Positions 1-64,000 of a DNA stretch of 64,000 nucleotides are shown here, piece by piece. The DNA is taken from NCBI RefSeq assembly GCF_003575965.1, contig NZ_QWJJ01000008.1:124001-188000 (forward strand), read 5' to 3'. The stretch is from Pseudooceanicola sediminis (GTDB lineage Bacteria > Pseudomonadota > Alphaproteobacteria > Rhodobacterales > Rhodobacteraceae). Both the position numbers and the translations under genes were made by a program. A model generated the notes under the pieces. It ran no database searches and was not told where the DNA came from. It saw nothing but the letters and a program-made list of their open reading frames with translations. The stretch's first letter is position 1; each line of letters begins with the position of its first letter.

Positions 1-560
1 CGACCTGGACCCAACCCCTGACCGTGGCAGTCAACCTTTCGGCGGTGCAATTCATCCATGCCGACCTGCCAAAGCTGGTCCGCGACGTTCTGGCCGAAAC
101 CCGGTTGCAGCCAAGCCGCCTGGAACTGGAACTGACCGAGACGGCAGTTTTTTCAGATGGTCATCGCGCGCGGCACCTGATGGAACAGATCAAGCAGACC
201 GGGGTGAAGGTGGCGCTGGACGATTTCGGCACCGGCTATTCATCGCTGGACACTCTGGTCAGCTTTCCCTTCGACAAGATCAAGATCGACAAGTCGTTCA
301 TCCAGGAAGCCCACTCCAATCCGCAGACCATCGCGATCATTCGTGCCGTTGTCGCCCTGGGCCGCAGCCTGGGGTTGGCCGTGCTGGCCGAAGGCATCGA
401 ATCCGAGGAGCAGTTGAACATGCTGCACATGGAGGGGTGCAGCGAAGGGCAAGGTTACCTGCTGGGGCGGCCATCGCCGCTCAAGCAGCTGGTGGCGGAT
501 GGGGCGATCACCGTGAACCCGCCGCGCACGGCAAGCTCGGGGGTGGCGCGCGCGCATTGA
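1..560 (+). CDS. EAL-domain cyclic-di-GMP phosphodiesterase, C-terminal part
   Basis: This is the 3' end of a gene whose start lies outside the window. The frame is open from base 3 (TWTQPLTVAVNLSA), so the GTG at 24 is internal. Landmarks of the second half of an EAL domain appear in order: VAVNLSAVQF, LELELTETAVF, the ALDDFGTGYSSL loop with its metal-binding acidic residues, KIDKSFI, and AEGIESEEQ followed by QGYLLGRP. EAL domains hydrolyse cyclic-di-GMP and usually promote motility over biofilm. The retained catalytic residues suggest an active enzyme. Upstream domains such as GGDEF or PAS cannot be judged. The EAL signature itself is not in the window. Confidence 0.9.
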   Translation, partial: TWTQPLTVAVNLSAVQFIHADLPKLVRDVLAETRLQPSRLELELTETAVFSDGHRARHLMEQIKQTGVKVALDDFGTGYSSLDTLVSFPFDKIKIDKSFIQEAHSNPQTIAIIRAVVALGRSLGLAVLAEGIESEEQLNMLHMEGCSEGQGYLLGRPSPLKQLVADGAITVNPPRTASSGVARAH

Positions 561-755
561 TGCGCGTCGCTGATGCCCCCCTGCCCCCCCCTGCGCACCG
601 ATCATCCCGCGCGGAAGGCCGGGCATCGGGCGACATCGGGTTCGCCTATGGCGTTTGGGGGTGGTGGTGGCAGTCACATTCAGCTCCGCCCATGGCTGCA
701 GATCTGAAACAGGCCGGACGCGGGCCTCCTGGCCACGCTCAGGGCCGATCCGGGG

Positions 756-1658
756 TCAGGCCAGTTCCGCCAGCAAAAGCTCGACAAACCTTGCCGCCGG
801 GGGGGACATGCTGCGCCCCCGCCGCGTGAGCACAGAGATGGGACGCGACACGACCGGATCGACCAGCGGGCGGAACACCACCTCGGGGGTATGGATCGCC
901 TCGGCAAGGCGGCGGGGAAACACGCACAGCCCCATGTCGCAGGCCGCCATCCATTCGGCACTGTAAAGAAATCCGATCTCGTTCACGATATTGGCCCGGG
1001 CCCCGACCGATTTCAGCGTCGCTTCGACCAGTTCGCGCACGCCATAGTCACGACGCGAGGCGATCAGCGGCTGCATGTCCAGTTGCGCCCATCGTACCGT
1101 GTCCTGCGCAGCCAGCGGGTGATCGCGGTGCAGCACCACGTTCAGCGGATCATTGTGCACGGGCTGCCAGTCGAACCGCATGCGGTCGGGGGGCGGCAGG
1201 CCAAGACCGAAATCGACCCGCTCCGTCTCGATAATCGAAAACAGCTGATCGGGGGCGCAATCGTTCATGATGATCAGGATATTCGGGTATTCGGCCTTGT
1301 AGCGTCGCACCACGGCCGGCAGCAGCGCGATGCCCGTGGCAGGCGTGGCCCCGATCCGCACCGTGCCACGTTCGAGCACCTTCAGCTCCCGCACCGCGTG
1401 GTCGAGGGCATCCAGATCACCCAGGATGCGTTCCACGATGCCGATCATCTGCTCCACCGCCTGCGTCGGGGACAGCGAACGGGTGGTGCGATCGAACAGG
1501 CGTGTGTCCATTGCCGCCTCGGCCTGTCCCAGCAGGACGCTGACGGCAGACTGGCTGACGTTCAGCCGCTGCGCCGCCGCCGAGACGCGCCCCGTGGCGT
1601 AGATGGCGTGAATCGCCCGAAGCTGGCGAATGGTCAGGTGCGATATCGACATGATCAT
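756..1658 (-). CDS. LysR-family transcriptional regulator
   Basis: The protein is about 300 residues, the normal LysR length. The N-terminal winged helix-turn-helix (about residues 5-63) reads LRAIHAIYATGRVSAAAQRLNVSQSAVSVLL, here quoted in two parts of one helix pair: AIYATGRVSAAAQRL and NVSQSAVSVLL. The rest resembles the LysR effector-binding domain, with RIGATPATGIALLP opening it. Translation could begin at either of two Met codons two residues apart. It is divergent from the TAXI-TRAP transporter at 1784, the usual arrangement for a LysR activator and its target, so it probably senses the substrate carried by that transporter. The ligand cannot be read from sequence. Confidence 0.93.
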   Translation of the reverse strand: MIMSISHLTIRQLRAIHAIYATGRVSAAAQRLNVSQSAVSVLLGQAEAAMDTRLFDRTTRSLSPTQAVEQMIGIVERILGDLDALDHAVRELKVLERGTVRIGATPATGIALLPAVVRRYKAEYPNILIIMNDCAPDQLFSIIETERVDFGLGLPPPDRMRFDWQPVHNDPLNVVLHRDHPLAAQDTVRWAQLDMQPLIASRRDYGVRELVEATLKSVGARANIVNEIGFLYSAEWMAACDMGLCVFPRRLAEAIHTPEVVFRPLVDPVVSRPISVLTRRGRSMSPPAARFVELLLAELA

Positions 1659-1690
1659 TCATAAGATTACTGCATAAATAAAGTCTAGCA

Positions 1691-1700
1691 TTTCATGAAA
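1691..1700. promoter_or_regulatory. 10-bp palindrome in the LysR/TRAP divergent promoter
   Basis: TTTCATGAAA is a perfect palindrome in the AT-rich gap between the divergent LysR gene and the TAXI-TRAP operon. The gap also contains ATAAGATTACTGCATAAAT-like interrupted dyads near 1660-1680. Either could be the LysR binding site; the choice is inference. Confidence 0.3.
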
Positions 1701-1783
1701 ACGGATCACTGACCGGTGCTAGGCTGGTGCTGTCCGGGCCTTCGTGGAGGGTGGCGCGGACGCCATCTCAGGGAGGAGATATC

Positions 1784-2779
1784 ATGTTCGGACGCAAGTT
1801 TGCCATCGGATGCCTGGCGGCATCTGTGCTGGCCTTCGCCACGCCGGTTCTGGCGCAGGGGCGGATCACCATTGGTACGAACCCGCAGGGTACGCTGTAT
1901 TACACCATCGGCGGGGGCATCGCAGCGGCGTTGCAGACGGCCCTGTCGCGCAACGTGACGGTTCAGCCCTATACCGGGTCGTCGGTCTACATTCCGCTGA
2001 TTGCCGCGGACGAAGTGACGGTGGGCCTGAATTCATCCATTGATGTCGGCAGCTGGTATCGCGGCGAATACGACAACCCGCCGATGACCAACATGCGGGT
2101 GCTGGCGCGTCTTTGGCCGCTGCGGCAGGCCTTTGCGGTGCGCGCCGACAGCGGCATGACCGAGGTCGCGGATCTGACCGGCAAGCGGGTCGTGACGGCC
2201 CTGTCCTCGCAGGCCGCAACCGGGCGCGTCAACGAAGCGATGCTGAAGGCGGGCGGGCTGGAGCTGGACGCGGTTGAAGGTGTCACCGTTTCGGGGCTGT
2301 CGCAGGGCATGGACGGTCTGACCGAGGGCACCCTGGATGCCAGTGGCATCGCGGTGGGGATTCCGCTGACGCAGCAGGCCAATGCCACGATCCCGGGCGG
2401 CATCCGCTATCTGTCGATCACCGGAGAGGCGGCGACGGACGCCGCGATCGACGCGATCTATCCCGGCGTCTACCTGATGCAGGTCGACCCGTCGCCCCGG
2501 ATGCCCGAGGTGACCGAGCCGGTGACCGTGGCCGCCTACGACGTGTTCCTGACCACCAGCGCCAGCCTGTCGGACGACGACGCCAGCGCCATCCTGAGCG
2601 CGCTTTACGACGCGCTGCCGCAACTGACCGCCGACTACCCGGCGATGGGTGCGGCGCGGCAGGAAAAGATGGCCGACCCCAGCAACACGGTGCCCTATCA
2701 CCCCGCAGCGGTGCGCTTTTTCAAGGAAAAGGGCATCTGGTCGGAGACCAACGACGCCCATGAGGCGACGTTCGAGTAA
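1784..2779 (+). CDS. TAXI-family TRAP transporter solute-binding protein
   Basis: This is a periplasmic binding protein of about 331 residues. I chose the ATG at 1784 because GGGAGGAG lies just upstream (1771-1778) and the protein then begins with a clean signal peptide (MFGRKFAIGC to TPVLA, cleavage near residue 24). The mature start RITIGTNPQGTLYYTIGGGI is the TAXI hallmark (glycine-rich GT..G.YY..G motif). A longer frame begins at 1727 but lacks a ribosome site. The next gene is the membrane component, 23 bp downstream. Its ligand is unknown; TAXI proteins bind small organic acids, and the neighbouring LigW-like enzyme suggests an aromatic or related carboxylate. Confidence 0.93.
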   Translation: MFGRKFAIGCLAASVLAFATPVLAQGRITIGTNPQGTLYYTIGGGIAAALQTALSRNVTVQPYTGSSVYIPLIAADEVTVGLNSSIDVGSWYRGEYDNPPMTNMRVLARLWPLRQAFAVRADSGMTEVADLTGKRVVTALSSQAATGRVNEAMLKAGGLELDAVEGVTVSGLSQGMDGLTEGTLDASGIAVGIPLTQQANATIPGGIRYLSITGEAATDAAIDAIYPGVYLMQVDPSPRMPEVTEPVTVAAYDVFLTTSASLSDDDASAILSALYDALPQLTADYPAMGAARQEKMADPSNTVPYHPAAVRFFKEKGIWSETNDAHEATFE

Positions 2780-2802
2780 CCCCCATCGTCGGGAGAGATA
2801 CC

Positions 2803-4689
2803 GTGAAATCCACTCATCTCGTCGCGGTCCTCCCGGCGCTCGGTATCCTGTGGATACTCGATGTGCCGGGGCGACTGGGGGCGGTCTACATCACCGAGCA
2901 ATACCTGGCGGTCGTGCTGGGGCTTGCGGTGCTGGGGGGCGTGCTGATCAGCCCCCTGCCCCGGCTTTGGCGCAGTGCCGATCTGGCGTTCGGCGTGGTG
3001 ACCATGCTGGCATGGTTCTGGCTGGCCTACAATTACCAGGACTGGCTGCTGAGTGCGGCCAGTCGCGGCCCCGAGAAATGGCTGCCCGCGCTGATCGCGC
3101 TGGTCGGGCTGGTCGAGGTCACGCGGCGGGCCTGCGGCGGGGTTCTGGCGCTGCTGGGCCTTGCCTTTGTCGCCTATGGCTTTCTGGGTTGGATGGCGCC
3201 GGGCACGCTTGAGGGAGCCTATCTCAAGCCCGCGCGCTATCTGCTGTATCTCTACAGCGATTCAAACAGCGTGCCCGGTCTGGTGCTGAATGTGGGCGCG
3301 ACGCAGATCCTGGGTTTCATCATCTTCGGGGCGACGCTGAATGCGGTCGGCGGCAGCGATGCGATGACCCAGCTGGCGCTGGCCCTGATGGGGCATCGGC
3401 GCGGCGGCCCGGCCAAGGTGGCCATCCTGGCGTCATCGCTGTTCGGCACCCTGTCCGGATCGACTGTCGCGAACGTCATGTCTACGGGCGTTGTGACCAT
3501 CCCGATGATGAAGAAATCGGGCTATCCGGCGCGCTACGCTGCCGCGATCGAGGCCGTTGCCTCAAACGGTGGGCAGATCGCGCCGCCGGTGATGGGGGCG
3601 ACGGCCTTTGTCATCGCCGAGTTCCTGCAGGTCGGGTATGCCGACGTGGTCATCGCCGCCTTTCTGCCGGCGCTGTTCTATTACTACCTGCTGTATCGGC
3701 AGGTCGATTGCTATGCGGTTGCGCATGGGATCACCGGCGCGCCCCGCGACAGCCTGCCCCGGCTGAGGGCGGCGTTGAAAGGGTCGTGGCCGCTGCTGGC
3801 GCCGCTGGGCGTGCTGGTGTGGTTCCTGTTCGTGCTGGGGTATTCGCCGGGTAAATCGGCGCTGTATTCGTCGGGGGCGGCGCTGGCGCTGCACCTTGTG
3901 ACGGCGCGCCACAAGGGCGAGGTGCTGGCGCTGCTGCCGCGTATCCTGATCGAGAGCGGCCGAACCCTGATCCCGATCCTGCTGGTATGCGGCGTCGCGG
4001 GCATCATCATCGGCACGATCAATATCACCGGCCTGGGGTTTTCCATCACCCTGGCGCTTGGCCGGATCGCCGAGGTCGGCGGGGTCTGGGCGCTGTTGCT
4101 GACGACCGCGCTGCTGGCCATCGTGCTGGGAGTCGGGATGCCGACCACCGGCGTCTATGTGGTGCTGTCGGTCCTGCTGGCCCCGGCGCTGGTGCGGTTC
4201 GGCATCACGCCGATGGCGGCAAACCTGTTCATCCTCTACTTCGGGCTGCTGTCGATGCTGACGCCGCCCGTGGCCATCGCCTCCTATGCGGCGGCCAGCA
4301 TTGCCGGGTCCGACATGTGGGCGACGGGCCTGACGGGAATGAAGCTGGCCCTGACGGCCTATCTGCTGCCCTTCGTCTTTGCGATGAACCCTGCGTTGCT
4401 GATGGATGGCACATGGCCCGAGATCGCGGTCTCGGGCCTGACCATCCTCGTCTCGGGCTATCTGCTGGCCGAAGTCCTGGCCGCGCGCCACGCCTTTGGC
4501 GGCGGCCTGATGCGGATCGTCGCCGGGCTGGTTGCCGTCACCGTGGGGGGCAGCACGATCTTTCTGGCCCCCGCCTCGGGTCCCGGCATCGCGCTGGCGC
4601 TGCTCTCGCTGCCCATCGTCTACGGCCTGACCCGTCTGCGCGGCCCCGCCGCGCCCACCCCCCTTGCCCCATCCCAGAAAGGAAGCTGA
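2803..4689 (+). CDS. TAXI-type TRAP transporter fused permease (DctQM fusion)
   Basis: The protein is about 628 residues and very hydrophobic, with an N-terminal small-permease part fused to the large DctM-type part, as in TAXI TRAP systems. The GTG start at 2803 has GGGAGAG at 2791-2797. DctM-type motifs include FGTLSGSTVANVMSTG and GGQIAPPVMGATAFV in the first half and LGVGMPTTGVYVVLSVLLAP and LTPPVAIASYAAA in the second. It would couple sodium or proton entry to uptake of the solute delivered by the 1784 product. It ends 2 bp before the amidohydrolase gene, so the three genes very probably form one operon. Confidence 0.93.
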   Translation: MKSTHLVAVLPALGILWILDVPGRLGAVYITEQYLAVVLGLAVLGGVLISPLPRLWRSADLAFGVVTMLAWFWLAYNYQDWLLSAASRGPEKWLPALIALVGLVEVTRRACGGVLALLGLAFVAYGFLGWMAPGTLEGAYLKPARYLLYLYSDSNSVPGLVLNVGATQILGFIIFGATLNAVGGSDAMTQLALALMGHRRGGPAKVAILASSLFGTLSGSTVANVMSTGVVTIPMMKKSGYPARYAAAIEAVASNGGQIAPPVMGATAFVIAEFLQVGYADVVIAAFLPALFYYYLLYRQVDCYAVAHGITGAPRDSLPRLRAALKGSWPLLAPLGVLVWFLFVLGYSPGKSALYSSGAALALHLVTARHKGEVLALLPRILIESGRTLIPILLVCGVAGIIIGTINITGLGFSITLALGRIAEVGGVWALLLTTALLAIVLGVGMPTTGVYVVLSVLLAPALVRFGITPMAANLFILYFGLLSMLTPPVAIASYAAASIAGSDMWATGLTGMKLALTAYLLPFVFAMNPALLMDGTWPEIAVSGLTILVSGYLLAEVLAARHAFGGGLMRIVAGLVAVTVGGSTIFLAPASGPGIALALLSLPIVYGLTRLRGPAAPTPLAPSQKGS

Positions 4690-4691
4690 GC

Positions 4692-5759
4692 ATGACCAAT
4701 CGCTACCCCGAGATGCCCCCGCGCAATCCGAACCCACCCTACAAACGCATCGCCGCGGAGGAGGCTTGGCTGCCGCCCGAAATCATGAACCTGTATATCA
4801 AGGGGCTGGAAGACGGATCGATCCAGGACCCGGGGTTTCGCAGCCTCTGGGGGTTCTTTGCCCAGTCGAAGACGGAAAAGGCGCAGGCCCACTTTCGCCG
4901 CATCCAGACCCTGGGAGAGGAGCGCCTGGCAGACATGGACGGCTCGGGCATCGACATGCAGGTGGTCGCCCTGTCCTCGCCCGGGGTGCAGGTTTTCGAG
5001 GCAAAGCAGGCCAGTGCGCTGGCCCGCAGCGCCAATGACCAGCTGGCCGAGGGCATCGCGGCCAATCCCGACCGCTATGTCGGGCTTGCCGCCTTCAGCC
5101 CGCTGGACATCGGCGGCGCCGAGCAGGAGCTGGAGCGCGGGGTCACCAAGCTGGGCCTGCGCGGTGGCATCCTGAATTCGCACACCCTTGGCACCTACCT
5201 GGACGACGAACGGTACTGGGGCCTGTTCGAGGCCGCCGAAGCGCTGGATGTTCCGATCTATCTGCATCCCAACACCCCGCCGCCGCAGATGATCGAACCC
5301 TTTCTGAACCGGGGTCTGGATGCCGCGATCTATGGTTTTGCATGTGAGACCGGCCTGCATGCGCTGCGCCTGATCGTGGCCGGGGTGTTCGACCGGTTTC
5401 CAAAATTGCAGATCATCCTGGGCCACTGCGGCGAGGCCCTGCCCTATTGGCTGTACCGGATCGACTACATGCACGGGCATATCTCAAAGACCGGGCGCTA
5501 TCCGGATGTGAAACCCTTGCAGCGGCGGACCTGGGATTACCTGATCGACAACTTCTACTACACGTCCAGCGGCGTCGGCTGGGCCCCACCCATCGAATAT
5601 GTGCGCAATGTCATCAGCCCGGAGCGGATGCTGTACGCGATGGATTACCCGTGGCAGTTCGTGCCCGAAGAGGTCGGCGCGCTGGATGCCATGGGAATAG
5701 GAGAAAACGGCCTGAAGCAGTTCTTTGAGGGCAATGCGCGGCGTCTGTTCAAGATCTGA
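4692..5759 (+). CDS. amidohydrolase-2 family metal-dependent decarboxylase (LigW-like)
   Basis: This protein of about 355 residues belongs to the amidohydrolase-2 group that includes 5-carboxyvanillate decarboxylase (LigW), gamma-resorcylate decarboxylase and ACMS decarboxylase. The ATG at 4692 follows AAAGGAAGC. Likely metal ligands are Glu23 in RIAAEEAW, His192 in YLHPNTPPP, His245 in LGHCGEALPYWLYRID and Asp318 in YAMDYPW. The N-terminal motif has E but no ExH, as I recall for LigW and unlike gamma-resorcylate decarboxylase. Non-oxidative removal of a carboxyl group from an aromatic acid is the most likely reaction; hydrolysis cannot be excluded. Its operon with the TRAP genes suggests that the imported solute is its substrate. 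Confidence 0.85.
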   Translation: MTNRYPEMPPRNPNPPYKRIAAEEAWLPPEIMNLYIKGLEDGSIQDPGFRSLWGFFAQSKTEKAQAHFRRIQTLGEERLADMDGSGIDMQVVALSSPGVQVFEAKQASALARSANDQLAEGIAANPDRYVGLAAFSPLDIGGAEQELERGVTKLGLRGGILNSHTLGTYLDDERYWGLFEAAEALDVPIYLHPNTPPPQMIEPFLNRGLDAAIYGFACETGLHALRLIVAGVFDRFPKLQIILGHCGEALPYWLYRIDYMHGHISKTGRYPDVKPLQRRTWDYLIDNFYYTSSGVGWAPPIEYVRNVISPERMLYAMDYPWQFVPEEVGALDAMGIGENGLKQFFEGNARRLFKI

Positions 5760-5915
5760 CATCGCACGGCAGGGGCCGCCGCGTGCCGGCCCCTGTTTCC
5801 CCGGACCGCGAGGCACGCAAACGAACCTGCCGCCATCGCCGTCGCAAGCTTGACTTCTGCGGGGCCTCGGGCCAGCACCGGGCAAGCAATTCTGTCCCGC
5901 GAAAAGGCTGCCCCC

Positions 5916-7763
5916 ATGTTCGCCTGGTTCGAACGTCGCATAGACCCCTATCCTGACCAGCCCCCTGCGATGCCGCCCCGCTCGCTGGTGCGCTTCGTGC
6001 TGCACTACAGCCGCGGAGTGCTGCCGTGGCTGGTCTTTCTGGCCGTCGGGTCCGGGCTGATCGCGGTGATCGAGGTCATGCTGTTCGGCTGGCTGGGGCA
6101 GTTGATCGACCGGCTGTCCGACACCCCGAGAGAGGTTTTCTGGGCACAGGAGGGCGCGCGTATCGCCATGATGGCCGTGGTGCTGGTGATCGCGATGCCG
6201 CTGCTGAACACCGTCACTTCGCTGGTGCTGCACCAATCGCTGATGGGGAACTTTCCGCAGCGCATCCGCTGGCAGGCGCACCGCTATCTGCTGCGCCAGT
6301 CGGTTGGCTATTTTCAGGATGAATTCGCCGGGCGCATCGCGCAGCGGCTGATGCAGACCGCGCTGGCCGTGCGCGAGGTGGCGATGAAGGTGATGGATGT
6401 CGGCAGCTACGTCCTGATCTATTTCCTCGGCGCGATGGGGCTGGCGGCCAGCCAGGACTGGCGGCTGGCGGTGCCCTTTGTCCTGTGGGCCGTCGCCTAC
6501 GGCGCGATGCTGTGGCAGATCGTGCCGCGCCTTGGCCGCGTGGCGCAACAACAGGCGGACGCGCGCAGCGGCATGACCGGGCGCATCGTCGACAGCTATA
6601 CCAATATCGCGACAGTCAAGCTGTTCTCGCACTCCGACCGCGAGGAACGCTGGATGAGGGAGGGCATGGACCGGTTCCTGGGCACCGTGCACAGCCAGAT
6701 GCGCCTTTCAAGCCTTCAGGATATCGTGCTGAACCTGATCAACGTCTGGCTGGTCGCCTCGGTCGCCGGTGTGGGTCTGTGGTTATGGTCGGTGGGCGAA
6801 GTGGCCGTGGGCGCCGTCGCGGTGGCCGTGCCGCTGGCGTTGCGGCTGAACAACATGGCACACTGGATCATGTGGGAATTCGCGGCCCTGTTCGAAAACA
6901 TCGGCACGGTGCGCGACGGGATCACCAGCCTTGCCCTGCCACGCGACGTGCGCGACGCCCCGGATGCCACACCGCTGGTCAAAGGGCCGGGCGAGGTGCG
7001 TTTTGATCACGTCACCTTCCGCTACAGCGGGCTGGAGGGTGCACGCCCGATGGCCGTGCTGGAGGATCTGTCGCTGCATCTGCGTCCCGGTGAACGTGTC
7101 GGCCTGGTCGGGCGGTCCGGTGCGGGCAAATCGACGCTGATCAACCTGCTGCTGCGCTTTCACGATATCGAGGAGGGCAGCATCACCATCGACGGCCAGC
7201 GCATCGAAAGCGTGACACAGGACAGCCTGCGCGCGGCGATTGGTGTGGTGACGCAGGACAGCTCTCTCCTGCATCGCTCGGTACGCGAGAATATCGCCTA
7301 TGGCCGACCCGATGCCAGCGAGGCGCAGATCCAGGAGGCGCTGCGCCTGGCCGAGGCGGATAGCTTTGTGCCCGATCTGTCCGACAGCATGGGCCGCCGT
7401 GGTCTGGATGCCCATGTGGGCGAACGTGGCGTGAAACTGTCGGGCGGGCAGCGCCAGCGCATCGCCATCGCGCGGGTCGCCTTGAAGGACGCGCCGATCC
7501 TGATCCTGGACGAGGCGACAAGCGCGCTGGACAGCGAGGTCGAAGCCGCGATCCAGTCGCGCCTTGAGGTGCTGATGCAGGGCAAGACGGTCATCGCCAT
7601 CGCGCACCGTCTGTCGACAATCGCGGCGATGGACCGGCTGATCGTGATGGACAAGGGCCGTATCATCGAACAGGGCACCCATGGCGAGTTGCTGTCGCGG
7701 GGCGGGCTGTACGCCCGCCTTTGGCAGCGTCAGTCGGGCGGGTTCCTGGCCGCCGATGAATGA
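5916..7763 (+). CDS. ABC transporter, fused permease and ATP-binding protein (exporter type)
   Basis: The protein is about 615 residues, a half-transporter with an N-terminal six-helix membrane domain (about residues 30-330) and a C-terminal ATPase. Walker A is GRSGAGKST (399-407), the signature is LSGGQRQRIAIAR, Walker B is ILILDEATSALD, and the switch is AIAHRLSTI. I placed the start at MFAWFERR; the frame continues upstream to 5850 without a better ribosome site. It would work as a homodimer exporting lipids, peptides or small molecules. It is followed by a bidirectional terminator and stands alone, so the substrate is unknown. Confidence 0.88.
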   Translation: MFAWFERRIDPYPDQPPAMPPRSLVRFVLHYSRGVLPWLVFLAVGSGLIAVIEVMLFGWLGQLIDRLSDTPREVFWAQEGARIAMMAVVLVIAMPLLNTVTSLVLHQSLMGNFPQRIRWQAHRYLLRQSVGYFQDEFAGRIAQRLMQTALAVREVAMKVMDVGSYVLIYFLGAMGLAASQDWRLAVPFVLWAVAYGAMLWQIVPRLGRVAQQQADARSGMTGRIVDSYTNIATVKLFSHSDREERWMREGMDRFLGTVHSQMRLSSLQDIVLNLINVWLVASVAGVGLWLWSVGEVAVGAVAVAVPLALRLNNMAHWIMWEFAALFENIGTVRDGITSLALPRDVRDAPDATPLVKGPGEVRFDHVTFRYSGLEGARPMAVLEDLSLHLRPGERVGLVGRSGAGKSTLINLLLRFHDIEEGSITIDGQRIESVTQDSLRAAIGVVTQDSSLLHRSVRENIAYGRPDASEAQIQEALRLAEADSFVPDLSDSMGRRGLDAHVGERGVKLSGGQRQRIAIARVALKDAPILILDEATSALDSEVEAAIQSRLEVLMQGKTVIAIAHRLSTIAAMDRLIVMDKGRIIEQGTHGELLSRGGLYARLWQRQSGGFLAADE

Positions 7764-7777
7764 CGGCTTTTGCCGGA

Positions 7778-7815
7778 AAAGGCCCCGCGCGCGATGATCC
7801 GCCCTCGGGGCCTTT
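7778..7815. terminator. bidirectional terminator between convergent genes
   Basis: AAAGGCCCCG (7778-7787) pairs perfectly with CGGGGCCTTT (7806-7815), giving a 10-bp stem with A and T runs at its two ends. It lies between the stop codons of the ABC exporter (+) and adenosine deaminase (-), so it can serve both. Confidence 0.75.
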
Positions 7816-7824
7816 CCCATGGCC

Positions 7825-8835
7825 TCAGGCGGCGGCGAGGGCGGCTTCCAGCGCGTCCAGATAGTGGGCGATCTGCTCTTGCGGCAGGAAAGCGCCGGTA
7901 AAGCTGTTGCGCGCCAGTTGGATGATTTCGGCGTCACTCAGGCCAAGACCTTGCTGCGCCGCGATGAAATTGGCCCCGATGTAGCCACCGAAATACGACG
8001 GGTCATCCGAGTTGACCGTGACCTTCAGACCGGCGCGCAGCATCTTTGCCAGCGGATGCGCCTCGATCGTCTCAAACACCTTCAGGCGCAGGTTCGACAG
8101 CGGACAGACGGTCAGGGTCATGCCGCTTTGCACCAGTTCGCGCGTCAGATCGGGATCTTCAAAGGCACGCACGCCATGATCAAGCCGGTCGGGGTTCAGG
8201 CCGATCAGGGCTTCGCGTACAGCGTCGGGGCCGCCTTCCTCGCCCGCGTGAACCGTCGTCTTCCAGCCAAGGGCGCGGGCCCGGTCATACAGGGGGCGGA
8301 ACTTCGCGGTGGGAAAGCCGACCTCGGACCCGCCCATGCCGATGGCCGAGACAAGGGGCAACCAGCGCGGTTCGGCGGTGAAGGCGTCAAAGGCGGCCTC
8401 GGCCTCCTCCAGCGGGCGCTGACGTTGCAGGCCGAAGATCATGGTCGATGTGACACCAAGGTCGCGCGCCCCCTCTTCGAACGCCTGCGCGATACCCGTC
8501 ATCATCTCGTCGACAGTTACGCCACGCCGCAAATGGCCCTGCACCGAGACGTAGAATTCGGCGTGGCGGACGCCGTCGGCGGCGGCCTTTTCAAGGTATT
8601 CGCGCGTCACCTCGTAGAAATCGCGCGCCGTGACCATGACCGTCAGACCGGCATAGAACAGATCCAGAAACGTTTGTAGATTGTCGAACTCATAGGCCTG
8701 TTTCAGCTCCTCGGCAGATGCGAAGGGAAGGGCGATGCCATTGCGCTGCGACAGGCGCATGATGGTTTCCGCCTCCAACGACCCCTCCAGATGCAGGTGA
8801 AGCTCTGCCTTGGGCAGTGCCGAAATTTCGATCAT
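7825..8835 (-). CDS. add: adenosine deaminase
   Basis: The enzyme deaminates adenosine (or deoxyadenosine) to inosine. The protein is about 336 residues when started at 8835, where GAGGAG precedes the ATG by 9 bases; an upstream ATG at 8856 and another at 8919 are less well supported. Zinc-ligand motif KAELHLHLEGS is at residues 9-19, TVHAGEEGG and RLDHGVRAFED carry further catalytic residues, and VNSDDPSYFGGYI carries the last zinc-binding and catalytic Asp residues. Some members of this family act on adenine or on modified adenosines, so substrate range is open. It is divergent from an ABC-transporter operon and shares its promoter region. Confidence 0.9.
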   Translation of the reverse strand: MIEISALPKAELHLHLEGSLEAETIMRLSQRNGIALPFASAEELKQAYEFDNLQTFLDLFYAGLTVMVTARDFYEVTREYLEKAAADGVRHAEFYVSVQGHLRRGVTVDEMMTGIAQAFEEGARDLGVTSTMIFGLQRQRPLEEAEAAFDAFTAEPRWLPLVSAIGMGGSEVGFPTAKFRPLYDRARALGWKTTVHAGEEGGPDAVREALIGLNPDRLDHGVRAFEDPDLTRELVQSGMTLTVCPLSNLRLKVFETIEAHPLAKMLRAGLKVTVNSDDPSYFGGYIGANFIAAQQGLGLSDAEIIQLARNSFTGAFLPQEQIAHYLDALEAALAAA

Positions 8836-9024
8836 CTTGATCCACTCCTCTTTCATATCGATCCCGTTGCGCCGATTTTTCCGGCAGATCCCCACACCGA
8901 GCGCCCAAAGCTGCATCACCGGGAAATGTTATCGTACCGCCCCTTTCGCCCATGCCTCAGCCGCATGGCCACAACGCATTGAAACGAAAGGAAATCACCT
9001 GAATCCTATCCGTTTCGGCAAGTT

Positions 9025-9054
9025 TTGACAACGTTTTCAGAAAACGTTTTCAAT
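9025..9054 (+). promoter_or_regulatory. probable sigma-70 promoter of the ABC/oxygenase operon
   Basis: TTGACA (9025-9030) is a perfect -35 box. With 18-bp spacing the -10 is TTCAAT (9049-9054), four of six matches. The spacer is occupied by the LacI-like operators, which would make it repressible. The start codon at 9132 is about 70 bp downstream. Confidence 0.5.
9027..9051. promoter_or_regulatory. tandem LacI-family operators
   Basis: GAAAACGTTTTC (9040-9051) is a perfect 12-bp palindrome with the central CG typical of LacI/GalR operators. A second, imperfect copy GACAACGTTTTC (9027-9038) has its centre 13 bp to the left. Both overlap the -35/-10 spacer. The LacI-family gene at 12998, at the end of the same gene set, is the obvious candidate ligand-responsive repressor. 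The match to the regulator is inference. Confidence 0.65.
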
Positions 9055-9131
9055 GAGTCGTTCACCTGGTCCACCGCTCCTCCGCTGCGGAAGGTGACAC
9101 CAAAAACAACAGGGATTTCAGGAGCTTTTCG

Positions 9132-10217
9132 ATGAAACGAACCAGCAAGAGTTTACTTGGCCTTGTCGCGTTTGCCGGCCTTGCCTTGCCCGCTGACGCG
9201 CAGGACCTCAAGCCAGTGACAGTGACCGTCGGCACGTCGGTGCTGAACGTCGGCTATCCGATGCTGACCCTGCCCGTGACCCTCGGGTATTGGGCGGACG
9301 AGGGGTACGACGTGACGGTCGAACCTTCGGGTGCCTCGATGCAGGCGCTGCAACAGATGGTGACGCGCAACGCCGAATTCGCACAGGTCAATGCCTCGGT
9401 CGCGGTGCAGAGCAACGTCGAGAACGACCTGCCCGTGCGCATCGCCATGGCCAACGGCGTGATGGACTGGTCCATCGCCGTGCCGAAAGACAGCGACATC
9501 ACCTCTGTCGCGGATCTGAAGGGCAAGACCTTCGGGATCTTCTCGCTGGCGACGGGCGGCCTTCCCCTGCTGAAAAGCTACCTCAGCGACAACGGCATCG
9601 ACCCCGAAACGGACGTGACCTACATCCCCACCGGCTTTGGCGCCGGGCCAGTCGAGGCGCTGAAAAACGGCCAGGTCGACGCGTTGATGTACTGGGCCTC
9701 GGCCAACGCGGGCATGGAGAACGCCGGGCTGGACCTGCGCTATATCTTCGACGACAGCTGGCGCGAAATGCCTGACTATTCGCTGACGGTCACCGAAGCC
9801 ACGGTCAAGGACGACCCTGACATGGTTGTCGCCATTTCGCGCGGCGTCGCCATGGCAACCGTCTTTGCGCTGGCGAACCCGGAATGCGCGGTCAAACTGC
9901 ACTGGCAGGAATACCCCGAGACAAAGCCCGCCGGCACGGATGAGGCGGCAATCCTTCAGGCCGACCTGAACAACATCAACGCCCAGCTTAACACCCTGAA
10001 ACTGGGATATGAGCTGAACGGCGAAACCTGGGGCCAGGTCGATACCGATGCGCTGGACAGGCTTCAGGATTTCCTGACCAACAGCGGCATCGTGTCGAAA
10101 AAGATCGATCCGGCGACCTATCTGGTCGACATCCCCGATTTCGCGGCGCGGGTCAGCGATTTCGACGCAGATGCGATCAAGGCATCGGCCGAAGCCTGCG
10201 AGATGCTGAAAGGATGA
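9132..10217 (+). CDS. ABC transporter substrate-binding protein, NMT1/SsuA-like
   Basis: This is a periplasmic binding protein of 361 residues. AGGAG lies 6-10 bases before the ATG. The signal peptide is MKRTSKSLLGLVAFAGLALP and cleavage is likely after ADA (residue 23). The mature part shows NMT1/TauT-type features: VNVGYPMLTLPVTLGYWADE-like opening (split here as VLNVGYPMLTLPVTLGYW), VTVEPSGASMQALQQM, SVADLKGKTFGIF and a GQVDALMYW segment. Relatives bind nitrate, sulfonates, taurine or hydroxymethylpyrimidine. Its stop overlaps the ATPase start (ATGA), so the three transporter genes are translationally coupled. The purine-linked neighbours make a nucleobase or nucleoside-like ligand a plausible guess. 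Confidence 0.88.
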   Translation: MKRTSKSLLGLVAFAGLALPADAQDLKPVTVTVGTSVLNVGYPMLTLPVTLGYWADEGYDVTVEPSGASMQALQQMVTRNAEFAQVNASVAVQSNVENDLPVRIAMANGVMDWSIAVPKDSDITSVADLKGKTFGIFSLATGGLPLLKSYLSDNGIDPETDVTYIPTGFGAGPVEALKNGQVDALMYWASANAGMENAGLDLRYIFDDSWREMPDYSLTVTEATVKDDPDMVVAISRGVAMATVFALANPECAVKLHWQEYPETKPAGTDEAAILQADLNNINAQLNTLKLGYELNGETWGQVDTDALDRLQDFLTNSGIVSKKIDPATYLVDIPDFAARVSDFDADAIKASAEACEMLKG

Positions 10218-11053
10218 GCCATTCGCCCGACATCCAGACCGGCGCGCTTGCGCCGGCCTCCGTCGCGGCTGCAGTGTCGGGCGATCCGCTCGTCCGGATC
10301 GCCGCGCTGGAGAAGATCTATCCGACCCGCGACCGGGGCAACGTTCACGCGCTGAGCGACATTCATCTCGATGTGTCACAGGGAGAGTTCCTGACCATCG
10401 TCGGCCCGTCAGGCTGTGGCAAGTCGACCCTGCTCAAGATCCTTGCGGGGATTCTGGCCAAGACCTCCGGGCGGGTGCAGATTGCCGGGGCCGATCTGGA
10501 CGGCCCGAACCGGGATCTGGGCGTCGTGTTTCAGGCGCCCGTGCTGCTGCCTTGGAAATCGGTGATCGAGAATGTGCTGGTCCCGGCACGGGTGCAAAAG
10601 CTGGACATGGCCCCTGCCCGCCGCCGCGCCCGCGACCTGCTGGACCTGGTCGGCCTGTCCGGGTTCGAAGACCGCTATCCGGGCGAGCTTTCGGGCGGAA
10701 TGCAGCAACGTGTCGGCATTTGCAGAGCATTGATCCATCAGCCGAAATTCCTGCTGATGGATGAACCCTTCGGCGCCCTCGACGCCATGACCCGCGAACA
10801 GATGAACCTTGAGCTGCTGCGCATCTGGAAGGAACAGGATGCCACCATCCTGCTGGTCACCCACTCCATCCCCGAGGCGGTGTTCCTGGCGGACCGCGTC
10901 GTCGTCATGTCGCCCCGTCCGGGCCGGATTGCCGAGGTGATGCAGGTCGATCTGCCGCGCCCCCGGAATCTGGAGATGTTCAACACCGGCCGCTTCGGCC
11001 AGCATGTCGCCGCGATCCGGCGCCATTTCAACAGCACCGGAGGGATCGACTGA
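10214..11053 (+). CDS. ABC transporter ATP-binding protein, SsuB/TauB-like
   Basis: This is the cytoplasmic ATPase of the importer, 279 residues. Walker A GPSGCGKST is at 64-72, VVFQAPVLLPWKSV is the Q-loop region, the signature is LSGGMQQRVGICRAL, and Walker B is FLLMDEPFGALD, followed by LLVTHSIPEAVFLADRV. These are typical of the nitrate/sulfonate/taurine ATPase group. An N-terminal extension of about 30 residues precedes the ATPase fold. It overlaps the binding-protein gene by 4 bp and the permease gene by 1 bp. Confidence 0.93.
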   Translation: MSHSPDIQTGALAPASVAAAVSGDPLVRIAALEKIYPTRDRGNVHALSDIHLDVSQGEFLTIVGPSGCGKSTLLKILAGILAKTSGRVQIAGADLDGPNRDLGVVFQAPVLLPWKSVIENVLVPARVQKLDMAPARRRARDLLDLVGLSGFEDRYPGELSGGMQQRVGICRALIHQPKFLLMDEPFGALDAMTREQMNLELLRIWKEQDATILLVTHSIPEAVFLADRVVVMSPRPGRIAEVMQVDLPRPRNLEMFNTGRFGQHVAAIRRHFNSTGGID

Positions 11054-11901
11054 TGACCCAGATCGATACAAGCGACGCCATCCCGGCCAGCCAGCCCGCC
11101 GGCACCGCCAAGGGCGTCGCCCGCCACTGGAGCGAAAGCCGCGCCCTGTCCCCGATCCTGCTGATCGCCCTGATCCTGCTGTGGGAAGGTCTGATCCGCT
11201 GGTTCGAGGTGCCAAAAATCGTGGTACCGGCCCCCTCTGCCGTCTTTGTGGCGCTGTGGGACGGGATCGTTTCGGGCCTCTTCTGGCCGCACTTCCTCGT
11301 CACCTTGTGGGAAATCGTCGCCGGGTTCGGCATCGGCAGCGTGATCGGTATCCTGCTGGGCATCCTGATCGGCCTGTCGCCGCTGATGGAGCGGCTGATT
11401 TACCCCTACGTCGTCGCCTTCCAGACCCTGCCAAAGGTCGCCATCGCGCCGATCATCGTGATCTGGTTCGGCTATGGCCTCAGCTCCAAGATCATCATCA
11501 CCGCGACCATCGCGTTCTTTCCGCTGCTGGCCAATACCATCGTCGGCCTGCGCTCAGCCCCGCGGGAACAGATCGAGATGCTTGAAGCCTGCACCGCGAA
11601 CCGCTGGCAGATCTTTCGCATGATCCGCCTGCCGCAGGCCCTGCCCTTCATCTTTGTCGGCCTGGACGTGGCGGTGGTTCTGTCGGTCATCGGCGCCATC
11701 GTGGGCGAGTTCGTCGGCGCACGGGCCGGGCTGGGCTACCTGATCCTGCAAAAGAACTTCAGCTTCGACATGGCCGGCGTCTTTGCCATCCTGATCATCC
11801 TGTCGATGATCGGGGTCGGGCTGCACATGCTGGTGGTCGCCGTCCAGCGCCGTGTCCTGTTCTGGAGCGAGGCCACCGCAAATTCCGTCACCGGCGCCTG
11901 A
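11053..11901 (+). CDS. ABC transporter permease, SsuC/TauC-like
   Basis: This is an inner-membrane permease of 282 residues with about six membrane segments. The inner coupling loop reads EQIEMLEACTANRWQIFRMIRLPQALPFIF, quoted here in halves: EMLEACTANRWQIFRM and IRLPQALPFIF; it has the EAA-type permease pattern. The start overlaps the ATPase stop by one base (TGATG). It completes an importer with the genes at 9132 and 10214. It is followed by a 47-bp gap before the oxygenase. Confidence 0.92.
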   Translation: MTQIDTSDAIPASQPAGTAKGVARHWSESRALSPILLIALILLWEGLIRWFEVPKIVVPAPSAVFVALWDGIVSGLFWPHFLVTLWEIVAGFGIGSVIGILLGILIGLSPLMERLIYPYVVAFQTLPKVAIAPIIVIWFGYGLSSKIIITATIAFFPLLANTIVGLRSAPREQIEMLEACTANRWQIFRMIRLPQALPFIFVGLDVAVVLSVIGAIVGEFVGARAGLGYLILQKNFSFDMAGVFAILIILSMIGVGLHMLVVAVQRRVLFWSEATANSVTGA

Positions 11902-11948
11902 TACCGGGTGCCGATACCACAACCATACGATACATAAGGATAATTGCC

Positions 11949-12935
11949 ATGGAGCGTAACATCCGCGCCGCCAGCCGGGACGAAGTGCCCGTCCTCGATC
12001 TGACCCCGCTGACCACCGGCGGCGACATCACCGCACTGGCCGAGGCGCTGGACGCCGCCTGCCGCAACACCGGGTTTTTCTACGTCAAGAACCACGGCGT
12101 CCCCGAATTTACCCTGAACGCGGTCTTCGGGGCGACCCGCCGCTATTTCGCGCTGCCCCAGGAGGTCCGCGATGCACATGTGATGGATCCGGTGTTCCGC
12201 CGTGGGTTCATGCCACAGGGCGTCACCAAGCACCCGGGCTTCAAGGCCGATCTCAAGGAAAGCTACGAGGTGGGCGTCGACCTGCCGCTGGACGATCCCG
12301 ATGTCGCCGCCGGGTTGCCCCTGCACGGGCCGAACCAGTGGCCAGAGGAGTTTCCCTGGCTGCGCGAGGCCGCCGAGACCTATTTCAACGAAATGCGCGC
12401 CCTGGGCGAGCGGATGTTGCGGCTGGTGGCCTTGGCCGTGGGTATGCCCGAGGATCACTTTCTGCAATTCAACACCAAGCCGATGGTGCAGATGCGCCTG
12501 TTCCACTATGCCCAACAGCCCGAAGCCGCCGAAGAGGATGGCCAGCACGGTGCCGCGCCGCATACGGACTACGGGTTGCTGACGCTGCTGGCGCAGGACC
12601 CGATCGGCGGGCTGGAATTGCAGACGCGGCAGGGCGAATGGGTCAAGGCCCCCTATATCGACGGCGCCTTCGTGGTGAACATCGGTGACCTGTTCCAGCG
12701 ATGGACCAATGATCGTTACTTCTCCAACAAGCACAGGGTCGTCAACCTGACCGGACGCGAGCGCTATTCGATTCCATTGTTCTACAATCTGGATTATCAC
12801 GCTCCGGTCGAATGCCTGCCAAGTTGCCTGGCCGAAGGTGAGACGCCAAAACATGCGCCCACCACCTGCGGAGAGTACCTGACAGGTCGATTCAAGGCCG
12901 TTCAGGGGTACAAGACCAAGGAAGAGCTGGCCTGA
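11949..12935 (+). CDS. isopenicillin-N-synthase-like 2-oxoglutarate/Fe(II) oxygenase
   Basis: This is a soluble non-haem iron oxygenase of 328 residues. The N-terminal DIOX domain reads VPVLDLTPLTTGGD to NTGFFYVKNHGVP. The iron facial triad is His205 and Asp207 in PHTDYGLLTLL and His262 in NKHRVVN; RYSIPLFYN carries the likely 2-oxoglutarate-binding Arg and Ser. The family includes thymine 7-hydroxylase, 1-aminocyclopropane-carboxylate oxidase and gibberellin oxidases. It lies in the transporter operon next to adenosine deaminase, so oxidation of a methylated or modified nucleobase is an attractive but unproven role. Confidence 0.85.
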   Translation: MERNIRAASRDEVPVLDLTPLTTGGDITALAEALDAACRNTGFFYVKNHGVPEFTLNAVFGATRRYFALPQEVRDAHVMDPVFRRGFMPQGVTKHPGFKADLKESYEVGVDLPLDDPDVAAGLPLHGPNQWPEEFPWLREAAETYFNEMRALGERMLRLVALAVGMPEDHFLQFNTKPMVQMRLFHYAQQPEAAEEDGQHGAAPHTDYGLLTLLAQDPIGGLELQTRQGEWVKAPYIDGAFVVNIGDLFQRWTNDRYFSNKHRVVNLTGRERYSIPLFYNLDYHAPVECLPSCLAEGETPKHAPTTCGEYLTGRFKAVQGYKTKEELA

Positions 12936-12997
12936 TCACAGGCCGGGGTGGCCCTGAAACGGGGCCGCCCGATCAAACGGGGAGAGTGAGGGGGCGC

Positions 12998-14008
12998 GTG
13001 TCGACGGATGTGACGATCAAGGATATCGCGCGGCTGGCCGGGGTCTCGGTCTCGACCGTGTCGCGGGTGGTCAACCGCTCCGGGCTGGTGGCGCCGAACA
13101 AGCGCCTGGCGGTGGAGCATGTCCTGTCGCAGGTAAACTACATTCCCAACAACGCCGCCCGCGCCCTGGTCAAGCGGCGCAGCATGACCATCGGGCTGAT
13201 CGTGCCCACCTTGTCCAATCCGATCTTTGCCCCCAGCATCGGCGCCGTTGAAACGGTTCTGGCCGAACATGGCTTTGGCCTTCTGATCTCGTGCAGCCAT
13301 CGCGACCCCGAAGCCGAACTGGCGCAATCGCGCACGATGATTGAGCGTGGCGTAGAAGGTATAATCTTTACAGGCAGTTACCGGCACCCCGGCGTCATGC
13401 CTATGATCGCGGCGCGGGGCATCGCCGCGGTCAGCCAGGATGATCCGGAAGGCGCGCCGGGGCTGTTGTCCATCGGGATGCCGGATGCGGCGGCGATGGC
13501 CTGCGCGATCGACGAGCTGGTGGCGCGCGGGCATCGCCGGATCGGCATCGTCACCGGCCCGACCCGCAACACCCGCCCCATCGCGGACCGCCTGTCCGGC
13601 GGCCTGGCGCGGCTGGCTGAACATGGCATCGCCCTGGGCGACGCTGGCGTGACCGAAGCCAGCGATTATTCCGCCGAGGCCGCGCGCCTGGCGACCCGAA
13701 AGCTTATACAGCAAAGTCAGGACCTTACGGCCATTGCCTGTACCGGCGACATGCCCGCGATCGGTGTCGTGGCCGAGTGCATGGCCCAGGGAATTCGGGT
13801 GCCTGACGATATCTCGATCACGGGGTGCGGCGAAACGATCATGGCCCAATACGTGCATCCGTCGCTGGCCACCGTGCGCCTGCCCTTTGCCGAGCTGGGC
13901 CGACTGGCCGCGCAAGGGCTGCTGGACATGATCGAGGGGCGTCCGGCGGCCCCGGTGGCCCCTTTGGACTATGCGTTCGTTCCGGGCAATTCCATCCGCT
14001 CTGTCTAG
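12998..14008 (+). CDS. LacI-family transcriptional regulator
   Basis: The protein is about 336 residues from the GTG at 12998 (GAGGGG just upstream); a GTG at 12986 would add four residues. The helix-turn-helix at the N-terminus is VTIKDIARLAGVSVSTVSRV followed by NRSG and the hinge helix PNNAARALVKRRS. The core is a periplasmic-binding-protein-like sensor (TIGLIVPTLSNPIFAPSIGAVE to DDISITGCG). It closes the ABC/oxygenase gene set and probably represses it through the CG-centred palindromes at 9027-9051. The effector is unknown. Confidence 0.92.
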   Translation: MSTDVTIKDIARLAGVSVSTVSRVVNRSGLVAPNKRLAVEHVLSQVNYIPNNAARALVKRRSMTIGLIVPTLSNPIFAPSIGAVETVLAEHGFGLLISCSHRDPEAELAQSRTMIERGVEGIIFTGSYRHPGVMPMIAARGIAAVSQDDPEGAPGLLSIGMPDAAAMACAIDELVARGHRRIGIVTGPTRNTRPIADRLSGGLARLAEHGIALGDAGVTEASDYSAEAARLATRKLIQQSQDLTAIACTGDMPAIGVVAECMAQGIRVPDDISITGCGETIMAQYVHPSLATVRLPFAELGRLAAQGLLDMIEGRPAAPVAPLDYAFVPGNSIRSV

Positions 14009-14430
14009 GGCGGTATTCACGTCGGTATCTTGACGGTATCCAAGCGGTGCCGGGACCGCGCCGCCCTCTGTGCCGTCTGTCGCGATTACGCGCGCTTTGC
14101 CCCCCCATTCGCCCCGCCTGCCACTCTCGCCTCAGCGCCGCTCATCCGGCGGGCGCCTTCAGCCCGGAGTGCGGATCGGGCGAAACCTCCTTGGCTTTCG
14201 CACCGGCGCGGTCGGTCGCATGACCGCTCTTGTCCGGGGCCATGGCGGACGCCTGGGGACGCGCCGCAGCGGCCCTGTGACAACCGGGAATGCTGGTGAC
14301 TGCCCCCCAAGGCAGGTATGGCGCGCCGCCTTGGGGGGTGTCAGGGCGCGGCGCCGCCGCAGGTCGGTCCGGGGTCCACCGTCGCCGCTGGTGACTGGCA
14401 GATCCCGGTTTCAGGCGGTCCGGGCCGCTG
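14009..14430. other. 422-bp gene-free interval between lacI-type gene and ilvD
   Basis: No convincing coding frame: the open frames here lack ribosome sites and are Arg/Pro/Gly-rich shadow translations. The only clear structure is the long inverted repeat at 14303-14338. Both flanking genes converge on this interval. Confidence 0.6.
14303..14338. terminator. 11-bp perfect inverted repeat between convergent genes
   Basis: CCCCCCAAGGC (14303-14313) pairs with GCCTTGGGGGG (14328-14338) around a 14-base loop. It lies downstream of both the LacI gene (+) and ilvD (-). There is no T tract, so intrinsic termination is uncertain; it may act as an RNA-stabilising 3' hairpin. Confidence 0.45.
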
Positions 14431-16284
14431 CTACTTGGCGGGCCGCGTCAGCTGGGTGACGTCACGCACCGCACCGCGCGACGCCGAGGTGGTCAGAGCC
14501 GCATAGGCCTTGAGCGCGCTCGACACCCGGCGCGTCCGCTTCTCCTCGGGGACCCAGCCCTTGTCGTCGCGCGCCTGGCGACGGGCGGCCAGTTCGGCGT
14601 CGTCCACGGCAAGCACGATCTTGCGCGCCGGTATGTCGATCTCGATCAGGTCGCCGTCCTGCACCAGGCCGATGGTGCCGCCTTCGGCCGCTTCGGGCGA
14701 CACATGCCCGATCGACAGACCGGACGAGCCGCCGGAAAACCGCCCGTCCGTGACCAGCGCGCAGGCTTTCCCAAGACCCTTCGACTTGAGGTAGGACGTC
14801 GGATACAGCATTTCCTGCATCCCCGGCCCGCCGCGCGGCCCCTCATAGCGGATCAGAACGATGTCGCCCGCGGTGATCTTGCCGGTCAGGATCGCATTCA
14901 CGGCGCTGTCCTGGCTTTCAAAAATGCGGGCCGGGCCGGAAAAGGTCAGGATCGACTCGTCGACGCCCGCCGTTTTCACGATACAGCCCTCTTCCGCGAG
15001 GTTGCCGTACAGCACCGCCAGGCCGCCATCCTGGGAAAAGGCGTGCTCGGCATCGCGGATCACGCCCGCCTTGCGATCAAGGTCCAGCGCGTCATAGCGG
15101 CGGCTTTGCGAAAACGCGGTCTGGGTCGGAATGCCCCCCGGCGCGGCGCGGAAAAAGTCGTGCGTGCTGGACAGGTTCGTGCGCGCCACGTCCCACCGGT
15201 CGAGCGCATGGGCCATACTTTCGGCGTGCACGCAGCCGACGGTCGTGTCCAGCAGGCCCGCGCGGTCGAGTTCGCCCAGGATCGCCATGATCCCGCCCGC
15301 ACGGTGCACGTCTTCCATGTGCACATCGTTTTTCGCGGGCGCGACCTTGCACAGCACCGGCACGTTGCGCGACAGCTTGTCGATCTCGGCCATGTCGAAA
15401 TCGACCTCGCCTTCGTTGGCGGCGGCCAGCAGGTGCAGGACGGTGTTCGTCGACCCGCCCATCGAGATGTCCAGCGTCATCGCGTTCTTGAACGCCGGCA
15501 GCGTCGCGATCGACCGCGGCAGGACCGAGGCATCGTCCTGTTCGTAATAGCGTTTGGCAAGATCGACGATCAGGTGACCGGCCTCGACGAACAGCCGCTG
15601 GCGATCGGCATGGGTGGCCAGGGTCGACCCGTTGCCCGGCAGCGACAGGCCAAGCGCCTCGGTCAGGCAGTTCATCGAGTTTGCGGTGAACATCCCCGAG
15701 CACGACCCGCAGGTCGGACAGGCCGCCCGTTCGATGGCATCCACCTGCGCGTCGGAATAGCGCGAGTCGGCGGCGGCGACCATCGCATCGACCAGGTCCA
15801 GCGCCTGTTCCTTGCCCTCCCAGACGATCTTGCCCGCTTCCATCGGCCCGCCGGACACGAAGACGACGGGGATGTTCAGCCGCATGGCGGCCATCAGCAT
15901 CCCCGGCGTGATCTTGTCACAGTTCGAAATGCAGACCATCGCGTCGGCGCAATGGGCGTTTACCATGTATTCGATGCTGTCCGCGATGATTTCCCGCGAG
16001 GGCAGCGAATACAGCATCCCGTCATGCCCCATGGCGATACCGTCATCGACCGCGATGGTGTTGAATTCCTTTGCAACGCCGCCCGCCTTCTCGACCTCGC
16101 GCGCGACCATCTGGCCAAGGTCCTTGAGGTGGACATGGCCGGGCACGAACTGGGTAAAGCTGTTGGCAATCGCGATGATCGGCTTGCCGAAATCATCGTC
16201 CTTCATGCCGGTGGCGCGCCAGAGGCCGCGGGCGCCAGCCATGTTTCGGCCATGCGTGGTCGTTCTTGAGCGGTAGCGGGGCAT
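14431..16284 (-). CDS. ilvD: dihydroxy-acid dehydratase
   Basis: The enzyme dehydrates 2,3-dihydroxy-isovalerate and -methylvalerate in isoleucine and valine synthesis. The protein is 617 residues, the usual length. The iron-sulfur cysteines lie in [12 protein letters not shown] and [17 protein letters not shown], and the start region [20 protein letters not shown] is diagnostic. [16 protein letters not shown] occurs near the C-terminus. It is a stand-alone gene with its own upstream gap of about 250 bp. It marks the last clearly chromosomal gene on the left of the integrated element. Confidence 0.97.
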
Positions 16285-16540
16285 TGGGTTTTCCTTGGAT
16301 TTGGACGTCTAGCCGACCTTAGAATTGAAACCGTCTTGCTGTATCCGACTATGGGAATGGAGTAAATTTTATTTTCCGCGCATCGCGGTGCGGGCGTGTC
16401 GCCCCCTCGCCTGCGTCGCACGCCGATCCCGGCATGCACGGCCCCGGCACCGCTCCAACGCGCGGCAAGGCGCCCGTCTTGAGGGCGTCTTGGGGGGCAG
16501 GCGCCATCCGCAGGGGAGCATTCCTCGGCCCGTCCTGTCC

Positions 16541-17254
16541 TCAGCCCGTCCCGTCCGCGCAATGGCGCTGGCGCAGACGCGCGATGCGCGCTGCCTCGAA
16601 CTCTCCGTAGTGCAGGCCGTAAAGCACCATGATCCGATCAAAGCGAAGCAGGTACTGGCATTGAAAGCCCCTGTCGGGGGGCAGCCATTCCGCCGCCCCC
16701 TGCGCCCCCTTTGATCGGTTGGCCGAGGCATCGACGGCGAACAGGTTGCGCGTGTCGTTGGCAAAGGCGATGCGTTTGTCCCGAGACCAGTGGGCAGCGC
16801 CGCGCACATGCGCATAGGCCAAAGGCACCAGGTGATCGATGTCGAGGTCTGCGGCGTCCAGAAAGATACGGCCCGTATAGGGATCCAGCCAGCGCCCCCG
16901 CACCACCGTGCACCCTGCGCCGTTCCAGGTGACCGCGACGGTGGAAAGCGCGGCCAGAATCTCCTGCCGGGTGTTCTGACAATCGCCATCCGTATCGAGC
17001 CAATCCCCGTAAAGGTCACGATCATAGGCGTCCGAAGGGGCCTCGGCCGCCCCCGGTTCGTAGCCGGAATAGGCCCGGCCCGTCGTCAGGCAGGTGGCCA
17101 TGTCGGGCATGGCCGTGAAACGCGCCGTCCGCCCGTACCAGGGCGACGCCGCATCATGGCAGATGCCCGACGCGCTCAGCTTGACCGGCTCGGCGCTGGC
17201 CAGCGGCGCCAAAAGGACGACCGCAAAGGCAAATGTCACGAGAAATCTGAACAA
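16541..17254 (-). CDS. secreted HNH-type (DUF1524-like) nuclease
   Basis: I read a protein of about 237 residues beginning at a TTG codon (17254), which gives a proper signal peptide (FRFLVTFAFAVVLLAPLASA, cleavage near 21). A GTG at 17239 is also possible; the frame extends upstream to 17434 but that part is not signal-like. The nuclease core is DIDHLVPLAYAHVRGA (Asp140-His141), FANDTRNL (Asn170) and ANRSKG, the pattern of secreted HNH/GmrSD-C-like nucleases. Likely role: extracellular or periplasmic DNA degradation. It sits between ilvD and the phage-derived element and may belong to either. Confidence 0.75.
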   Translation of the reverse strand: MFRFLVTFAFAVVLLAPLASAEPVKLSASGICHDAASPWYGRTARFTAMPDMATCLTTGRAYSGYEPGAAEAPSDAYDRDLYGDWLDTDGDCQNTRQEILAALSTVAVTWNGAGCTVVRGRWLDPYTGRIFLDAADLDIDHLVPLAYAHVRGAAHWSRDKRIAFANDTRNLFAVDASANRSKGAQGAAEWLPPDRGFQCQYLLRFDRIMVLYGLHYGEFEAARIARLRQRHCADGTG

Positions 17255-17590
17255 GCCCCAACCCCCAAATATTCGGCCCGACCAGCGCGCCGGTCGGACG
17301 TCGCTGGTGTCACCCAAGTGCCCCACTTGGAATGCCCCACCTGACATTGCGCCAAACTGTGACCAGAATGCGACGGCCGCCCCTTTATCGCTGACCCCAT
17401 ATCGCCGCCCTGCGCCGCCGCCCCCGTACCGCAAGCCCGTACCGCAAGGCCGTGACCGCCGCCCCGCCTTCGATCAACGCGCCTGGGCCAGCGCGCCCCG
17501 TCTGAACGCATCCGGCGACAGGCGACACCTCAATCAATCCCAGGGGCGCATTGCCCCCTGCTGCCCCTGCTCAACCCGTGCCCCATCCCC
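17255..17590. other. 336-bp junction region before the truncated capsid gene
   Basis: No gene is evident. The interval contains a 7-bp hairpin (CCAAGTG at 17314-17320 with CACTTGG at 17324-17330), a shorter dyad ACCAGCG/CGCTGGT (17281-17287, 17302-17308), and a 13-bp tandem duplication CCCGTACCGCAAG (17425-17437 and 17438-17450). The capsid frame is open from 17456 but its upstream translation is Pro/Arg-rich and not capsid-like. The left boundary of the integrated element probably lies here. Confidence 0.5.
17425..17450. repeat. 13-bp tandem duplication at the left edge of the element
   Basis: Two exact copies of CCCGTACCGCAAG abut. They lie a few bases before the capsid frame opens. They could be a scar of the deletion or recombination that removed the capsid gene's 5' end. 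Confidence 0.6.
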
Positions 17591-18478
17591 GTGCCGTGGC
17601 AGGCGCTGGAAGTGCGTGAGGGCGAGACCATCTCGGGCGGCACCGTCGCCCCCGTCCAGACCCGGCCCATCATCGAACGGCTGTTCCCCGACAGTGTGGC
17701 CACCCGCATGGGGACGCAAATGATCAGCATCGACCGGGGCGCGGTCGAATGGCCGGTGACCACCTCGGCCGTGACGGCAGGCTGGGCAAACGGGGAAGGC
17801 GGCAACGTGGCCGGGCCGTCTGCCTACAAAACGGCAAACAAGGCCCTGAAGCCCGATCACAACCTGGGCATTCAGATGCGGATCACGCGCAAGACGCTCC
17901 AGCAATCGGGCGGCGCACTGGAACAGGCTGTACGCCGCGACATGAATGGCGCGATGGCGATGGAGCTGGACCGGGCGATCTTCCAGGGCACCGGGGAAGA
18001 CGGCCAGCCCCTCGGCGTGATCTCGGGCGCTGAGGACTATGGCATCCCCATCACCGCGGTTGATGCGCCTGGTCTGTGGGGGCCGTTCCGCTCCGGTGTG
18101 GTGCGGTTCATGAACGAGAACACCGCCTCCAGCCCGTCCGACGTGAAGGCGCTGATCCGTCCCGAGTTGTGGGACTTCATGGACAGCGTTTTGGCGGCCA
18201 GCACCGGACCGATCTGGGAGTGGGATCGGATGATCAAGGCCTTGGGCGCAAGCAACGTGGTCATGTCCGGCACGGCTCTGAGCGCGCCGACGGGTGATCC
18301 CTTGGCGGTGTCGTCGCTGTTGACGACCCGCGTTGGGGGCGTTGCGCCGATCTTCATCGGCTCCTGGGGGGCCATGGACCTGATCCGCGATCCCTATTCC
18401 GACGCCCAGTCTGGCGGCCTGCGGATCACTGCGCTGGCGACCATGGACGTGACGGTCGCCCGCCCCAAGCAGCTCTAG
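17591..18478 (+). CDS. HK97-type major capsid protein, 5'-truncated
   Basis: This reads as the C-terminal, shell-forming part of an HK97-fold capsid protein, about 295 residues from a GTG at 17591. Family-like segments are SGGTVAPVQTRPIIERLF at the start, AGWANGEGGN, RITRKTLQQSG, the long helix ALEQAVRRDMNGAMAMELDR, then GTGEDGQPLGVIS and a C-terminal VTVARPKQL. Intact relatives carry about 100 more N-terminal residues (the delta scaffold domain or a fused protease), which are missing here. No ribosome site is visible at the GTG. The gene may be a remnant, or a delta-less capsid used by a satellite. Confidence 0.8.
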   Translation: MPWQALEVREGETISGGTVAPVQTRPIIERLFPDSVATRMGTQMISIDRGAVEWPVTTSAVTAGWANGEGGNVAGPSAYKTANKALKPDHNLGIQMRITRKTLQQSGGALEQAVRRDMNGAMAMELDRAIFQGTGEDGQPLGVISGAEDYGIPITAVDAPGLWGPFRSGVVRFMNENTASSPSDVKALIRPELWDFMDSVLAASTGPIWEWDRMIKALGASNVVMSGTALSAPTGDPLAVSSLLTTRVGGVAPIFIGSWGAMDLIRDPYSDAQSGGLRITALATMDVTVARPKQL

Positions 18479-18513
18479 GTGCTGAGCGGCCTGGAACTGG
18501 CGTTGCGCTCCTG

Positions 18514-19092
18514 ATGCTTTGGGGTGCACACAGCGACGGCCTTGAGCTGCGCACCGTTGGCGGGGAAACCCGCCTTCGGGCCACCTTCCCCTATGGCCAG
18601 GCAACCGTGCTGGCCGAAGCCATGGGGCGGGGACGTGCCCGTCATGAAGTGATCGCGACCCGCGCCTTTGCGGATCGGATCGGCAGCGGCGAGGATATCC
18701 ATTTCCTCGCCGGCCACGACTTCAACAAGCCGCTGGCCTCACGATCCGCCGGCACGTTGAGCCTGACCGAAAGCGACAGCGCGCTGACCATGGAAGCGAC
18801 AATCAGCGCCGATATGGCAGGCGTGTCCTATGTGCGGGACTTCCTGTCTGCCCATGCTGCCGGGCTGGTGCGGGGCCTGTCACCGGGTTTCCGCGTGCGC
18901 CCAGGTGGTGAGACGGTCGAGGAACGCGGCAACGCGATCCTGCGCACCATCCGTTCCGCTGATCTGATCGAGATCTCGGCGGTCACGCGCCCCGCCTATC
19001 CCGACGCCCAGATCGAGGCGCGGAACTGGCAACCCATTGGCGAGATCGTCGGGCGCATGGCCCACCGACCCGCCGCCCTGCGATGGAGGTAA
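18514..19092 (+). CDS. HK97-family prohead protease
   Basis: The protein is about 192 residues, the usual size of the maturation protease that cleaves capsid delta domains. Likely catalytic residues are His68 in LAGHDFNKPL and Ser123 in GLSPGFRV, with LIEISAVTRPAYPDAQIE forming the conserved C-terminal strand. It lies 35 bp after the capsid gene and 4 bp before the portal gene, on the same strand. In most HK97-like phages the protease precedes the capsid gene; here it follows. With a capsid lacking the delta domain its substrate would be missing. Confidence 0.88.
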   Translation: MLWGAHSDGLELRTVGGETRLRATFPYGQATVLAEAMGRGRARHEVIATRAFADRIGSGEDIHFLAGHDFNKPLASRSAGTLSLTESDSALTMEATISADMAGVSYVRDFLSAHAAGLVRGLSPGFRVRPGGETVEERGNAILRTIRSADLIEISAVTRPAYPDAQIEARNWQPIGEIVGRMAHRPAALRWR

Positions 19093-19096
19093 CGGA

Positions 19097-20161
19097 ATGT
19101 TCGGATGGCTGAAAAGCAAGGCCCGCCCGATCGAGCAACGATCGAGCGGCGCGGGCTACACCGCCCAGATCATGCAGGCGCGGGAAAGTTATATCTCCGG
19201 GCGACGTGGCGTGGCCGAACTGACCGCCACCGTGCAAAGCTGCGTCAGCCTCTGGGAAGGCGGCTTTGCCATGGCCGATGTCAGCGGCACCGACCTGCTG
19301 ACCCGCCAAAACATGCCCATGATCGCCCGCGCCGTCGCCCTGAATGGCGAAGCCGTGTTTCTGATCACCGACTTGGGCCTTGTGCCTGTGACGGATTGGG
19401 ACCTGACCACCCGCAATGGCCAGCCGCGCGCCTATCGCCTGTCGATCCCCGAGGCAGGCGGGCCGCGCAGCCTGACCGCGCTTGCCGCAGAGGTGCTGCA
19501 CCTGCGGATCGGTTCGGACCACCTGACGCCATGGATCGGCACCGCGCCCTTGCGCCGCTCAAGCCTAACCGGGGCCATGCTGCATGCGGTCGAAACCGCG
19601 CTGACAACGGTGTTTGAAGATGCACCGCTTGGCAGCCTGATCGTGCCCCTGCCGGATAGCGGCGCGGGCGACATGGAGGGGATGCGCCACGCCTTCCGGG
19701 GGCGGCGCGGCTCAACCCTGATCATCGAGGGCGTTGCCCAGGCAACGGCGGCAGGCATGAACCCGACCATAGGGCAAAAGCCGGATCAGCTTTCCCCGGA
19801 TCTGTCCAAATCGATGACCGACGAAACGCTGGCCGCTGCCCGAGAAGGGATCTTGATGGCCTACGGCGTCCTGCCTGCGCTGGCCAACCGGGCCACCACC
19901 GGCCCCGTGGTGCGCGAGGCACAGCGCCAGCTCGCAATCTGGACGCTACAGCCCATTGCCGCCCTGCTGGCGGACGAGGCCAGCGCCAAGCTGGGGGCCG
20001 TGGTCGAGATCGACACCATCCGCCCCCTGCAAGCCTTCGACGCTGGCGGGCGCGCCAGAGCGCTGTCGGCAATCGTCAAAACCATGGCCGAAGCGAAAGA
20101 GGCGGGCATTGCCGCCGCTGACGTCTCCGGCGCGATGCGCATGGTGGATTGGAAGGAATAG
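19097..20161 (+). CDS. phage portal protein, HK97 family
   Basis: The portal forms the dodecameric DNA gate of the phage head. I chose the ATG at 19097 because GGAGGT lies 7-12 bases upstream; the frame extends to 19037. The protein is about 354 residues. It shows portal-like segments AVALNGEAVFLITD, AAEVLHLRIGSDHLTPWIGTAPL, GMNPTIGQKPDQL, and AREGILMAYGVLPALANRAT followed by a helix ending REAQRQLAIWTLQPIAALL. Length is slightly below the family's usual 380-430 residues. It is the last head gene; no terminase or connector follows. Confidence 0.85.
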   Translation: MFGWLKSKARPIEQRSSGAGYTAQIMQARESYISGRRGVAELTATVQSCVSLWEGGFAMADVSGTDLLTRQNMPMIARAVALNGEAVFLITDLGLVPVTDWDLTTRNGQPRAYRLSIPEAGGPRSLTALAAEVLHLRIGSDHLTPWIGTAPLRRSSLTGAMLHAVETALTTVFEDAPLGSLIVPLPDSGAGDMEGMRHAFRGRRGSTLIIEGVAQATAAGMNPTIGQKPDQLSPDLSKSMTDETLAAAREGILMAYGVLPALANRATTGPVVREAQRQLAIWTLQPIAALLADEASAKLGAVVEIDTIRPLQAFDAGGRARALSAIVKTMAEAKEAGIAAADVSGAMRMVDWKE

Positions 20162-20274
20162 GCCGGATGCGCCTGGGGTTGTTCATGCCCCAAGCATCCC
20201 GGATCAGTCGGTGAGTGCCGTAACAACCCCGACAGCGCGCGGCCTGTGCTCCTTCGGGCGCGGCGCGCTCATTG

Positions 20275-20790
20275 TCATTTGCGTGGATATTTTACATCAA
20301 CTTGGCGCCAGAGTTCATCGATTAGAGACGTTGCTTCGGAGTATTGCGCTTTACTGTTCTTCATGCAGCTCCACAAAGTTCTCTCTTCTTTTTCAAAAAC
20401 ATTTTCCCAACCGAACTTCTCGCTATGCATCGGGAGAAAACAATGGGCCGCTGCATGCATAGTTTCGCATATCGGCTTCGCATCCAAGCCATAGGATGCT
20501 GCCAAGCTCGTGAATTTCATTTGAGCTGCATTGAACCTATCTTGGTTCGATGCGGGGATCTCCTCTTTTGATTGCCTTTTGCTAGCTAACTCGAAGTATC
20601 CTTCCAGATCGCTAGTCGCGTCGATCAGACCATCTATCGCACTTCTGAGCTCATCTCTCACACCTCTAGCTTCATCGTTTCGCCTGTCCAAATAATGCTG
20701 ACGAGCTGGCCAGAGAAGCCCTCCGATAATACCCAGAACGGAACCTGTAGCTGTGATAATCAGGGTGTAATCTTGAGCTGCCCAAGTCAT
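20275..20790 (-). CDS. hypothetical membrane-anchored protein
   Basis: The protein is about 171 residues. It begins MTWAAQDYTLIITATGSVLG and has one N-terminal membrane segment (about 8-28), followed by a charged, mostly helical cytoplasmic part with RRNDEARGVRDELRSAIDGL resembling a coiled coil. The start (20790) overlaps the stop of the XRE regulator gene by 4 bp, so both are translated from one transcript under XRE control. Base composition is AT-richer than the surrounding chromosome. I do not recognise the family. A phage-exclusion or maintenance function is possible from context only. Confidence 0.7.
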   Translation of the reverse strand: MTWAAQDYTLIITATGSVLGIIGGLLWPARQHYLDRRNDEARGVRDELRSAIDGLIDATSDLEGYFELASKRQSKEEIPASNQDRFNAAQMKFTSLAASYGLDAKPICETMHAAAHCFLPMHSEKFGWENVFEKEERTLWSCMKNSKAQYSEATSLIDELWRQVDVKYPRK

Positions 20791-21008
20791 TTTTTTAACC
20801 TCACGCCGACACCGCCGCCATTTTCGGGTATAAACTCGACCCCCGCACCTTCGAGCGCGATCTTGATCACTGCGACGGTTGAGGGCTTCAATGGCTCTCC
20901 GCGCTCCAGGCGTGAAATTGTAGCCTGTGCCACCCCTGCCAACTCTGCAAGGTCGCGAACGCCCAGCCCAACCGCGACCCGAGCCATCTTGCATTGAACT
21001 GCGTTCAT
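20787..21008 (-). CDS. XRE-family repressor-like regulator
   Basis: The protein is about 73 residues from the ATG at 21008 (a GTG at 21020 is also in frame). The HTH reads ARVAVGLGVRDLAELAGVAQ followed by ATISRLERGEPLKP, a Cro/C1-type fold, with a short C-terminal tail and no sensor domain. It is divergent from the gene at 21100. Two identical dyads (ATAAC-N3-GTTAT) lie in the shared promoter region, one next to its own start. It is likely the repressor that sets the element's quiescent state. Confidence 0.88.
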   Translation of the reverse strand: MNAVQCKMARVAVGLGVRDLAELAGVAQATISRLERGEPLKPSTVAVIKIALEGAGVEFIPENGGGVGVRLKK

Positions 21009-21012
21009 TTTA

Positions 21013-21025
21013 ATAACCACGTTAT
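21013..21025. promoter_or_regulatory. XRE operator 1 (leftward promoter)
   Basis: ATAAC-CAC-GTTAT, a dyad with perfect 5-bp arms. It lies a few bases upstream of the repressor start. Read leftward it overlaps TATAAC (complement of 21021-21026), a good -10 for the repressor operon. Confidence 0.7.
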
Positions 21026-21060
21026 ATTTTTGTTGACTGCGCTTGCGATAAATGAAAAGT

Positions 21061-21073
21061 ATAACTCTGTTAT
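21061..21073. promoter_or_regulatory. XRE operator 2 (rightward promoter)
   Basis: ATAAC-TCT-GTTAT, the same dyad as at 21013 with centres 48 bp apart. It overlaps a TATAAC -10 box (21060-21065) facing right, so binding would block transcription of the 21100 gene. The matching sequence and position on both promoters are seen directly; the assignment to the XRE protein is inference. Confidence 0.7.
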
Positions 21074-21099
21074 CATAATCTAATCAGGAGTCCCTGACA

Positions 21100-21501
21100 A
21101 TGAGCAATGAACGCGCCTGCGCGAACGGCCGATCTATGTCCCGTCGCACCTTGTTGACCGCTTTGCCGGTTGCGGGGGTTTCCTTGGTTCTGCCTGCGAT
21201 CTCTATCGCTCAAGCAACTGACCCACATCCGGCCTGGCTAGATCAGTGGCGGGCCGCTTACGCAGACTGGTGCGCTGGTTTGGCGATAAGCGAGGATGAC
21301 ACCCCGGCCACAGACGCGCTGTACGAGCGGGTGAGCAAGATCGAAACGAGGCTGGAAACCACTCCGGCGAAAACCGTCTCAGGCGCCCTCGCGATTGTGG
21401 AATACGTGATCGAGGACGCAGGAGGCGAATTTTCCTACCCGGGCCACGCTCAGGCGCTGGAACTGGCGCGCGATGCTCTGCGGATCGCATCTTTCACCTG
21501 A
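21100..21501 (+). CDS. hypothetical exported protein with Tat-like signal
   Basis: The protein is 133 residues. AGGAG lies 13-9 bases before the ATG. The N-terminus MSRRTLLTALPVAGVSLVLP (from residue 13) carries two arginines before a hydrophobic stretch, with cleavage likely after AIA or IAQA, resembling a Tat or Sec signal. The mature part is acidic and Trp/Ala-rich (WLDQWRAAYADWCAGL). It is divergent from and probably controlled by the XRE protein. I do not recognise the family; related small proteins may occur on other integrated elements. Confidence 0.65.
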   Translation: MSNERACANGRSMSRRTLLTALPVAGVSLVLPAISIAQATDPHPAWLDQWRAAYADWCAGLAISEDDTPATDALYERVSKIETRLETTPAKTVSGALAIVEYVIEDAGGEFSYPGHAQALELARDALRIASFT

Positions 21502-21546
21502 GCCGAAAATCACCCCGCCAGCCTCAAGCCTTCCTCACCCGGGTTA

Positions 21547-21576
21547 TTGACTAACGCCATATATAGGTCATATAAG
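21547..21576 (+). promoter_or_regulatory. predicted promoter of the excisionase/integrase operon
   Basis: TTGACT (21547-21552) and TATAAG (21571-21576) with an 18-bp spacer, in AT-rich DNA 35 bp before the ATG at 21611. GGGTTA (21541-21546) and TAACCC (21588-21593) form a dyad around it. Confidence 0.55.
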
Positions 21577-21610
21577 AACTTATTGCCTAACCCAGCAAGG
21601 AACGAAAGCC

Positions 21611-22126
21611 ATGGTTGAAAAGCTGCCCACCAAAGAAATCTGCGACATACTCGGCATTGATCGCCAACGCTTGAATGAGGACATCGCCAGCGGGGCCTAC
21701 TACTTCGCCCCCGAAGCCGAAGCCCAGCACATCGGGCGTCTCTGGGACGAAGCCGACGTCTTTGGGCTGTTCGTCTATTCGTTCCTTTCGCGCGTCTACT
21801 CCTCCCTCGATGATCAGTCCAAGCGGTCTGACCACCGCAAACCGGCGATCAGCAAGCGCGTTGCGGCCATGTACGCGGAACAAATCGTTGCCGCCGCCCG
21901 CTCGCCCGAAACGAATGGGGCATCGCGCATCGACTTCCCGCTGACCGGCTTCAACAACGACTGGACCGCCAACAAAGTCGGTTCCGCCCCCTGTTTCATC
22001 GCGAACGGAGCCATTTCCAATGTCGCGACCATCTGTTTCAGCCTCGACGGCATCCGCGACGAGATTGAGGGCCGCAAGAAATTCATGGCTGAGCGCGCTG
22101 CCAACAACACCAACGCCATCGACTAA
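21611..22126 (+). CDS. hypothetical protein with N-terminal HTH-like segment
   Basis: The protein is 171 residues. The start follows AAGGAACGAAAGCC. The N-terminus KLPTKEICDILGIDRQRLNE resembles a short helix-turn-helix of the MerR/excisionase kind. The remainder has no recognised motif but includes YAEQIVAAARSP and LTGFNNDW. It is followed 12 bp later by the excisionase-like gene and then the integrase, so all three likely share one transcript. Function unknown; a regulatory or directionality role is possible. Confidence 0.65.
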   Translation: MVEKLPTKEICDILGIDRQRLNEDIASGAYYFAPEAEAQHIGRLWDEADVFGLFVYSFLSRVYSSLDDQSKRSDHRKPAISKRVAAMYAEQIVAAARSPETNGASRIDFPLTGFNNDWTANKVGSAPCFIANGAISNVATICFSLDGIRDEIEGRKKFMAERAANNTNAID

Positions 22127-22138
22127 GGAAGATCGCCA

Positions 22139-22375
22139 ATGGCAAATGCGAACCTCAATATTAGCGTTATCCAAGTGCGGATGATGAAGCAGGCTGAGGC
22201 TGCCAACTACACCGGCCTGCCGGTGAAGTATTTCAAATCCGCCTGCCCGGTTCAGCCGGTTGAGGTGCGTCCGGGGACTATCCTCTGGGACAAGCGCGAC
22301 CTCGACAAATGGATTGACGACATGAAGGAAGGCGAAGACCTGACCACCCAAGCGTCGATCCTGGGCAAATTGTAA
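22139..22375 (+). CDS. excisionase-like small HTH protein (AlpA/MerR-type fold)
   Basis: The protein is 78 residues. KQAEAANYTGLPVKYFKSAC is the winged-helix DNA-recognition part and GTILWDKRDLDKWIDDMKE is the typical C-terminal strand and helix of HTH-17/excisionase proteins. AGGAAGATCGCC precedes the ATG. Its stop codon overlaps the integrase start by one base (TAATG), indicating co-translation. The role would be control of integration direction or of transcription, as for Xis or AlpA. Confidence 0.75.
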   Translation: MANANLNISVIQVRMMKQAEAANYTGLPVKYFKSACPVQPVEVRPGTILWDKRDLDKWIDDMKEGEDLTTQASILGKL

Positions 22376-23466
22376 TGAAGCAGATCAGGGTCAAAGGCTT
22401 CAAGATCTTCAATGACCGGCACGGGAAACCGCGCTGCTACCATCGTGCTACCGGCCACAAGATCGACTTGGAAAGGGCCCCGCTCGGCTCTGCCGAATTC
22501 TTCGCGGAATGCACCCGGATCTCTGCCATTGCCGAAGCCAAGAAAGCATTGGGTCCTAAGCCCGGAACGCTCGGCGGCTTGATCTTGGTCTATTTCGAGA
22601 CAGAGCACTTTCAGAACCGCGCACCCGCCACACAGCGCGACTACCGCAAGTGCGCCGATTTTCTTTACCCGATACGCGACACGCCGGTTTCCGTCATCAA
22701 TACCCCGCTGATCGCGGGCATCCACGACAAGGCGGCAGCCAAGATTGGCTGGCGGCGCGCTAACATGGTTCGCACCTTTCTGGGCCAGGTCTTCCGCTTT
22801 GCCGTCCCGAAGGGTCTGATTGATCAAGACTACTCGGCAGCCGTCATCCCGAAGCCCCGCCCCAAGGACCGCCCCTATGCCAACCGCCCGTGGAAGCAGG
22901 ACGAACGCACGATAGTGCTTGAGCGCACTGCCCCGCATGTTCGCGTTGTCATCGCATTGATTATGAATACCGGCCTCGACCCCTCCGACGCCCTCAAGCT
23001 GACACGTCGCCAGATCGACGGCAGCACCATCTGGGGTTTCCGAGGCAAAACTAACGAAGAGATTGCGATTCCTATCGGCCCGACGCTGCAAGCCGCGCTA
23101 GATGCCGCGCCCGAACATGACGCGGTGACAATCCTCGCCAACTCCAGGGGCAAGCCATGGACGTATGACGGTTTCTCGACCGTCTGGCACCGCTTCAAGA
23201 TGAAGCTGGAAGAGGAAGGTTTGGTGCAACCCGGCCTGACCCTCAAGGGGCTGCGCCACACTGTGGCAACGACGCTGAGAGAGACGGGAATGGGAGAACG
23301 ACAGATTGCCGATCTGCTGGGGCAGAAAACCCCGGCGATGGCCCGCCACTACTCGCGTTCAGCCAACCTTGCGGAACGCAATCGCCTGACACTGGACGTG
23401 CTGGAAAAAGAGAACGAGCGGCGCTCTGAAATTGTCAAACCGTTCTCTAAAACTGTCAAACCTTAG
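22375..23466 (+). CDS. tyrosine-family integrase with atypical catalytic residues
   Basis: The protein is 363 residues with an N-terminal DNA-binding arm, a core-binding region and a C-terminal catalytic domain. The catalytic tyrosine is Tyr326 in ARHYSR, and Arg294 lies in LKGLRHT. The usual first Arg position, in NTGLDPSDAL, is Asp202; the usual His of HxxR is Lys291; the usual His/Trp is Gln317 in LLGQKTP. The rest is conserved enough to call the family with confidence. The gene ends 51 bp from the CCA end of tRNA-Phe, so it probably integrated the element there. Confidence 0.9.
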   Translation: MKQIRVKGFKIFNDRHGKPRCYHRATGHKIDLERAPLGSAEFFAECTRISAIAEAKKALGPKPGTLGGLILVYFETEHFQNRAPATQRDYRKCADFLYPIRDTPVSVINTPLIAGIHDKAAAKIGWRRANMVRTFLGQVFRFAVPKGLIDQDYSAAVIPKPRPKDRPYANRPWKQDERTIVLERTAPHVRVVIALIMNTGLDPSDALKLTRRQIDGSTIWGFRGKTNEEIAIPIGPTLQAALDAAPEHDAVTILANSRGKPWTYDGFSTVWHRFKMKLEEEGLVQPGLTLKGLRHTVATTLRETGMGERQIADLLGQKTPAMARHYSRSANLAERNRLTLDVLEKENERRSEIVKPFSKTVKP

Positions 23467-23517
23467 GAGGTCTTCCGGAATGGAAACGGAAAAAAACTTT
23501 ACCACCAAGGATTTAAG

Positions 23518-23592
23518 TGGTGCCCGGGGGCGGAATCGAACCACCGACACGAGGATTTTCAATCCACTGCTCTACCCCTGAGCTACCCGGGC
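23518..23592 (-). tRNA. tRNA-Phe (GAA)
   Basis: The cloverleaf is read on the minus strand: acceptor GCCCGGG pairs with CCCGGGC, the D-arm is GCTC...GAGC, the anticodon loop is TTGAAAA (anticodon GAA), the T-arm is GGTGG/CCGCC, and the genome encodes the CCA. There is one T-T mismatch in the anticodon stem. Its 3' end faces the integrase and is the likely attachment site; the tRNA is intact. Confidence 0.95.
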
Positions 23593-23734
23593 ACGGGTGA
23601 AGGCGCTGCCTTCTGGGTGTGGGCGTTCTAGGCGACGGTTCGGGCGGTGTCCAGAGGGTTTTTCGCAAAAACACCGCCGCATGTGCAAACTTCTCGGCGG
23701 GCCCCCGCGGGACCGGCGCAGCACACTGAAATCC

Positions 23735-23935
23735 CTAGGAAAGTCGCGGTTTCGGCTGGGGGTTGGCCAGCTCTTCCTCCATCGCCTCGACCAGCTCGTC
23801 CAGATCGTCGGGGTCGGTCGAGGGCACGGCATAGCTGCCGTTGAACCACCGCGCCAGATCCAGGTCGGCGCAGCGTTTGCTACAGAACGGGCGGTACTTC
23901 GGGTCGACGTCGGCGTCGCAGATCGGGCAGCTCAT
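23735..23935 (-). CDS. yacG: DNA gyrase inhibitor YacG, zinc-binding
   Basis: This is a 66-residue protein with the four-Cys zinc site CPICDADV and CSKRCADLD, followed by LARWFNGSYAVPS, the conserved YacG sequence. The C-terminal tail is acidic. The start overlaps the RNase E/G stop by 4 bp, so it is the last gene of a maf-rng-yacG operon. YacG proteins bind the GyrB C-terminus and inhibit gyrase in E. coli. Confidence 0.93.
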   Translation of the reverse strand: MSCPICDADVDPKYRPFCSKRCADLDLARWFNGSYAVPSTDPDDLDELVEAMEEELANPQPKPRLS

Positions 23936-25005
23936 CCCAGCAATGTGCCAAGAATCGGGCCCAATGGCAAACGGGCGCGCTTGCGCTGCAGTTCGTAGTT
24001 GCCCAAGGGCGTCCAGCCGGCCAGCACCGTCTCGGTCGCATCGGCCCGGAAGGCCGCGCGCAGCGAGGTTTCGAACTGCCGCCGGTCCTTCTTGCCCATC
24101 GGGGCCAGGTCGAGGAAGATCTGCCCGCCCAGACCGCGCAGGCGCAACTGGCGCGGCAGATCCTTGGCAGCGGCAATATTGGCCCGCAGGCCCGACGCCG
24201 GGCCATTGTCGGCGCCCGTGTTCACGTCAACGGCGACACAGGCGCGCGTCACCTCGACGAACATCGACGCATCGCCCCCCAGACCCACGTCCGGCCGCGC
24301 CAGACGTTCCAGCAGGTCATCGACGCCCAGGTCCGCAAAGGCCCCCTTGCGCTGCACCACATCGGCCTCGGCGGGCCAGTCGCGCCAGGCCAGCTCATGC
24401 GGGCCGGGGCCCTCAAGCAGCACTTCGGCGTCCTTGCCGGGATCGCCCAGCACCTGACTGGCCAGGGCGACCATGGCGGCGATATCCTCGGCCACGTCAT
24501 CGGGGTCGGCGGTGGCGCAGGCAGACCGCAGGATCAGGCCCGCAGGGTCATCGCCCTGTGCCAGCGGATCGCCCGCGAAAATCTCATGCGCGATTTCAAG
24601 GATCTGCACGCGCAGCTCCTCGTCGCGAATCGACCGGGACACGTTGATGCCCGGCGCGCCGGGGGTGATGATGGCATAGCGGCTCTTGAACAGGATGCGC
24701 TGCGTCAACGGCAGGGCCTTGCCCGGCTCGGCATAGCCGGTGACCTGCACCAGCAGCGGCTCTCCGGGCTTCATCCCCTTGATCTGGCGCAGGAAACCAT
24801 TGCCCTCGGGGGTGCGCAGAAAGATCCCGCCCTGCCCCTTTACGGGCCGGTCGCAGATACCGCGATAGATCGTGCCGGGGCGCGGCTGGTTGGTGTCGTC
24901 GATCAGCAGATCCGACAGACGGCCGTCTTCCAGCAATGCCGCGACCTCGACCTCGCCACCCTGCCCGTCGGGCAGATGATCCAGTACAATCTGCAAGCCC
25001 TTCAT
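23932..25005 (-). CDS. ribonuclease E/G family protein
   Basis: The protein is about 357 residues from the ATG at 25005, which overlaps the maf stop (ATGA). An in-frame extension to 25386 is the antisense-free read-through of maf and not coding. The S1-like start QIVLDHL is followed by [20 protein letters not shown] and [13 protein letters not shown], and the catalytic-site pattern [14 protein letters not shown] and [11 protein letters not shown] carries the magnesium-binding acids. It is shorter than RNase E and RNase G, closer to the truncated alphaproteobacterial RNase G-like proteins. It probably processes RNA. Confidence 0.87.
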
Positions 25006-25580
25006 GACTTTTCCTTCCACAGCGGCCATCCCGCCGCCATCAGCAATTGCGCCGTTTCGGTCACCGGCAGGCCCATGACGGCGGAAAACGACCCCGAGAT
25101 CCACGGGATGAACGCCCCCGCAGGCCCCTGGATGCCATAGCCGCCGGCCTTGCCCTGCCAGTCCATGCTGGCAAGATAGCCGTTCACCTCGGCGTCCGAC
25201 AGCTGCTTCATGCGCACTGTCGTCACCACGTCGCGTTCCCAGATCCGCGTGCCCTGCTTCAGCGCAATGGCCGTGATCACCCGGTGACGCCGCCCCGACA
25301 GCGCCCAGAGGAACTCTGCCGCCTGCCCGGCCCCGTCGGGTTTGCCCAGGATTCGGCGCCCCAGGGCGACCGTCGTATCCGCGCACAGGACGATCTCGTC
25401 CTCCTGTGCGATCACGGCGGCAACCTTCTCACGCGCCATGCGCGCGCAATAGGGGCGCGGCAGTTCGGCCTTGTGGGGCGTTTCATCAATGTCGGGGGGG
25501 CGGATATCGTCGGGCGTCACCCCCAGCTGAGCCAGAAGCTCAAGCCGCCGGGGGCTTCCCGATCCGAGGACAAGTTTCAA
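25002..25580 (-). CDS. maf: Maf-family nucleoside triphosphate pyrophosphatase
   Basis: The protein is 192 residues, standard for Maf. The start [20 protein letters not shown] holds the substrate-binding SxSPRR motif, IDETPHK follows, and [17 protein letters not shown] holds the catalytic acid region. It hydrolyses dTTP, UTP or modified nucleotides to monophosphates and has been tied to septum control. It starts 45 bp after the infA stop, within the housekeeping block. Confidence 0.95.
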
Positions 25581-25625
25581 ATCCGGTCCTCACTTAGTTC
25601 CGCAATACCGCGCAACAGCGCGATA

Positions 25626-25844
25626 TCACTTGAAGCGATAGTTGATCCGACCCTTGGTCAGATCGTAGGGGGTCATCTCGACCTGCACCTTGTCGCCTGC
25701 CAGAACACGGATGCGGTTCTTGCGCATCTTGCCTGCCGTGTGTGCGATGATCTCATGGCCATTCTCAAGCTCGACCCGAAACGTCGCATTGGGCAGGAGT
25801 TCCTTCACGACGCCGGGGAATTCGAGAATATCTTCCTTGGCCAT
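25626..25844 (-). CDS. infA: translation initiation factor IF-1
   Basis: This 72-residue protein is the essential initiation factor that binds the ribosomal A site. The OB-fold sequence is typical: [68 protein letters not shown] precedes the ATG. It precedes maf, as in other Rhodobacterales. Confidence 0.98.
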
Positions 25845-25927
25845 GTGGTCTCCTGTAAACGTGGAACCGCCTGCATGAGGCGGATTGCGGCTAGATGGGC
25901 CTTTCGCGCGGGATATTCAAGAAAAAA

Positions 25928-26815
25928 CTATTTGAGCGGGCAAAGTTCGACTGAATCCGAGGTGTCCTGTTCGGCCCAATGGGCACGGTTGCGCACATTG
26001 CCGCTGCTGCGCACGCGCTGCACCGCGTCTATGTCGACCGTGCCATAGGTCCAGCCGGGCTGGTTCATCTGCCCTTCGGCAATCACGCCGGTGCCGGGAA
26101 AGCCCTGGTCGGGGGGCGCAAAGATGCCGCCCATGCCCCAGTTGGTGTCCACCGCCTCCAGCCAGTCGCAGGCCCCCACGGTCGACGACATCACCGCAAC
26201 CATCTGATTTTCCAGCGCCCGCGCCATCGTGCCGATGCGCACGCGCCAGTATCCCTCCAGTGCGTCGGTGCAGGATGGCACCAACAGCAGGTCCGCCGCG
26301 CGCTGTGCCCGTGCCAGCAGGGGGTATTCGCTGTCATAGCAGATATTCACCGCGATCTTGCCGAGGGCGGTGTCAAAGATCTTCAGCGGGCCCAGCCCCT
26401 CGACGCCCCAGGGGGTGCGCTCCCACAGGGTCATGATCTGCTTGTCCTGGAACCCCGCCTGCCCTGTCGGCGTGTACAGTGCCGCGCGGTTGACGATGCG
26501 CCCGTTTCCCGGCCCGCCGTCCAGCACCACAGGCCCCGACGCACCCAGGATATGCACGCCGTGCCGTGCCGCCAGCGACAGGTGCAGCGCCGCAACCTGC
26601 CCCATCACATCCGACACCGCCTGGCTGGCGCGTTGCAAATCCCGGCACACCTCTGCCCCGGCGAGCGAGGCAAGTTCCATCGCGCCATATTCGGGGAACA
26701 CCAGCAAATCGGCACCCTGCGCGGCGGCCTCGCCCACCCATGTCGTCAGCTTGGCCTCATAGCCCGCCCAATCGTCAAACCAGCTCAGCGGATAGGCAGC
26801 GGTCGCAATCTTCAT
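25928..26815 (-). CDS. carbon-nitrogen hydrolase (nitrilase superfamily)
   Basis: The protein is 295 residues. The Glu-Lys-Cys catalytic triad reads Glu42 in LLVFPEYGAM, Lys125 in GFQDKQIM and Cys159 in VNICYDSEYP. The ATG follows GAGGAGAGACG. Members hydrolyse nitriles, amides or carbamoyl groups; the substrate is not predictable. GNAT proteins with such partners are known, and here a GNAT gene lies upstream in the same direction, ending 20 bp before this one. With 27414-27812 it forms a cassette inside the infA-to-phosphatase interval. Confidence 0.9.
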   Translation of the reverse strand: MKIATAAYPLSWFDDWAGYEAKLTTWVGEAAAQGADLLVFPEYGAMELASLAGAEVCRDLQRASQAVSDVMGQVAALHLSLAARHGVHILGASGPVVLDGGPGNGRIVNRAALYTPTGQAGFQDKQIMTLWERTPWGVEGLGPLKIFDTALGKIAVNICYDSEYPLLARAQRAADLLLVPSCTDALEGYWRVRIGTMARALENQMVAVMSSTVGACDWLEAVDTNWGMGGIFAPPDQGFPGTGVIAEGQMNQPGWTYGTVDIDAVQRVRSSGNVRNRAHWAEQDTSDSVELCPLK

Positions 26816-26835
26816 CGTCTCTCCTCAGCGGCGCG

Positions 26836-27414
26836 TCACAGCGCCTTCATCCAGAATTGCAGCTCATGTGAGGCGTGTTCGACCGTGCCGATATCCTTCC
26901 AGTCGAACCGCGCCGTCACCCCGGGCAGCGGCGCATACCCCCGTCCCCGCCAGAACCCGCCGAGCGCACGGGCATCCGCGGGGCGCAAGGGGTGATCATC
27001 GTCACGGATCACCGCGCAAAAGGCGCTGTAGCGCCGCCCGAGGGCGCGGGCGTGATCCTCCCGGGCATCGAAAAATGCATGGCCCAGCCCCTGCCCGCGA
27101 AACTCCGGCAACAGCACCGACTCGGCGCAATAGAATATCTCGCTCAGCGGTTCCGGGCGATCGGCAAAGGCGGCGGCGAAATCATCCGCATGGGCCTCCA
27201 TCGCCATGCCGGTCGCCACGCCGACGATCCGTTGCCCGTCAAGGGCCGCGACGACAACCGCGCTCGGGTCAAGGTAGGCCTCAAGATAGCGCATCTCGTA
27301 GGACAGATCACCGTCGTACAGGTAAGGCCAGTCGCGGAACACCGCGATGCGCAGCCGCGCCACATCCTCCAGCGCGGCCCGCAGGCGCGCGCCCGTCAGC
27401 ACCTCGACCCGCAT
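26836..27414 (-). CDS. GNAT-family N-acetyltransferase
   Basis: The protein is 192 residues. The acetyl-CoA-binding motif is VLLPEFRGQGLGHAFFDARE (R-x-x-G-x-G/A). The start overlaps the stop of the NTF2-like gene by one base (TGATG). Its gene is followed by the nitrilase-like gene, and some bacteria fuse GNAT and carbon-nitrogen hydrolase domains, which suggests a joint pathway. The acceptor is unknown. Confidence 0.85.
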   Translation of the reverse strand: MRVEVLTGARLRAALEDVARLRIAVFRDWPYLYDGDLSYEMRYLEAYLDPSAVVVAALDGQRIVGVATGMAMEAHADDFAAAFADRPEPLSEIFYCAESVLLPEFRGQGLGHAFFDAREDHARALGRRYSAFCAVIRDDDHPLRPADARALGGFWRGRGYAPLPGVTARFDWKDIGTVEHASHELQFWMKAL

Positions 27415-27812
27415 CAGGCCGATACCTGCGCCACCCAGTCGGCAAGGTTGTAATAGGTCGTCACGCGACAGATCAGCCCGGCATCGTCGAGATCGAAAAA
27501 CGACCCAGCCGGTAAGCGATAGGTCTGGCCGCGCGCCTCCGGCAGGCCAGAGTCACTCTCCAGGTAGGTGCCGTTCACGACATATTCCGCCGCCCCGCGC
27601 CGCCCGCCGTCGCCGCTGAACACCACCATATCCGTCAGCTCTTCGCGATAGCAGCGGCTCATGTGGGCGCAGAACGCCGCAAACAGCGCCTTGCCGCGCC
27701 GCACCTCGCCCTCGTTCACGTGATGGGCCACGTCATCCGAAAGGCACTCCAGCATGGCGGGGGTGTCCCCGGCGTTGAAGGCCGCGAAATAGCGTTGGAT
27801 TGTTTCGGTCAT
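27414..27812 (-). CDS. SnoaL/ketosteroid-isomerase-like (NTF2-fold) protein
   Basis: The protein is 132 residues. The start MTETIQRYFAAFNAGDTPAM and SDDVAHHVNEGE, RRGKALFAAF, GTYLESD and AGSFFDLDDAGLICRVTTYYN fit the NTF2-like fold used by SnoaL cyclases and limonene-epoxide hydrolases. It lies at the start of the GNAT/nitrilase cassette. No specific substrate can be given. Confidence 0.8.
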   Translation of the reverse strand: MTETIQRYFAAFNAGDTPAMLECLSDDVAHHVNEGEVRRGKALFAAFCAHMSRCYREELTDMVVFSGDGGRRGAAEYVVNGTYLESDSGLPEARGQTYRLPAGSFFDLDDAGLICRVTTYYNLADWVAQVSA

Positions 27813-27830
27813 GAAAAGTCCCTTGAAGTA

Positions 27831-28292
27831 TCAGAGGTCGACACGCGGCGGCCCGAACCGCTGCTGCAACCGCGTGATGATCTGATCACGGGTCTGTCGA
27901 TACGAATTCAGTTTCTGGTCACGCGTTTCGCCGATCCCGGTCGGGTCCATGATCGGCCAGTATTCCACCGTCAGATGGAAATACCGCGTCAGCTCCAGCG
28001 CCGAACGCTGGCTGGCGGGCGACAGCGCCACGATCAGGTCGAAACTGCTCAGATCGTCGCCCCACTGCTGCATTTCCTCAAAGCTGCGCGACCGGTGCCG
28101 CGACAGGCCGACCCCCATCTCGGCGCAGACGGCAATGGCGAATCCGTCGATTTCCAGATCGTTGTGCACGCCCACGGATTGCACGTAGGTCTCGGCGCCG
28201 TAGAACTTCTTCATGAAGCCCTCGGCCATGGGCGAACGTACCGCGTTGTGATCGCAGCAGAACAACACCGATTGCGGACGTTCCGCTGTCAA
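27831..28292 (-). CDS. low-molecular-weight phosphotyrosine-phosphatase / arsenate-reductase-like protein
   Basis: The catalytic loop is CDHNAVRS in VLFCCDHNAVRSPMAEG, fitting CX5R(S/T), and the C-terminal general-acid region is IMDPTG. I favour the TTG start at 28292, which has GGAGG in good position just inside the upstream gene's end; the ATG at 28328 would overlap UPF0262 by 29 bp. It has about 153 residues. It could dephosphorylate tyrosine-phosphorylated proteins or reduce arsenate. It keeps its Rhodobacterales neighbourhood with UPF0262 and hisD. Confidence 0.82.
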   Translation of the reverse strand: MTAERPQSVLFCCDHNAVRSPMAEGFMKKFYGAETYVQSVGVHNDLEIDGFAIAVCAEMGVGLSRHRSRSFEEMQQWGDDLSSFDLIVALSPASQRSALELTRYFHLTVEYWPIMDPTGIGETRDQKLNSYRQTRDQIITRLQQRFGPPRVDL

Positions 28293-28299
28293 AACAGAC

Positions 28300-28785
28300 T
28301 TAGCCTCCGAAGTGCAACACGCATACAAGCGTAAACAGACGACGCGCCGTGTCGTGGTCTACGATGGCCTTGCCTTCGAGTCGTTCGACAAGGATGCGCG
28401 CACCCTCATCATGGATGCCCCGCCGGGCCATGTCGATGGTCTCGATCTGTGACGGGGGTAAATTCTTCACTGCATCGAAATAGCTTTTGCAGATCGCAAA
28501 GTAATCCTTCACCACCTGACGGAACGGGCCCAGCGACAGCAGGAATTGCGCCGCCTCTTCGCCGCTGTCGGTGCGGATGTCGAACACCAGCCGCTTTTCG
28601 CGGATCGACAGACCCACCTTGTAGGGGCCGTCGGGGGCCACCCGGTCATCGCGCCGGGGCAGAGAAAACGAATTCTCCTCCATCAGATCGAACATGGCGA
28701 CACGCCTTTCCTGCTCGATCTCCGGCGTCGGAGGCGGCAGGTTGCGGTCGTCCAGTTCGATATGCGTAATCCGGGACATAAGCAT
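28300..28785 (-). CDS. UPF0262 family protein
   Basis: The protein is 161 residues. I recognise the family from HIELDDRNLPPPTPEIEQER, FDLMEENSF, GPYKVGLSIREKRLVFDI, GPFRQVVKDYFAICKSYFD and the DMARRGIHDEGA stretch. It is found in Alphaproteobacteria between hisD and a phosphatase gene, as here. GAGGGG lies just before the ATG. Function is unknown. Confidence 0.92.
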   Translation of the reverse strand: MLMSRITHIELDDRNLPPPTPEIEQERRVAMFDLMEENSFSLPRRDDRVAPDGPYKVGLSIREKRLVFDIRTDSGEEAAQFLLSLGPFRQVVKDYFAICKSYFDAVKNLPPSQIETIDMARRGIHDEGARILVERLEGKAIVDHDTARRLFTLVCVLHFGG

Positions 28786-28904
28786 CGGATCCCCTCAAGG
28801 CTGCAGGCGAGTCTCAACTCACACTACATATTATGCTGCAACGCAGAAAAACGCCACAAATTCTTAACGGCAAGTTAACAACACAGGCGGACTTCTACGC
28901 AACC

Positions 28905-30209
28905 TCAACTGCGGTTCAGACGGTTCAACCTTGCACGTACCGAAAGTCCATGCGCCTCAAGGCTTTCCGAGATGGCCAGCGTTTCCGCCGCCGGGCCGAT
29001 GGCCGCCAGCGCCGCCGGTGTCATCTGCGCCAGCGTGGTGCGCTTGACGAAATCCATCACCGACAGGCCGGATGAAAACCGGGCCGAGCGCGCGGTGGGC
29101 AGCACGTGGTTGGGCCCGCCAACGTAGTCGCCGATCGCCTCGGGCGTCCATGCGCCCAGAAAGATCGCGCCGGCATGAATACATTTTTCCGACAGCGCCT
29201 GCGGGTCCGCGACGCAAAGCTCAAGATGCTCGGGCGCGATGCGGTTCGACAGCACCGCGGCCTCGTCCATGTTCGCCACCGTGATCACCGCGCCGAAATC
29301 GCGCCAGCTTGCGCCCGCGATTGCCCGCCGCTCCAGCGTCTCGAGGCGTTTTTCCACCGCCTCGGTCACCGCCGTGGCCAGCGTCGGGCTGTCGGTGATC
29401 AGGATCGACTGGGCGCTTTCGTCATGCTCCGCCTGGCTCAGCAGGTCCAGCGCCAGCCAGTCTGGGTCGTTGTCGCCATCCGCGATCACCAGGATTTCGG
29501 ACGGCCCGGCGATCATGTCGATACCGACCTTGCCAAAGACCCGGCGTTTCGCCGCCGCCACAAAGGCGTTGCCCGGCCCGGTGATCTTGTCGACCGGCGC
29601 GATGCTTTCGGTGCCATAGGCCAGCGCGGCAATCGCCTGGGCGCCGCCGATCCGGTACACCTCGTCCACGCCGGACAGGCGCGCCGCCAGCAGCACCAGC
29701 GGGTTCGCGCGGCCGTCAGGTGTCGGCACGCAGATCGCCAGCCGCTCGACCCCCGCCACCTTGGCCGGGATCGCGTTCATCAGCACGGACGACGGATAGG
29801 ACGCCAATCCGCCGGGCACATACAACCCGGCCGCCGACACCGCGCTCCAGCGCCACCCCAGCGAGGCCCCGTCCGGGTCGGTCCAGAAGGCATCCTGCGG
29901 CACCTGCCGCACGTGATAGGCGCGAATGCGCTCTGCCGCGACCTCAAGCGCCTGGCGTTCGCTGGCGGGCACGGCGGCGCAATGGGCGTCGATCTCGGCT
30001 TCCGAAAACCGCAGCGTCTCCGGGGTCAGCTCCATCCGGTCGAATTTCGCCGTCAACTCGATCACGGCGGCGTCGCCACGGGCGCGCACATCCGCAATGA
30101 TGCCCGCCACCACGTCATCCACGTCGGGGCTGTCTTCGCGCTTGGCATTCAGCAGCGCGGTGAAACGGCTTTCAAAATCGGCGTCGGTCTTGGACAGAAA
30201 ATGCGGCAT
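28905..30209 (-). CDS. hisD: histidinol dehydrogenase
   Basis: The enzyme catalyses the last two steps of histidine synthesis, L-histidinol to histidine, with NAD and zinc. The protein is 434 residues. Typical segments are AGLYVPGGLASYPSSVLMNAIPAKVAGV, quoted as YVPGGLASYPSSVLMNAIPA, GGAQAIAALAYGTESI, GPGNAFVAAAKR, and EHLELCVADP and GPNHVLPT near the end. GGAGGG lies 6 bases before the ATG. It stands in the murA-DUF2948-hisD-UPF0262 block. Confidence 0.97.
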   Translation of the reverse strand: MPHFLSKTDADFESRFTALLNAKREDSPDVDDVVAGIIADVRARGDAAVIELTAKFDRMELTPETLRFSEAEIDAHCAAVPASERQALEVAAERIRAYHVRQVPQDAFWTDPDGASLGWRWSAVSAAGLYVPGGLASYPSSVLMNAIPAKVAGVERLAICVPTPDGRANPLVLLAARLSGVDEVYRIGGAQAIAALAYGTESIAPVDKITGPGNAFVAAAKRRVFGKVGIDMIAGPSEILVIADGDNDPDWLALDLLSQAEHDESAQSILITDSPTLATAVTEAVEKRLETLERRAIAGASWRDFGAVITVANMDEAAVLSNRIAPEHLELCVADPQALSEKCIHAGAIFLGAWTPEAIGDYVGGPNHVLPTARSARFSSGLSVMDFVKRTTLAQMTPAALAAIGPAAETLAISESLEAHGLSVRARLNRLNRS

Positions 30210-30464
30210 CGAACCCTCCAGAGGTGCGCGCCCTCATTAGACCGATGTCCGCCCCGCCTCAAGCACTGCCCGCCCTGCGATCTCGCCGCGTCGCAGGCGC
30301 TGTGCCGTGGCACGGTGCCACCCACCGTGCCCGCGTCCTTGGTGCAGGGGCGGACCGTCCGGAATGCGCGCGCCCTGCCCCGCCATCCCGCGCCGTCCCG
30401 GCCTGCTGCCGGCAACGCAGGACCGGCCCCCGGGGGCCGATCCCGCAAGGTCAGCTTTCTGACG
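30210..30464. other. 255-bp interval between hisD and DUF2948
   Basis: No gene. It contains the 16-bp perfect palindrome CGGCCCCCGGGGGCCG at 30424-30439, which could form a hairpin downstream of the DUF2948 gene on the minus strand, but no T tract follows. Confidence 0.4.
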
Positions 30465-30932
30465 TCAGGCTCCGTGGTCCGGCACCTTGCCGGACGGGGC
30501 GCGATAGGGCCGCGTGACGTCACGCAGCACCGCTTCCAGCGCCTCGACCTGCAACCGGATCGCGCCGTCGCCCGCCAGCGTCAGCAGGACCTGCCCGCCC
30601 GGTGCCGCCTGTCCGGGAATAAACTCAACCGACAGCAGCGAAAGCACCATGTCCTTGTCGGCCCGGCTGACCCCCTGAGAGGCAACGGTCAGCACGTTGT
30701 CGAACGCCAGCACCGATTGCACCCGCTCGGCCTGCATCTGGGCGCCGTTTTCCCAGCGGAACCGGTTCAGCAGCAGCGCAAAGCGCCGCTCGCCCTTCAC
30801 GAACCGCATTTCCGTCGCCGGAAACACCGCGTCCTGCACCAGTGCCGAGATCACGCCCAGGTCCTCGACCTCGAACGCGCCCAGGTTCAGCGGCCCGTCG
30901 CGGCCATCTTCGAAACGTGCATCTGCGCTCAT
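30465..30932 (-). CDS. DUF2948 family protein
   Basis: The protein is 155 residues. [20 protein letters not shown] and [19 protein letters not shown] are characteristic of DUF2948, a small alphaproteobacterial family. Its start overlaps the murA stop by 4 bp, so the two genes are co-translated. No function is established. Confidence 0.9.
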
Positions 30933-32200
30933 GTCGAGGCCACCCTTTCGATCTTTGCGCCACAGGCCGACAGTTTTTCCTCGACCCGCTCATACCCGCG
31001 GTCCAGGTGATAGACCCGGCTGACCACCGTCTCTCCCTCGGCCGCCAACCCGGCAAGGATCAGGCTGACCGAGGCCCGCAGATCCGTCGCCATCACCGGC
31101 GCGCCCTTCAGGCGGTCGACACCATGCACCGTGGCATGACCGCCGTGCACGTCGATATTGGCGCCCATGCGGATCAGTTCCGGCGCGTGCATGAAGCGAT
31201 TCTCGAAAATCTTCTCTTCCAGCACCGATGTCCCCTCGGCGGTGCACAGCAGCGCCATCATCTGCGCCTGCAAATCGGTCGGGAACCCGGGGAAAGGCTC
31301 GGTCGTCACGTCCACCGCCTGCACCCGCGTGCCCGCGGCCCGGCTGACCGCCAGTCCTGCCTCGGTCTCCTCGATGGCGATGCCCGCCTGCTCCAGCTTC
31401 TGACAGAACGCCTCGACCAGCGACCGCTTGCCGCCCAGCAGCTCGACCCGGCCACCGCAGAACGCCGGGGCCAGCATGTAGGTGCCCAGCTCGATCCGGT
31501 CGGTGACAACGGGGTGCGTCGCCCCGCCCAGCCGGTCGACGCCCTGAATGGTGATCGTGGACGTCCCCTCGCCGTCGATCTGTGCGCCCATGCGGCGCAG
31601 GCATTGCGCCAGGTCGACGATCTCGGGCTCACGCGCGGCGTTCTTCAGCACCGTGGTGCCCTTGGCCAGCGTCGCCGCCATCAGCGCGTTTTCAGTCGCC
31701 CCGACGGACACGATGGGAAACTCGAACGTGCCGCCCTTCAGCCCGCCGGGCGCCTTCGCGTGCACATAGCCCTCTTTCAGCTCCAGCTCGGCCCCCAGGG
31801 CCTCCAACGCCTTCAGATGCAGATCGACCGGGCGCGCGCCGATTGCGCAACCACCGGGCAGCGACACCACCGCATGACCGTCGCGCGCCAGCATCGGCCC
31901 CAACACCAGGATCGAGGCGCGCATCTTGCGCACGATCTCGTAGTCGGCCTTGTGATTGTTCAGGTCATGGCTCGACATTGCCAGCACCTTGCCGCCCTGC
32001 AGGCTGGTCACCTCGGCGCCCAGCGACTGCAACAGCGCCGTCATCGTGCGAATATCGCTCAGACGCGGGGCATTGGTCAGCGTCAGCGGCTCCTCGCTCA
32101 GCAGCGTCGCCGGCATCAACGTCAGGCAGGCGTTTTTCGCCCCTGCGATCGGGATCTGCCCATTCAGAGGGCCATTGCCCGTCACCAGTATCGAATCCAT
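30929..32200 (-). CDS. murA: UDP-N-acetylglucosamine 1-carboxyvinyltransferase
   Basis: The enzyme transfers enolpyruvate from PEP to UDP-GlcNAc, the first committed step of peptidoglycan synthesis. The protein is 423 residues. The fosfomycin-sensitive active-site Cys is Cys118 in [16 protein letters not shown], and [11 protein letters not shown] is the conserved N-terminal Lys-Asn motif. It keeps Cys rather than Asp, so it would be fosfomycin-sensitive. It is first in the block with DUF2948. Confidence 0.97.
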
Positions 32201-32206
32201 CTGCTC

Positions 32207-32395
32207 TCAGTCCTTGTTCTTTTCATTGTCGGTCCCGGCGTCTGGCGCGGCGCTGTCATCGACGGCGCCTTTGCCCTCTGGTGCGCGCCTGGCACGCGCC
32301 TGTGCCTTGCGCCGCGCAAGGTTCGCCTTCAGCGCCGCCTTCAGCCTGTCATCACGCGTTTTCGCGCCTTTTGCCTTACCCGGTTTATCTGTCAT
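32207..32395 (-). CDS. small basic hypothetical protein next to murA
   Basis: The protein is about 62 residues, start MTDKPGKAKGAKTRDDRLKA at 32395 (AGAAGG a few bases before). It is Lys/Arg/Ala-rich with a positively charged helix (ALKANLARRKAQARARRA) and an acidic C-terminal tail. I recall similar short proteins next to murA in Rhodobacterales. No function is known; RNA binding is possible from composition alone. Confidence 0.6.
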   Translation of the reverse strand: MTDKPGKAKGAKTRDDRLKAALKANLARRKAQARARRAPEGKGAVDDSAAPDAGTDNEKNKD

Positions 32396-32519
32396 GCGCC
32401 TTCTGTAAAGCACCGCTGAAAAAGCGTCCAGATTATGCTTGCACCCCTCGCGGATTGCGTCTAATCAGCCGCCCACGGTCACCGGCACAGACGCTTTCGC
32501 GGACATGCACGGGAACGTC

Positions 32520-32594
32520 GCCGCAGTAGCTCAGTGGTAGAGCGCGTCATTGGTAATGACGAGGTCGGGAGTTCAATCCTCCCCTGCGGCACCA
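32520..32594 (+). tRNA. tRNA-Thr (GGT)
   Basis: Acceptor GCCGCAG pairs with CTGCGGC. The anticodon stem-loop GTCATTGGTAATGAC gives anticodon GGT for Thr. The T-arm is GGGAG TTCAATC CTCCC, and CCA is encoded. Confidence 0.96.
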
Positions 32595-32738
32595 TCAAAC
32601 CCCCTTCACGATTTCAGCCGCTGCATGACATGGGGCACGTCCCCCGACCGTCAATGCGGATCGCGCCAGCAGCTGGTGCGGCGATGCAAGAACGCGCCGC
32701 AACCCATTGCAATACCATGACAATCCGCGCGGCGCAGA

Positions 32739-34166
32739 TCAGCGGGCGGGAATAACCTCGCGCCAGAAGAACGGCGTCAGCAGTGCAAAGACGGTCAGCA
32801 TCTCCAGCCGCCCCAGATACATCGCCACCACCAGCACCACCTTGACCGGTGCGCTCAGGCTGGCGAAATTTCCTGCCGGGCCGATGACGCTGCCGACACC
32901 GGGGCCGACGTTGGCCAGCGCCGTGATCGCGCCGCTGGTCGCGGTTTCCAGGTCCAGCCCCAGAAACGCCAGGATCACGGCAATGATCGAAAAGGTCGCG
33001 ACGTAGAACACGAAGAACGCGATCACCCCGCTCAGCACGTCGGGCTGAACCTGCCGCCCCTCATAGCGCAGCATCTGGATGGAATGCGGCGAATGCACCC
33101 GCGCGATTTCGGATTTCGTGGCGCGAAACAGCAGGATCCAGCGCATCGCCTTGACCCCGCCCGAGGTCGATCCGGTGCACCCCCCCACCGCCGTCAGCGC
33201 GAAAAACACCGCCGCCGCGAAATAGCCCCAGACCAGGTAATCCGTCGTCGCATAGCCGGTCGTCGTCACCACCGACACGACGTTGAAGGCAACCAGCCGC
33301 AGCGCCACGAACAGGTTCATCCCGTGCGTCAGCGTCAGCCAGATCGACAGGACCGAGATGACGGCCCCCAGGCACCACAGCATCATCAGTACCTGTTCGC
33401 TGCGGAACGATCCACGGTGAAAGGCGCGGATGTACCAGGCAAAGGGCAGACCGCCCATCAGCATGAACACCGTCCCCGCCCATTGCAGGAACGGGCTCTG
33501 GAAATGGCCGAACGACGCGTCATAGCCGGAATAGCCCCCGGTCGACAGCGTCGTCATCGCGTGGGTGATCGCGTCAAACACGCTCATCCCGCCGACCGCG
33601 TAGACCAGCCCGCACAGCGTCATCAGCCCCAGGTAGACGATCAGCGTGGCCGAGGCGAACTTGGCCGCGTTGCTCAGCTCCTTCTCGCTCTTGTCCGAAC
33701 TTTCTGTGCGAAACAGCTGCATCCCCCCGACCTTCAGGATCGGCAGCAAGGCGATGCCGGTCACGATGAACCCGACCCCCCCGACCGCCTGCAATATCGC
33801 CCGCCACAGGATGATTCCGCGCGGCGTCGAATCCAGCCCCGACATCACCGTCGATCCCGTGGTGGTGATTCCCGACATCGATTCGAACAACGCATCGACC
33901 GGCGACAGCGTGGTCAGGTACAGCGGCACCGCCCCCGCCAGCGCCGCCGTCACCCATACGGAGGACGTCAGCAGGAAACCGTGCAGGCGGTGCATGTTCT
34001 CGAACGACGAATTGGAAGACAGGGTCAGCGCCATGCCGACAAATCCGGTCAGCAGCGCCGACATGCCAAAGGCCGCCGCCGTGTCGGGAAAGACCAGCGC
34101 GTCGACCGCCATCAGTGCCGCTGAGAACAGCAGCACGAGGCCATTCACGAAGATCACGAAATTCAC
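32739..34166 (-). CDS. trkH: TrkH-family potassium uptake protein
   Basis: This is the membrane subunit of a Trk potassium importer, 475 residues with about ten or more membrane segments. Four K-selective P-loop repeats are visible: SGITTTGSTVMSG, TTLSTGGYSGYD, VVTTTGYATTD and LANVGPGVGSVIG. TrkH works with the cytoplasmic NAD-binding TrkA, which is not in this window. The gene stands alone. Confidence 0.93.
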   Translation of the reverse strand: MNFVIFVNGLVLLFSAALMAVDALVFPDTAAAFGMSALLTGFVGMALTLSSNSSFENMHRLHGFLLTSSVWVTAALAGAVPLYLTTLSPVDALFESMSGITTTGSTVMSGLDSTPRGIILWRAILQAVGGVGFIVTGIALLPILKVGGMQLFRTESSDKSEKELSNAAKFASATLIVYLGLMTLCGLVYAVGGMSVFDAITHAMTTLSTGGYSGYDASFGHFQSPFLQWAGTVFMLMGGLPFAWYIRAFHRGSFRSEQVLMMLWCLGAVISVLSIWLTLTHGMNLFVALRLVAFNVVSVVTTTGYATTDYLVWGYFAAAVFFALTAVGGCTGSTSGGVKAMRWILLFRATKSEIARVHSPHSIQMLRYEGRQVQPDVLSGVIAFFVFYVATFSIIAVILAFLGLDLETATSGAITALANVGPGVGSVIGPAGNFASLSAPVKVVLVVAMYLGRLEMLTVFALLTPFFWREVIPAR

Positions 34167-34465
34167 GCACGTCCCCCGAGTTTGACGTCTGACGTTTCGG
34201 TTCGGCCCGCTCTGCTGCTCTGCGGCGCAGGGTCAACCTGACCTATACCCGGCACCGCGCTTAGGCAATTGCCTTCCCTGTGCGGCCCATGGTCCCGGCC
34301 GGGATGCGGCACGGACGCACCGCAGACGCACCGAAATCGCACCGCCCGGATACCGACGCAGGCACCGACGTCGTGATCGGGCGGTGCAATCGGGTGATGT
34401 CGCCGGGTGGTGCGACCGGGCACTGACCTCAGGCGGCGCGACCGGATGGCGCGTTCAGGCGTCCT
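34167..34465. other. interval between trkH and the MFS gene
   Basis: About 299 bp without a gene. It contains the dyad GGTCA-ACC-TGACC (34231-34243), upstream of trkH on the minus strand and a candidate regulator site, and an imperfect repetitive stretch rich in GCACCG/GACGCACCG motifs (about 34300-34440). Confidence 0.4.
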
Positions 34466-35728
34466 TCAGGCGTCCTCCTCGCCACGCAGCTCCTGCACAT
34501 CGCGCAGCTCGGGAAAGATCTTGTACCACAGCCCGCAGATCCCCATGCAGACCACGGCCCCCAGTGCGACCGAGGGCACCGTGCCCAGCAGTGCCGCCAT
34601 GCTGCCCGCGCGAAATTCCCCCAACTCATTGGAAGCACCGATGAAAATCATGTTCACCGCGTTGACCCGGCCACGCAGCCCGTCGGGCGTGTTCAGCTGT
34701 ACCAGCGTGCCCCGGATCACCATGGACACCATGTCGAAACCGCCGATGAAGGCCAGCGCCAGCACCGACAGCCAGACCACCTTGGACAGGGCGAAAACCA
34801 GCGTGAAAAAGCCGAACCCCGCGACCGAGGCAAACATCAGCTTTCCCGCGTTCCGCCGGATCGGATAGCTCATCAGCACGCCGGCCACCAGCACCGCCCC
34901 CACCGCAGGCGCCGCCCGCAACAGGCCCAGCCCCAGCGCCCCGACATCCAGGATATCGCGGGCATACACCGGCAGCATGGCAAAGGCGCCGCCCAGCAGA
35001 ACTGCAAACAAATCCAGAGAGATAGCGCCGAAAATGATTCGTCGCGCACGGATAAAGCGGAACCCTGCCGTGACCTCAGACCAGCTGCGCCCGGCCGGCG
35101 CACCGCGCCGCGGCTGGCGCGGCACCATGGCCACCAGCGCACCGGCGGCGAACAGGAACACGACCGACACGCCATAGGCTGCCTCGGGCGCCAGGCCGTA
35201 CAGCAGGCCCCCTGCCACGGGTCCGCAGATCGTCGCCACCTCGTTGACGCTGGAATTCATCGCCAGCGCCTTGGGCAGATGCGCCGGCTTGACGATATTG
35301 GTGATCAGCGAACTGCGCGCCGGGTTGTAGAAGGCCCGCGCCGTGCCGAACAGCACCATCACCATGAACACCAGGCGCACGTCGCCATTGCCCCGCAGGG
35401 TCAGCACCAGAAGGCCCCCGGCGACCAGCGCCTCGACCCACATGCAAAGCGTCATGATGCCCCGCCGCGAAAACCGGTCCGAGACGGTGCCGGTCACCAG
35501 CACGAGGATCAGCGCGGGCGCGAATTGCGACAGGCCCACCAGCCCGAGGTCAAAGGGATTGCGCGTCAGGTCATAGACCTGCCAGCCCACTGCAACAGTC
35601 TGAATCTGAATGGCAAACCCTGTCAGGAACAGGGCCGCCATGAAAAAACCGTATCCGGGGTTCTGGAACACGTCCCAACGAGAGGGCTGTGCAGCGGTTT
35701 CAGCGGGGTCCGACTTGGCCGCGCTCAC
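34466..35728 (-). CDS. MFS transporter (MFS_3/EntS-like efflux type)
   Basis: The protein is 420 residues with about twelve membrane segments. The motif between helices 2 and 3 is SDRFSRRGIMTLC, consistent with the GXXXDRXXRR rule. QIQTVAVGWQVYDLTRNP and ALAMNSSVNEVATICGPVAGG are typical of the EntS/MFS_3 exporters. Substrates in this group include siderophores, drugs and other small metabolites. Transcribed alone; substrate unknown. Confidence 0.85.
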   Translation of the reverse strand: MSAAKSDPAETAAQPSRWDVFQNPGYGFFMAALFLTGFAIQIQTVAVGWQVYDLTRNPFDLGLVGLSQFAPALILVLVTGTVSDRFSRRGIMTLCMWVEALVAGGLLVLTLRGNGDVRLVFMVMVLFGTARAFYNPARSSLITNIVKPAHLPKALAMNSSVNEVATICGPVAGGLLYGLAPEAAYGVSVVFLFAAGALVAMVPRQPRRGAPAGRSWSEVTAGFRFIRARRIIFGAISLDLFAVLLGGAFAMLPVYARDILDVGALGLGLLRAAPAVGAVLVAGVLMSYPIRRNAGKLMFASVAGFGFFTLVFALSKVVWLSVLALAFIGGFDMVSMVIRGTLVQLNTPDGLRGRVNAVNMIFIGASNELGEFRAGSMAALLGTVPSVALGAVVCMGICGLWYKIFPELRDVQELRGEEDA

Positions 35729-36131
35729 GAATAGAAGTCCGAAGTCATCTCAATCCGATCATCACGAATTTGAATTGGGTCGACGTCGAACCGCAGGCCG
35801 AGGACCCTGTCCAGGATGGCGGAGGAAATCGCCTGATGGGGTCTCGGCGGCGGCGCGTCGTGGCCATATGGACCAAGTTTTCGCGCTTTGCCAAGGCCGT
35901 CCGATGCTTTGCGATCCTTGTATAGGCAAAAATATCGCACCCCGCGCCACGGCCCGGGCCTCACCTGCCCGTGCCTCACCTGCCCGCGCCCCGAATGCCC
36001 GCGGCCCGCGCACCCCAACGCCCCCCGCCCGCGCAGCGGACCGCATGATTGCACACGAAAAAAGGGGTGCAGCCATTGCCACGCCCCCTTTCGCAATTCC
36101 CACGACAACTCGCCCGGACCCGGCCCGGATG
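35729..36131. other. 403-bp interval between acyl-CoA synthetase and MFS genes
   Basis: No gene. It includes a tandem 15-bp repeat (GCCTCACCTGCCCG at 35958-35971 and 35973-35986) and the terminator at 36058-36091. The rest is GC-rich with no conserved frame. Long open frames on the plus strand here are shadows. Confidence 0.5.
36058..36091 (-). terminator. Rho-independent terminator of the acyl-CoA synthetase gene
   Basis: AAAGGGG (36061-36067) pairs with CCCCTTT (36085-36091). Read leftward, the stem is followed by TTTTTT, so it terminates transcription of the minus-strand gene that ends at 36132. Confidence 0.7.
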
Positions 36132-38030
36132 TCAGGCGGTTTCCTTCTCCTCGGCCCAGTCCCAGGGCCGGGTGTAATTGCCCAGAACCCGGGTCAGTTC
36201 GGCCTCGTCCACGGCACCGGTGCGCACCAGCCGCGCCGTCAGGCCGCGTTTCTTGTCGTCCACCACGTCCCGCACCTCGGCGGCCAGCCCGGCCTCGGCC
36301 AGCGCTTCGTTGTAGATCCGCTTGATCGCCATCTTGCGCAGGTCGGGCTTGAACACCTTGCCCACGGCGGTTTTCGGCAGCTCTTCCAGAACCTCGACGT
36401 ATTTCGGAATCGCCGCGCGTTCGTGCACGTAGACCTTGCAGTGGGCCAGCAGTTCCTCGGTCGTGACCTCGGCCCCCTCGATCAGCTCGACATAGGCGCA
36501 GGGGATCTCGCCCGCGCGCGCATCCGGCTGCCCGATGGCCCCGGCAAAGGCAACGGCGGAATGCGCCAGCAGGGCATCCTCGATCATGGCGGGGTCGATG
36601 TTGTGGCCACCACGGATGATCAGATCCTTGGCCCGCCCGGTGATGAACAGGTACCCGTCGACATCCAGCCGGCCCAGATCGCCGGTGCGCAGATAACGAT
36701 CGTAATGGAACAGATCATGGTTCTTGACCTCTTCCGTATAGGTCGACCCGGCAAAGACACCGGGGCTTGCGATGCAGATCTCGCCCACCTCGTCGACGCC
36801 GCATTCGCGCGTCACCCCGCCGGAATTGTCAAAGATCCGCACGTCCGTATAGGGAAACGGCACCCCGACCGAGCCGAGCTTGCGCGGGCCGCTGTCGGGG
36901 TTGCACGACACGAGGCAGGTCGCCTCGGTCAGCCCGTACCCCTCAAGGATCGTCACGCCCGCCGCCGACTCGAACCGGCGAAACAGCTCCTGCGGCAACG
37001 GCGCAGAGCCGGAAAAGGCCAGCTTCACGCTCGACAGATCCGCATCGACCGGCTTTTGCATCAGCACGGCAACAGCCGTCGGAACGGTCGTGATGAAGGT
37101 GATCTTCCAACGCTCGCACAACTTCCAGAAATTGTCGAAAACGCCATCGCCACGATAACCCGCAGGCGTCGGAAACACGACATGCGCCCCCGACATCACC
37201 GCGCCCATCAGCATCACCTGACAGGCAAAGACATGAAACATCGGCAGCGGGCACATGATGTTGTCGTCTTCGCCAAACAGCAGGGTCGACCCGAGCCAGC
37301 CGTTGTAGACGATCCCTTCGTTCAGGTGGCGTGCCACCTTGGGCATCCCCGTTGTCCCGCCGGTATGGAAATAGGCCGCGACGCGGTTCACCTGGCGGTC
37401 TTCGAACTGCAGCTGCCTTGGCTGGCGCGCCATCTCGTCGACGAAGCTCTTGATGCGGGCATGGTGCGGCGCGGGCATCTTGGGGCGCAGCAGCGGCACC
37501 AGCCAGCTTTTCGGCGGGGCAAGGTAGCGGTTCAGGTCGATTTCCAGCACCGTCTCGACACCGGGGCAGGCGCGCACGGCCTCGGCCACCTTCTGTGGCA
37601 CGTCGGTCTTTGGAAACGCCTTCAGCGTGACCACGACCTTGGCCCTGGTCTCTTGCAGGATCGAGGCGATCTGTTCGCTGTCCAGCATCGGGTTGATCGG
37701 GTTCACGATGCCCGCGACCATGCCGCCCAGCGTGGCATAGATCGTCTCCATCGCGTTCGGCAGCACCAGCGCGACCACGTCGTCCTCGCCCACGCCAAGC
37801 TCTCGGAACAGGTTCGCCGCCTGGCTGACCTTGTCCAGCATCTCGGCCCAGCTGACCGTTTCAGCCCGATCCTTCGGGCCGGATTCCAACTGAAACGAGA
37901 CTGCGTTGTGGCTGGGAAATGCCGCTGCGGTCCGGGCCACCATGCCAAGGACGGTCTTGGGAACGTCACGCTCCTCCCAGGGCATCTCGTTCGTCAGTTT
38001 CAATGCGTCGCCAACGCCTGAAAAGGTCAT
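36132..38030 (-). CDS. acyl-CoA synthetase (AMP-forming)
   Basis: The protein is about 632 residues from the ATG at 38030, which has GGAGGAG 7 bases upstream; an in-frame extension to 38210 is not conserved. It activates a carboxylic acid as acyl-AMP then acyl-CoA. Motifs are YFHTGGTTGMPKVARH (P-loop), EGYGLTEATC, RTGDLGRLDVDGYLF and GRAKDLIIRGGHNIDP, with the catalytic Lys of the C-terminal subdomain in PKTAVGKVFKPD. Chain length or aromatic preference is not predictable. It is monocistronic, closed by the terminator at 36058. Confidence 0.9.
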   Translation of the reverse strand: MTFSGVGDALKLTNEMPWEERDVPKTVLGMVARTAAAFPSHNAVSFQLESGPKDRAETVSWAEMLDKVSQAANLFRELGVGEDDVVALVLPNAMETIYATLGGMVAGIVNPINPMLDSEQIASILQETRAKVVVTLKAFPKTDVPQKVAEAVRACPGVETVLEIDLNRYLAPPKSWLVPLLRPKMPAPHHARIKSFVDEMARQPRQLQFEDRQVNRVAAYFHTGGTTGMPKVARHLNEGIVYNGWLGSTLLFGEDDNIMCPLPMFHVFACQVMLMGAVMSGAHVVFPTPAGYRGDGVFDNFWKLCERWKITFITTVPTAVAVLMQKPVDADLSSVKLAFSGSAPLPQELFRRFESAAGVTILEGYGLTEATCLVSCNPDSGPRKLGSVGVPFPYTDVRIFDNSGGVTRECGVDEVGEICIASPGVFAGSTYTEEVKNHDLFHYDRYLRTGDLGRLDVDGYLFITGRAKDLIIRGGHNIDPAMIEDALLAHSAVAFAGAIGQPDARAGEIPCAYVELIEGAEVTTEELLAHCKVYVHERAAIPKYVEVLEELPKTAVGKVFKPDLRKMAIKRIYNEALAEAGLAAEVRDVVDDKKRGLTARLVRTGAVDEAELTRVLGNYTRPWDWAEEKETA

Positions 38031-38275
38031 GCTCTCTCCTCCCATGTCCTCTCCGCGCCTTTTCCGCGCGGTAGGACCGCAGACTTTCATCCCCACGCAC
38101 AATGACAAGCGTGACGCTGCGTTTGTCCCCCCCGACGTCGCGTGAAGCACGCCGCATCGGGGATGGTCACGCCGCACGTCCGCGCGCCCGTCGCCCGGCC
38201 CATCTGACAAGTATGCAAGTGAACGCGCGGTTTAGAAAGCCTTTTGGCGGTGTCGGCTCATGCTGTCTGCCCCCG

Positions 38276-38374
38276 GCCCCGCTACACCGGGGCCCAATCC
38301 CCGGCAGGCCCGCTACACCGGGGGGCAATCCCCGGCAGGCCCGTCACACCGGGGCCCCGTCAACGGGCAGGGCG
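38276..38374. repeat. 31-bp tandem repeat, about three units
   Basis: Units begin GGCCCGCTACACCGGGG / GCAATCCCCGGCA with copies at about 38276, 38307 and 38338 (period 31). The third copy has GTCACACC instead of GCTACACC and then degenerates. Each unit is itself a near-dyad (CACCGGGG ... CCCCGG) and could form a small hairpin. Confidence 0.75.
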
Positions 38375-38468
38375 CGCGGCGCGGTCCGCATGAGACAGGC
38401 CGGTGCCAGCACAGTCGCGCCAGGGCCATCGCAGTCGCGCCGGGGGCGGTGTGCCGCGCCCGCCCTGT

Positions 38469-38505
38469 CAGGCCGACCGTGCAGCCCCCCGCACCGGTCG
38501 GCCTG
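38469..38505. terminator. long stem-loop downstream of the ABC exporter gene
   Basis: CAGGCCGACCG (38469-38479) pairs with CGGTCGGCCTG (38495-38505); TGC/GCA extend the stem past a one-base bulge. It lies 10 bp beyond the stop of the minus-strand ABC gene. There is no T tract, so terminator activity is uncertain. Confidence 0.45.
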
Positions 38506-38515
38506 CACAACCGGA

Positions 38516-40330
38516 TCAGGCGGCGTCGGCCGAACCTGCGGTGAACTGCAACCGTGCCAAGCGCGCATACAACCCGCCCTGCGCCACCAGTTGATCGTGG
38601 GTGCCCTGGGCGACGATGCGGCCCTGATCCATCACGATGATCCGGTCGGCCTTTTTCACCGTGGCCAGACGGTGCGCGATGATGATCGTGGTGCGCCCCT
38701 CGGCCACCGTCTCGATCGCTTGCTGCACCAGGCGCTCGCTCTCGGCGTCCAGCGCGCTGGTGGCCTCGTCAAGCAGCAGCACCGGCGCGTCGCGCAGGAT
38801 GGCACGGGCGATGGCGATGCGCTGTTTCTGCCCGCCCGACAGCATCACGCCGCGCTCGCCCACCGGGCTGTCATAGCCCTGGGGCAGCGCCAGGATGAAC
38901 CCCTCCGCCGCGGCCGCCTTTGCCGCCGCCACGACCTCGTCGTCGCCCGCCTCGGGCCAGCCAAAGCGGATGTTTTCGCGCGCCGTGTCGGCAAAGATCA
39001 CCGGATCCTGCGCCACCAGCGCCATGGATCGGCGGAACGCGGGCCGCGACATCGCCGCCAGGTCGACCCCATCCAGCAGAACGCGTCCCTGTTCCGGGTC
39101 GTAGAACCGCAGGATCAACTGCATGATCGTCGATTTGCCCGCGCCCGACGGGCCGACGACCGCCACAGTCTCGCCGGGGTGGATGGTCAGGTTGACCCCC
39201 TCCAGCGCCGCCGCCGACGGACGCGAGGGGTAGTGGAACGTGACATCCTCAAAGGTGATTTCGCCGCGCACCGGGGCGGGCGGCGCAATCGGCGCGGCCG
39301 GATCCTTGACCCGGTCCTGCGCCTGCAACAGCTCGACCAGCCGTTCGGTGGCCCCCGCGGCGCGTTGCAATTCGCCCCAGATCTCGGACAGGGCCGCCAC
39401 GGACCCCGCCACCATGATGGCATAGATCACGAATTGCACCAGCGCGCCGGTGCTCATCGTGCCCATGCGCACGTCATGCGCGCCGATCCACAGCACCCCG
39501 ACCACCCCCGAGAAGATCAGGAAGATCACGATTACCGTCATCATCGCGCGCGTCCAGATCCGCGTCAGGGCGGACCCGTAGCTTGCCTCGGTCACGGTGT
39601 CGAACCTGGCCCGGCTGCGCCCCTCGTGCGTATAGGCCTGCACCGTCTGCACCGACAGCAGCGCCTCGCTCGCGTTGCCAGACGACTGCGCGATCCAGTC
39701 CTGGTTCTCCCGGCTCAACCGGCGCAGCTTGCGCCCCAGCGTCAGGATCGGCACCACCACCAGCGGCACGATCAGCAACGCCAGCCCGCTCAGCTTGGGC
39801 GATGTCAGCATCATCAACACGAACCCGCCCGAAAAGATCAGCACATTGCGCAGCGCGATCGACACGGACGACCCGATCACCGACTGGATCAGCGTCGTAT
39901 CCGTGGTGATCCGGCTCAGCACCTCGCCGGTCATCGTGGTCTCGTAGAATGCCGGGCTCATCCCGATGACGCGCCCGAACACCGCCTTGCGGATATCGGC
40001 CACCACCCGCTCGCCCAGCCGCGTCACCAGCGCATAGCGCAGCCCCGTGCCCACGGCCAGCAGCGCCGCGATACCGATGGCGGCGGCAAAATACTGGTTC
40101 AGCAGCTCGACCTGGCCCGAATTGAAATTGTCGATCACCCGTCGCGCCGCCAGCGGCAGCACCAGCGACACGCAGGCCGTCAGCACCAGCGCGCAGATCG
40201 CGCCTGTCATCATCACCCGGTAGGGCGCCAGAAAGGGCCAAAGATGGCTCAGCGCCCCCACCTTGCGAGAGGTCTCGCGGGTCTGCGCGTCACTGTCACT
40301 TACCGGTCTGCGGGCCACGCCGTACCTCAT
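38516..40330 (-). CDS. ABC transporter, fused permease and ATP-binding protein (MsbA-like)
   Basis: This is an exporter half-transporter of 604 residues. The membrane domain (about 30-340) has several long helices, and the C-terminal ATPase has GPSGAGKST (Walker A), LSGGQKQRIAIARA (signature), VLLLDEATSALDAE (Walker B) and IAHRLATVKKADRI. The overall plan resembles MsbA/LmrA-type lipid and multidrug exporters. A few N-terminal residues (MRYGVARRPVSDS) are uncertain. No partner gene is adjacent; substrate unknown. Confidence 0.88.
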   Translation of the reverse strand: MRYGVARRPVSDSDAQTRETSRKVGALSHLWPFLAPYRVMMTGAICALVLTACVSLVLPLAARRVIDNFNSGQVELLNQYFAAAIGIAALLAVGTGLRYALVTRLGERVVADIRKAVFGRVIGMSPAFYETTMTGEVLSRITTDTTLIQSVIGSSVSIALRNVLIFSGGFVLMMLTSPKLSGLALLIVPLVVVPILTLGRKLRRLSRENQDWIAQSSGNASEALLSVQTVQAYTHEGRSRARFDTVTEASYGSALTRIWTRAMMTVIVIFLIFSGVVGVLWIGAHDVRMGTMSTGALVQFVIYAIMVAGSVAALSEIWGELQRAAGATERLVELLQAQDRVKDPAAPIAPPAPVRGEITFEDVTFHYPSRPSAAALEGVNLTIHPGETVAVVGPSGAGKSTIMQLILRFYDPEQGRVLLDGVDLAAMSRPAFRRSMALVAQDPVIFADTARENIRFGWPEAGDDEVVAAAKAAAAEGFILALPQGYDSPVGERGVMLSGGQKQRIAIARAILRDAPVLLLDEATSALDAESERLVQQAIETVAEGRTTIIIAHRLATVKKADRIIVMDQGRIVAQGTHDQLVAQGGLYARLARLQFTAGSADAA

Positions 40331-40586
40331 CTGTTGACGCCCTCGGGTGGGCCATGGCTACATGACGGCCCACTTCCTCGGGGTCAAGGCGCGGGCCGCA
40401 AATGCCCCGGAAACGGTCAATTTGCCTCAACTCCCCCGGCCCCACCGCCGCGCCGTGTCAGCGGCACTTGACGACCCACCCCGCTTAACTGTTTCCATAC
40501 ATACGAAATCGGACAATAGCGTTTGAGGTGCCGGGCCAATCCGTGCCTCAATGGCGCAGGGCAGAACCAAGGGGAGGCAGGGCAAA

Positions 40587-41150
40587 GTGACACGCGATCT
40601 CGCGCTGGTGGTGAACGGGCAACCGGTCACGTTGCACGTCGATGCCGACCGCACGCTTCTGGACCTGCTGCGCGACGAGCTGTCGCTGAATGGGCCCAAA
40701 TACGGCTGCGGCATGGCGCAATGCGGCGCCTGCACCGTGCTGGTCGACGGTGCCCCGGCGCGGGCCTGCGTGCTGCGCGGCGCATTGGCCGAAGGGCGCA
40801 GCATCACCACGCTCGAAGGTCTGGCCGACCCCGACACCGGCGCGCTGCACCCTGTCCAGCAAGGCTTTCTTGACGCCGAGGGCGCGCAATGCGGCTATTG
40901 CCTGAACGGCATGATCATGACCACCCACGCGCTGCTGGCCCGCACGCCGGATCCGACCGAAGACCAGATTCGCGATGCCCTGCGCCACAACCTGTGCCGC
41001 TGCGGTGCGCAGGTCGAAATCATCGCGTCGGTCAAACGCGCCGCCACCCTGATGCAGGCAACCCCGACGCAAGCCCCCAAAGTGCACGCCCCCCAAATTC
41101 AGGCCCCCCGAATTCAGGCCCGCCAAGTGCACGCCGGTGATCCGGAATGA
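40587..41150 (+). CDS. (2Fe-2S)-binding subunit of a molybdenum hydroxylase (NicA-like)
   Basis: The protein is about 187 residues from the GTG at 40587, with GGGGAGG 9 bases upstream. The first 2Fe-2S cluster uses the cysteines of KYGCGMAQCGACTVLVDG and the more distal Cys in PARACVLRG; the second uses QCGYCLNGM and NLCRCGAQVE. This matches the small subunit of NicAB-type enzymes and xanthine dehydrogenase. The C-terminal tail, rich in Gln/Ala/Pro/His (HAPQIQAPRIQARQVHAG), is a low-complexity extension encoded by near-identical DNA repeats. It overlaps the large subunit gene by 4 bp. Confidence 0.92.
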   Translation: MTRDLALVVNGQPVTLHVDADRTLLDLLRDELSLNGPKYGCGMAQCGACTVLVDGAPARACVLRGALAEGRSITTLEGLADPDTGALHPVQQGFLDAEGAQCGYCLNGMIMTTHALLARTPDPTEDQIRDALRHNLCRCGAQVEIIASVKRAATLMQATPTQAPKVHAPQIQAPRIQARQVHAGDPE

Positions 41151-44100
41151 CCGACGCCCTGACGATCCGCCGCAACGGCGACACCTTCCTGACTCTTTCG
41201 CCCGACGGCACGGCAACCGGTTACAACGGCCATGTCGACCTTGGCACCGGGTTGCAGACCGCCCTCGCCCAGATCGTGGCCGAGGAGCTGGACCTGCCGC
41301 TTTCTGCCGTGCGGATCGTGCTGGGCGACACCGCCCGCACCCCCGACCAGGGGCCGACGATTGCATCCGAGTCGATCCAGATCACCGCCGTTCCCTTGCG
41401 TGCCGCCGCCGCACAGGCGCGTCACTGGCTGGCGCGGGCCGGGGCGCTGCGGCTGAATGCCCCGCTGGCCGATATCAGCACGCAGGACGGCCATGTCATC
41501 TGGCAGGACCAGCGTATCTCCTACGCCGCCCTGCTGGCGGGGCGCGCCGAGGTCCTGCCGCTGGATGACGCCGCCCCGCTGAAAGATCCCGCCAACTATA
41601 CCCTGGTCGGTCACAAGGCCGGGCGCACCGACCTGCCCGCCAAGCTGACCGGCGATTTCGACTATATCCACGATATCCGCCTGCCCGGTATGCTGCATGG
41701 CCATGTCATCCGCCCCCCATACGCCGGGCGCGATTCGGGCGATTTCATCGGGCGCAGTCTGATCAGCTTTGACGACTCCGCCATTGCCGCCCTGCCCGGC
41801 TTTGTCGCGGTGGTGCGGCAGGCCGATTTCCTCGCCGTCGTTGCCACCAAGGCGCATCTGGCCCGTCAGATGGCCGAGGCGCTGCCGGTGCAATGGCACC
41901 GCCCCCCCGACCTGCCCGACCTCTCCGATCCCGTTGCCGCGATCAAGGATCACCCCTCCTCGCCGCGCGTCCTCGACACCACCGGCGATATCCGCGCGGG
42001 GCTGGCCGATTGCAGCCCCCGGCTGGACCGCCGCTATGTCTGGCCCTGGCACATGCATGCCTCCATCGGGCCGTCCTGCGCCGTGGCCGATTGGAACGGC
42101 GGCGCGCCGATCGTCTGGTCCGGCACGCAGAACCCGCACATGCTGCGCGGTGACCTCGCCACGCTGACCGGCCTCGCGCCCGAGGTGATCGAGGTGCGCC
42201 GCCACCAGGCCGCCGGTTGCTATGGCCGCAACTGCGCCGATGACGTGGCGGGCGACGCGCTGCTGCTGACCCGCGCCCTGGGTCAGCGGGTCCGCGTGCA
42301 ACTGACCCGCGCGCAGGAAAACCTGTGGGAACCCAAAGGTGCCGCACAGGTGATGGAGGTGTCCGGCGGTGTGAATGCCGCGGGCGATTTCCACGCCTAT
42401 GCCTTCGACAGCTGGTACCCCTCCAACCGTGGTCCCAACCTCGCGCTGCTGCTGACCGGCGCGATCTCCCCCGAACCGCGCCCCTCCGACATGGGCGACC
42501 GTACCATCGTTCCGCCCTATCGCATCGCGCACAAGCGGATCACCGTGCACGACATGGCCCCCATCGTGCGCGCGGCATGGCTGCGCGGCGTCTCGGCGCT
42601 GCCCAATACCTTCGCGCACGAAAGCTTTGTCGATGAACTGGCCGCGCAGGCGCAGGAAGACCCCGTCGCCTTCCGTCTGCGCCACCTCGACGATCCGCGC
42701 CAGGCCGACCTCGTGCGCCGCACCGCGCAGGCCGCAGCCTGGCAGACCCGCACCCAACCCACCCTGCGCCGCAAGGGGCGCATGGCCTATGGTCAGGGCT
42801 TTGCCTATGCCACCTACGTGCACGGCGCCTTTCCCGGCACCGCCGCCGCCTCGGCCGCATGGGTCGTCGATGTCGCGGTCGACATGGAAACGGGCGAAGT
42901 CACGCTGTCGCGCGTGTTTGTCGGGCAGGATCAGGGCCTCGCCATCAATCCCGACCACGTGCGCCAGCAGATCCACGGCAATGTCATCCAGACCGCCTCG
43001 CGTGCGTTGCAGGAAAGCGTCAGCTTCGACCAGATCACCGTCACCGACCAAAGCTGGGCGACATACCCCCTCGCCACCTTTCCCCAGACCCCGCAGATCG
43101 AAACGATGCTGGTGGCGCGCCCCGACGACCCGCCCCTCGGGGTCGGGGAAAGCGCGGGCGTGCCCGCCGCCGCCGCCATCGCCAACGCCATCTTCGACGC
43201 CACCGGAGTGCGGATGCGCGAGGTGCCGTTCACGCCGGAACGGATGCGCGACGCCCTCGGCATCCAGCCGCGCCAATCCGCCCCTCTCGCCCTGCCGGGC
43301 CGCAGGAAACGCAAGACCCTGCTGGCAACGACCCTCGGCCTGACCGCGGCCCTCGGCCTCGGCGCGCTGTCCTTCCCGCTGGCCCGCGCCATCCCGAAAA
43401 CCACCGCCCCCGCCGCCGCCAACTTTTCGGCCGAAACGCTGACACGCGGCGAAACCCTCTTTGCGCTCGGCAACTGCGCCTCTTGCCATACGGCCCCGGA
43501 TGGCGCACCGAACGCCGGGGGCCGCGCCATCGACACCCCCTTCGGCACGGTGCATTCCACCAATCTGACGCCCGATCCCGATACCGGCCTCGGGACCTGG
43601 TCCTTTGCCGCCTTCGCCCGCGCCATGCGCGCCGGGATCAGCCGCGATGGCCACAACCTCTATCCCGCCTTCCCCTACACGTCCTTCGCCGGGATGGCAG
43701 AGGACGACCTCTTTGCCCTCTATGCCCATCTGCAAACCCTGCCTGCGGTGGCCCAGCCCACCCCCAAGGCGCAGATGAGCGTTCCACGCCCCGCCCTCGC
43801 CGCCTGGAACGCCCTCTTTCACCGTCCGCAATCGCTGGCGCCCGACCCGGCGCAAGGCGCCGACTGGAACCGGGGGCGCTACCTTGTCGAAACCGTCGGG
43901 CATTGTTCGGAATGTCACACGCCGCGCACCGCCCTCGGCGCGCAGGCCAAGACCCCGCTCAGCGGTGCAATGGTGCGCGACTGGTTCGCGCCCGCCCTTG
44001 CCGGGCCTGACGCGCAGCTGCGCGGCACGGATGACATCGCCGCATATCTCTCCACCGGCGTCGCGCCCGGCCGCGCCGCCGCCTCCGGCCCGATGGCCGA

Positions 44101-44503
44101 GGTGATCGCCGGCCTTTCCACGCTACCCGACGGCGACATCACCGCGATGGCGACCTACCTCGCCTCGCTGCCGACTGACGCACCCGCGCCGCTGCCCGAA
44201 CAGGCCGCGACCATACCCGACCGTATCGACCGGATCTTTGCCAATGCCTGCGCCAGCTGTCACGAGGCGGCGCTGCCCGACCTACTGACCGCCGCGCAGA
44301 TCCCGCTGACCCGCGCCCCGGCGATCCGCGCGCCCTCGCCCGCCGCCGCACAGGCGACGATCCGCGACGGGTTGCGCGCCCCCACCGGCACCGCGCTGCG
44401 CGACATGCCCGCCTTTGGCGCGGACCTGGCCGAGGCCGACATCCTTGCGCTGGCCCGCTATCTGCGCGCGCGCTACGCCCCAGACCTGCCCGGCTGGGAC
44501 TAA
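41147..44503 (+). CDS. molybdopterin-binding large subunit with C-terminal cytochrome c domains (NicB-like)
   Basis: The protein is 1118 residues: a molybdenum-cofactor aldehyde oxidase/xanthine dehydrogenase-type domain (VDLGTGLQTALAQIVAEELD and later PLGVGESAGVPAAAAIANAI), a hydrophobic segment around residues 724-748, then three haem c sites: CASCH 777-781, CSECH 920-924 and CASCH 1035-1039. This layout matches NicB of nicotinate hydroxylase, where electrons pass to cytochromes instead of FAD. It likely hydroxylates an N-heterocycle or oxidises an aldehyde; the haem part must be periplasmic or membrane-facing. The stop overlaps the convergent aminotransferase stop by 4 bp. Confidence 0.88.
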   Translation: MTDALTIRRNGDTFLTLSPDGTATGYNGHVDLGTGLQTALAQIVAEELDLPLSAVRIVLGDTARTPDQGPTIASESIQITAVPLRAAAAQARHWLARAGALRLNAPLADISTQDGHVIWQDQRISYAALLAGRAEVLPLDDAAPLKDPANYTLVGHKAGRTDLPAKLTGDFDYIHDIRLPGMLHGHVIRPPYAGRDSGDFIGRSLISFDDSAIAALPGFVAVVRQADFLAVVATKAHLARQMAEALPVQWHRPPDLPDLSDPVAAIKDHPSSPRVLDTTGDIRAGLADCSPRLDRRYVWPWHMHASIGPSCAVADWNGGAPIVWSGTQNPHMLRGDLATLTGLAPEVIEVRRHQAAGCYGRNCADDVAGDALLLTRALGQRVRVQLTRAQENLWEPKGAAQVMEVSGGVNAAGDFHAYAFDSWYPSNRGPNLALLLTGAISPEPRPSDMGDRTIVPPYRIAHKRITVHDMAPIVRAAWLRGVSALPNTFAHESFVDELAAQAQEDPVAFRLRHLDDPRQADLVRRTAQAAAWQTRTQPTLRRKGRMAYGQGFAYATYVHGAFPGTAAASAAWVVDVAVDMETGEVTLSRVFVGQDQGLAINPDHVRQQIHGNVIQTASRALQESVSFDQITVTDQSWATYPLATFPQTPQIETMLVARPDDPPLGVGESAGVPAAAAIANAIFDATGVRMREVPFTPERMRDALGIQPRQSAPLALPGRRKRKTLLATTLGLTAALGLGALSFPLARAIPKTTAPAAANFSAETLTRGETLFALGNCASCHTAPDGAPNAGGRAIDTPFGTVHSTNLTPDPDTGLGTWSFAAFARAMRAGISRDGHNLYPAFPYTSFAGMAEDDLFALYAHLQTLPAVAQPTPKAQMSVPRPALAAWNALFHRPQSLAPDPAQGADWNRGRYLVETVGHCSECHTPRTALGAQAKTPLSGAMVRDWFAPALAGPDAQLRGTDDIAAYLSTGVAPGRAAASGPMAEVIAGLSTLPDGDITAMATYLASLPTDAPAPLPEQAATIPDRIDRIFANACASCHEAALPDLLTAAQIPLTRAPAIRAPSPAAAQATIRDGLRAPTGTALRDMPAFGADLAEADILALARYLRARYAPDLPGWD

Positions 44504-45669
44504 AGCGCACCCAGCACCGCGCACAGGCGCGCAATCTCGTCCTGCGTCGTCAGATAGCTGACCGAGGCACGGCAGACCGGCCCCGCCAGACCCGACAGCG
44601 GGCCATAGTGCGCGGGTACCGCGTTGATCGTCACGCCTTGGGCGCGCAGCGCCTGCATCACCTCGGCCGGCGTCATGCGCGCATGGGTAAAGGTGGTGAT
44701 ATGGCTCTGAACCACGCCGCTTTCGCGCAGGCTCACCCCCGCCACGCCGGACAAACCGGCGCGTAAGGCCGCGACCTTGTCAAACGTCGCCCGGCGGATC
44801 TCCTCGACCCTGAGGTCCAGCGCCAGCCCCAGCGCCACCCCAAGGCCCAGCAGCGGCGCGGGCGCATACTCGTTGCTCTCGAACCGCGCAGCGTCGCGCC
44901 GCAATACGACCTTGCCCGCCTGCCAGCCTGCCGCGCGCACGTTCAGCGCACCCGGTGTCGCCGCACATCCCTGTCGCACGTACAGCACCCCAGTTCCCTT
45001 GGGCCCGCGCAACGCCTTGCGCCCCGGGGCCGTCAGCATGTCGCAACCGATCCGACCGACATCGCAGGGCAGCAGGCCCAGCGCCTGCGCCGCATCCAGC
45101 AGATAGGGCACACCCGCCGCCCGCGCGATCTGCCCCACCTCGGCCACCGGCTCTGCGATGCCCAGGTGCGCCGGAACCCATGTCACCGCGATCAGCCGCA
45201 CCCGGTCATCCATCATCGCCGCCAGCGCGCCGGTATCCATCCGCCCATCCGGTCCCGTCGGGATCGTCTCGATCACCGCACCGCTGCGCCGCGCGGCCTC
45301 CACCAGGGTAAAGACGTTGCCGCCCCATTCATGCGCGCCAACCAGCACACGGTCGCCCCCCTGCAAGGCAGGCAAGGCATGAAAGGCCGCGTTCCAGGCC
45401 TGCGAACTTCCCGTTGTCAGCGCGACCTCCTCGGCACGCGCCCCGATCAGCCGCGCCGCCGCCGCCCGTGCCGCTTCGATGGCGTCGGCCACGGCCACGC
45501 CTGCCTCATGCGGGGCCAGCGCAGCCTCGGCCTGCAAATGCGCCTGCATCGCTTCCAACACCGCGCGCGGCACCAGGCCGCTGCTGGCCGCGTTGAAATG
45601 AACCACCCCCGGCAGCGCCGGCGTGGCCGCGCGCAACGCCTCGATATCCAGTCCCATCTGATCCGCCAT
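44500..45669 (-). CDS. class-V aminotransferase-like PLP enzyme
   Basis: The protein is about 389 residues from the second of two adjacent ATG codons (45669; the first, 45672, is nearly as likely). The fold type I core is visible: FNAASSGLVPRAVLEAM, LTTGSSQAWNAAFHAL, VLVGAHEWGGNV, LLDAAQALGLLPCDV (PLP-binding Asp), and GRKALRGPKGTGVLYV, which contains the likely PLP lysine. It belongs with NifS/isopenicillin-epimerase-like proteins, not the classical transaminases. Convergent with the NicB-like gene; a functional link is unclear. Confidence 0.85.
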   Translation of the reverse strand: MADQMGLDIEALRAATPALPGVVHFNAASSGLVPRAVLEAMQAHLQAEAALAPHEAGVAVADAIEAARAAAARLIGARAEEVALTTGSSQAWNAAFHALPALQGGDRVLVGAHEWGGNVFTLVEAARRSGAVIETIPTGPDGRMDTGALAAMMDDRVRLIAVTWVPAHLGIAEPVAEVGQIARAAGVPYLLDAAQALGLLPCDVGRIGCDMLTAPGRKALRGPKGTGVLYVRQGCAATPGALNVRAAGWQAGKVVLRRDAARFESNEYAPAPLLGLGVALGLALDLRVEEIRRATFDKVAALRAGLSGVAGVSLRESGVVQSHITTFTHARMTPAEVMQALRAQGVTINAVPAHYGPLSGLAGPVCRASVSYLTTQDEIARLCAVLGAL

Positions 45670-45919
45670 CATCACCCCTGCCCCAACCGTTTCTGTCCCG
45701 CAGGCTATCCGCCCACGCACCGGCGTCAAACCCTCTCGGACCGCGCTGCGGGTGATTTCCGCGCCAAAGATTTGCCCATCGCGGCGGGGTCCTCCGCGAT
45801 TTTTGGCGCGGCCTTGCGCAAAACCCTTGCGTCAAAGCCTTGATTCGGAATTTACTTCAATAATCACGTTACTTTTCTTGCAACCATTCCGAGACATCGG
45901 TCCACGATTGGGAATTTTC

Positions 45920-46894
45920 ATGACGCGTCCCTCCATTGCCATTGTCGGTGCCGGTGCCATCGGGTCGATCCTCGCCGCGCGCCTTGCACAATCGGGGGCC
46001 GATGTCCGCCTTGTGGCGCGCGGCACGCGTCTGGCGCAGATCCGGCAGGATGGCCTGCGCATCCGTGATCTGGACGGCGAGGTCACGGTGCATGTGCCCG
46101 TGGTCGCCGCCCTCGCCGCGCCGGTCAGCGTGCTGTTCCTCTGCGTGAAAGGCCCCGCGATCGAGGCCGCGATCCGTGACAACCTTGCAGGCATGGGGCC
46201 GGACACCCGCGTCGTGCCGCTGGTCAACGGTATCCCGTGGTGGTTCTTTGATGACCTGGGCCACCCGGTGCGCGCGGTCGATCCCGATGGCGCGCTGTTC
46301 GACCTGGTGCCCTTCGACCAGATCGTCGGGTCGGTCACCATGATGACGGCGGCTTTTGACGACGACGGCACCGTCGTGTCGACCATCCCGCACAAGCTCG
46401 CCCTGGGGCCGACAACGCCGAACGGCCCCCGCCCCGTCGATCTGGCAGACGAAATCACCGCCGCCGGCATCACGCTGGACCGTGCCGACCACATCCGCCC
46501 GCTGGTCTGGCAAAAGCTGGCGCTGAACCTCGCCACCAATCCGTTGTCGGCGCTGACAGGGCAGACCCTGGAACAGATTGCCGCCGATCCCGCCAGCCTG
46601 GCCCGCGCCACCGCCATCGCGGTCGAGGCCGAAACCCTTGCCGCCGCCTGGGGCTGCCCCATCGACATCGCAGCCCACATGCCCGCGCAGCTGGCCCGCG
46701 CCGGTGCGTTCCGCACCTCGATGCTGCAAGACGCCGAGGCAGGCCGCCCGCTGGAGCTGGCCCCGATCTGCGACGCCCCGCTGGAACTGGCCGAGGCGCG
46801 CGCCATCGCCATGCCCGAAACCGCCACCCTGCTGAGCGAACTTCGTGCCAAACTGGGCACACCCGCAGCCGCCCTGCCCCAAGGAGCCTTGTGA
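45920..46894 (+). CDS. 2-dehydropantoate 2-reductase family protein
   Basis: The protein is about 324 residues from the ATG at 45920. The Rossmann motif is IAIVGAGAIGSILAARL, VLFLCVKGPAIEAAI follows, and WQKLALNLATNPLSALTG carries the catalytic Lys and substrate-binding Asn region of PanE. The ketopantoate specificity is not certain because many family members act on other alpha-keto acids. It is followed by a class II aldolase with a one-base stop/start overlap (TGATG). Confidence 0.85.
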   Translation: MTRPSIAIVGAGAIGSILAARLAQSGADVRLVARGTRLAQIRQDGLRIRDLDGEVTVHVPVVAALAAPVSVLFLCVKGPAIEAAIRDNLAGMGPDTRVVPLVNGIPWWFFDDLGHPVRAVDPDGALFDLVPFDQIVGSVTMMTAAFDDDGTVVSTIPHKLALGPTTPNGPRPVDLADEITAAGITLDRADHIRPLVWQKLALNLATNPLSALTGQTLEQIAADPASLARATAIAVEAETLAAAWGCPIDIAAHMPAQLARAGAFRTSMLQDAEAGRPLELAPICDAPLELAEARAIAMPETATLLSELRAKLGTPAAALPQGAL

Positions 46895-47649
46895 TGACCA
46901 TCCACACCACCGACCGCCTCGCCGGCAAATCCGAAGCCGACCTGCGCGTCCAGCTCGCCGATTTCTACCACCTCGTCAGCTACCTCGGCTGGACCGAGCT
47001 GATCTTCAACCACATCTCCGTGCGGGTGCCCGGCGAAACCCACGCCTACCTCGTGAACCCCTTCGGGCTGCACTATGACGAGGTGACGCCCGAGAACCTG
47101 ATCAAGGTCGGCATCGACGGCAAGAAGATCGAGGACAGCCCCTATGACGCCAACCCCGCCGGGTTCGCGCTGCACGGTGTCATCCACGAAAACCGCCCCG
47201 ACGTCGGCTGCATCGCTCATACCCACACCACGCCGATTTCCGCCATCACCATGAAGGCCTTCGGCATCGACCACGACAGCTTTTATGGCGCGCAGCTCTA
47301 TGGCCGCGTCGGCTATCACGGGTTTGAAGGCATCACGCTCTACGACGATGAACGCCCCCGGATGCTCGACTCGCTGGGCGACAGGCATGTCCTCGTCCTG
47401 CGCAACCACGGTATCGCCGTGTGCGAGGCCGACATCCCCCTCACCTTCTTCCTGCTCTGGACCGTCCAGCGCGCGGCGGAAATCCAATGCGCCTCGCAGG
47501 GCATTCCCGGCCCCAACACCACCCTGCCCGAAGTCATCAAGCAGAAATGTGCCGACGATGCCCAGCGCCTGAAGGAAAGCGCAAAGTTCGCGGACCTGCT
47601 GTTCGATGCCATGGTGCGCAAGATGAAACGCGACCAGGGCCGCGCCTGA
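46894..47649 (+). CDS. class II aldolase/adducin family protein
   Basis: The protein is about 251 residues from the ATG at 46894, with AAGGAGCC upstream. Zinc-site histidines lie in CIAHTHTTPISAIT and LVLRNHGIAV, plus the N-terminal FNHISVRVP. These enzymes cleave or epimerise phosphorylated or keto sugars and acids, or decarboxylate them. Co-transcribed with the PanE-like gene, it probably acts on the same small keto or hydroxy acid. It is the last gene before the strong hairpin that separates it from the iac locus. Confidence 0.88.
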   Translation: MTIHTTDRLAGKSEADLRVQLADFYHLVSYLGWTELIFNHISVRVPGETHAYLVNPFGLHYDEVTPENLIKVGIDGKKIEDSPYDANPAGFALHGVIHENRPDVGCIAHTHTTPISAITMKAFGIDHDSFYGAQLYGRVGYHGFEGITLYDDERPRMLDSLGDRHVLVLRNHGIAVCEADIPLTFFLLWTVQRAAEIQCASQGIPGPNTTLPEVIKQKCADDAQRLKESAKFADLLFDAMVRKMKRDQGRA

Positions 47650-47707
47650 CCGGGATCACCTGACCGGGACAAGCTGACCGGAAACACGACCCGGCCCCCC
47701 CGGAACA

Positions 47708-47745
47708 GCGCCCGAAAAACATGCATATTCACGTTTTTCGGGCGC
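47708..47745. terminator. 13-bp hairpin between the aldolase gene and the iac locus
   Basis: GCGCCCGAAAAAC (47708-47720) pairs perfectly with GTTTTTCGGGCGC (47733-47745) around a 12-base loop. It could be the operon terminator of panE-like/aldolase genes. No T tract follows on the plus strand. Confidence 0.65.
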
Positions 47746-47819
47746 CCCTTGCAGATTTCTCTTAGTGAATCGACCTTAATGCGGTAATATTGACGTAATA
47801 AAGACGAAACGGAGCCCTC

Positions 47820-48986
47820 ATGACCCCCGACTTTCCCCCAGGCCTCAGCCCGGACGCCGCGATGACCGTATCGCTGGATCTCGGCACGTCCGGGGGGCCA
47901 CGGGTCGCGGTCAAGGAATGCCTCGCGATCGAGGGGTTGCCGACCCGCGCAGGCTCGGCCGCGCTGGCCGATGCGCCGCCTGCCCTCGCTCATGCGCAGG
48001 TCGTGCAAACCCTGCTCGACACCGGCTGCCAGATCGTCGGGCGCGCCAACATGCACGAACTGGCCTACGGGATGACCGGCGCGAACGCGCATACCGGGAC
48101 GCCGCAGAACCCGCGCTGGCCCGACCGCATTCCCGGCGGCTCCTCCTCTGGCTCGGCGGTTCTGGTGGCGCAGGGCGCGGTCGATTTCGCCGTCGGCACC
48201 GACACCGGCGGCTCGATCCGCCAGCCTGCGGGCTGTTGCGGTGTCTTCGGGCTGAAACCGACCTTCGGGCGGATCAGCCGCGCCGGGGCCACCCCTGTCG
48301 CCTCCACCCTCGACTCCATCGGCCCCTTTGCCGCGACGGCCCCCATGCTGACGCGTGCCATGTCCCTGATGGACCCCACCTTTCAGGCCGAAAGCCTCGC
48401 CAGCCCCCCCTCGCTGGCGCTGCTCCGGCCCGAGGCCGCGTCCGATATCACCGCCAGTTTCGACGCGGCCACCAAACTCCTGCACGATGCAACGCTGACC
48501 GAGGCGACGCTGCCCAGCCTCGATGCCGCCTATCACGCCTCGATGACCATCATCGGGCATGAAATCGCGGCCGAATTCGGCGCCCTCGCCGCCTCCAACG
48601 CCACCCTTGGCGCGGATGTGCGCGCCCGCATCCTGAACGGCACGCGCATCACCGCCCGGCAACTGGCCGACGCCGAAGCCGTCCGCACCCGCTTTACCGC
48701 CGAAATCGACGCGCTGCTGGACACGCACGACGCCATCCTGTTGCCGCTTCTGGCCCGCACGCCCCCCACCTGGGCCGTGGCCGCAGACCCGGCCGCCGTC
48801 CTGCCGATGACCCGCTTTATCCGCCAGTTCAACATGTCCGGCCACCCGGCGCTGGCCCTGCCCACCCTGACGGCAGACGGCCTGCCCGCTGGTTTGCAAC
48901 TGATCGGTGCCAAGGGGGCCGATGCCCGCCTCTGCGCCATCGCCGAATGGATCGCCGCCCGCACCCCTGAAGAGGAGACAGCCTGA
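47820..48986 (+). CDS. iacH: amidase, IacH-like
   Basis: The protein is 388 residues with the amidase-signature triad: Lys in RVAVKECLA, and serines in the GGSSSGSAV stretch and in GTDTGGSIRQPAGC. It belongs to the amidase/enantioselective-amidase family seen as IacH in the indole-3-acetate clusters of Pseudomonas. Its stop overlaps the iacA start by one base (TGATG), so it is the first gene of the operon. An amide-bond step in the pathway is plausible, though the family's natural role here is not settled. Confidence 0.85.
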   Translation: MTPDFPPGLSPDAAMTVSLDLGTSGGPRVAVKECLAIEGLPTRAGSAALADAPPALAHAQVVQTLLDTGCQIVGRANMHELAYGMTGANAHTGTPQNPRWPDRIPGGSSSGSAVLVAQGAVDFAVGTDTGGSIRQPAGCCGVFGLKPTFGRISRAGATPVASTLDSIGPFAATAPMLTRAMSLMDPTFQAESLASPPSLALLRPEAASDITASFDAATKLLHDATLTEATLPSLDAAYHASMTIIGHEIAAEFGALAASNATLGADVRARILNGTRITARQLADAEAVRTRFTAEIDALLDTHDAILLPLLARTPPTWAVAADPAAVLPMTRFIRQFNMSGHPALALPTLTADGLPAGLQLIGAKGADARLCAIAEWIAARTPEEETA

Positions 48987-50146
48987 TGTCCCAAGCTCTC
49001 GCAGAAGCCACCACAACGGTGGCGCAGACCCCCGATGTCACGCTCGACACCGTGCTGGCCCAGATCCGCGCCCGCCGGGCCGAATTCGAAGGTCTGGCCC
49101 ATGTCCCCGCCGACATGGTCGCACAGCTGCAACAGGTCGGGGTCTACCGGGCCTTCGTGCCGAAACGCTTTGGCGGTGACGCCCTGTCGCCCGCCGACTT
49201 CTGCCGCCTGATCGAAAAGATCTCGATGGCCGATGCCTCGACCGGCTGGGTCTCCAGCTTCGGGGTCTCCTCGACCTACCTGGCGGCGCTGCCGCCCGAA
49301 ACCTTCGCCAAGATCTACGGCGCCAACCCGAACACCGTCTTTGCCGGGGCGATGTTCCCGCCGCAAAAGGCCACCCGCGAAGGCGACCGGCTGCGCGTGT
49401 CGGGTCGCTGGCCGTGGTGCTCCGGCTCCATGGGGGCCTCGCTGATCGGCGTCGGCATCAAGATCGAGGGCGAATCCTCGCCCCTGCCACGCTCTGCCAT
49501 CTTCCCCGTCGCGGACGTCACCATCGACCAGACATGGGACACCGTCGGCCTGCGCGCCACCGGCTCGCATGACGTGGTGGTCGAGGGCAAGCTGGTGGAC
49601 GAGGACTGGACCTTCATCCGTGGGTCCGCGCCGCAGCTCGACGACCCGATCTTCCGCTTTCCCGCCATGGCGCTGGCCGCGCAGGTGCTGGCCGTCGTCG
49701 CCCTTGGCACCGCCCGCGAGGCGCTGGACTGGGTGAAATCCGACGCCGCCAAGAAGGCCTCGATCACCGGCGCGCCCAGCCCCGGCGCGCGCCCCTATGT
49801 GCAGGCCGACCTGGCCCGCGCCGAGGCGCTGCTGCGCTCCGCCCGTGCCCATTTCTACGAAACCATCGAAGACGCCTGGGACCAACTGCTGACCAAGGGC
49901 GAGGTCGACCCCGATCTGCGCATCCGCCTGCGCCTTGTCGCCACCCAAGCCGCGCGTGATGGGGCCGAGGCCGCCCGCATCGCCTTTGTCATGGGTGGGT
50001 CCAACGCCATGCGCACCGGCCACACGCTGGGGCGCTGCATGATCGACGCCGCCTGCGTCGCCCAGCACGCCTTCATGAACGAAGGCACCTGGACCGCCGC
50101 CGGTGCCGGAATGTTCGGCGAAGCGACGCCCCCCGGTTACCCATGA
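48986..50146 (+). CDS. iacA: indole-3-acetate monooxygenase, IacA-like flavin oxygenase
   Basis: The protein is 386 residues with the acyl-CoA dehydrogenase fold used by HpaB/DszC-type two-component flavin monooxygenases. DSMs visible: MADASTGWVSSFG, TVGLRATGSHDVVVEGK and a helical C-terminal bundle ending IDAACVAQHAF. IacA oxidises indole-3-acetate (to 2-hydroxy-indole-3-acetate) using reduced FAD from a separate reductase, IacG, encoded at 54333. Its start overlaps iacH by one base. A 105-bp gap follows before iacB, the only long gap in the set. Confidence 0.88.
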   Translation: MSQALAEATTTVAQTPDVTLDTVLAQIRARRAEFEGLAHVPADMVAQLQQVGVYRAFVPKRFGGDALSPADFCRLIEKISMADASTGWVSSFGVSSTYLAALPPETFAKIYGANPNTVFAGAMFPPQKATREGDRLRVSGRWPWCSGSMGASLIGVGIKIEGESSPLPRSAIFPVADVTIDQTWDTVGLRATGSHDVVVEGKLVDEDWTFIRGSAPQLDDPIFRFPAMALAAQVLAVVALGTAREALDWVKSDAAKKASITGAPSPGARPYVQADLARAEALLRSARAHFYETIEDAWDQLLTKGEVDPDLRIRLRLVATQAARDGAEAARIAFVMGGSNAMRTGHTLGRCMIDAACVAQHAFMNEGTWTAAGAGMFGEATPPGYP

Positions 50147-50193
50147 CCTAACAGGTCCGATCCGGCCCTGAATGCCGCGCAGAAATACCGACG

Positions 50194-50228
50194 TGATACC
50201 GACACGATACGGCACTTGATACCGACAC
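50194..50228. repeat. 12-bp direct repeats upstream of iacB
   Basis: TGATACCGACAC occurs at 50194-50205 and 50217-50228, 23 bp apart, in the iacA-iacB gap, plus related ATACCGACG near 50186. They could be operators or a transcript-processing feature. Confidence 0.45.
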
Positions 50229-50251
50229 CCCAAAATCCACGGTGAAATGAT

Positions 50252-50608
50252 ATGACTGCTCCTCTCCGCACCCTTCTCTGCTTCAACAACCACCCGACCT
50301 TCTTCAGCCTGCCCTTCGATCAGATCGGCCCGGTGTGGAAGGCCACACAGGAACTGATGTCCTCCATCGCCAAGATGGATGGTGTTGAAATCGTTGGTAC
50401 TTTTGATGACGATCAGACCATGGTTGGCGCAAGTCAGGGCTTTCCTTACACCTGGTACATCCTCGCGGACTTTCCCAACCGCGATGCCGTGCAGGCCGCC
50501 TGCAACTTCCTGCGCACCATCGTCGTGGGCGAAGGCAACGACCGCCTCTGGAAGTACATGACAGTCGAAGCCCGCATGGGCCGCGCACTGGAAATTCCCG
50601 ACCTGTAA
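50252..50608 (+). CDS. iacB: IacB-like protein of unknown fold
   Basis: The protein is 118 residues. Start MTAPLRTLLCFNNHPTFF; the core DQTMVGASQGFPYTWYILADFPNRDAV and a C-terminal helix follow, quoted here as QGFPYTWYILADFPNRDAV. It matches in position and size the small protein encoded after iacA in known iac loci. I assign the symbol from synteny. Its fold looks like a small alpha/beta-barrel (EthD/dabb-like) protein, which may act on a dioxindole intermediate; that is inference. Confidence 0.75.
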   Translation: MTAPLRTLLCFNNHPTFFSLPFDQIGPVWKATQELMSSIAKMDGVEIVGTFDDDQTMVGASQGFPYTWYILADFPNRDAVQAACNFLRTIVVGEGNDRLWKYMTVEARMGRALEIPDL

Positions 50609-50630
50609 GCAACTGGAAAGAGACGGAAAA

Positions 50631-50825
50631 GTGACTGACTCCGCGAAAATCCGCCAGATCGTCGAAGCCTCCCGCGCCCGCTTTTTGCGGGGTGTTCTGG
50701 TGCAGGCGACGGTGCCCGGGCGGCCCCCCGTCGCGGTGAATTCCGTCTCGACTCCCCGCGCCAAGACCAGCTTCCGCCCCCTGCGCACTCCTCCCTCCCA
50801 GCCCATCACGAAGGACAGGACATGA
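50631..50825 (+). CDS. small hypothetical protein between iacB and iacC
   Basis: The protein is 64 residues from the GTG at 50631, with an A-rich AGAGACGGAAAA leader. N-terminal half KIRQIVEASRARFLRGVLVQ looks like an amphipathic helix; the C-terminal half is Pro/Ser/Arg-rich. Its stop overlaps the iacC start by 4 bp (ATGA), which argues that it is translated. Its slot corresponds to a small unknown gene reported between iacB and iacC in some iac clusters (iacI). No function can be read. Confidence 0.6.
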   Translation: MTDSAKIRQIVEASRARFLRGVLVQATVPGRPPVAVNSVSTPRAKTSFRPLRTPPSQPITKDRT

Positions 50826-52099
50826 CCCTCGATCATTTCCCCCAAGGCCCGCAAGACGCCAGCTATGCCCCGCTGGTGAAGGGCGACCGCGTTGCCACCC
50901 CGATGTATGAAGACCCCGCCATTTTCGATGTCGAGATGGAGAAAATCTTTGGCAAAACATGGGTTTGGGTCGGGCACGAATCCGAGGTTCCCGACAAGGG
51001 AAACTTCAAGCTGTCGGTCGTCGGCACCCAGCCGGTGATCATTTCGCATGACCGAAAGGGCGCACTGCACGTGCTGGTCAATCGCTGCCGCCACCGCGCC
51101 GCGACCGTCTGCGAGATCAAGAAGGGCAAGACCAGCTCCTTCCAATGCCCCTACCACGGCTGGGGCTATGCCCTCGACGGCAGTCTTCGCGGTGTCCCCT
51201 ACACCGAAGGCTACAACACCGACTTCGACAAAAAAGACTATGGTCTCAAGAAGTTGAAGGTTGAAACATACCAGGGCATGATCTTCGCCTCCTTCAACAT
51301 GGACGTCGAACCGCTGGAGGATTTCCTCGGCAATGCCAAACCCTGGATCGACCTGTTCATGAAACAGGGTGGCGGATTCCCGGTCAAAACCCTCGGGGAA
51401 CATCAGTTCAAGGTCCCGATGAACTGGAAGATCCAGTTGGAAAACACCACTGACGCCTACCATTTTCCCGTTGTTCACAAGAGCTTCATGCAATCTCTCG
51501 ACGGTGAGGCAACGCAGCAGTTCTCCTTCCTCGAAGACGATGACGGCTGGGTCGAAGACCTTGGCAACGGCCACTCCGTCATGGTGATGATGCCCGAGTT
51601 GAACGACCTCGACGACAACCTCGATGCCCCGATCCCCGAACGCTTCCAGGCGCTGGCGGAAACCCTGCGCGCCGACTACGACGAAGATCAGGTCCGCCGC
51701 ATCGTGCGCGCCGTCGGCGGCTGCGGCTTCAACCTCAACCTGTTCCCGAACGCCGCCTGCTCGCTGTCGTTCTTCCGCATCCTGCGCCCTGTCTCGGTGA
51801 ACGAGACCGAGATCCGCCACATTGCCCTTGGCATGGACGGCGGCCCGGAGGCGGCAAACCAGATGCGCATGCGTCTTCATGAGCATTTTCAAGGGCCTAT
51901 GGGCTTCGGCTCTCCCGATGATGCTGAGGTCTGGGAACGTGTGCAACGCGGCTCTGCCGGCGGCGGCGACCTGGATGTGATGGTCAACCGTGGCAAGGGC
52001 CTGGAAGAAACCTCCGAAAATGGCCTGCCCAAGGGCGACATCAGTGCCGAAACCGGCATGCGTGCCGCCTACGCCAAGTGGCAGGAGATGATGGCGTGA
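50822..52099 (+). CDS. iacC: Rieske oxygenase large subunit, IacC-like
   Basis: The protein is 425 residues. The Rieske 2Fe-2S site is Cys89-x-His91 and Cys109-x2-His112 (CRH and CPYHGWGYALDG). The mononuclear iron ligands include His214 and His219 in DAYHFPVVHK. IacC with IacD forms an aromatic-ring dioxygenase that turns an oxidised indole-acetate intermediate into catechol-yielding products. The next gene overlaps by 4 bp (GTGA). Confidence 0.9.
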   Translation: MTLDHFPQGPQDASYAPLVKGDRVATPMYEDPAIFDVEMEKIFGKTWVWVGHESEVPDKGNFKLSVVGTQPVIISHDRKGALHVLVNRCRHRAATVCEIKKGKTSSFQCPYHGWGYALDGSLRGVPYTEGYNTDFDKKDYGLKKLKVETYQGMIFASFNMDVEPLEDFLGNAKPWIDLFMKQGGGFPVKTLGEHQFKVPMNWKIQLENTTDAYHFPVVHKSFMQSLDGEATQQFSFLEDDDGWVEDLGNGHSVMVMMPELNDLDDNLDAPIPERFQALAETLRADYDEDQVRRIVRAVGGCGFNLNLFPNAACSLSFFRILRPVSVNETEIRHIALGMDGGPEAANQMRMRLHEHFQGPMGFGSPDDAEVWERVQRGSAGGGDLDVMVNRGKGLEETSENGLPKGDISAETGMRAAYAKWQEMMA

Positions 52100-52587
52100 A
52101 AGACATGACACCCGAGACAGAAATCACACTGGATGACGCGATCAAGTTCCTCTGGAGCGAGGCCGACATCCTGGATCGCAACGATTTTGATGCCTGGTTG
52201 CCGCTTTGGCATGGCGGACATTACATCATCCCCATCGGCGATGAAGTGACGGATTTCGCCAACAATCTCAACATCGTCTACGATGATGCGCAGATGCGAA
52301 AGGCCCGCGCCGCGCGCCTGTCGGGGGGCTTTTCGATCTCTGCCGCGCCGCCGGCGCGCACTGTGCGCACGCTGTCCCGCTTCGTCTTTACCGAAGAGGC
52401 ACCCGGCGCCGTCACCATCCGTTCCGCCCTGCATGTGATCGAGGACAAGTTCGGCCGCCAGCGCATGTTTGCCGCCAATGTCGAACACAAGCTGATCGCG
52501 ACCGAAAACGGTATCCGCATCACCCAGAAGGTCGTGCGGCTGCTGAACTCCGACGGAATGCTGACCTCGATCAGCTACCTTTTCTGA
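52096..52587 (+). CDS. iacD: Rieske oxygenase small subunit, IacD-like
   Basis: The protein is about 163 residues from the GTG at 52096, with AGGAG 9 bases upstream, overlapping iacC; an ATG at 52105 is the alternative. It has the cone-shaped NTF2-like beta-subunit fold: ITLDDAIKFLWSEADILDRN, AWLPLWHGGHYIIPIGD and a C-terminal VVRLLNSDGMLTSISYLF. It would form the alpha3beta3 dioxygenase with IacC. Confidence 0.88.
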   Translation: MKDMTPETEITLDDAIKFLWSEADILDRNDFDAWLPLWHGGHYIIPIGDEVTDFANNLNIVYDDAQMRKARAARLSGGFSISAAPPARTVRTLSRFVFTEEAPGAVTIRSALHVIEDKFGRQRMFAANVEHKLIATENGIRITQKVVRLLNSDGMLTSISYLF

Positions 52588-52588
52588 A

Positions 52589-53350
52589 ATGGGGGCTCCC
52601 TTGCCAGACGTCATCCAGACCGCCGTTGTCACCGGGGCCGCCAGCGGTGTCGGTGCCCGTATCGCCCGCGCGCTGCACGCCGCGGGGTTCCGGGTTGTCA
52701 TCTCAGATATCGATTCCGAGGGCGCATCGGCACTGGCGACGGACCTCGACCTGGCCGGTGAAACCGCCGTCACCGCGACGCTGGATGTGTCCAAACCCGA
52801 GCATTTTCAAGAAGTTCTGGACAAGGTCATCGACCGATGGGGATCGTGCGAAGTGCTGGTGAACAACGCCGCACTGACCAAGGCGCAACCCGTGCTCGAC
52901 ATCGCACCTGAGGATTTCAACAGGATCCTGACGGTCAACGCGGGCGGCACCTTTGCGGGCAGCCAGATCTTCGGGCGGCACTTCAAGGACCGCGGCTATG
53001 GCCGCATCATCAACATGGCCAGCCTGGCCGGACAGAACGGCGGCACCACCACGGGCGCGCATTACGCCGCCTCCAAGGGCGCGATCATGACATTGACCAA
53101 GGTGTTTGCCCGCGACCTCGCCCCCTTTGGCATCACCTGTAACGCCATCGCGCCCGGTCCGCTGGACAGCCCGATGGTGCATGACCTGGTCCCGGCGGAC
53201 AAGATGCCGGGAATGCTGGCCAATATCCCCGCCGGGCAGTTGGGCGACCCGGCCTTTGTCGCCAACCTCGTGGCCCTGCTTGCCGGTCCCGCGGCCAGTT
53301 TCGTCACCGGCGCCTGCTGGGACGTCAACGGCGGCCTGTTCATGCGCTGA
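52589..53350 (+). CDS. iacE: short-chain dehydrogenase, IacE-like
   Basis: The protein is about 253 residues with the SDR motifs AVVTGAASGVGARIA (NAD(P)-binding), VNNAALTKA and the catalytic YAASKGA with Tyr and Lys four residues apart. The start is uncertain: the ATG at 52589 lacks a ribosome site and the TTG at 52601 has GGGGG upstream. IacE is reported to help oxidise 2-hydroxy-indole-3-acetate towards dioxindole-3-acetate. It follows iacD directly and precedes iacF by 16 bp. Confidence 0.88.
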   Translation: MGAPLPDVIQTAVVTGAASGVGARIARALHAAGFRVVISDIDSEGASALATDLDLAGETAVTATLDVSKPEHFQEVLDKVIDRWGSCEVLVNNAALTKAQPVLDIAPEDFNRILTVNAGGTFAGSQIFGRHFKDRGYGRIINMASLAGQNGGTTTGAHYAASKGAIMTLTKVFARDLAPFGITCNAIAPGPLDSPMVHDLVPADKMPGMLANIPAGQLGDPAFVANLVALLAGPAASFVTGACWDVNGGLFMR

Positions 53351-53366
53351 GGCGGAAAGAAGACCT

Positions 53367-54323
53367 ATGACCACCGAGACCCTGACACTGATGATCGCGG
53401 AACGCCTTGACGACAAAGGCGATATCATGCGGCTGACCCTGACGGACCCGACAGGCGCGCCCCTTCCCCCCGTCACGGCGGGGGCGCATATCGACGTGCT
53501 GGTCGCCACCGACAGCGATACGATGTGGCGACAGTATTCCCTGGCGGGCGATCCCGCGGATCGCAGCAACTGGACGCTGGGCATCCTGAAGGAACCCGCC
53601 AGCCGCGGCGGCTCGGTCGCGCTGCACGATATCGCCCGCAAGGGGGCCGAGCTGCGCATCACCGGGCCGCGCAACCACTTCGGCCTGGTCGAGGCAGACA
53701 AGACCTACCTCTACGGCGGGGGCGTCGGCGTTACTCCGATGCTTGCAATGGCGTATGAGTTGCACGCCAGGGGTGCCGCATTCGAACTGCACTACTGCAC
53801 CCGCAGCGCCGATCGTGCCGCCTTTGACGACCTCCTCCGAGCCGCACCCTTTGCCGAGTCTGTCCACCAGCATCACGACGACGCAGAGAGCAAGTTCAAC
53901 ACCGACGCGCTGCCCGACCCCGCCGACGACACCCATCTGTATATCTGCGGCCCCGAAGGGTTCATGTCCTGGCTGATCGGCGCGGCCGAGGCCCGGGGCC
54001 ATGCCTCGGCCCACATACATCGCGAATATTTCTCGGCAGACGTGGACGTCACGGGCGACACCTTCGAAGTCGAGGCCCGCGCCTCTGGCATCACCGTCAC
54101 CGTAGGCGAGGGCGAATCCATCGTCACAGCCCTTGCACGAAGCGGCATCTCGGTAGAAGTGAAGTGTGAGGAAGGCATTTGCGGCACCTGCCTGACCGAT
54201 GTTCTTGAGGGAGAGCCGGACCACCGCGATCATTTCCTCACCGATGAAGAAAAGGCGGACAACAGCGAGATGTGCCTGTGCTGCTCGCGCGCGAACTCTG
54301 CGCGACTGGTGCTGGATATCTGA
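53367..54323 (+). CDS. iacF: ferredoxin reductase component with C-terminal 2Fe-2S, IacF-like
   Basis: The protein is about 318 residues from the ATG at 53367; the frame extends upstream to 53106 but is antisense-like there. The N-terminal flavin domain has WRQYSLAGDP, the NAD domain GGGVGVTPMLAMAY, and the C-terminal plant-type cluster CEEGICGTCLTDVLEG with a distal Cys in EMCLCCSRA. This is the phthalate-dioxygenase-reductase layout and it would supply electrons to IacCD. It is followed by iacG. Confidence 0.88.
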   Translation: MTTETLTLMIAERLDDKGDIMRLTLTDPTGAPLPPVTAGAHIDVLVATDSDTMWRQYSLAGDPADRSNWTLGILKEPASRGGSVALHDIARKGAELRITGPRNHFGLVEADKTYLYGGGVGVTPMLAMAYELHARGAAFELHYCTRSADRAAFDDLLRAAPFAESVHQHHDDAESKFNTDALPDPADDTHLYICGPEGFMSWLIGAAEARGHASAHIHREYFSADVDVTGDTFEVEARASGITVTVGEGESIVTALARSGISVEVKCEEGICGTCLTDVLEGEPDHRDHFLTDEEKADNSEMCLCCSRANSARLVLDI

Positions 54324-54332
54324 GGAATGATC

Positions 54333-54860
54333 ATGACCGACAGCCCACCCCCACCCGAGCACAAAAAACCGACCGAGGCGGAGGTTCAGACCTTTCGCGA
54401 AGGTATGGCCCGCCTCGGCGCCGCCATCACCATCCTGACAACCGATGGCCCTGCGGGCAAACATGGCATGACGGCCTCGGCCGTGTGCTCGGTGACGGAC
54501 AGCCCGCCGACCCTGCTGGTGTGCATCAACAAATCGAACCGCAGCCATGACATCATCGAAAAGAACGGCGTGATTGCCGTGAACGTCCTGGGCGGGCGGC
54601 ATCGTGAGCTTTCGGCCGCCTTTGCCAGCAAGAAGAGCGAGGAGGCACGTTTCGCCGGTGGCGTCTGGCGCACGATGGCCACCGGCAGCCCTTTGCTGAC
54701 GGATGCGCCTGTCGCCTTCGATTGCAAGATCACGGACAGCAACACCGTTGGGTCCCACACCGTCTTCTTTTGCGAGGTGCAGGCGATGGAACTGGCGAAA
54801 GGTCAGGCGGAAACCCTGATTTGGTTCGGTCGTGACTTTCACCACCTGACGGCGATCTGA
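54333..54860 (+). CDS. iacG: flavin reductase, IacG-like
   Basis: The protein is about 175 residues from the ATG at 54333; GAGGA overlaps the iacF stop (54322-54326). It belongs to the HpaC/RutF flavin reductase family: FREGMARLGAAITILTTDG, GMTASAVCSVTDSPPTLLVC, NVLGGRHRELSAAFA and AVEL-type ends with WFGRDFHHL. It would give reduced FMN/FAD to IacA. It converges with iacR, 18 bp apart. Confidence 0.88.
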   Translation: MTDSPPPPEHKKPTEAEVQTFREGMARLGAAITILTTDGPAGKHGMTASAVCSVTDSPPTLLVCINKSNRSHDIIEKNGVIAVNVLGGRHRELSAAFASKKSEEARFAGGVWRTMATGSPLLTDAPVAFDCKITDSNTVGSHTVFFCEVQAMELAKGQAETLIWFGRDFHHLTAI

Positions 54861-54878
54861 CCCATGATCCCGGCGCGC

Positions 54879-55361
54879 TCAATACTCTCCCAAACGGTGA
54901 AAAACGCGCTCCATCAGGGTGTTGAGGGTGCGCTGTTCTTCTGCATCCAGATCCTGAAACGCCCCGGCAAACACCAGATCGGCAATCGCGCGGGCCTCGC
55001 GGCGGCGCGCGTCGCCCAGCGGCGTCAGGGTCACCTCGGTTACGCGGGCATCGGTCGGTCGGGCGCGCGTTGTCACCAGACCATCGGCCACCATCCGCTG
55101 GATGATCTTGGTGGCCGTGTTCAACTTGATGATGCAGACCTCCGCGATCTCGGACACGCTCATGTGCTCGTCCTCGAACAGGGACATCAGCACACGCCAG
55201 CGCGGCACGTCCAGACCGATCGCCTTCAGCCGCTTTTCCATCGTCATGAAGTAGCGTGCCGAGGTGCGGGTCAGCCAATAGAACGGCCAGTCCTGCTTGC
55301 GGAATCGGCCCTCGCTCGCATCGGTATCCTGCGCATCTTTCTTGTCGATCGGATCGCTCAT
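54879..55361 (-). CDS. iacR: MarR-family regulator, IacR-like
   Basis: The protein is about 160 residues from the ATG at 55361 (GAGGCAGC upstream); the frame extends to 55451 without a better start. The winged HTH shows DVPRWRVLMSLFEDEHMSVSEIAEVC, quoted as DVPRWRVLMSLFEDEHMSVS, then IIKLNTATKIIQRMVADGLV and RPTDARVTEVTLTPLG. IacR in Pseudomonas represses the iac genes and is released by indole-3-acetate. It is divergent from the TRAP genes and convergent with iacG. Confidence 0.88.
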   Translation of the reverse strand: MSDPIDKKDAQDTDASEGRFRKQDWPFYWLTRTSARYFMTMEKRLKAIGLDVPRWRVLMSLFEDEHMSVSEIAEVCIIKLNTATKIIQRMVADGLVTTRARPTDARVTEVTLTPLGDARRREARAIADLVFAGAFQDLDAEEQRTLNTLMERVFHRLGEY

Positions 55362-55457
55362 GCTGCCTCTTTTCTCGCCCCTACCACCCGCGCACCGTGC
55401 ATCGTGACACCAAAATGATGAAGGTCGCTGACTTTCGCCAGAAAAAACCAAGAATAG

Positions 55458-55465
55458 TCACGTGA
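55458..55465. promoter_or_regulatory. candidate MarR/IacR site upstream of the TRAP genes
   Basis: TCACGTGA is an 8-bp palindrome in the iacR/TRAP divergent region, 50 bp before the DctP start. ATTACG follows at 55468-55473, and its complement CGTAAT recurs in the iacH promoter region (47794-47799). Binding is inference. Confidence 0.3.
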
Positions 55466-55514
55466 ACATTACGATGATTTTCAGAACAACAGCAACTCAA
55501 CAGGGAAACCAAAG

Positions 55515-56534
55515 ATGCTCTTCAAGAAGCTGACAATGACGACGACTGCGGCGCTGGCGCTGTCCACCGCGGCTGCGATGGCCGACACCACGCTGACGGT
55601 GGCCAACTGGCTGCCCCCCTCGCACCCCCTCGTTTCCGAGGTGATCGTGCCAATGACCGAAGCGATCGCCGAGGCGACCGGCGGATCGGTCACCACCAAC
55701 ATCCTGCCCGCCCCCCTGGGGCCGCCACCTGCGCATTTCGACTTTGCCGTCAATGGTGTGGCCGACATCACCTTCGGCGTGCAGAACTATTCGCCGGGCC
55801 GCTTCAAGACGACCAGCGTGGCTGAAATGCCCTTTCTCGGCAACAGCGCGACCGCAATGTCCGTCGCTTACTGGCGCACCTTCGAGGCGATGCTGAAACA
55901 GGCCGGTGAATACGATCAGGTCAAGGTTCTGGGCGTTTTCACCCATGGTCCGGGCGAGATCTTCATCAAGGAGGGCGACGCCTCAAGCACCGACGTCCTC
56001 AAGGGCACCAAGATGCGCGTCGGCGGTGGTCTGATCAACGAAGTCACTACCCAGCTGGGCGCCGTACCCGTAGAAGGCCCCTCCTCCAAGGCGTACGAAC
56101 TGCTTAGCCAGGGCGTGGCCGACGGGATCTTCTTTCCCTACGAATCCGTCAACTCCTTCGGCCTGATCCCGCAACTGACCAAGGGGATCGACGTGCCCGG
56201 CGGCCTCTACAACACGTCGTTCTTCGTCGTGATGAACAAGGCCAAATGGGACAGCCTGACCAGCGAAGAGCAGGCCGAGATCGACAGCGTCACCGGTGAA
56301 TCGCTGGCCCGGCTTGCCGGCCAGATGTGGGACAGCGCCGACGCCAAGGGCAAGGCGGCGATGGACGGCAAGATCGAAATCACCACGGCGACCGACGACC
56401 AGATGGTTGCCTGGACAGATGCGCTCGCCCCCGTGATCAAGGAAAAGATGGATGAAATCGCGTCGACCGGTGTCGACGCCGAAGCAGCCATGAAGATGAT
56501 GGAAGACGAAATCGCCAAGGTCGAGGCCGAATGA
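55515..56534 (+). CDS. TRAP transporter solute-binding protein, DctP type
   Basis: The protein is 339 residues. The signal peptide runs to about AAAMA (residue 20). Mature start TTLTVANWLPPSHPLVSEV fits the DctP family, with SFTHGPGEIFI-type and TKMRVGGGLINE conserved segments; the latter is the KMRVP-like ligand-binding strand, with Arg placed to bind a carboxylate. It is the first gene of a DctPQM operon next to the iac genes and divergent from iacR, so indole-3-acetate or a related aryl acetate is the probable ligand. Confidence 0.9.
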   Translation: MLFKKLTMTTTAALALSTAAAMADTTLTVANWLPPSHPLVSEVIVPMTEAIAEATGGSVTTNILPAPLGPPPAHFDFAVNGVADITFGVQNYSPGRFKTTSVAEMPFLGNSATAMSVAYWRTFEAMLKQAGEYDQVKVLGVFTHGPGEIFIKEGDASSTDVLKGTKMRVGGGLINEVTTQLGAVPVEGPSSKAYELLSQGVADGIFFPYESVNSFGLIPQLTKGIDVPGGLYNTSFFVVMNKAKWDSLTSEEQAEIDSVTGESLARLAGQMWDSADAKGKAAMDGKIEITTATDDQMVAWTDALAPVIKEKMDEIASTGVDAEAAMKMMEDEIAKVEAE

Positions 56535-57082
56535 GCCCCAATCCTGCCGAACATTTCGCAGCGGGTCCGGAGGCAGCAATGTCTCCGGCTCCCGGCAAAC
56601 GGACCAGCGCGTTCAGCATCTGGCCCCGGCGCATTCTGGCCTGGGTATGCGGTGCGATCCTGCTGGTGCTGATGACACTGACCGTCGTCGACGTGATCGG
56701 TCGCTACATCTTCAACGCTCCGCTGATCGGGTCCACCGAATTGACCGAGGTGCTGCTGGTGTCGGTGATCTTCATCGGTCTGCCCGCCGTCTGCATGGAC
56801 GATGAACATGTCACCGTCGATCTGGTGACCTCGCAGATGCCCGCGTGGGTTCATCCCTTCCGAAAAGCACTGCTGGCGCTGATCTCCGCCACGATCTTTG
56901 GCGTCATCTCCTGGCGGCTCTGGATCTACGGCAGCCAGATCGCGGGCTATCACGGCGTCACCAATTCGCTGCGGATTCCCGTCGGGCCTTTCGCATGGCT
57001 CTGCTCGGTCTGTGCCGCCGTGGCCGTCGTCATCACGCTCTACGTCGCCGCCCGTGATCTGCGCCGTGCTCTCAGGGCCTGA
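56531..57082 (+). CDS. TRAP transporter small permease, DctQ type
   Basis: The protein is 183 residues with about four membrane segments after a polar N-terminus; LTVVDVIGRYIFNAPLIGSTELTEVL and VFIGLPAVCMDDEHVTVD are typical of DctQ, quoted as VVDVIGRYIFNAPLIGSTEL. It overlaps the DctP gene by 4 bp (ATGA). It links the binding protein to the large permease. Confidence 0.9.
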   Translation: MSPNPAEHFAAGPEAAMSPAPGKRTSAFSIWPRRILAWVCGAILLVLMTLTVVDVIGRYIFNAPLIGSTELTEVLLVSVIFIGLPAVCMDDEHVTVDLVTSQMPAWVHPFRKALLALISATIFGVISWRLWIYGSQIAGYHGVTNSLRIPVGPFAWLCSVCAAVAVVITLYVAARDLRRALRA

Positions 57083-57134
57083 CCCTGCGCGGCGCTGATC
57101 CCCTCAAGCCCTGAACATCGAGACGTTTTCCCCC

Positions 57135-58433
57135 ATGGAACTTCTAGCCAACTGGCCCGTCGGCATGGCCGCCCTGTTTGTCCTGCTGCTCGTGGGCCTG
57201 CCGATTTCCATAGCCCTGACGCTGATCGGCCTGCTCGGCACGGTCTCGATCATAGGGTGGAGCCCGGCCCTGTCGCTGCTGGGCACGACCTTCTTCGACC
57301 AGGGCAAGAACTACTCCCTGTCGGTGCTGCCGCTGTTCCTGCTGATGGGCAACTTCGTGGTGCAATCTGGCATCGCAAGAGAGCTGTACGAGGCCGCCCA
57401 TGCCTGGTTGCGCCATCGCAAGGGCGGTCTGGCCCTGGCCACCGTCATCGCCTGCGGCGGCTTTTCCTCGGTCTGCGGCTCTTCCATGGCGACGGCGGCG
57501 ACGATGGCACGGATCTCGCTGCCCTCTATGCGCCGCTATGGCTATCCAGATGATCTGTCGACCGCCTCGATCGCGGCTGGCGGCACGTTGGGCATCCTGA
57601 TCCCGCCATCGGTGATCCTTGTCTTCTATGGCATCATGACCCAGCAGGACATCGGCAAACTGTTCCTGGCGGGGATCGTGCCCGGCCTGCTGGGCATCCT
57701 CGGCTATACGACCGCCGTCTGGATCTCCGTGCGGTTTCGCGGCATCGACCTTGCAACCGAACCCAAGCTGCCCCTGCGCGACCGCCTGCGCGCCCTCAAG
57801 GGGACCCTGGGCGCAATCATTTTGTTCATCTTCGTCATGGGCGGCATCTACCTTGGCGTGTTCACCCCGACCGAAAGCGCCGGGATGGGCGCTGCGGGGG
57901 CCCTGCTCTTGACGATCCTGTCAGGCAAATTCTCGGTCTCATCGGCCTTCGTGACGCTGTTCGACGCGGCGAAAACAACGGCGATGATGTTTTTCATCCT
58001 GTTTGGCGCACTGACCTTTACCAACTATGTCAACTTCAGCGGCATGACCGCCGACATGCAGGCCTTTGTCACCTTTTTCGGAGACGGGCCGACCTCCGTG
58101 ATCCTGACCATCCTGGTGATTTACCTGGTTCTCGGCTGCGTCCTCGAGGGGCTTTCGATGATCATGCTGACAGTTCCGATCTTCTATCCGGTTGTCGCGG
58201 CGCAGGGGTTCGACCTGATCTGGTTTGGCGTCTTCGTCGTGGTGATCACCGAAATATCCTACATCACTCCGCCGGTTGGCATGAACGCCTTCGTATTGCG
58301 CTCAGTGGTCAAGGACGTCCAGTTGAGCACGATATTTCGGGGTCTCGTCCCCTTCGTACTGATGGATATCGTGCGGATCGTCTTGTTGATCCTGGTGCCT
58401 GGACTGGTTCTGTTCCTGCCCAACAGCATGTAG
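57135..58433 (+). CDS. TRAP transporter large permease, DctM type
   Basis: The protein is 432 residues and strongly hydrophobic, the normal DctM length. Typical segments: GNFVVQSGIARELYEAAHAW, GGFSSVCGSSMATAATMARI, AAGGTLGILIPPSVILVFYG and GVFTPTESAGMGAAGALLL. It completes the DctPQM importer. No clear ribosome site lies before the ATG at 57135, a possible point of translational control. tRNA-Gly follows. Confidence 0.92.
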   Translation: MELLANWPVGMAALFVLLLVGLPISIALTLIGLLGTVSIIGWSPALSLLGTTFFDQGKNYSLSVLPLFLLMGNFVVQSGIARELYEAAHAWLRHRKGGLALATVIACGGFSSVCGSSMATAATMARISLPSMRRYGYPDDLSTASIAAGGTLGILIPPSVILVFYGIMTQQDIGKLFLAGIVPGLLGILGYTTAVWISVRFRGIDLATEPKLPLRDRLRALKGTLGAIILFIFVMGGIYLGVFTPTESAGMGAAGALLLTILSGKFSVSSAFVTLFDAAKTTAMMFFILFGALTFTNYVNFSGMTADMQAFVTFFGDGPTSVILTILVIYLVLGCVLEGLSMIMLTVPIFYPVVAAQGFDLIWFGVFVVVITEISYITPPVGMNAFVLRSVVKDVQLSTIFRGLVPFVLMDIVRIVLLILVPGLVLFLPNSM

Positions 58434-58489
58434 CGGGCGCTCTGCCTCTTGACCGTGCTTTGCCCATGAAATATGTGCTCTCAGCAAGA

Positions 58490-58563
58490 GCGGGTATGGT
58501 GTAATGGTAGCGCCCTAGCCTTCCAAGCTAGTCGTGCGGGTTCGATTCCCGCTACCCGCTCCA
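58490..58563 (+). tRNA. tRNA-Gly (TCC)
   Basis: Acceptor GCGGGTA pairs with TACCCGC. The anticodon arm CTAGC CTTCCAA GCTAG gives anticodon TCC for glycine GGA codons. T-arm GCGGG TTCGATT CCCGC and CCA are present. Confidence 0.96.
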
Positions 58564-58742
58564 GGATTTCCCTCCTGACACAGTCTGACGGCACGGATCA
58601 CGACGTTGGCAAAAGCCGACACTCTGGCTCCGTGCCGAATTTCCCCGGCTCACCCTAGACAGTCCCCTCCTAAAAGCGCTCGTGCTGAAACCCGCCGCTG
58701 CGCAGGTGCAACGCGCTGGCATCAGTTCGGAAACAGACGAAA

Positions 58743-58775
58743 ATCGCCCGCGACAGCCTATGCTGCGCGGGCGAT
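58743..58775 (-). terminator. terminator after the YqjD-like gene pair
   Basis: ATCGCCCGCG (58743-58752) pairs with CGCGGGCGAT (58766-58775), 10 bp, with TTTT on its left when read leftward. It lies downstream of the minus-strand gene at 58830. Confidence 0.7.
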
Positions 58776-58829
58776 GTGCTTTGTCGTCAACTCAGATGCC
58801 GTCAGTCGCAACCACCGCAATGGTCGCCG

Positions 58830-59231
58830 TCAGCGATAGTCCGGGTATTGCGGCGGCGGGGGGGGCGGCGGCGGCGGAGGAGTCGGTGCAGGCTTGCGCG
58901 CAGCACCCGCAGCAACCCCGGCACCGACGCCTTGCATCAGCGCCGCGATCAGCCCAGTCATCGACGCGGCAGCGGGGGGAGGCGCCGCCGTGGTATGCGC
59001 CATCGGGACGGGACGCGTGCGCGCGCTCAGTGCCAGAAAGATCAGGCCAAGCCCGAAATAGGCACAGCCGATCACCAAGGCGGCAAACAGCGCGTCATGC
59101 GTCTGCGCCAGGTAGATCCAGGCGGCCACCGTCAGGAAACCCAGACCGATGGACATCAGGATCAACGCCCCGAGGGAATATCCCGCCCGGCGCACCATCC
59201 GCGAAATGGAGTATCTGAGAGATCCGAACAT
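58830..59231 (-). CDS. small membrane protein with proline-rich tail
   Basis: The protein is 133 residues with two membrane segments (about 17-37 and 48-68) and a cytoplasmic or periplasmic C-terminus ending with ten consecutive prolines before QYPDYR. It resembles the holin-superfamily or YqjE-like proteins that accompany YqjD. It lies 7 bp downstream of the DUF883 gene in the same direction. Function unknown; a role at the envelope under stress is a guess from the partner. Confidence 0.7.
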   Translation of the reverse strand: MFGSLRYSISRMVRRAGYSLGALILMSIGLGFLTVAAWIYLAQTHDALFAALVIGCAYFGLGLIFLALSARTRPVPMAHTTAAPPPAAASMTGLIAALMQGVGAGVAAGAARKPAPTPPPPPPPPPPQYPDYR

Positions 59232-59238
59232 TCAGCCC

Positions 59239-59598
59239 TCAGCGCCGCGCCATCAGCAGGCCGATCAAAAAGCCGACGCCGCTGGCGATGGCAACCGAGG
59301 CTGCGGGATTTTCACGAACACGGTCTTCTGCGGTCGCGTAGGCCTGGCGCGCCTGCGCATCGGCATAGGCAAGACCCGCCTCTGCTTCACCGCGCACCTG
59401 CTCCGCCTTGGCGCGGGCAGCACCGCTCAGATGCGCACCCTGCGCCTTGCCGTATTCGGTCAGTGCACGGGTCAGTTCGGCGACGTCTTTCTGCACGGCC
59501 TCGAGTTGCGCCTGGATCACAGCGGTATCGGGGCTGTCTTTTTTCGCGTCCGAAGTGGTCGTGGGTTTCGCGCCAGTGGCTGTTGTCGGTTGTGCCAT
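59239..59598 (-). CDS. YqjD/ElaB-like (DUF883) membrane-associated protein
   Basis: The protein is about 119 residues from the ATG at 59598, which has AAGGAGG 8 bases upstream. It has a long coiled-coil region (QAQLEAVQKDVAELTRALTE then RAKAEQVRGEAEAG) and a C-terminal membrane anchor (SVAIASGVGFLIGLLMARR). YqjD anchors stationary-phase ribosomes to the membrane in E. coli; the family resemblance is convincing but the ribosome role is by analogy. Confidence 0.82.
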   Translation of the reverse strand: MAQPTTATGAKPTTTSDAKKDSPDTAVIQAQLEAVQKDVAELTRALTEYGKAQGAHLSGAARAKAEQVRGEAEAGLAYADAQARQAYATAEDRVRENPAASVAIASGVGFLIGLLMARR

Positions 59599-59934
59599 CG
59601 TGTCATCCTCCTTGGAGACATTTGAATTCACGGATCAACGCTTTGCCTGACGCATTGTTCCATTTTAGCGCCTCATATGCACGCCTTTCCTGCGGCGTTG
59701 GCCGGTGTGGTGCCGTCGTCAGCAGGGCACCAGGCGTGGCCCGTCTGCGATGTGGGCGTTAACGGCCCTGCCGCCGCTGCACATGTCGCTCCTCTTCGCA
59801 GGCCGTATCTGGGGGCAGATGTCGGAATTCGGCAGGGACGGCAAATTCTTACCGGATGCGGCAACGAACAGCCCCGCCGTCGCCTCGCTGGCAATGTCAT
59901 GGGGATGTGACCGTAACATGGCGCTCCGCAGCCG
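59599..59934. other. 336-bp interval upstream of the DUF883 gene
   Basis: No gene recognised. It is the promoter side of the DUF883 gene and the 3' side of the DUF1992 gene (both minus strand). Open frames on the plus strand here are shadows. Confidence 0.5.
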
Positions 59935-60243
59935 CTATCTTGTCCAGGATTTGCGCGCAATATCGATCCGGGCCTCCAGCATCGACATGTCACGCAGAAT
60001 GTCCCGGCGGCGTGTCCGGTCGCCCTCTCCCCGCAACTCTTCGCGCAGGCGGCGCAGCTCACGTGACAGACTGACGAATTCGGGCACGCCCCCTGCCTCG
60101 TGTACAAGACGGTTCAACAGGGCGTTTTCCGGGTCATCCTGCGTCGTCAGCGGCTTGCCCGCCCCGGGCAGATCATCGAATGCTCCGCGCGCCTCGGCTT
60201 CGGCGATCCGGGCATTGATCAGGTCAATCAGCGGGTGATCCAT
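59935..60243 (-). CDS. DUF1992 (DnaJ-homologue subfamily C member 28-like) protein
   Basis: The protein is 102 residues. The signature start IDLINARIAEAEARGAFDDLPGAGKPL is quoted as ARIAEAEARGAFDDLPGAGK, the DUF1992 mark (EAxxxGxFdnLpGkGKPL). The rest is helical and charged. The family is of unknown function; some members are fused to or annotated as J-protein-like. It stands alone near a nucleotidase. Confidence 0.88.
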   Translation of the reverse strand: MDHPLIDLINARIAEAEARGAFDDLPGAGKPLTTQDDPENALLNRLVHEAGGVPEFVSLSRELRRLREELRGEGDRTRRRDILRDMSMLEARIDIARKSWTR

Positions 60244-60345
60244 TCAGCGTCTCCTCGGAGCACCGCCCCTCATGGCATGTGGGCGAGTTTGGCAAAATAC
60301 GTCCGCGCGTCAATGCGCAAACATCTGCACGCCCCAGAACGCAAA

Positions 60346-60373
60346 ATCCCCGCCCGGCTGCCCGGGCGGGGAT
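60346..60373 (-). terminator. Rho-independent terminator of the 5'-nucleotidase gene
   Basis: ATCCCCGCCCGG (60346-60357) pairs with CCGGGCGGGGAT (60362-60373) with a 4-base loop; on the minus strand TTTT follows. It lies 30 bp beyond the nucleotidase stop. Confidence 0.8.
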
Positions 60374-60402
60374 GATCGGCGTGCGCAATTAGCCACGTGC
60401 CC

Positions 60403-61971
60403 TTACTTGGCGGTGATGTGACCGTCGGTGTAAGGCGTATAGGGCGAATTTTCCGCCAGGTATTCTGCCGTCACATCGGCCAGATCGGGGCCGTAGTCAT
60501 AGGCATTGGGCGAATCCTTGAACATCGCGTACCCGTCGCCGCCATTGCGAACGTAGTTGTTCGTCACGGCAAGATAGGTTGCCTCGGGGTCGATCGGTGC
60601 CCAGCCTTCGCCATCCACGACCATGACATCGCTGATGCGGGTGCCAGCATCGGCTGCCTTGTCAAAGGTGAACTTCAGGCCGGCCACCTGCGGGAAACGT
60701 CCTGCCCCCTCTTCCAGCTGGCTGACGCCGTTTTCCAGCGCCGCGACCAGGTTGGCCCCCGTCGTCTCGAATGTGGCCAGCGTGTTCTGGAACGGCAGCA
60801 CCGTCAGGACCTCGCCCATCGTCACCTCGCCCGCGTCGATACTGGCGCGCAGACCACCGCCATTGGTGATCGCGACCGTCACGCCCTGATCGGCCACGCG
60901 GGCCAACATCGCGTCGGCAACCAGGTTGCCCATCTGGCATTCACCGGCCCGGCACGAATCCTTGGCACCATCGATGGCCTCGGCCGTTTCGGCCACGACC
61001 TTGGTGCGGATCTCTTCCAGCGGCTTGGCAGCCTCTGCAATCCGCTCCACCGTCGGGCCGTCTTCGGCGACTGTCCCATCCAGGGAAATCGGCGCGCCGA
61101 CCGCCTTGATGACATGGCCGTCGTCGTCGAAGGTCACGTTCAGCTCACCCAGGAACTTGCCATAGGCATAGGCCGAAACGATCGCCGTATCGCCCACCAT
61201 CGTGGGATAGGGGCCTTCGGCACCATCCATGTCGCCCAGCAGGGTGTTGGTATGACCCCCAACGATCACGTCAACGCCCACCGTGTTGGCGGCGACATCC
61301 TGGTCGACCTTGTAACCCGAATGGCTAAGCACGACGATCTTGTTGACGCCTTCGGCACCCAGCTTGTCGACCTCGGTCTGAACCGCCTCGGAGGGATCGG
61401 TGAACGTTACGTTGGCACCGGGGCTGGACAGCTCGTCCGTGTCCTGGGGCGTCAGACCGATCAGACCGATCTTTTCGCCACCGACCTCGATCACCGTCGA
61501 TTTCATCAGGCTGTCGGCCAGCAAGGGCTCGGCGCTGACATCGGCGTTCGACATCAGGACAGGGAAATCGACCGCATCCATGAAGCCACGCAGAACCTCC
61601 GGGCCATCGTCGAATTCGTGGTTGCCCACGGTCATCGCATCATAGCCCATCTTGTTCATCATTTCGGCGGCCAGTTTGCCCTTGTAGTAGGTATAGAACA
61701 GCGTGCCCTGGAACTGGTCCCCACCGTCGACAAGGATCGAGTTGCCGGCGGTCTTGCGCTCTTCTGCGATCTGGGTCACCAGGCGGGCCGAGCCGCCAAA
61801 GCATTTGCCCTCGGCATTGTCTTCGGCGCCGCAGCTCGAATCATACTTGCTCACCGGCTCGAACCGGGCATGAAAGTCGTTCGTGTGCAGGATGGTAAGG
61901 TCGTAATCGGCCATTGCGGAACCGGCACTCAGGGCCAGCACGGCGGCGCTTGTCAGCAGGCGGACATGCAT
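60403..61971 (-). CDS. periplasmic bifunctional metallophosphatase/5'-nucleotidase
   Basis: The protein is about 522 residues from the ATG at 61971. A signal peptide precedes YDLTILHTNDFHARFEP, which is the metal site; DGGDQFQGTLF, VGNHEFDDG, VLSHSGY and VGGHTN complete the calcineurin-like dimetal centre. The C-terminal domain (ITNGGGLRASIDAGEVTMGE) is the substrate-binding 5'-nucleotidase domain. It hydrolyses extracellular nucleotides, scavenging phosphate or nucleosides. Followed by a terminator. Confidence 0.93.
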   Translation of the reverse strand: MHVRLLTSAAVLALSAGSAMADYDLTILHTNDFHARFEPVSKYDSSCGAEDNAEGKCFGGSARLVTQIAEERKTAGNSILVDGGDQFQGTLFYTYYKGKLAAEMMNKMGYDAMTVGNHEFDDGPEVLRGFMDAVDFPVLMSNADVSAEPLLADSLMKSTVIEVGGEKIGLIGLTPQDTDELSSPGANVTFTDPSEAVQTEVDKLGAEGVNKIVVLSHSGYKVDQDVAANTVGVDVIVGGHTNTLLGDMDGAEGPYPTMVGDTAIVSAYAYGKFLGELNVTFDDDGHVIKAVGAPISLDGTVAEDGPTVERIAEAAKPLEEIRTKVVAETAEAIDGAKDSCRAGECQMGNLVADAMLARVADQGVTVAITNGGGLRASIDAGEVTMGEVLTVLPFQNTLATFETTGANLVAALENGVSQLEEGAGRFPQVAGLKFTFDKAADAGTRISDVMVVDGEGWAPIDPEATYLAVTNNYVRNGGDGYAMFKDSPNAYDYGPDLADVTAEYLAENSPYTPYTDGHITAK

Positions 61972-62244
61972 CGCGGAATCCTCTCTGTTCGTTTCTTTGT
62001 TGTGTCGGGAATGCTGCCCCGTCACGTCCCCCCATGTCAAAGCCGATCTCTACGTCACCCTGATGACAATGCGGGCGAAAGTGCGTCGCCGCCCAACCCG
62101 TCATCTTTTTGTTACACTCCGACGGTGCTGCGCATCCCCGTTGCACAGCCGACACCCCAAGCCATCGCGTGCCCGGCAGTTTGCCCTGTCGGCATCCTGC
62201 AATAGCTTGACCGCTGCATCAGAAACGGGCATCCGGAGGATACC

Positions 62245-62580
62245 ATGATCTACAAGATTTTCACCACCGAGCAGTGGCAGCAGCTGGAGGCCGAGGGCAC
62301 CACCCAAGGCGCCCCGATCGACCTGTCCGACGGCTTCATCCACTTTTCTACCGCCGATCAGGTGGCCGAAACCGCGTCAAAGCACTTTGCCGAGCAGGAC
62401 GCCCTGATCCTTGCCGCCGTGGACCCTGCCCCGCTTGGCGACGCCCTGAGATGGGAGGAAAGCCGCGGTGGCGCGTTGTTTCCCCACCTCTATGCGCCGC
62501 TCAGGCACGAGGACGTGGTAAATCACTGGCCCTTGGCACTCTCGGGCGGGCGGCACTTGTTTCCCGATGGCATTCTGTGA
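62245..62580 (+). CDS. DUF952 family protein
   Basis: The protein is 111 residues, beginning [18 protein letters not shown] after CGGAGG. The DUF952 pattern is [20 protein letters not shown] and [14 protein letters not shown]. Members are related to ADP-ribosyltransferase-like folds and are of unknown function. Its stop overlaps the pyrD start (GTGA), so the two genes are coupled. Confidence 0.9.
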
Positions 62581-63704
62581 CCGGACCGTCTGACGCGGCA
62601 CGCCCCGGCCCTGTGTCTCGGGGCCCTGGCCCTCACGGATTCGTTGCTCGGGGCTACGAAGGGCTGGGCCTGCGGCTGTTGCACCGGTTCGATCCGGAAC
62701 TGGCACATACGATTTCGCTTCATGCGCTGCGCGCCGGCCTCGTGCCCCTGGCGCGCCAGATCACCTCACCCCGGCTCAGAACGTCGATCGCCGGCTTGTC
62801 CCTGGCCAATCCCGTCGGACTTGCCGCGGGCTATGACAAGAACGCGATCGCGCTTGCACCACTGTCGCGCGCGGGGTTCGGGTTTCTCGAAGTCGGCGCG
62901 GCCACACCTCGGGCACAGCCGGGCAATCCGAAACCCCGCGTCTTTCGACTGCGCCAAGATCGCGCCGTGATCAACCGGTTCGGCTTCAACAACGACGGTA
63001 TGCACGCCATTGCAGATCGCCTGGCACAGCGTCCTCATGATGCGGTGATCGGCCTCAACCTAGGGGCAAACAAGGACAGCGGCGACCGCGCAAACGATTT
63101 CTGCGCCGTTCTCGAAACCTGTGCGCCGTCTCTTGATTTCGCCACGGTCAACGTCTCGTCGCCCAACACGGAAAAGTTGCGCGATCTTCAGGGCAAGGCG
63201 GCCCTGTCGGCCCTCCTCACGGGCGTGCTCGCAACGCGCGATGCGATGGCCCGCCCCATACCGATCTTTCTGAAAATTGCGCCTGACCTCGACGATGCGG
63301 GCCTTGCCGACGTGGCCGAGGTCGCGCTGGCGCATGGTCTCGACGCCATAATCGCGACCAACACCACTCTGGATCGCACCGGCCTGACCAGCGCCCATCG
63401 TGCCGAGGCCGGGGGCCTTTCCGGCGCACCGCTGTTCGAAAAATCCACCCGCGTGCTGGCGCGCCTCTCTGCGCTGACCGATGGGCAGATCCCCCTGATC
63501 GGCGTCGGCGGAATCGCCACGCCTGAACAGGCCTACGACAAGATCCGCGCAGGCGCCTCTGCGGTGCAGCTCTATTCGTCGCTCGTCTATGGCGGTCTGT
63601 CGCTGGCAGCTGACGTCGCCCATGGCCTTGACGCCCTGCTGGCCCGCGACGGGTTTGCCAACGTGGCCGATGCCGTCGGTACACAAAGGGAGACCTGGCT
63701 GTGA
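62577..63704 (+). CDS. pyrD: dihydroorotate dehydrogenase (quinone), class 2
   Basis: The enzyme oxidises dihydroorotate to orotate at the membrane, passing electrons to quinone. The protein is about 375 residues if started at GTG 62577; a later start may be used. Motifs are [45 protein letters not shown] (the catalytic Ser region), [19 protein letters not shown] and [20 protein letters not shown]. The N-terminal segment [20 protein letters not shown] is the class-2 membrane helix region. Confidence 0.95.
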
Positions 63705-64000
63705 TCACGCTCTGGCATAATCCGCGCTGCTCCAAGTCCCGCGCCGCCCTCGCCCTGGTCGAGGCGAGCGGCACCGCCTTTTCGCTTCGTCTCTACCTCG
63801 ACGACGCCCCTTCACGTGATGAACTGACTGCGCTGCAAGCCAAGCTCGCCCTGCCCGTCATCGACATGATGCGCACGAACGAGGCAGTGTTCCGCGAACT
63901 CGGCCTCAGCAAGACCGACGATGACGCGACGCTACTGGCCGCCATGGTCGCGCACCCGAAACTTATCGAACGCCCGGTGCTGATCGCCAGCAACCGCGCC
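63701..64000 (+). CDS. ArsC/YffB-family arsenate reductase-like protein, cut by window end
   Basis: The first 100 residues are visible and the frame runs off the right edge. It starts at a GTG overlapping the pyrD stop by 4 bp. The N-terminal redox loop is [12 protein letters not shown] (single active Cys, as in glutaredoxin-dependent ArsC and Spx-like proteins), with [11 protein letters not shown] at the cut end, the family's PLL/RPVV-type cis-Pro region. It may reduce arsenate or be an unrelated thioredoxin-fold regulator. Confidence 0.88.

Follow-up and report, generated by a model that had tools for sequence, protein, structure and literature searches.

Genetic organization of the integrated element

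The window analyzed is a 64,000-nt stretch of the Pseudooceanicola sediminis genome (contig NZ_QWJJ01000008.1, positions 124,001–188,000). The recognizable remnant of a mobile element occupies positions 17,585–23,565 of the window (17,456–23,592 in an earlier, sequence-only reading). It comprises capsid, protease and portal genes on the plus strand, then a repressor gene that reads the other way, an AlpA-like ORF, and an integrase gene followed by tRNA-Phe.

The first gene (17,585–18,478, plus strand) is a remnant encoding the mature HK97-fold part of a major capsid protein (PF05065 Phage_capsid, E 1.7e-14), with 53–84% identity across the matched part to the proteins of 42 relatives. Homology begins at about residue 117–122 of a protein of ~423 residues, so that the N-terminal ~117 residues are gone, and inspection by eye found no convincing start codon. 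DNA alignments with four relatives (L032, L042, L053 and L055) all begin at position 17,584/17,585, inside the capsid gene. The break lies at the boundary between the N-terminal and mature parts of the capsid protein; a domesticated encapsulin-like shell was considered and rejected, since no plausible start was seen by eye, and the position of the break is read as chance. Abutting it, outside the element, is a GmrSD_C/HNH-like nuclease gene (16,541–17,434, minus strand; PF07510, E 1.6e-7), whose homolog in a related genome (G170) sits ~194 kb from tRNA-Phe.

The intact ORF of a prohead protease (S78) follows (18,514–19,092, plus strand; PF04586 Peptidase_S78, E 1.6e-22; 52–84% identity to relatives), and then an intact portal gene (19,097–20,161, plus strand; 354 aa; PF04860 Phage_portal, E 3e-9). 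The Pfam score of the portal protein (37 bits) is slightly below the curated cut-off of 39.1, but its identity is settled by 79–87% identity to 30 relatives. Located 33 nt past the portal gene is a structured RNA with two hairpins (20,195–20,281, plus strand), predicted by covariation (model R1).

The remaining part of the element encodes an accessory protein with a hydrophobic N-terminus, judged by eye (20,275–20,790, minus strand; 41% identical relative in L053, no Pfam match), an XRE/Cro-like repressor (20,787–21,020, minus strand; PF01381 HTH_3, E 3.3e-7; counterparts at most of the 42 loci), a small protein with a twin-arginine-like N-terminus, the motif being recognized by eye (21,100–21,501, plus strand; no Pfam match; N-terminal part 66–68% identical to L039), and a possible regulator with weak hits only (21,611–22,126, plus strand; 37% relative in L025). 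An AlpA/excisionase-like ORF (22,139–22,375, plus strand) matches phrog_66 at only E 0.013, and a 65% identical counterpart occupies the same position in L054, L055 and L088. The intact tyrosine integrase (22,375–23,466, plus strand; 363 aa; PF00589 Phage_integrase, E 2.1e-13) shares 85% of its residues with the L054 and L055 integrases over 363 aa, and 69% with the L088 enzyme. The integration target is tRNA-Phe (23,518–23,592, minus strand; ARAGORN), whose 3′ end contains a 48-bp attR core (23,518–23,565) matching the L055 att core at every position. A second copy of this core (attL) was not found in the window, even when six substitutions were allowed. The sequence-only reading had described a repressor, an excisionase-like protein and an integrase ending at tRNA-Phe; the repressor and the integrase are present, the repressor being encoded on the opposite strand, and the AlpA-like ORF is a candidate for the excisionase-like protein.

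Pfam and PHROGs scans of nine ORFs (17,462–23,466) detected no terminase, connector, tail or lysis families. The missing half was not found elsewhere in the same genome, where the only candidate was a TerL of 26% identity located in a tailed prophage.

Intact relatives of the element

Intact relatives form a near group of 31 distinct portal sequences (79–87% identity) and a more distant group. Loci were retrieved using portal or capsid queries and exact peptide patterns, a sampling that favors near relatives. The gene order of intact relatives is g1, connector, o75, TerL, head-completion protein, HNH, capsid, protease, portal, regulators, integrase, tRNA. Since the capsid–protease–portal order is kept in 42 of 42 loci (with a partial capsid gene in L029), it is not a product of chance; together with the Pfam matches, this bears out the reversed, single-strand order of head genes originally reported for the window.

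TerL lies upstream in 41 of the 42 loci (two are cut by a contig end), the exception being L029, in which everything to the left of capsid residue ~174 is missing. HNH genes are likewise present in 41 loci; in L039, TerL matches PF03354/PF20441 and HNH matches PF01844. The connector, of the gp6-like family (PF05135, NCBIfam TIGR02215), was detected in 39 loci and is absent from L029, L033 and L059, the latter two beginning at a contig end; in the distant group it was recognized in only 4 of 15 loci. A head-completion protein (PF05521 in each of three proteins tested) was found by ORF similarity in 11 of 15 elements checked, and L018 and L055 have no room for it. Thus, the lack of terminase and connector noted earlier holds for the window copy but not for the family, whose intact members encode both.

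The intact copies lie between direct repeats at the 3′ ends of several different tRNA genes. The 15 of 42 loci that were att-bounded and measured have a mean size of 10,234 bp (10.23±0.19 kb; range 9,990–10,599 bp), and seven of the 15 distant-group loci measured 9,663–11,200 bp. Among cultured strains, Aliiroseovarius crassostreae CV919-312 (L019) and Thioclava sediminum TAW-CT134 (L022) each harbor an att-bounded copy. The tRNA-Phe att core is also used by L054, L055 and L088, and so tRNA genes, including the one occupied in the window, repeatedly harbor the compact arrangement with a terminase gene and an undamaged capsid gene. Among the species-genome loci, 14 had wide flanking sequence to the left and right, and four of these (L030, L031, L035 and L036) yielded no repeat overlapping a tRNA. 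The TerL profile matched 32 of 292 genomes of the order Rhodobacterales.

Median pairwise dN/dS values (portal 0.086, TerL 0.116, capsid 0.128, protease 0.187, connector 0.222) show that the head genes are under purifying selection. Some copies are damaged: TerL is in pieces in L087, L094 retains only part of a portal gene, and stops interrupt TerL in L035 and at seven of the 37 places found in the TerL profile search.

The stretch in the window is therefore the surviving part of a ~10 kb virus-like mobile element, in which the missing terminase and connector reflect a local accident. Because everything from attL through the neck, TerL and HNH genes to the capsid N-terminus is gone, this copy should be unable to excise or package alone.

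Genes outside the conserved core

In seven elements, 141 of the 195 ORFs, those outside the core, matched 12 Pfam families (E ≤ 0.001), none of them a tail or lysis family; 25 of the 48 families matched in the PHROGs scan of these 141 ORFs were listed. No tape-measure-sized gene was found in the elements, whose space is filled by head, packaging, regulation and integration genes. No family match to a small terminase was obtained, and two small, predicted-helical proteins are encoded upstream of TerL. One of them, g1, was considered as a neck protein or small terminase, but its all-helical model gave no PDB match at E ≤ 0.001; part of it resembles a Paracoccus phage KLEP18-1 protein at 52% identity. 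The other, o75, also has a helical structure model. With no family match, either g1 or o75 might conceal a role in tail formation, although both are short proteins with helical models.

A replication primase of their own is usual in PICIs. None was recognized in the four near members scanned (L018, L026, L053 and L055); L093 carries D5_N/DUF5906, and L086 carries AAA_25 with primase/helicase PHROGs. HTH_17 was found in one of the 141 ORFs. A candidate cos region between o75 and TerL contains non-coding islands conserved in 28 elements, to a degree no higher than capsid coding DNA. Fourteen PADLOC families were also matched among the 141 ORFs, those named being control protein, RmrA, mad1, capH and HTH_VI.

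Comparison with phages and known satellites

Neither the portal nor the connector matched any of 50,697 phage records. The capsid matched 11 phage records (27–33% identity over 27–43% of its length), and for TerL, 144 records of ordinary phages gave remote matches at E ≤ 1e-3. In IMG/VR, where proviruses are trimmed by prediction and contigs can thereby be shortened, the best 80 of 145 confirmed capsid relatives all lie on contigs of ≤15,577 bp. As a control, the tailed prophage resident in the P. sediminis genome was queried by its capsid, which lay on five contigs, all of 20–87 kb, one of which, being 100% identical, is probably this genome itself. Prophages of sister strains that align with this element and possess complete modules for tail and lysis were not seen among the phage records, the distant-group loci or IMG/VR.

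This resident tailed prophage (G000:C45) shares an HK97-fold capsid and a Phage_portal protein with the element, but its order is small terminase, TerL, portal, S49 protease, capsid, and it encodes a 1,095-aa tape-measure protein. More generally, the tail and lysis modules of HK97-like temperate phages were not found in the elements described here.

The closest parallel in gene content is provided by cf-PICIs, which, according to excerpts of PMC10690885 and PMC13230959, encode their own capsid, protease, portal, connectors, large terminase, HNH and regulator and no tail; the intact elements likewise have their own capsid, protease, portal, connector, TerL, HNH and regulator, and no recognized tail genes. 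Excerpts of PMC10803314 give cf-PICIs an average size of 14 kb, compared with ~10.2 kb here, and the host list quoted there includes no Alphaproteobacteria, while a passage of PMC10690885 calls them "widely distributed across Bacteria". Compared by description, the present elements also differ in that no small terminase was found, no primase was recognized in near members, and a conserved RNA lies past the portal gene. Of the cf-PICI regulation genes (integrase and AlpA/Stl-type), an integrase and an XRE repressor are present here, and AlpA is a tentative assignment from the phrog_66 match.

The Streptomyces phage satellites MulchRoom and MiniFlayer, compared by description, similarly encode their own capsid and packaging genes, and MulchRoom has a tail of helper length with no tail genes detected, but they are actinobacterial, with virulent helpers and direct terminal repeats (excerpts of PMC10690885). 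The cf-PISP satellite-plasmid TG54 of Vibrio also carries head and packaging genes without tail genes, but is episomal (15.8 kb) with plasmid maintenance genes, whereas the present elements integrate at tRNA genes (excerpts of PMC13230959).

Nature of the elements

What the window contains is most likely a shortened copy of an integrative element, known here from its genes, that recurs in Rhodobacterales at a size of ~10.2 kb and works as a capsid-forming phage satellite. The earlier alternatives of a reduced satellite or a decayed prophage each captured part of this: the family is consistent with a satellite and this copy with decay, although the thing that decayed was satellite-like and not a tailed prophage. 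Independent decay of ordinary HK97-like prophages that chanced to keep a head module would account for the broken window copy, the incomplete L029, L087 and L094, and the stops in some TerL copies. It is nevertheless very unlikely given that the 31 distinct copies agree in size and gene set, have exact att repeats and show low dN/dS, that the 50,697 phage records contain no portal match, and that none of the best 80 of 145 capsid relatives lies on a contig above 15.6 kb.

That the elements are complete miniature phages, with a tail that is unrecognized or replaced by another route of exit and entry (e.g. vesicles), is unlikely. A length of ~10 kb is within the range of small tailed phages modeled by Luque et al. 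(PMC7762592), and a number of small genes lack a functional assignment; against this stand the failure to find a tail or lysis family or a tape-measure-sized gene in elements whose space is otherwise used, and the presence of a connector and a head-completion protein, which implies that a tail is attached. Rhodobacterales carry GTAs, and the connector matches TIGR02215, the family that also includes the RcGTA adaptor, so the possibility that the host has domesticated a GTA-like head system was considered as well. RcGTA, which shares the HK97-fold capsid, has the canonical portal–protease–capsid order, tail genes and no integrase; the reverse order, integrase, att sites at different tRNAs and patchy distribution (32/292 genomes) of the present elements, which have no recognized tail genes, mark them as mobile elements and make a GTA origin hardly tenable. 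GTA tails were also considered as a helper and set aside, the sole link being the common connector family.

The best reading is thus that these elements constitute a new family of capsid-forming satellites in Alphaproteobacteria and work like cf-PICIs, the likeness being one of gene content and the named cf-PICIs being compared by description only. Since intact relatives encode a head and a packaging motor and no recognized tail genes, tails are probably borrowed from a helper phage. A helper would derepress the element, which the integrase and AlpA-like protein would excise; its own proteins would then build a small head (about T=3, judging from DNA length, for which the estimate is ~43 nm) and package one unit genome by means of a putative cos-type terminase. 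The connector and head-completion protein would dock this head on helper tails, which would deliver the DNA into a new cell.

A literature search recognized no description of such an element in Rhodobacterales, although a prior mention is possible. If the satellite reading is right, satellites that form their own capsids are a common feature of a major marine bacterial group, as the TerL profile distribution indicates, and their tight size range around 10 kb allows the idea of a tailed HK97-fold capsid with T=3 to be tested. In the work of Luque et al. (PMC7762592), it is called puzzling that tailed phages with T=1 and T=3 are missing, and the predicted lengths are 11.78 kb (T=3) and 17.98 kb (T=4), their intervals being wide and overlapping.

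A conserved RNA downstream of the portal gene

The covarying RNA of ~87 nt was found past the portal gene in 23 of 31 near elements as well as in the window, which model R1 scores at 90 bits, the window itself being one of its 24 training sequences. The Rfam family Proteo-phage-1 (RF03044) gave no match at the gathering threshold in seven loci. Its full-length model matches past the portal in the window (20,160–20,237; 20.4 bits), L056 (25.5 bits) and L048 (22.8 bits), but all three scores are below the gathering score of 42, and the other four loci gave no match. A plain terminator was rejected, as no T run was seen by eye past the second hairpin and parts outside the stems are conserved. The RNA could serve packaging, assembly or late regulation specific to satellites.

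The same RNA occurs in two elements with lambda-type heads and one lone-capsid element, of 9–10 kb. L170 (9.9 kb) and L171 (10.2 kb) encode a lambda-type gpA terminase and a lambda-type portal, L171 also retaining g1 and o75, and in L172 (9.0 kb) a lone HK97 capsid gene is accompanied by toprim and DUF3987 genes. Tentatively, we regard it as a reasonable possibility that these elements form a superfamily of 9–11 kb tRNA-integrated Rhodobacteraceae satellites, with a common RNA-marked backbone and an interchangeable head module (HK97-type, lambda-type or lone HK97 capsid). The conserved RNA offers a handle for finding satellites with other head modules; it follows the terminase or capsid gene in L170, L171 and L172, and the portal gene in the family of the window.

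Gene content of the window copy

Capsid, protease and portal genes follow one another in this order on the + strand and the integrase gene ends beside tRNA-Phe, as the sequence-only reading had observed. The capsid remnant (17585-18478, +) is followed by an S78 prohead protease (18514-19092, +), the portal (19097-20161, +) and a structured RNA (20195-20281). A protein without assigned function (20275-20790) and the XRE repressor with which it is paired (20787-21020) are encoded on the opposite strand, and three small + strand genes, one of them AlpA-like, separate the repressor from a tyrosine integrase (22375-23466, +), whose end adjoins tRNA-Phe. In the small gene beside the repressor (21100-21501) and its relatives, a twin-arginine-like N-terminus is conserved and the C-terminus is variable.

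Intact relatives

Using the portal as query, 42 loci were identified, 19 in species genomes and 23 in viral contigs; these near relatives carry 31 distinct portal sequences, the other 11 being identical duplicates. The capsid-protease-portal order is kept in all 42. Apart from L029 of Sagittula salina, every locus (41, two of these cut by a contig end) has the large terminase gene (TerL) upstream. The intact order is g1, connector, o75, TerL, head-completion protein (present in 11 of the 15 elements checked), HNH, capsid, protease, portal, regulatory/accessory genes, integrase and tRNA, where g1 and o75 are short proteins without assigned family.

The elements are bounded by direct repeats matching the end of the target tRNA (Cys, Thr, Glu, Arg or Phe). 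Such repeats, 15 to 51 bp long, were found in 16 of the 42 loci; three measure just 15 bp and start exactly at the tRNA. Wide flanks to either side are available for 14 species-genome loci; tRNA repeats are present in ten of these and absent from L030, L031, L035 and L036, the last two lying beside tmRNA. Mean element length is 10,234 bp (SD ~190, range 9,990-10,599) in 15 repeat-bounded loci, excluding L054, whose contig begins inside attL. An intact sibling with a tRNA-Phe att core, L055, encodes an integrase 85% identical to that of the window.

The gap between o75 and TerL (e.g. L039, 1142-1518) contains conserved non-coding islands of ~20 bp in 28 elements, which are candidate packaging or promoter sites. 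Near the integrase end of relative L057 (8746-8861), a radC RNA match falls below threshold (28.9 bits, gathering value 40).

Truncation of the window copy

DNA alignments to all four relatives compared (L032, L042, L053, L055) start at 17584/17585, which corresponds to residue ~117-122 of the ~423-residue capsid. A search of window 10000-17700 for the missing left half gave no credible trace of it, and no second att core was found in the window. The own genome contains no other TerL of the element kind (the sole match, of 26% identity, lies in a tailed prophage) and was a miss in the order-wide TerL profile survey. In G170, the best DNA match among 22 other genomes of the genus, no element gene was seen in the 0.8 kb fetched beyond tRNA-Phe, where an HflC-like ORF was recognized by eye. 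The nuclease gene abutting the window break has its homolog ~194 kb from tRNA-Phe in G170. By these results, the left end of the window copy was lost through deletion or rearrangement. Since the protease, portal and integrase ORFs are still open, the sequence suggests that the truncation is recent. Left of the break (17423-17448) lies an exact 13-bp tandem duplication.

A second left-truncated copy is L029 (8659-11164), in which capsid homology begins at residue ~174; a search of the 10 kb upstream found no part of the left half.

Distant relatives and prevalence

Fifteen further regions from whole genomes form a distant group, with portals 50-62% identical to that of near element L039 (81% for L095). 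TerL, HNH, capsid, protease and portal occur in this order in 13 of them, including L087 with broken genes; L093 has no protease match and L094 has part of the portal only. Seven loci (9,663-11,200 bp) are bounded by repeats overlapping tRNA-Glu, Asn, Ser, Phe, Arg or Met, an eighth (L083) has a repeat not at a tRNA, and for the other seven no bounding repeat was found. A connector was recognized in 4 of the 15. L093, from another family of the class, carries D5_N/DUF5906, and L086 a primase/helicase-like AAA_25 protein. The integrase of L088, located at tRNA-Phe, is 69% identical to that of the window, whereas its portal is 53% identical, so the type of integrase tracks the target site, not the head genes.

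The portal was detected at E <= 1e-10 in 19 of 149 family genomes: 13 (own included) near full length with at least 53% identity, two at 30-31% and four partially. In the class as a whole, a match at E <= 1e-30 was obtained for 3 of 385 genomes, own included. Within the order, the TerL profile (E <= 1e-80) hit 32 of 292 genomes, from 24 of 112 genera, a count of TerL places, not of whole elements. The annotation of plasmid pTT14-8 of Roseomonas mucosa (L163; 16,883 bp) lists HNH, portal, protease, capsid and terminase genes and no tail; this small plasmid is a candidate satellite-plasmid in Rhodospirillales.

Probable satellites rather than decayed prophages

Pairwise dN/dS has a median of 0.086 for the portal, 0.116 for TerL, 0.128 for the capsid, 0.187 for the protease, 0.222 for the connector and 0.236 for g1; judged by these ratios, the head core is held by selection. 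The connector varies more, and would be expected to face a foreign tail. Outside the TerL-to-portal core, seven elements contain 195 ORFs of at least 60 aa; taking up to the 21 longest per element gave 145, of which 141 were scanned. These yielded 12 Pfam families at E <= 0.001, none of tail or lysis type, and no tail or lysis family among the 25 listed of 48 PHROGs found.

Neither portal nor connector matched any of 50,697 phage records. The capsid matched 11 (27-33% identity over part of its length) and TerL 144 (best rows 28-30%, HK97-like). For g1 there was a match in one Paracoccus phage, covering 42% of g1. One record of the plasmid collection, a Pseudorhodobacter replicon, has a portal match. 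Among the best 80 of 145 confirmed capsid relatives in IMG/VR, none is on a contig longer than 15,577 bp. As a control, the capsid of the own tailed prophage matched five contigs, all of 20-87 kb (one 100% identical, probably the own genome). This HK97-like prophage (G000:C45, ~197-213 kb; L096, L074) encodes a small terminase, TerL, portal, S49 protease, capsid and tape-measure protein (Terminase_4, Phage_portal, Peptidase_S49, Phage_capsid, TMP_2), and a tailed phage like it could serve as helper for an intact copy.

The gene content, boundaries and conservation of the family were seen by sequence. In the proposed mechanism, a helper would trigger induction, heads would be assembled from the element's own proteins, packaging would be of cos type and unit length, as inferred from the HK97-like TerL and HNH, and helper tails would be attached via the connector and head-completion protein. 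In its proposed way of working, the family resembles cf-PICIs in the accounts given by PMC10690885, PMC10803314 and PMC13230959. Compared by description, it may be regarded as a variant of the cf-PICI kind, short of a proven cf-PICI; no small terminase was found in the family. No earlier description of the element in Rhodobacterales was found in the literature searched. Among the values listed by Luque et al. (PMC7762592), predicted genomes are 11.78 kb for T=3 and 8.94 kb for T~2.49, with wide, overlapping intervals; a 10.2 kb element is nearest to T=3 among the integer T numbers listed and is also near the T~2.49 value.

Structured RNA downstream of the portal

A two-hairpin RNA of ~87 nt begins ~33 nt after the window portal and 31-80 nt after the portal in 23 relatives. 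The 24 sequences (window and 23 of the 31 near elements) were picked by motif, so their conservation is in part a product of that choice. In their alignment, 96.1% of cells pair, and both partners vary in 7 of 18 pairs. At 0.223, the covariation score is higher than those of all 500 shuffles, which keep relatedness (mean 0.109), and of all slid versions (0.041-0.108).

Run on 52 sources, the RNA model scored 29 places at E <= 0.05: besides the 24 sequences it was trained on, it found five more (L081, L082, L093, L095, L162). It did not match eight near elements (L023-L026, L029, L045, L054, L055), 11 of the 15 distant loci or the tailed prophage (L096, L097). With stricter filters, 5 of 120 family genomes matched at E <= 1e-4. 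Rfam Proteo-phage-1 matches the same post-portal spot in three elements, below threshold in all; the RNA may at best be its distant relative. At G170:C1:1325147-1325876, short DNA matches correspond to part of the RNA (window 20226-20269) and to the beginning of the twin-arginine-like gene (window 21072-21126); this is perhaps another RNA-bearing element in a genome lacking the window element.

Four matches lie outside the family of the window. In L170 and L171 (9,851 and 10,154 bp from the start of one repeat to the start of the other) the RNA stands between a lambda-type gpA terminase gene and the lambda-type portal gene that comes next, and L171 also retains g1 and o75. L172 measures 8,959 bp and carries toprim and DUF3987 genes; there the RNA follows a lone HK97 capsid. 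At the L173 match no phage gene was recognizable. Across all these places, the RNA lies mostly directly after a portal, terminase or capsid gene.
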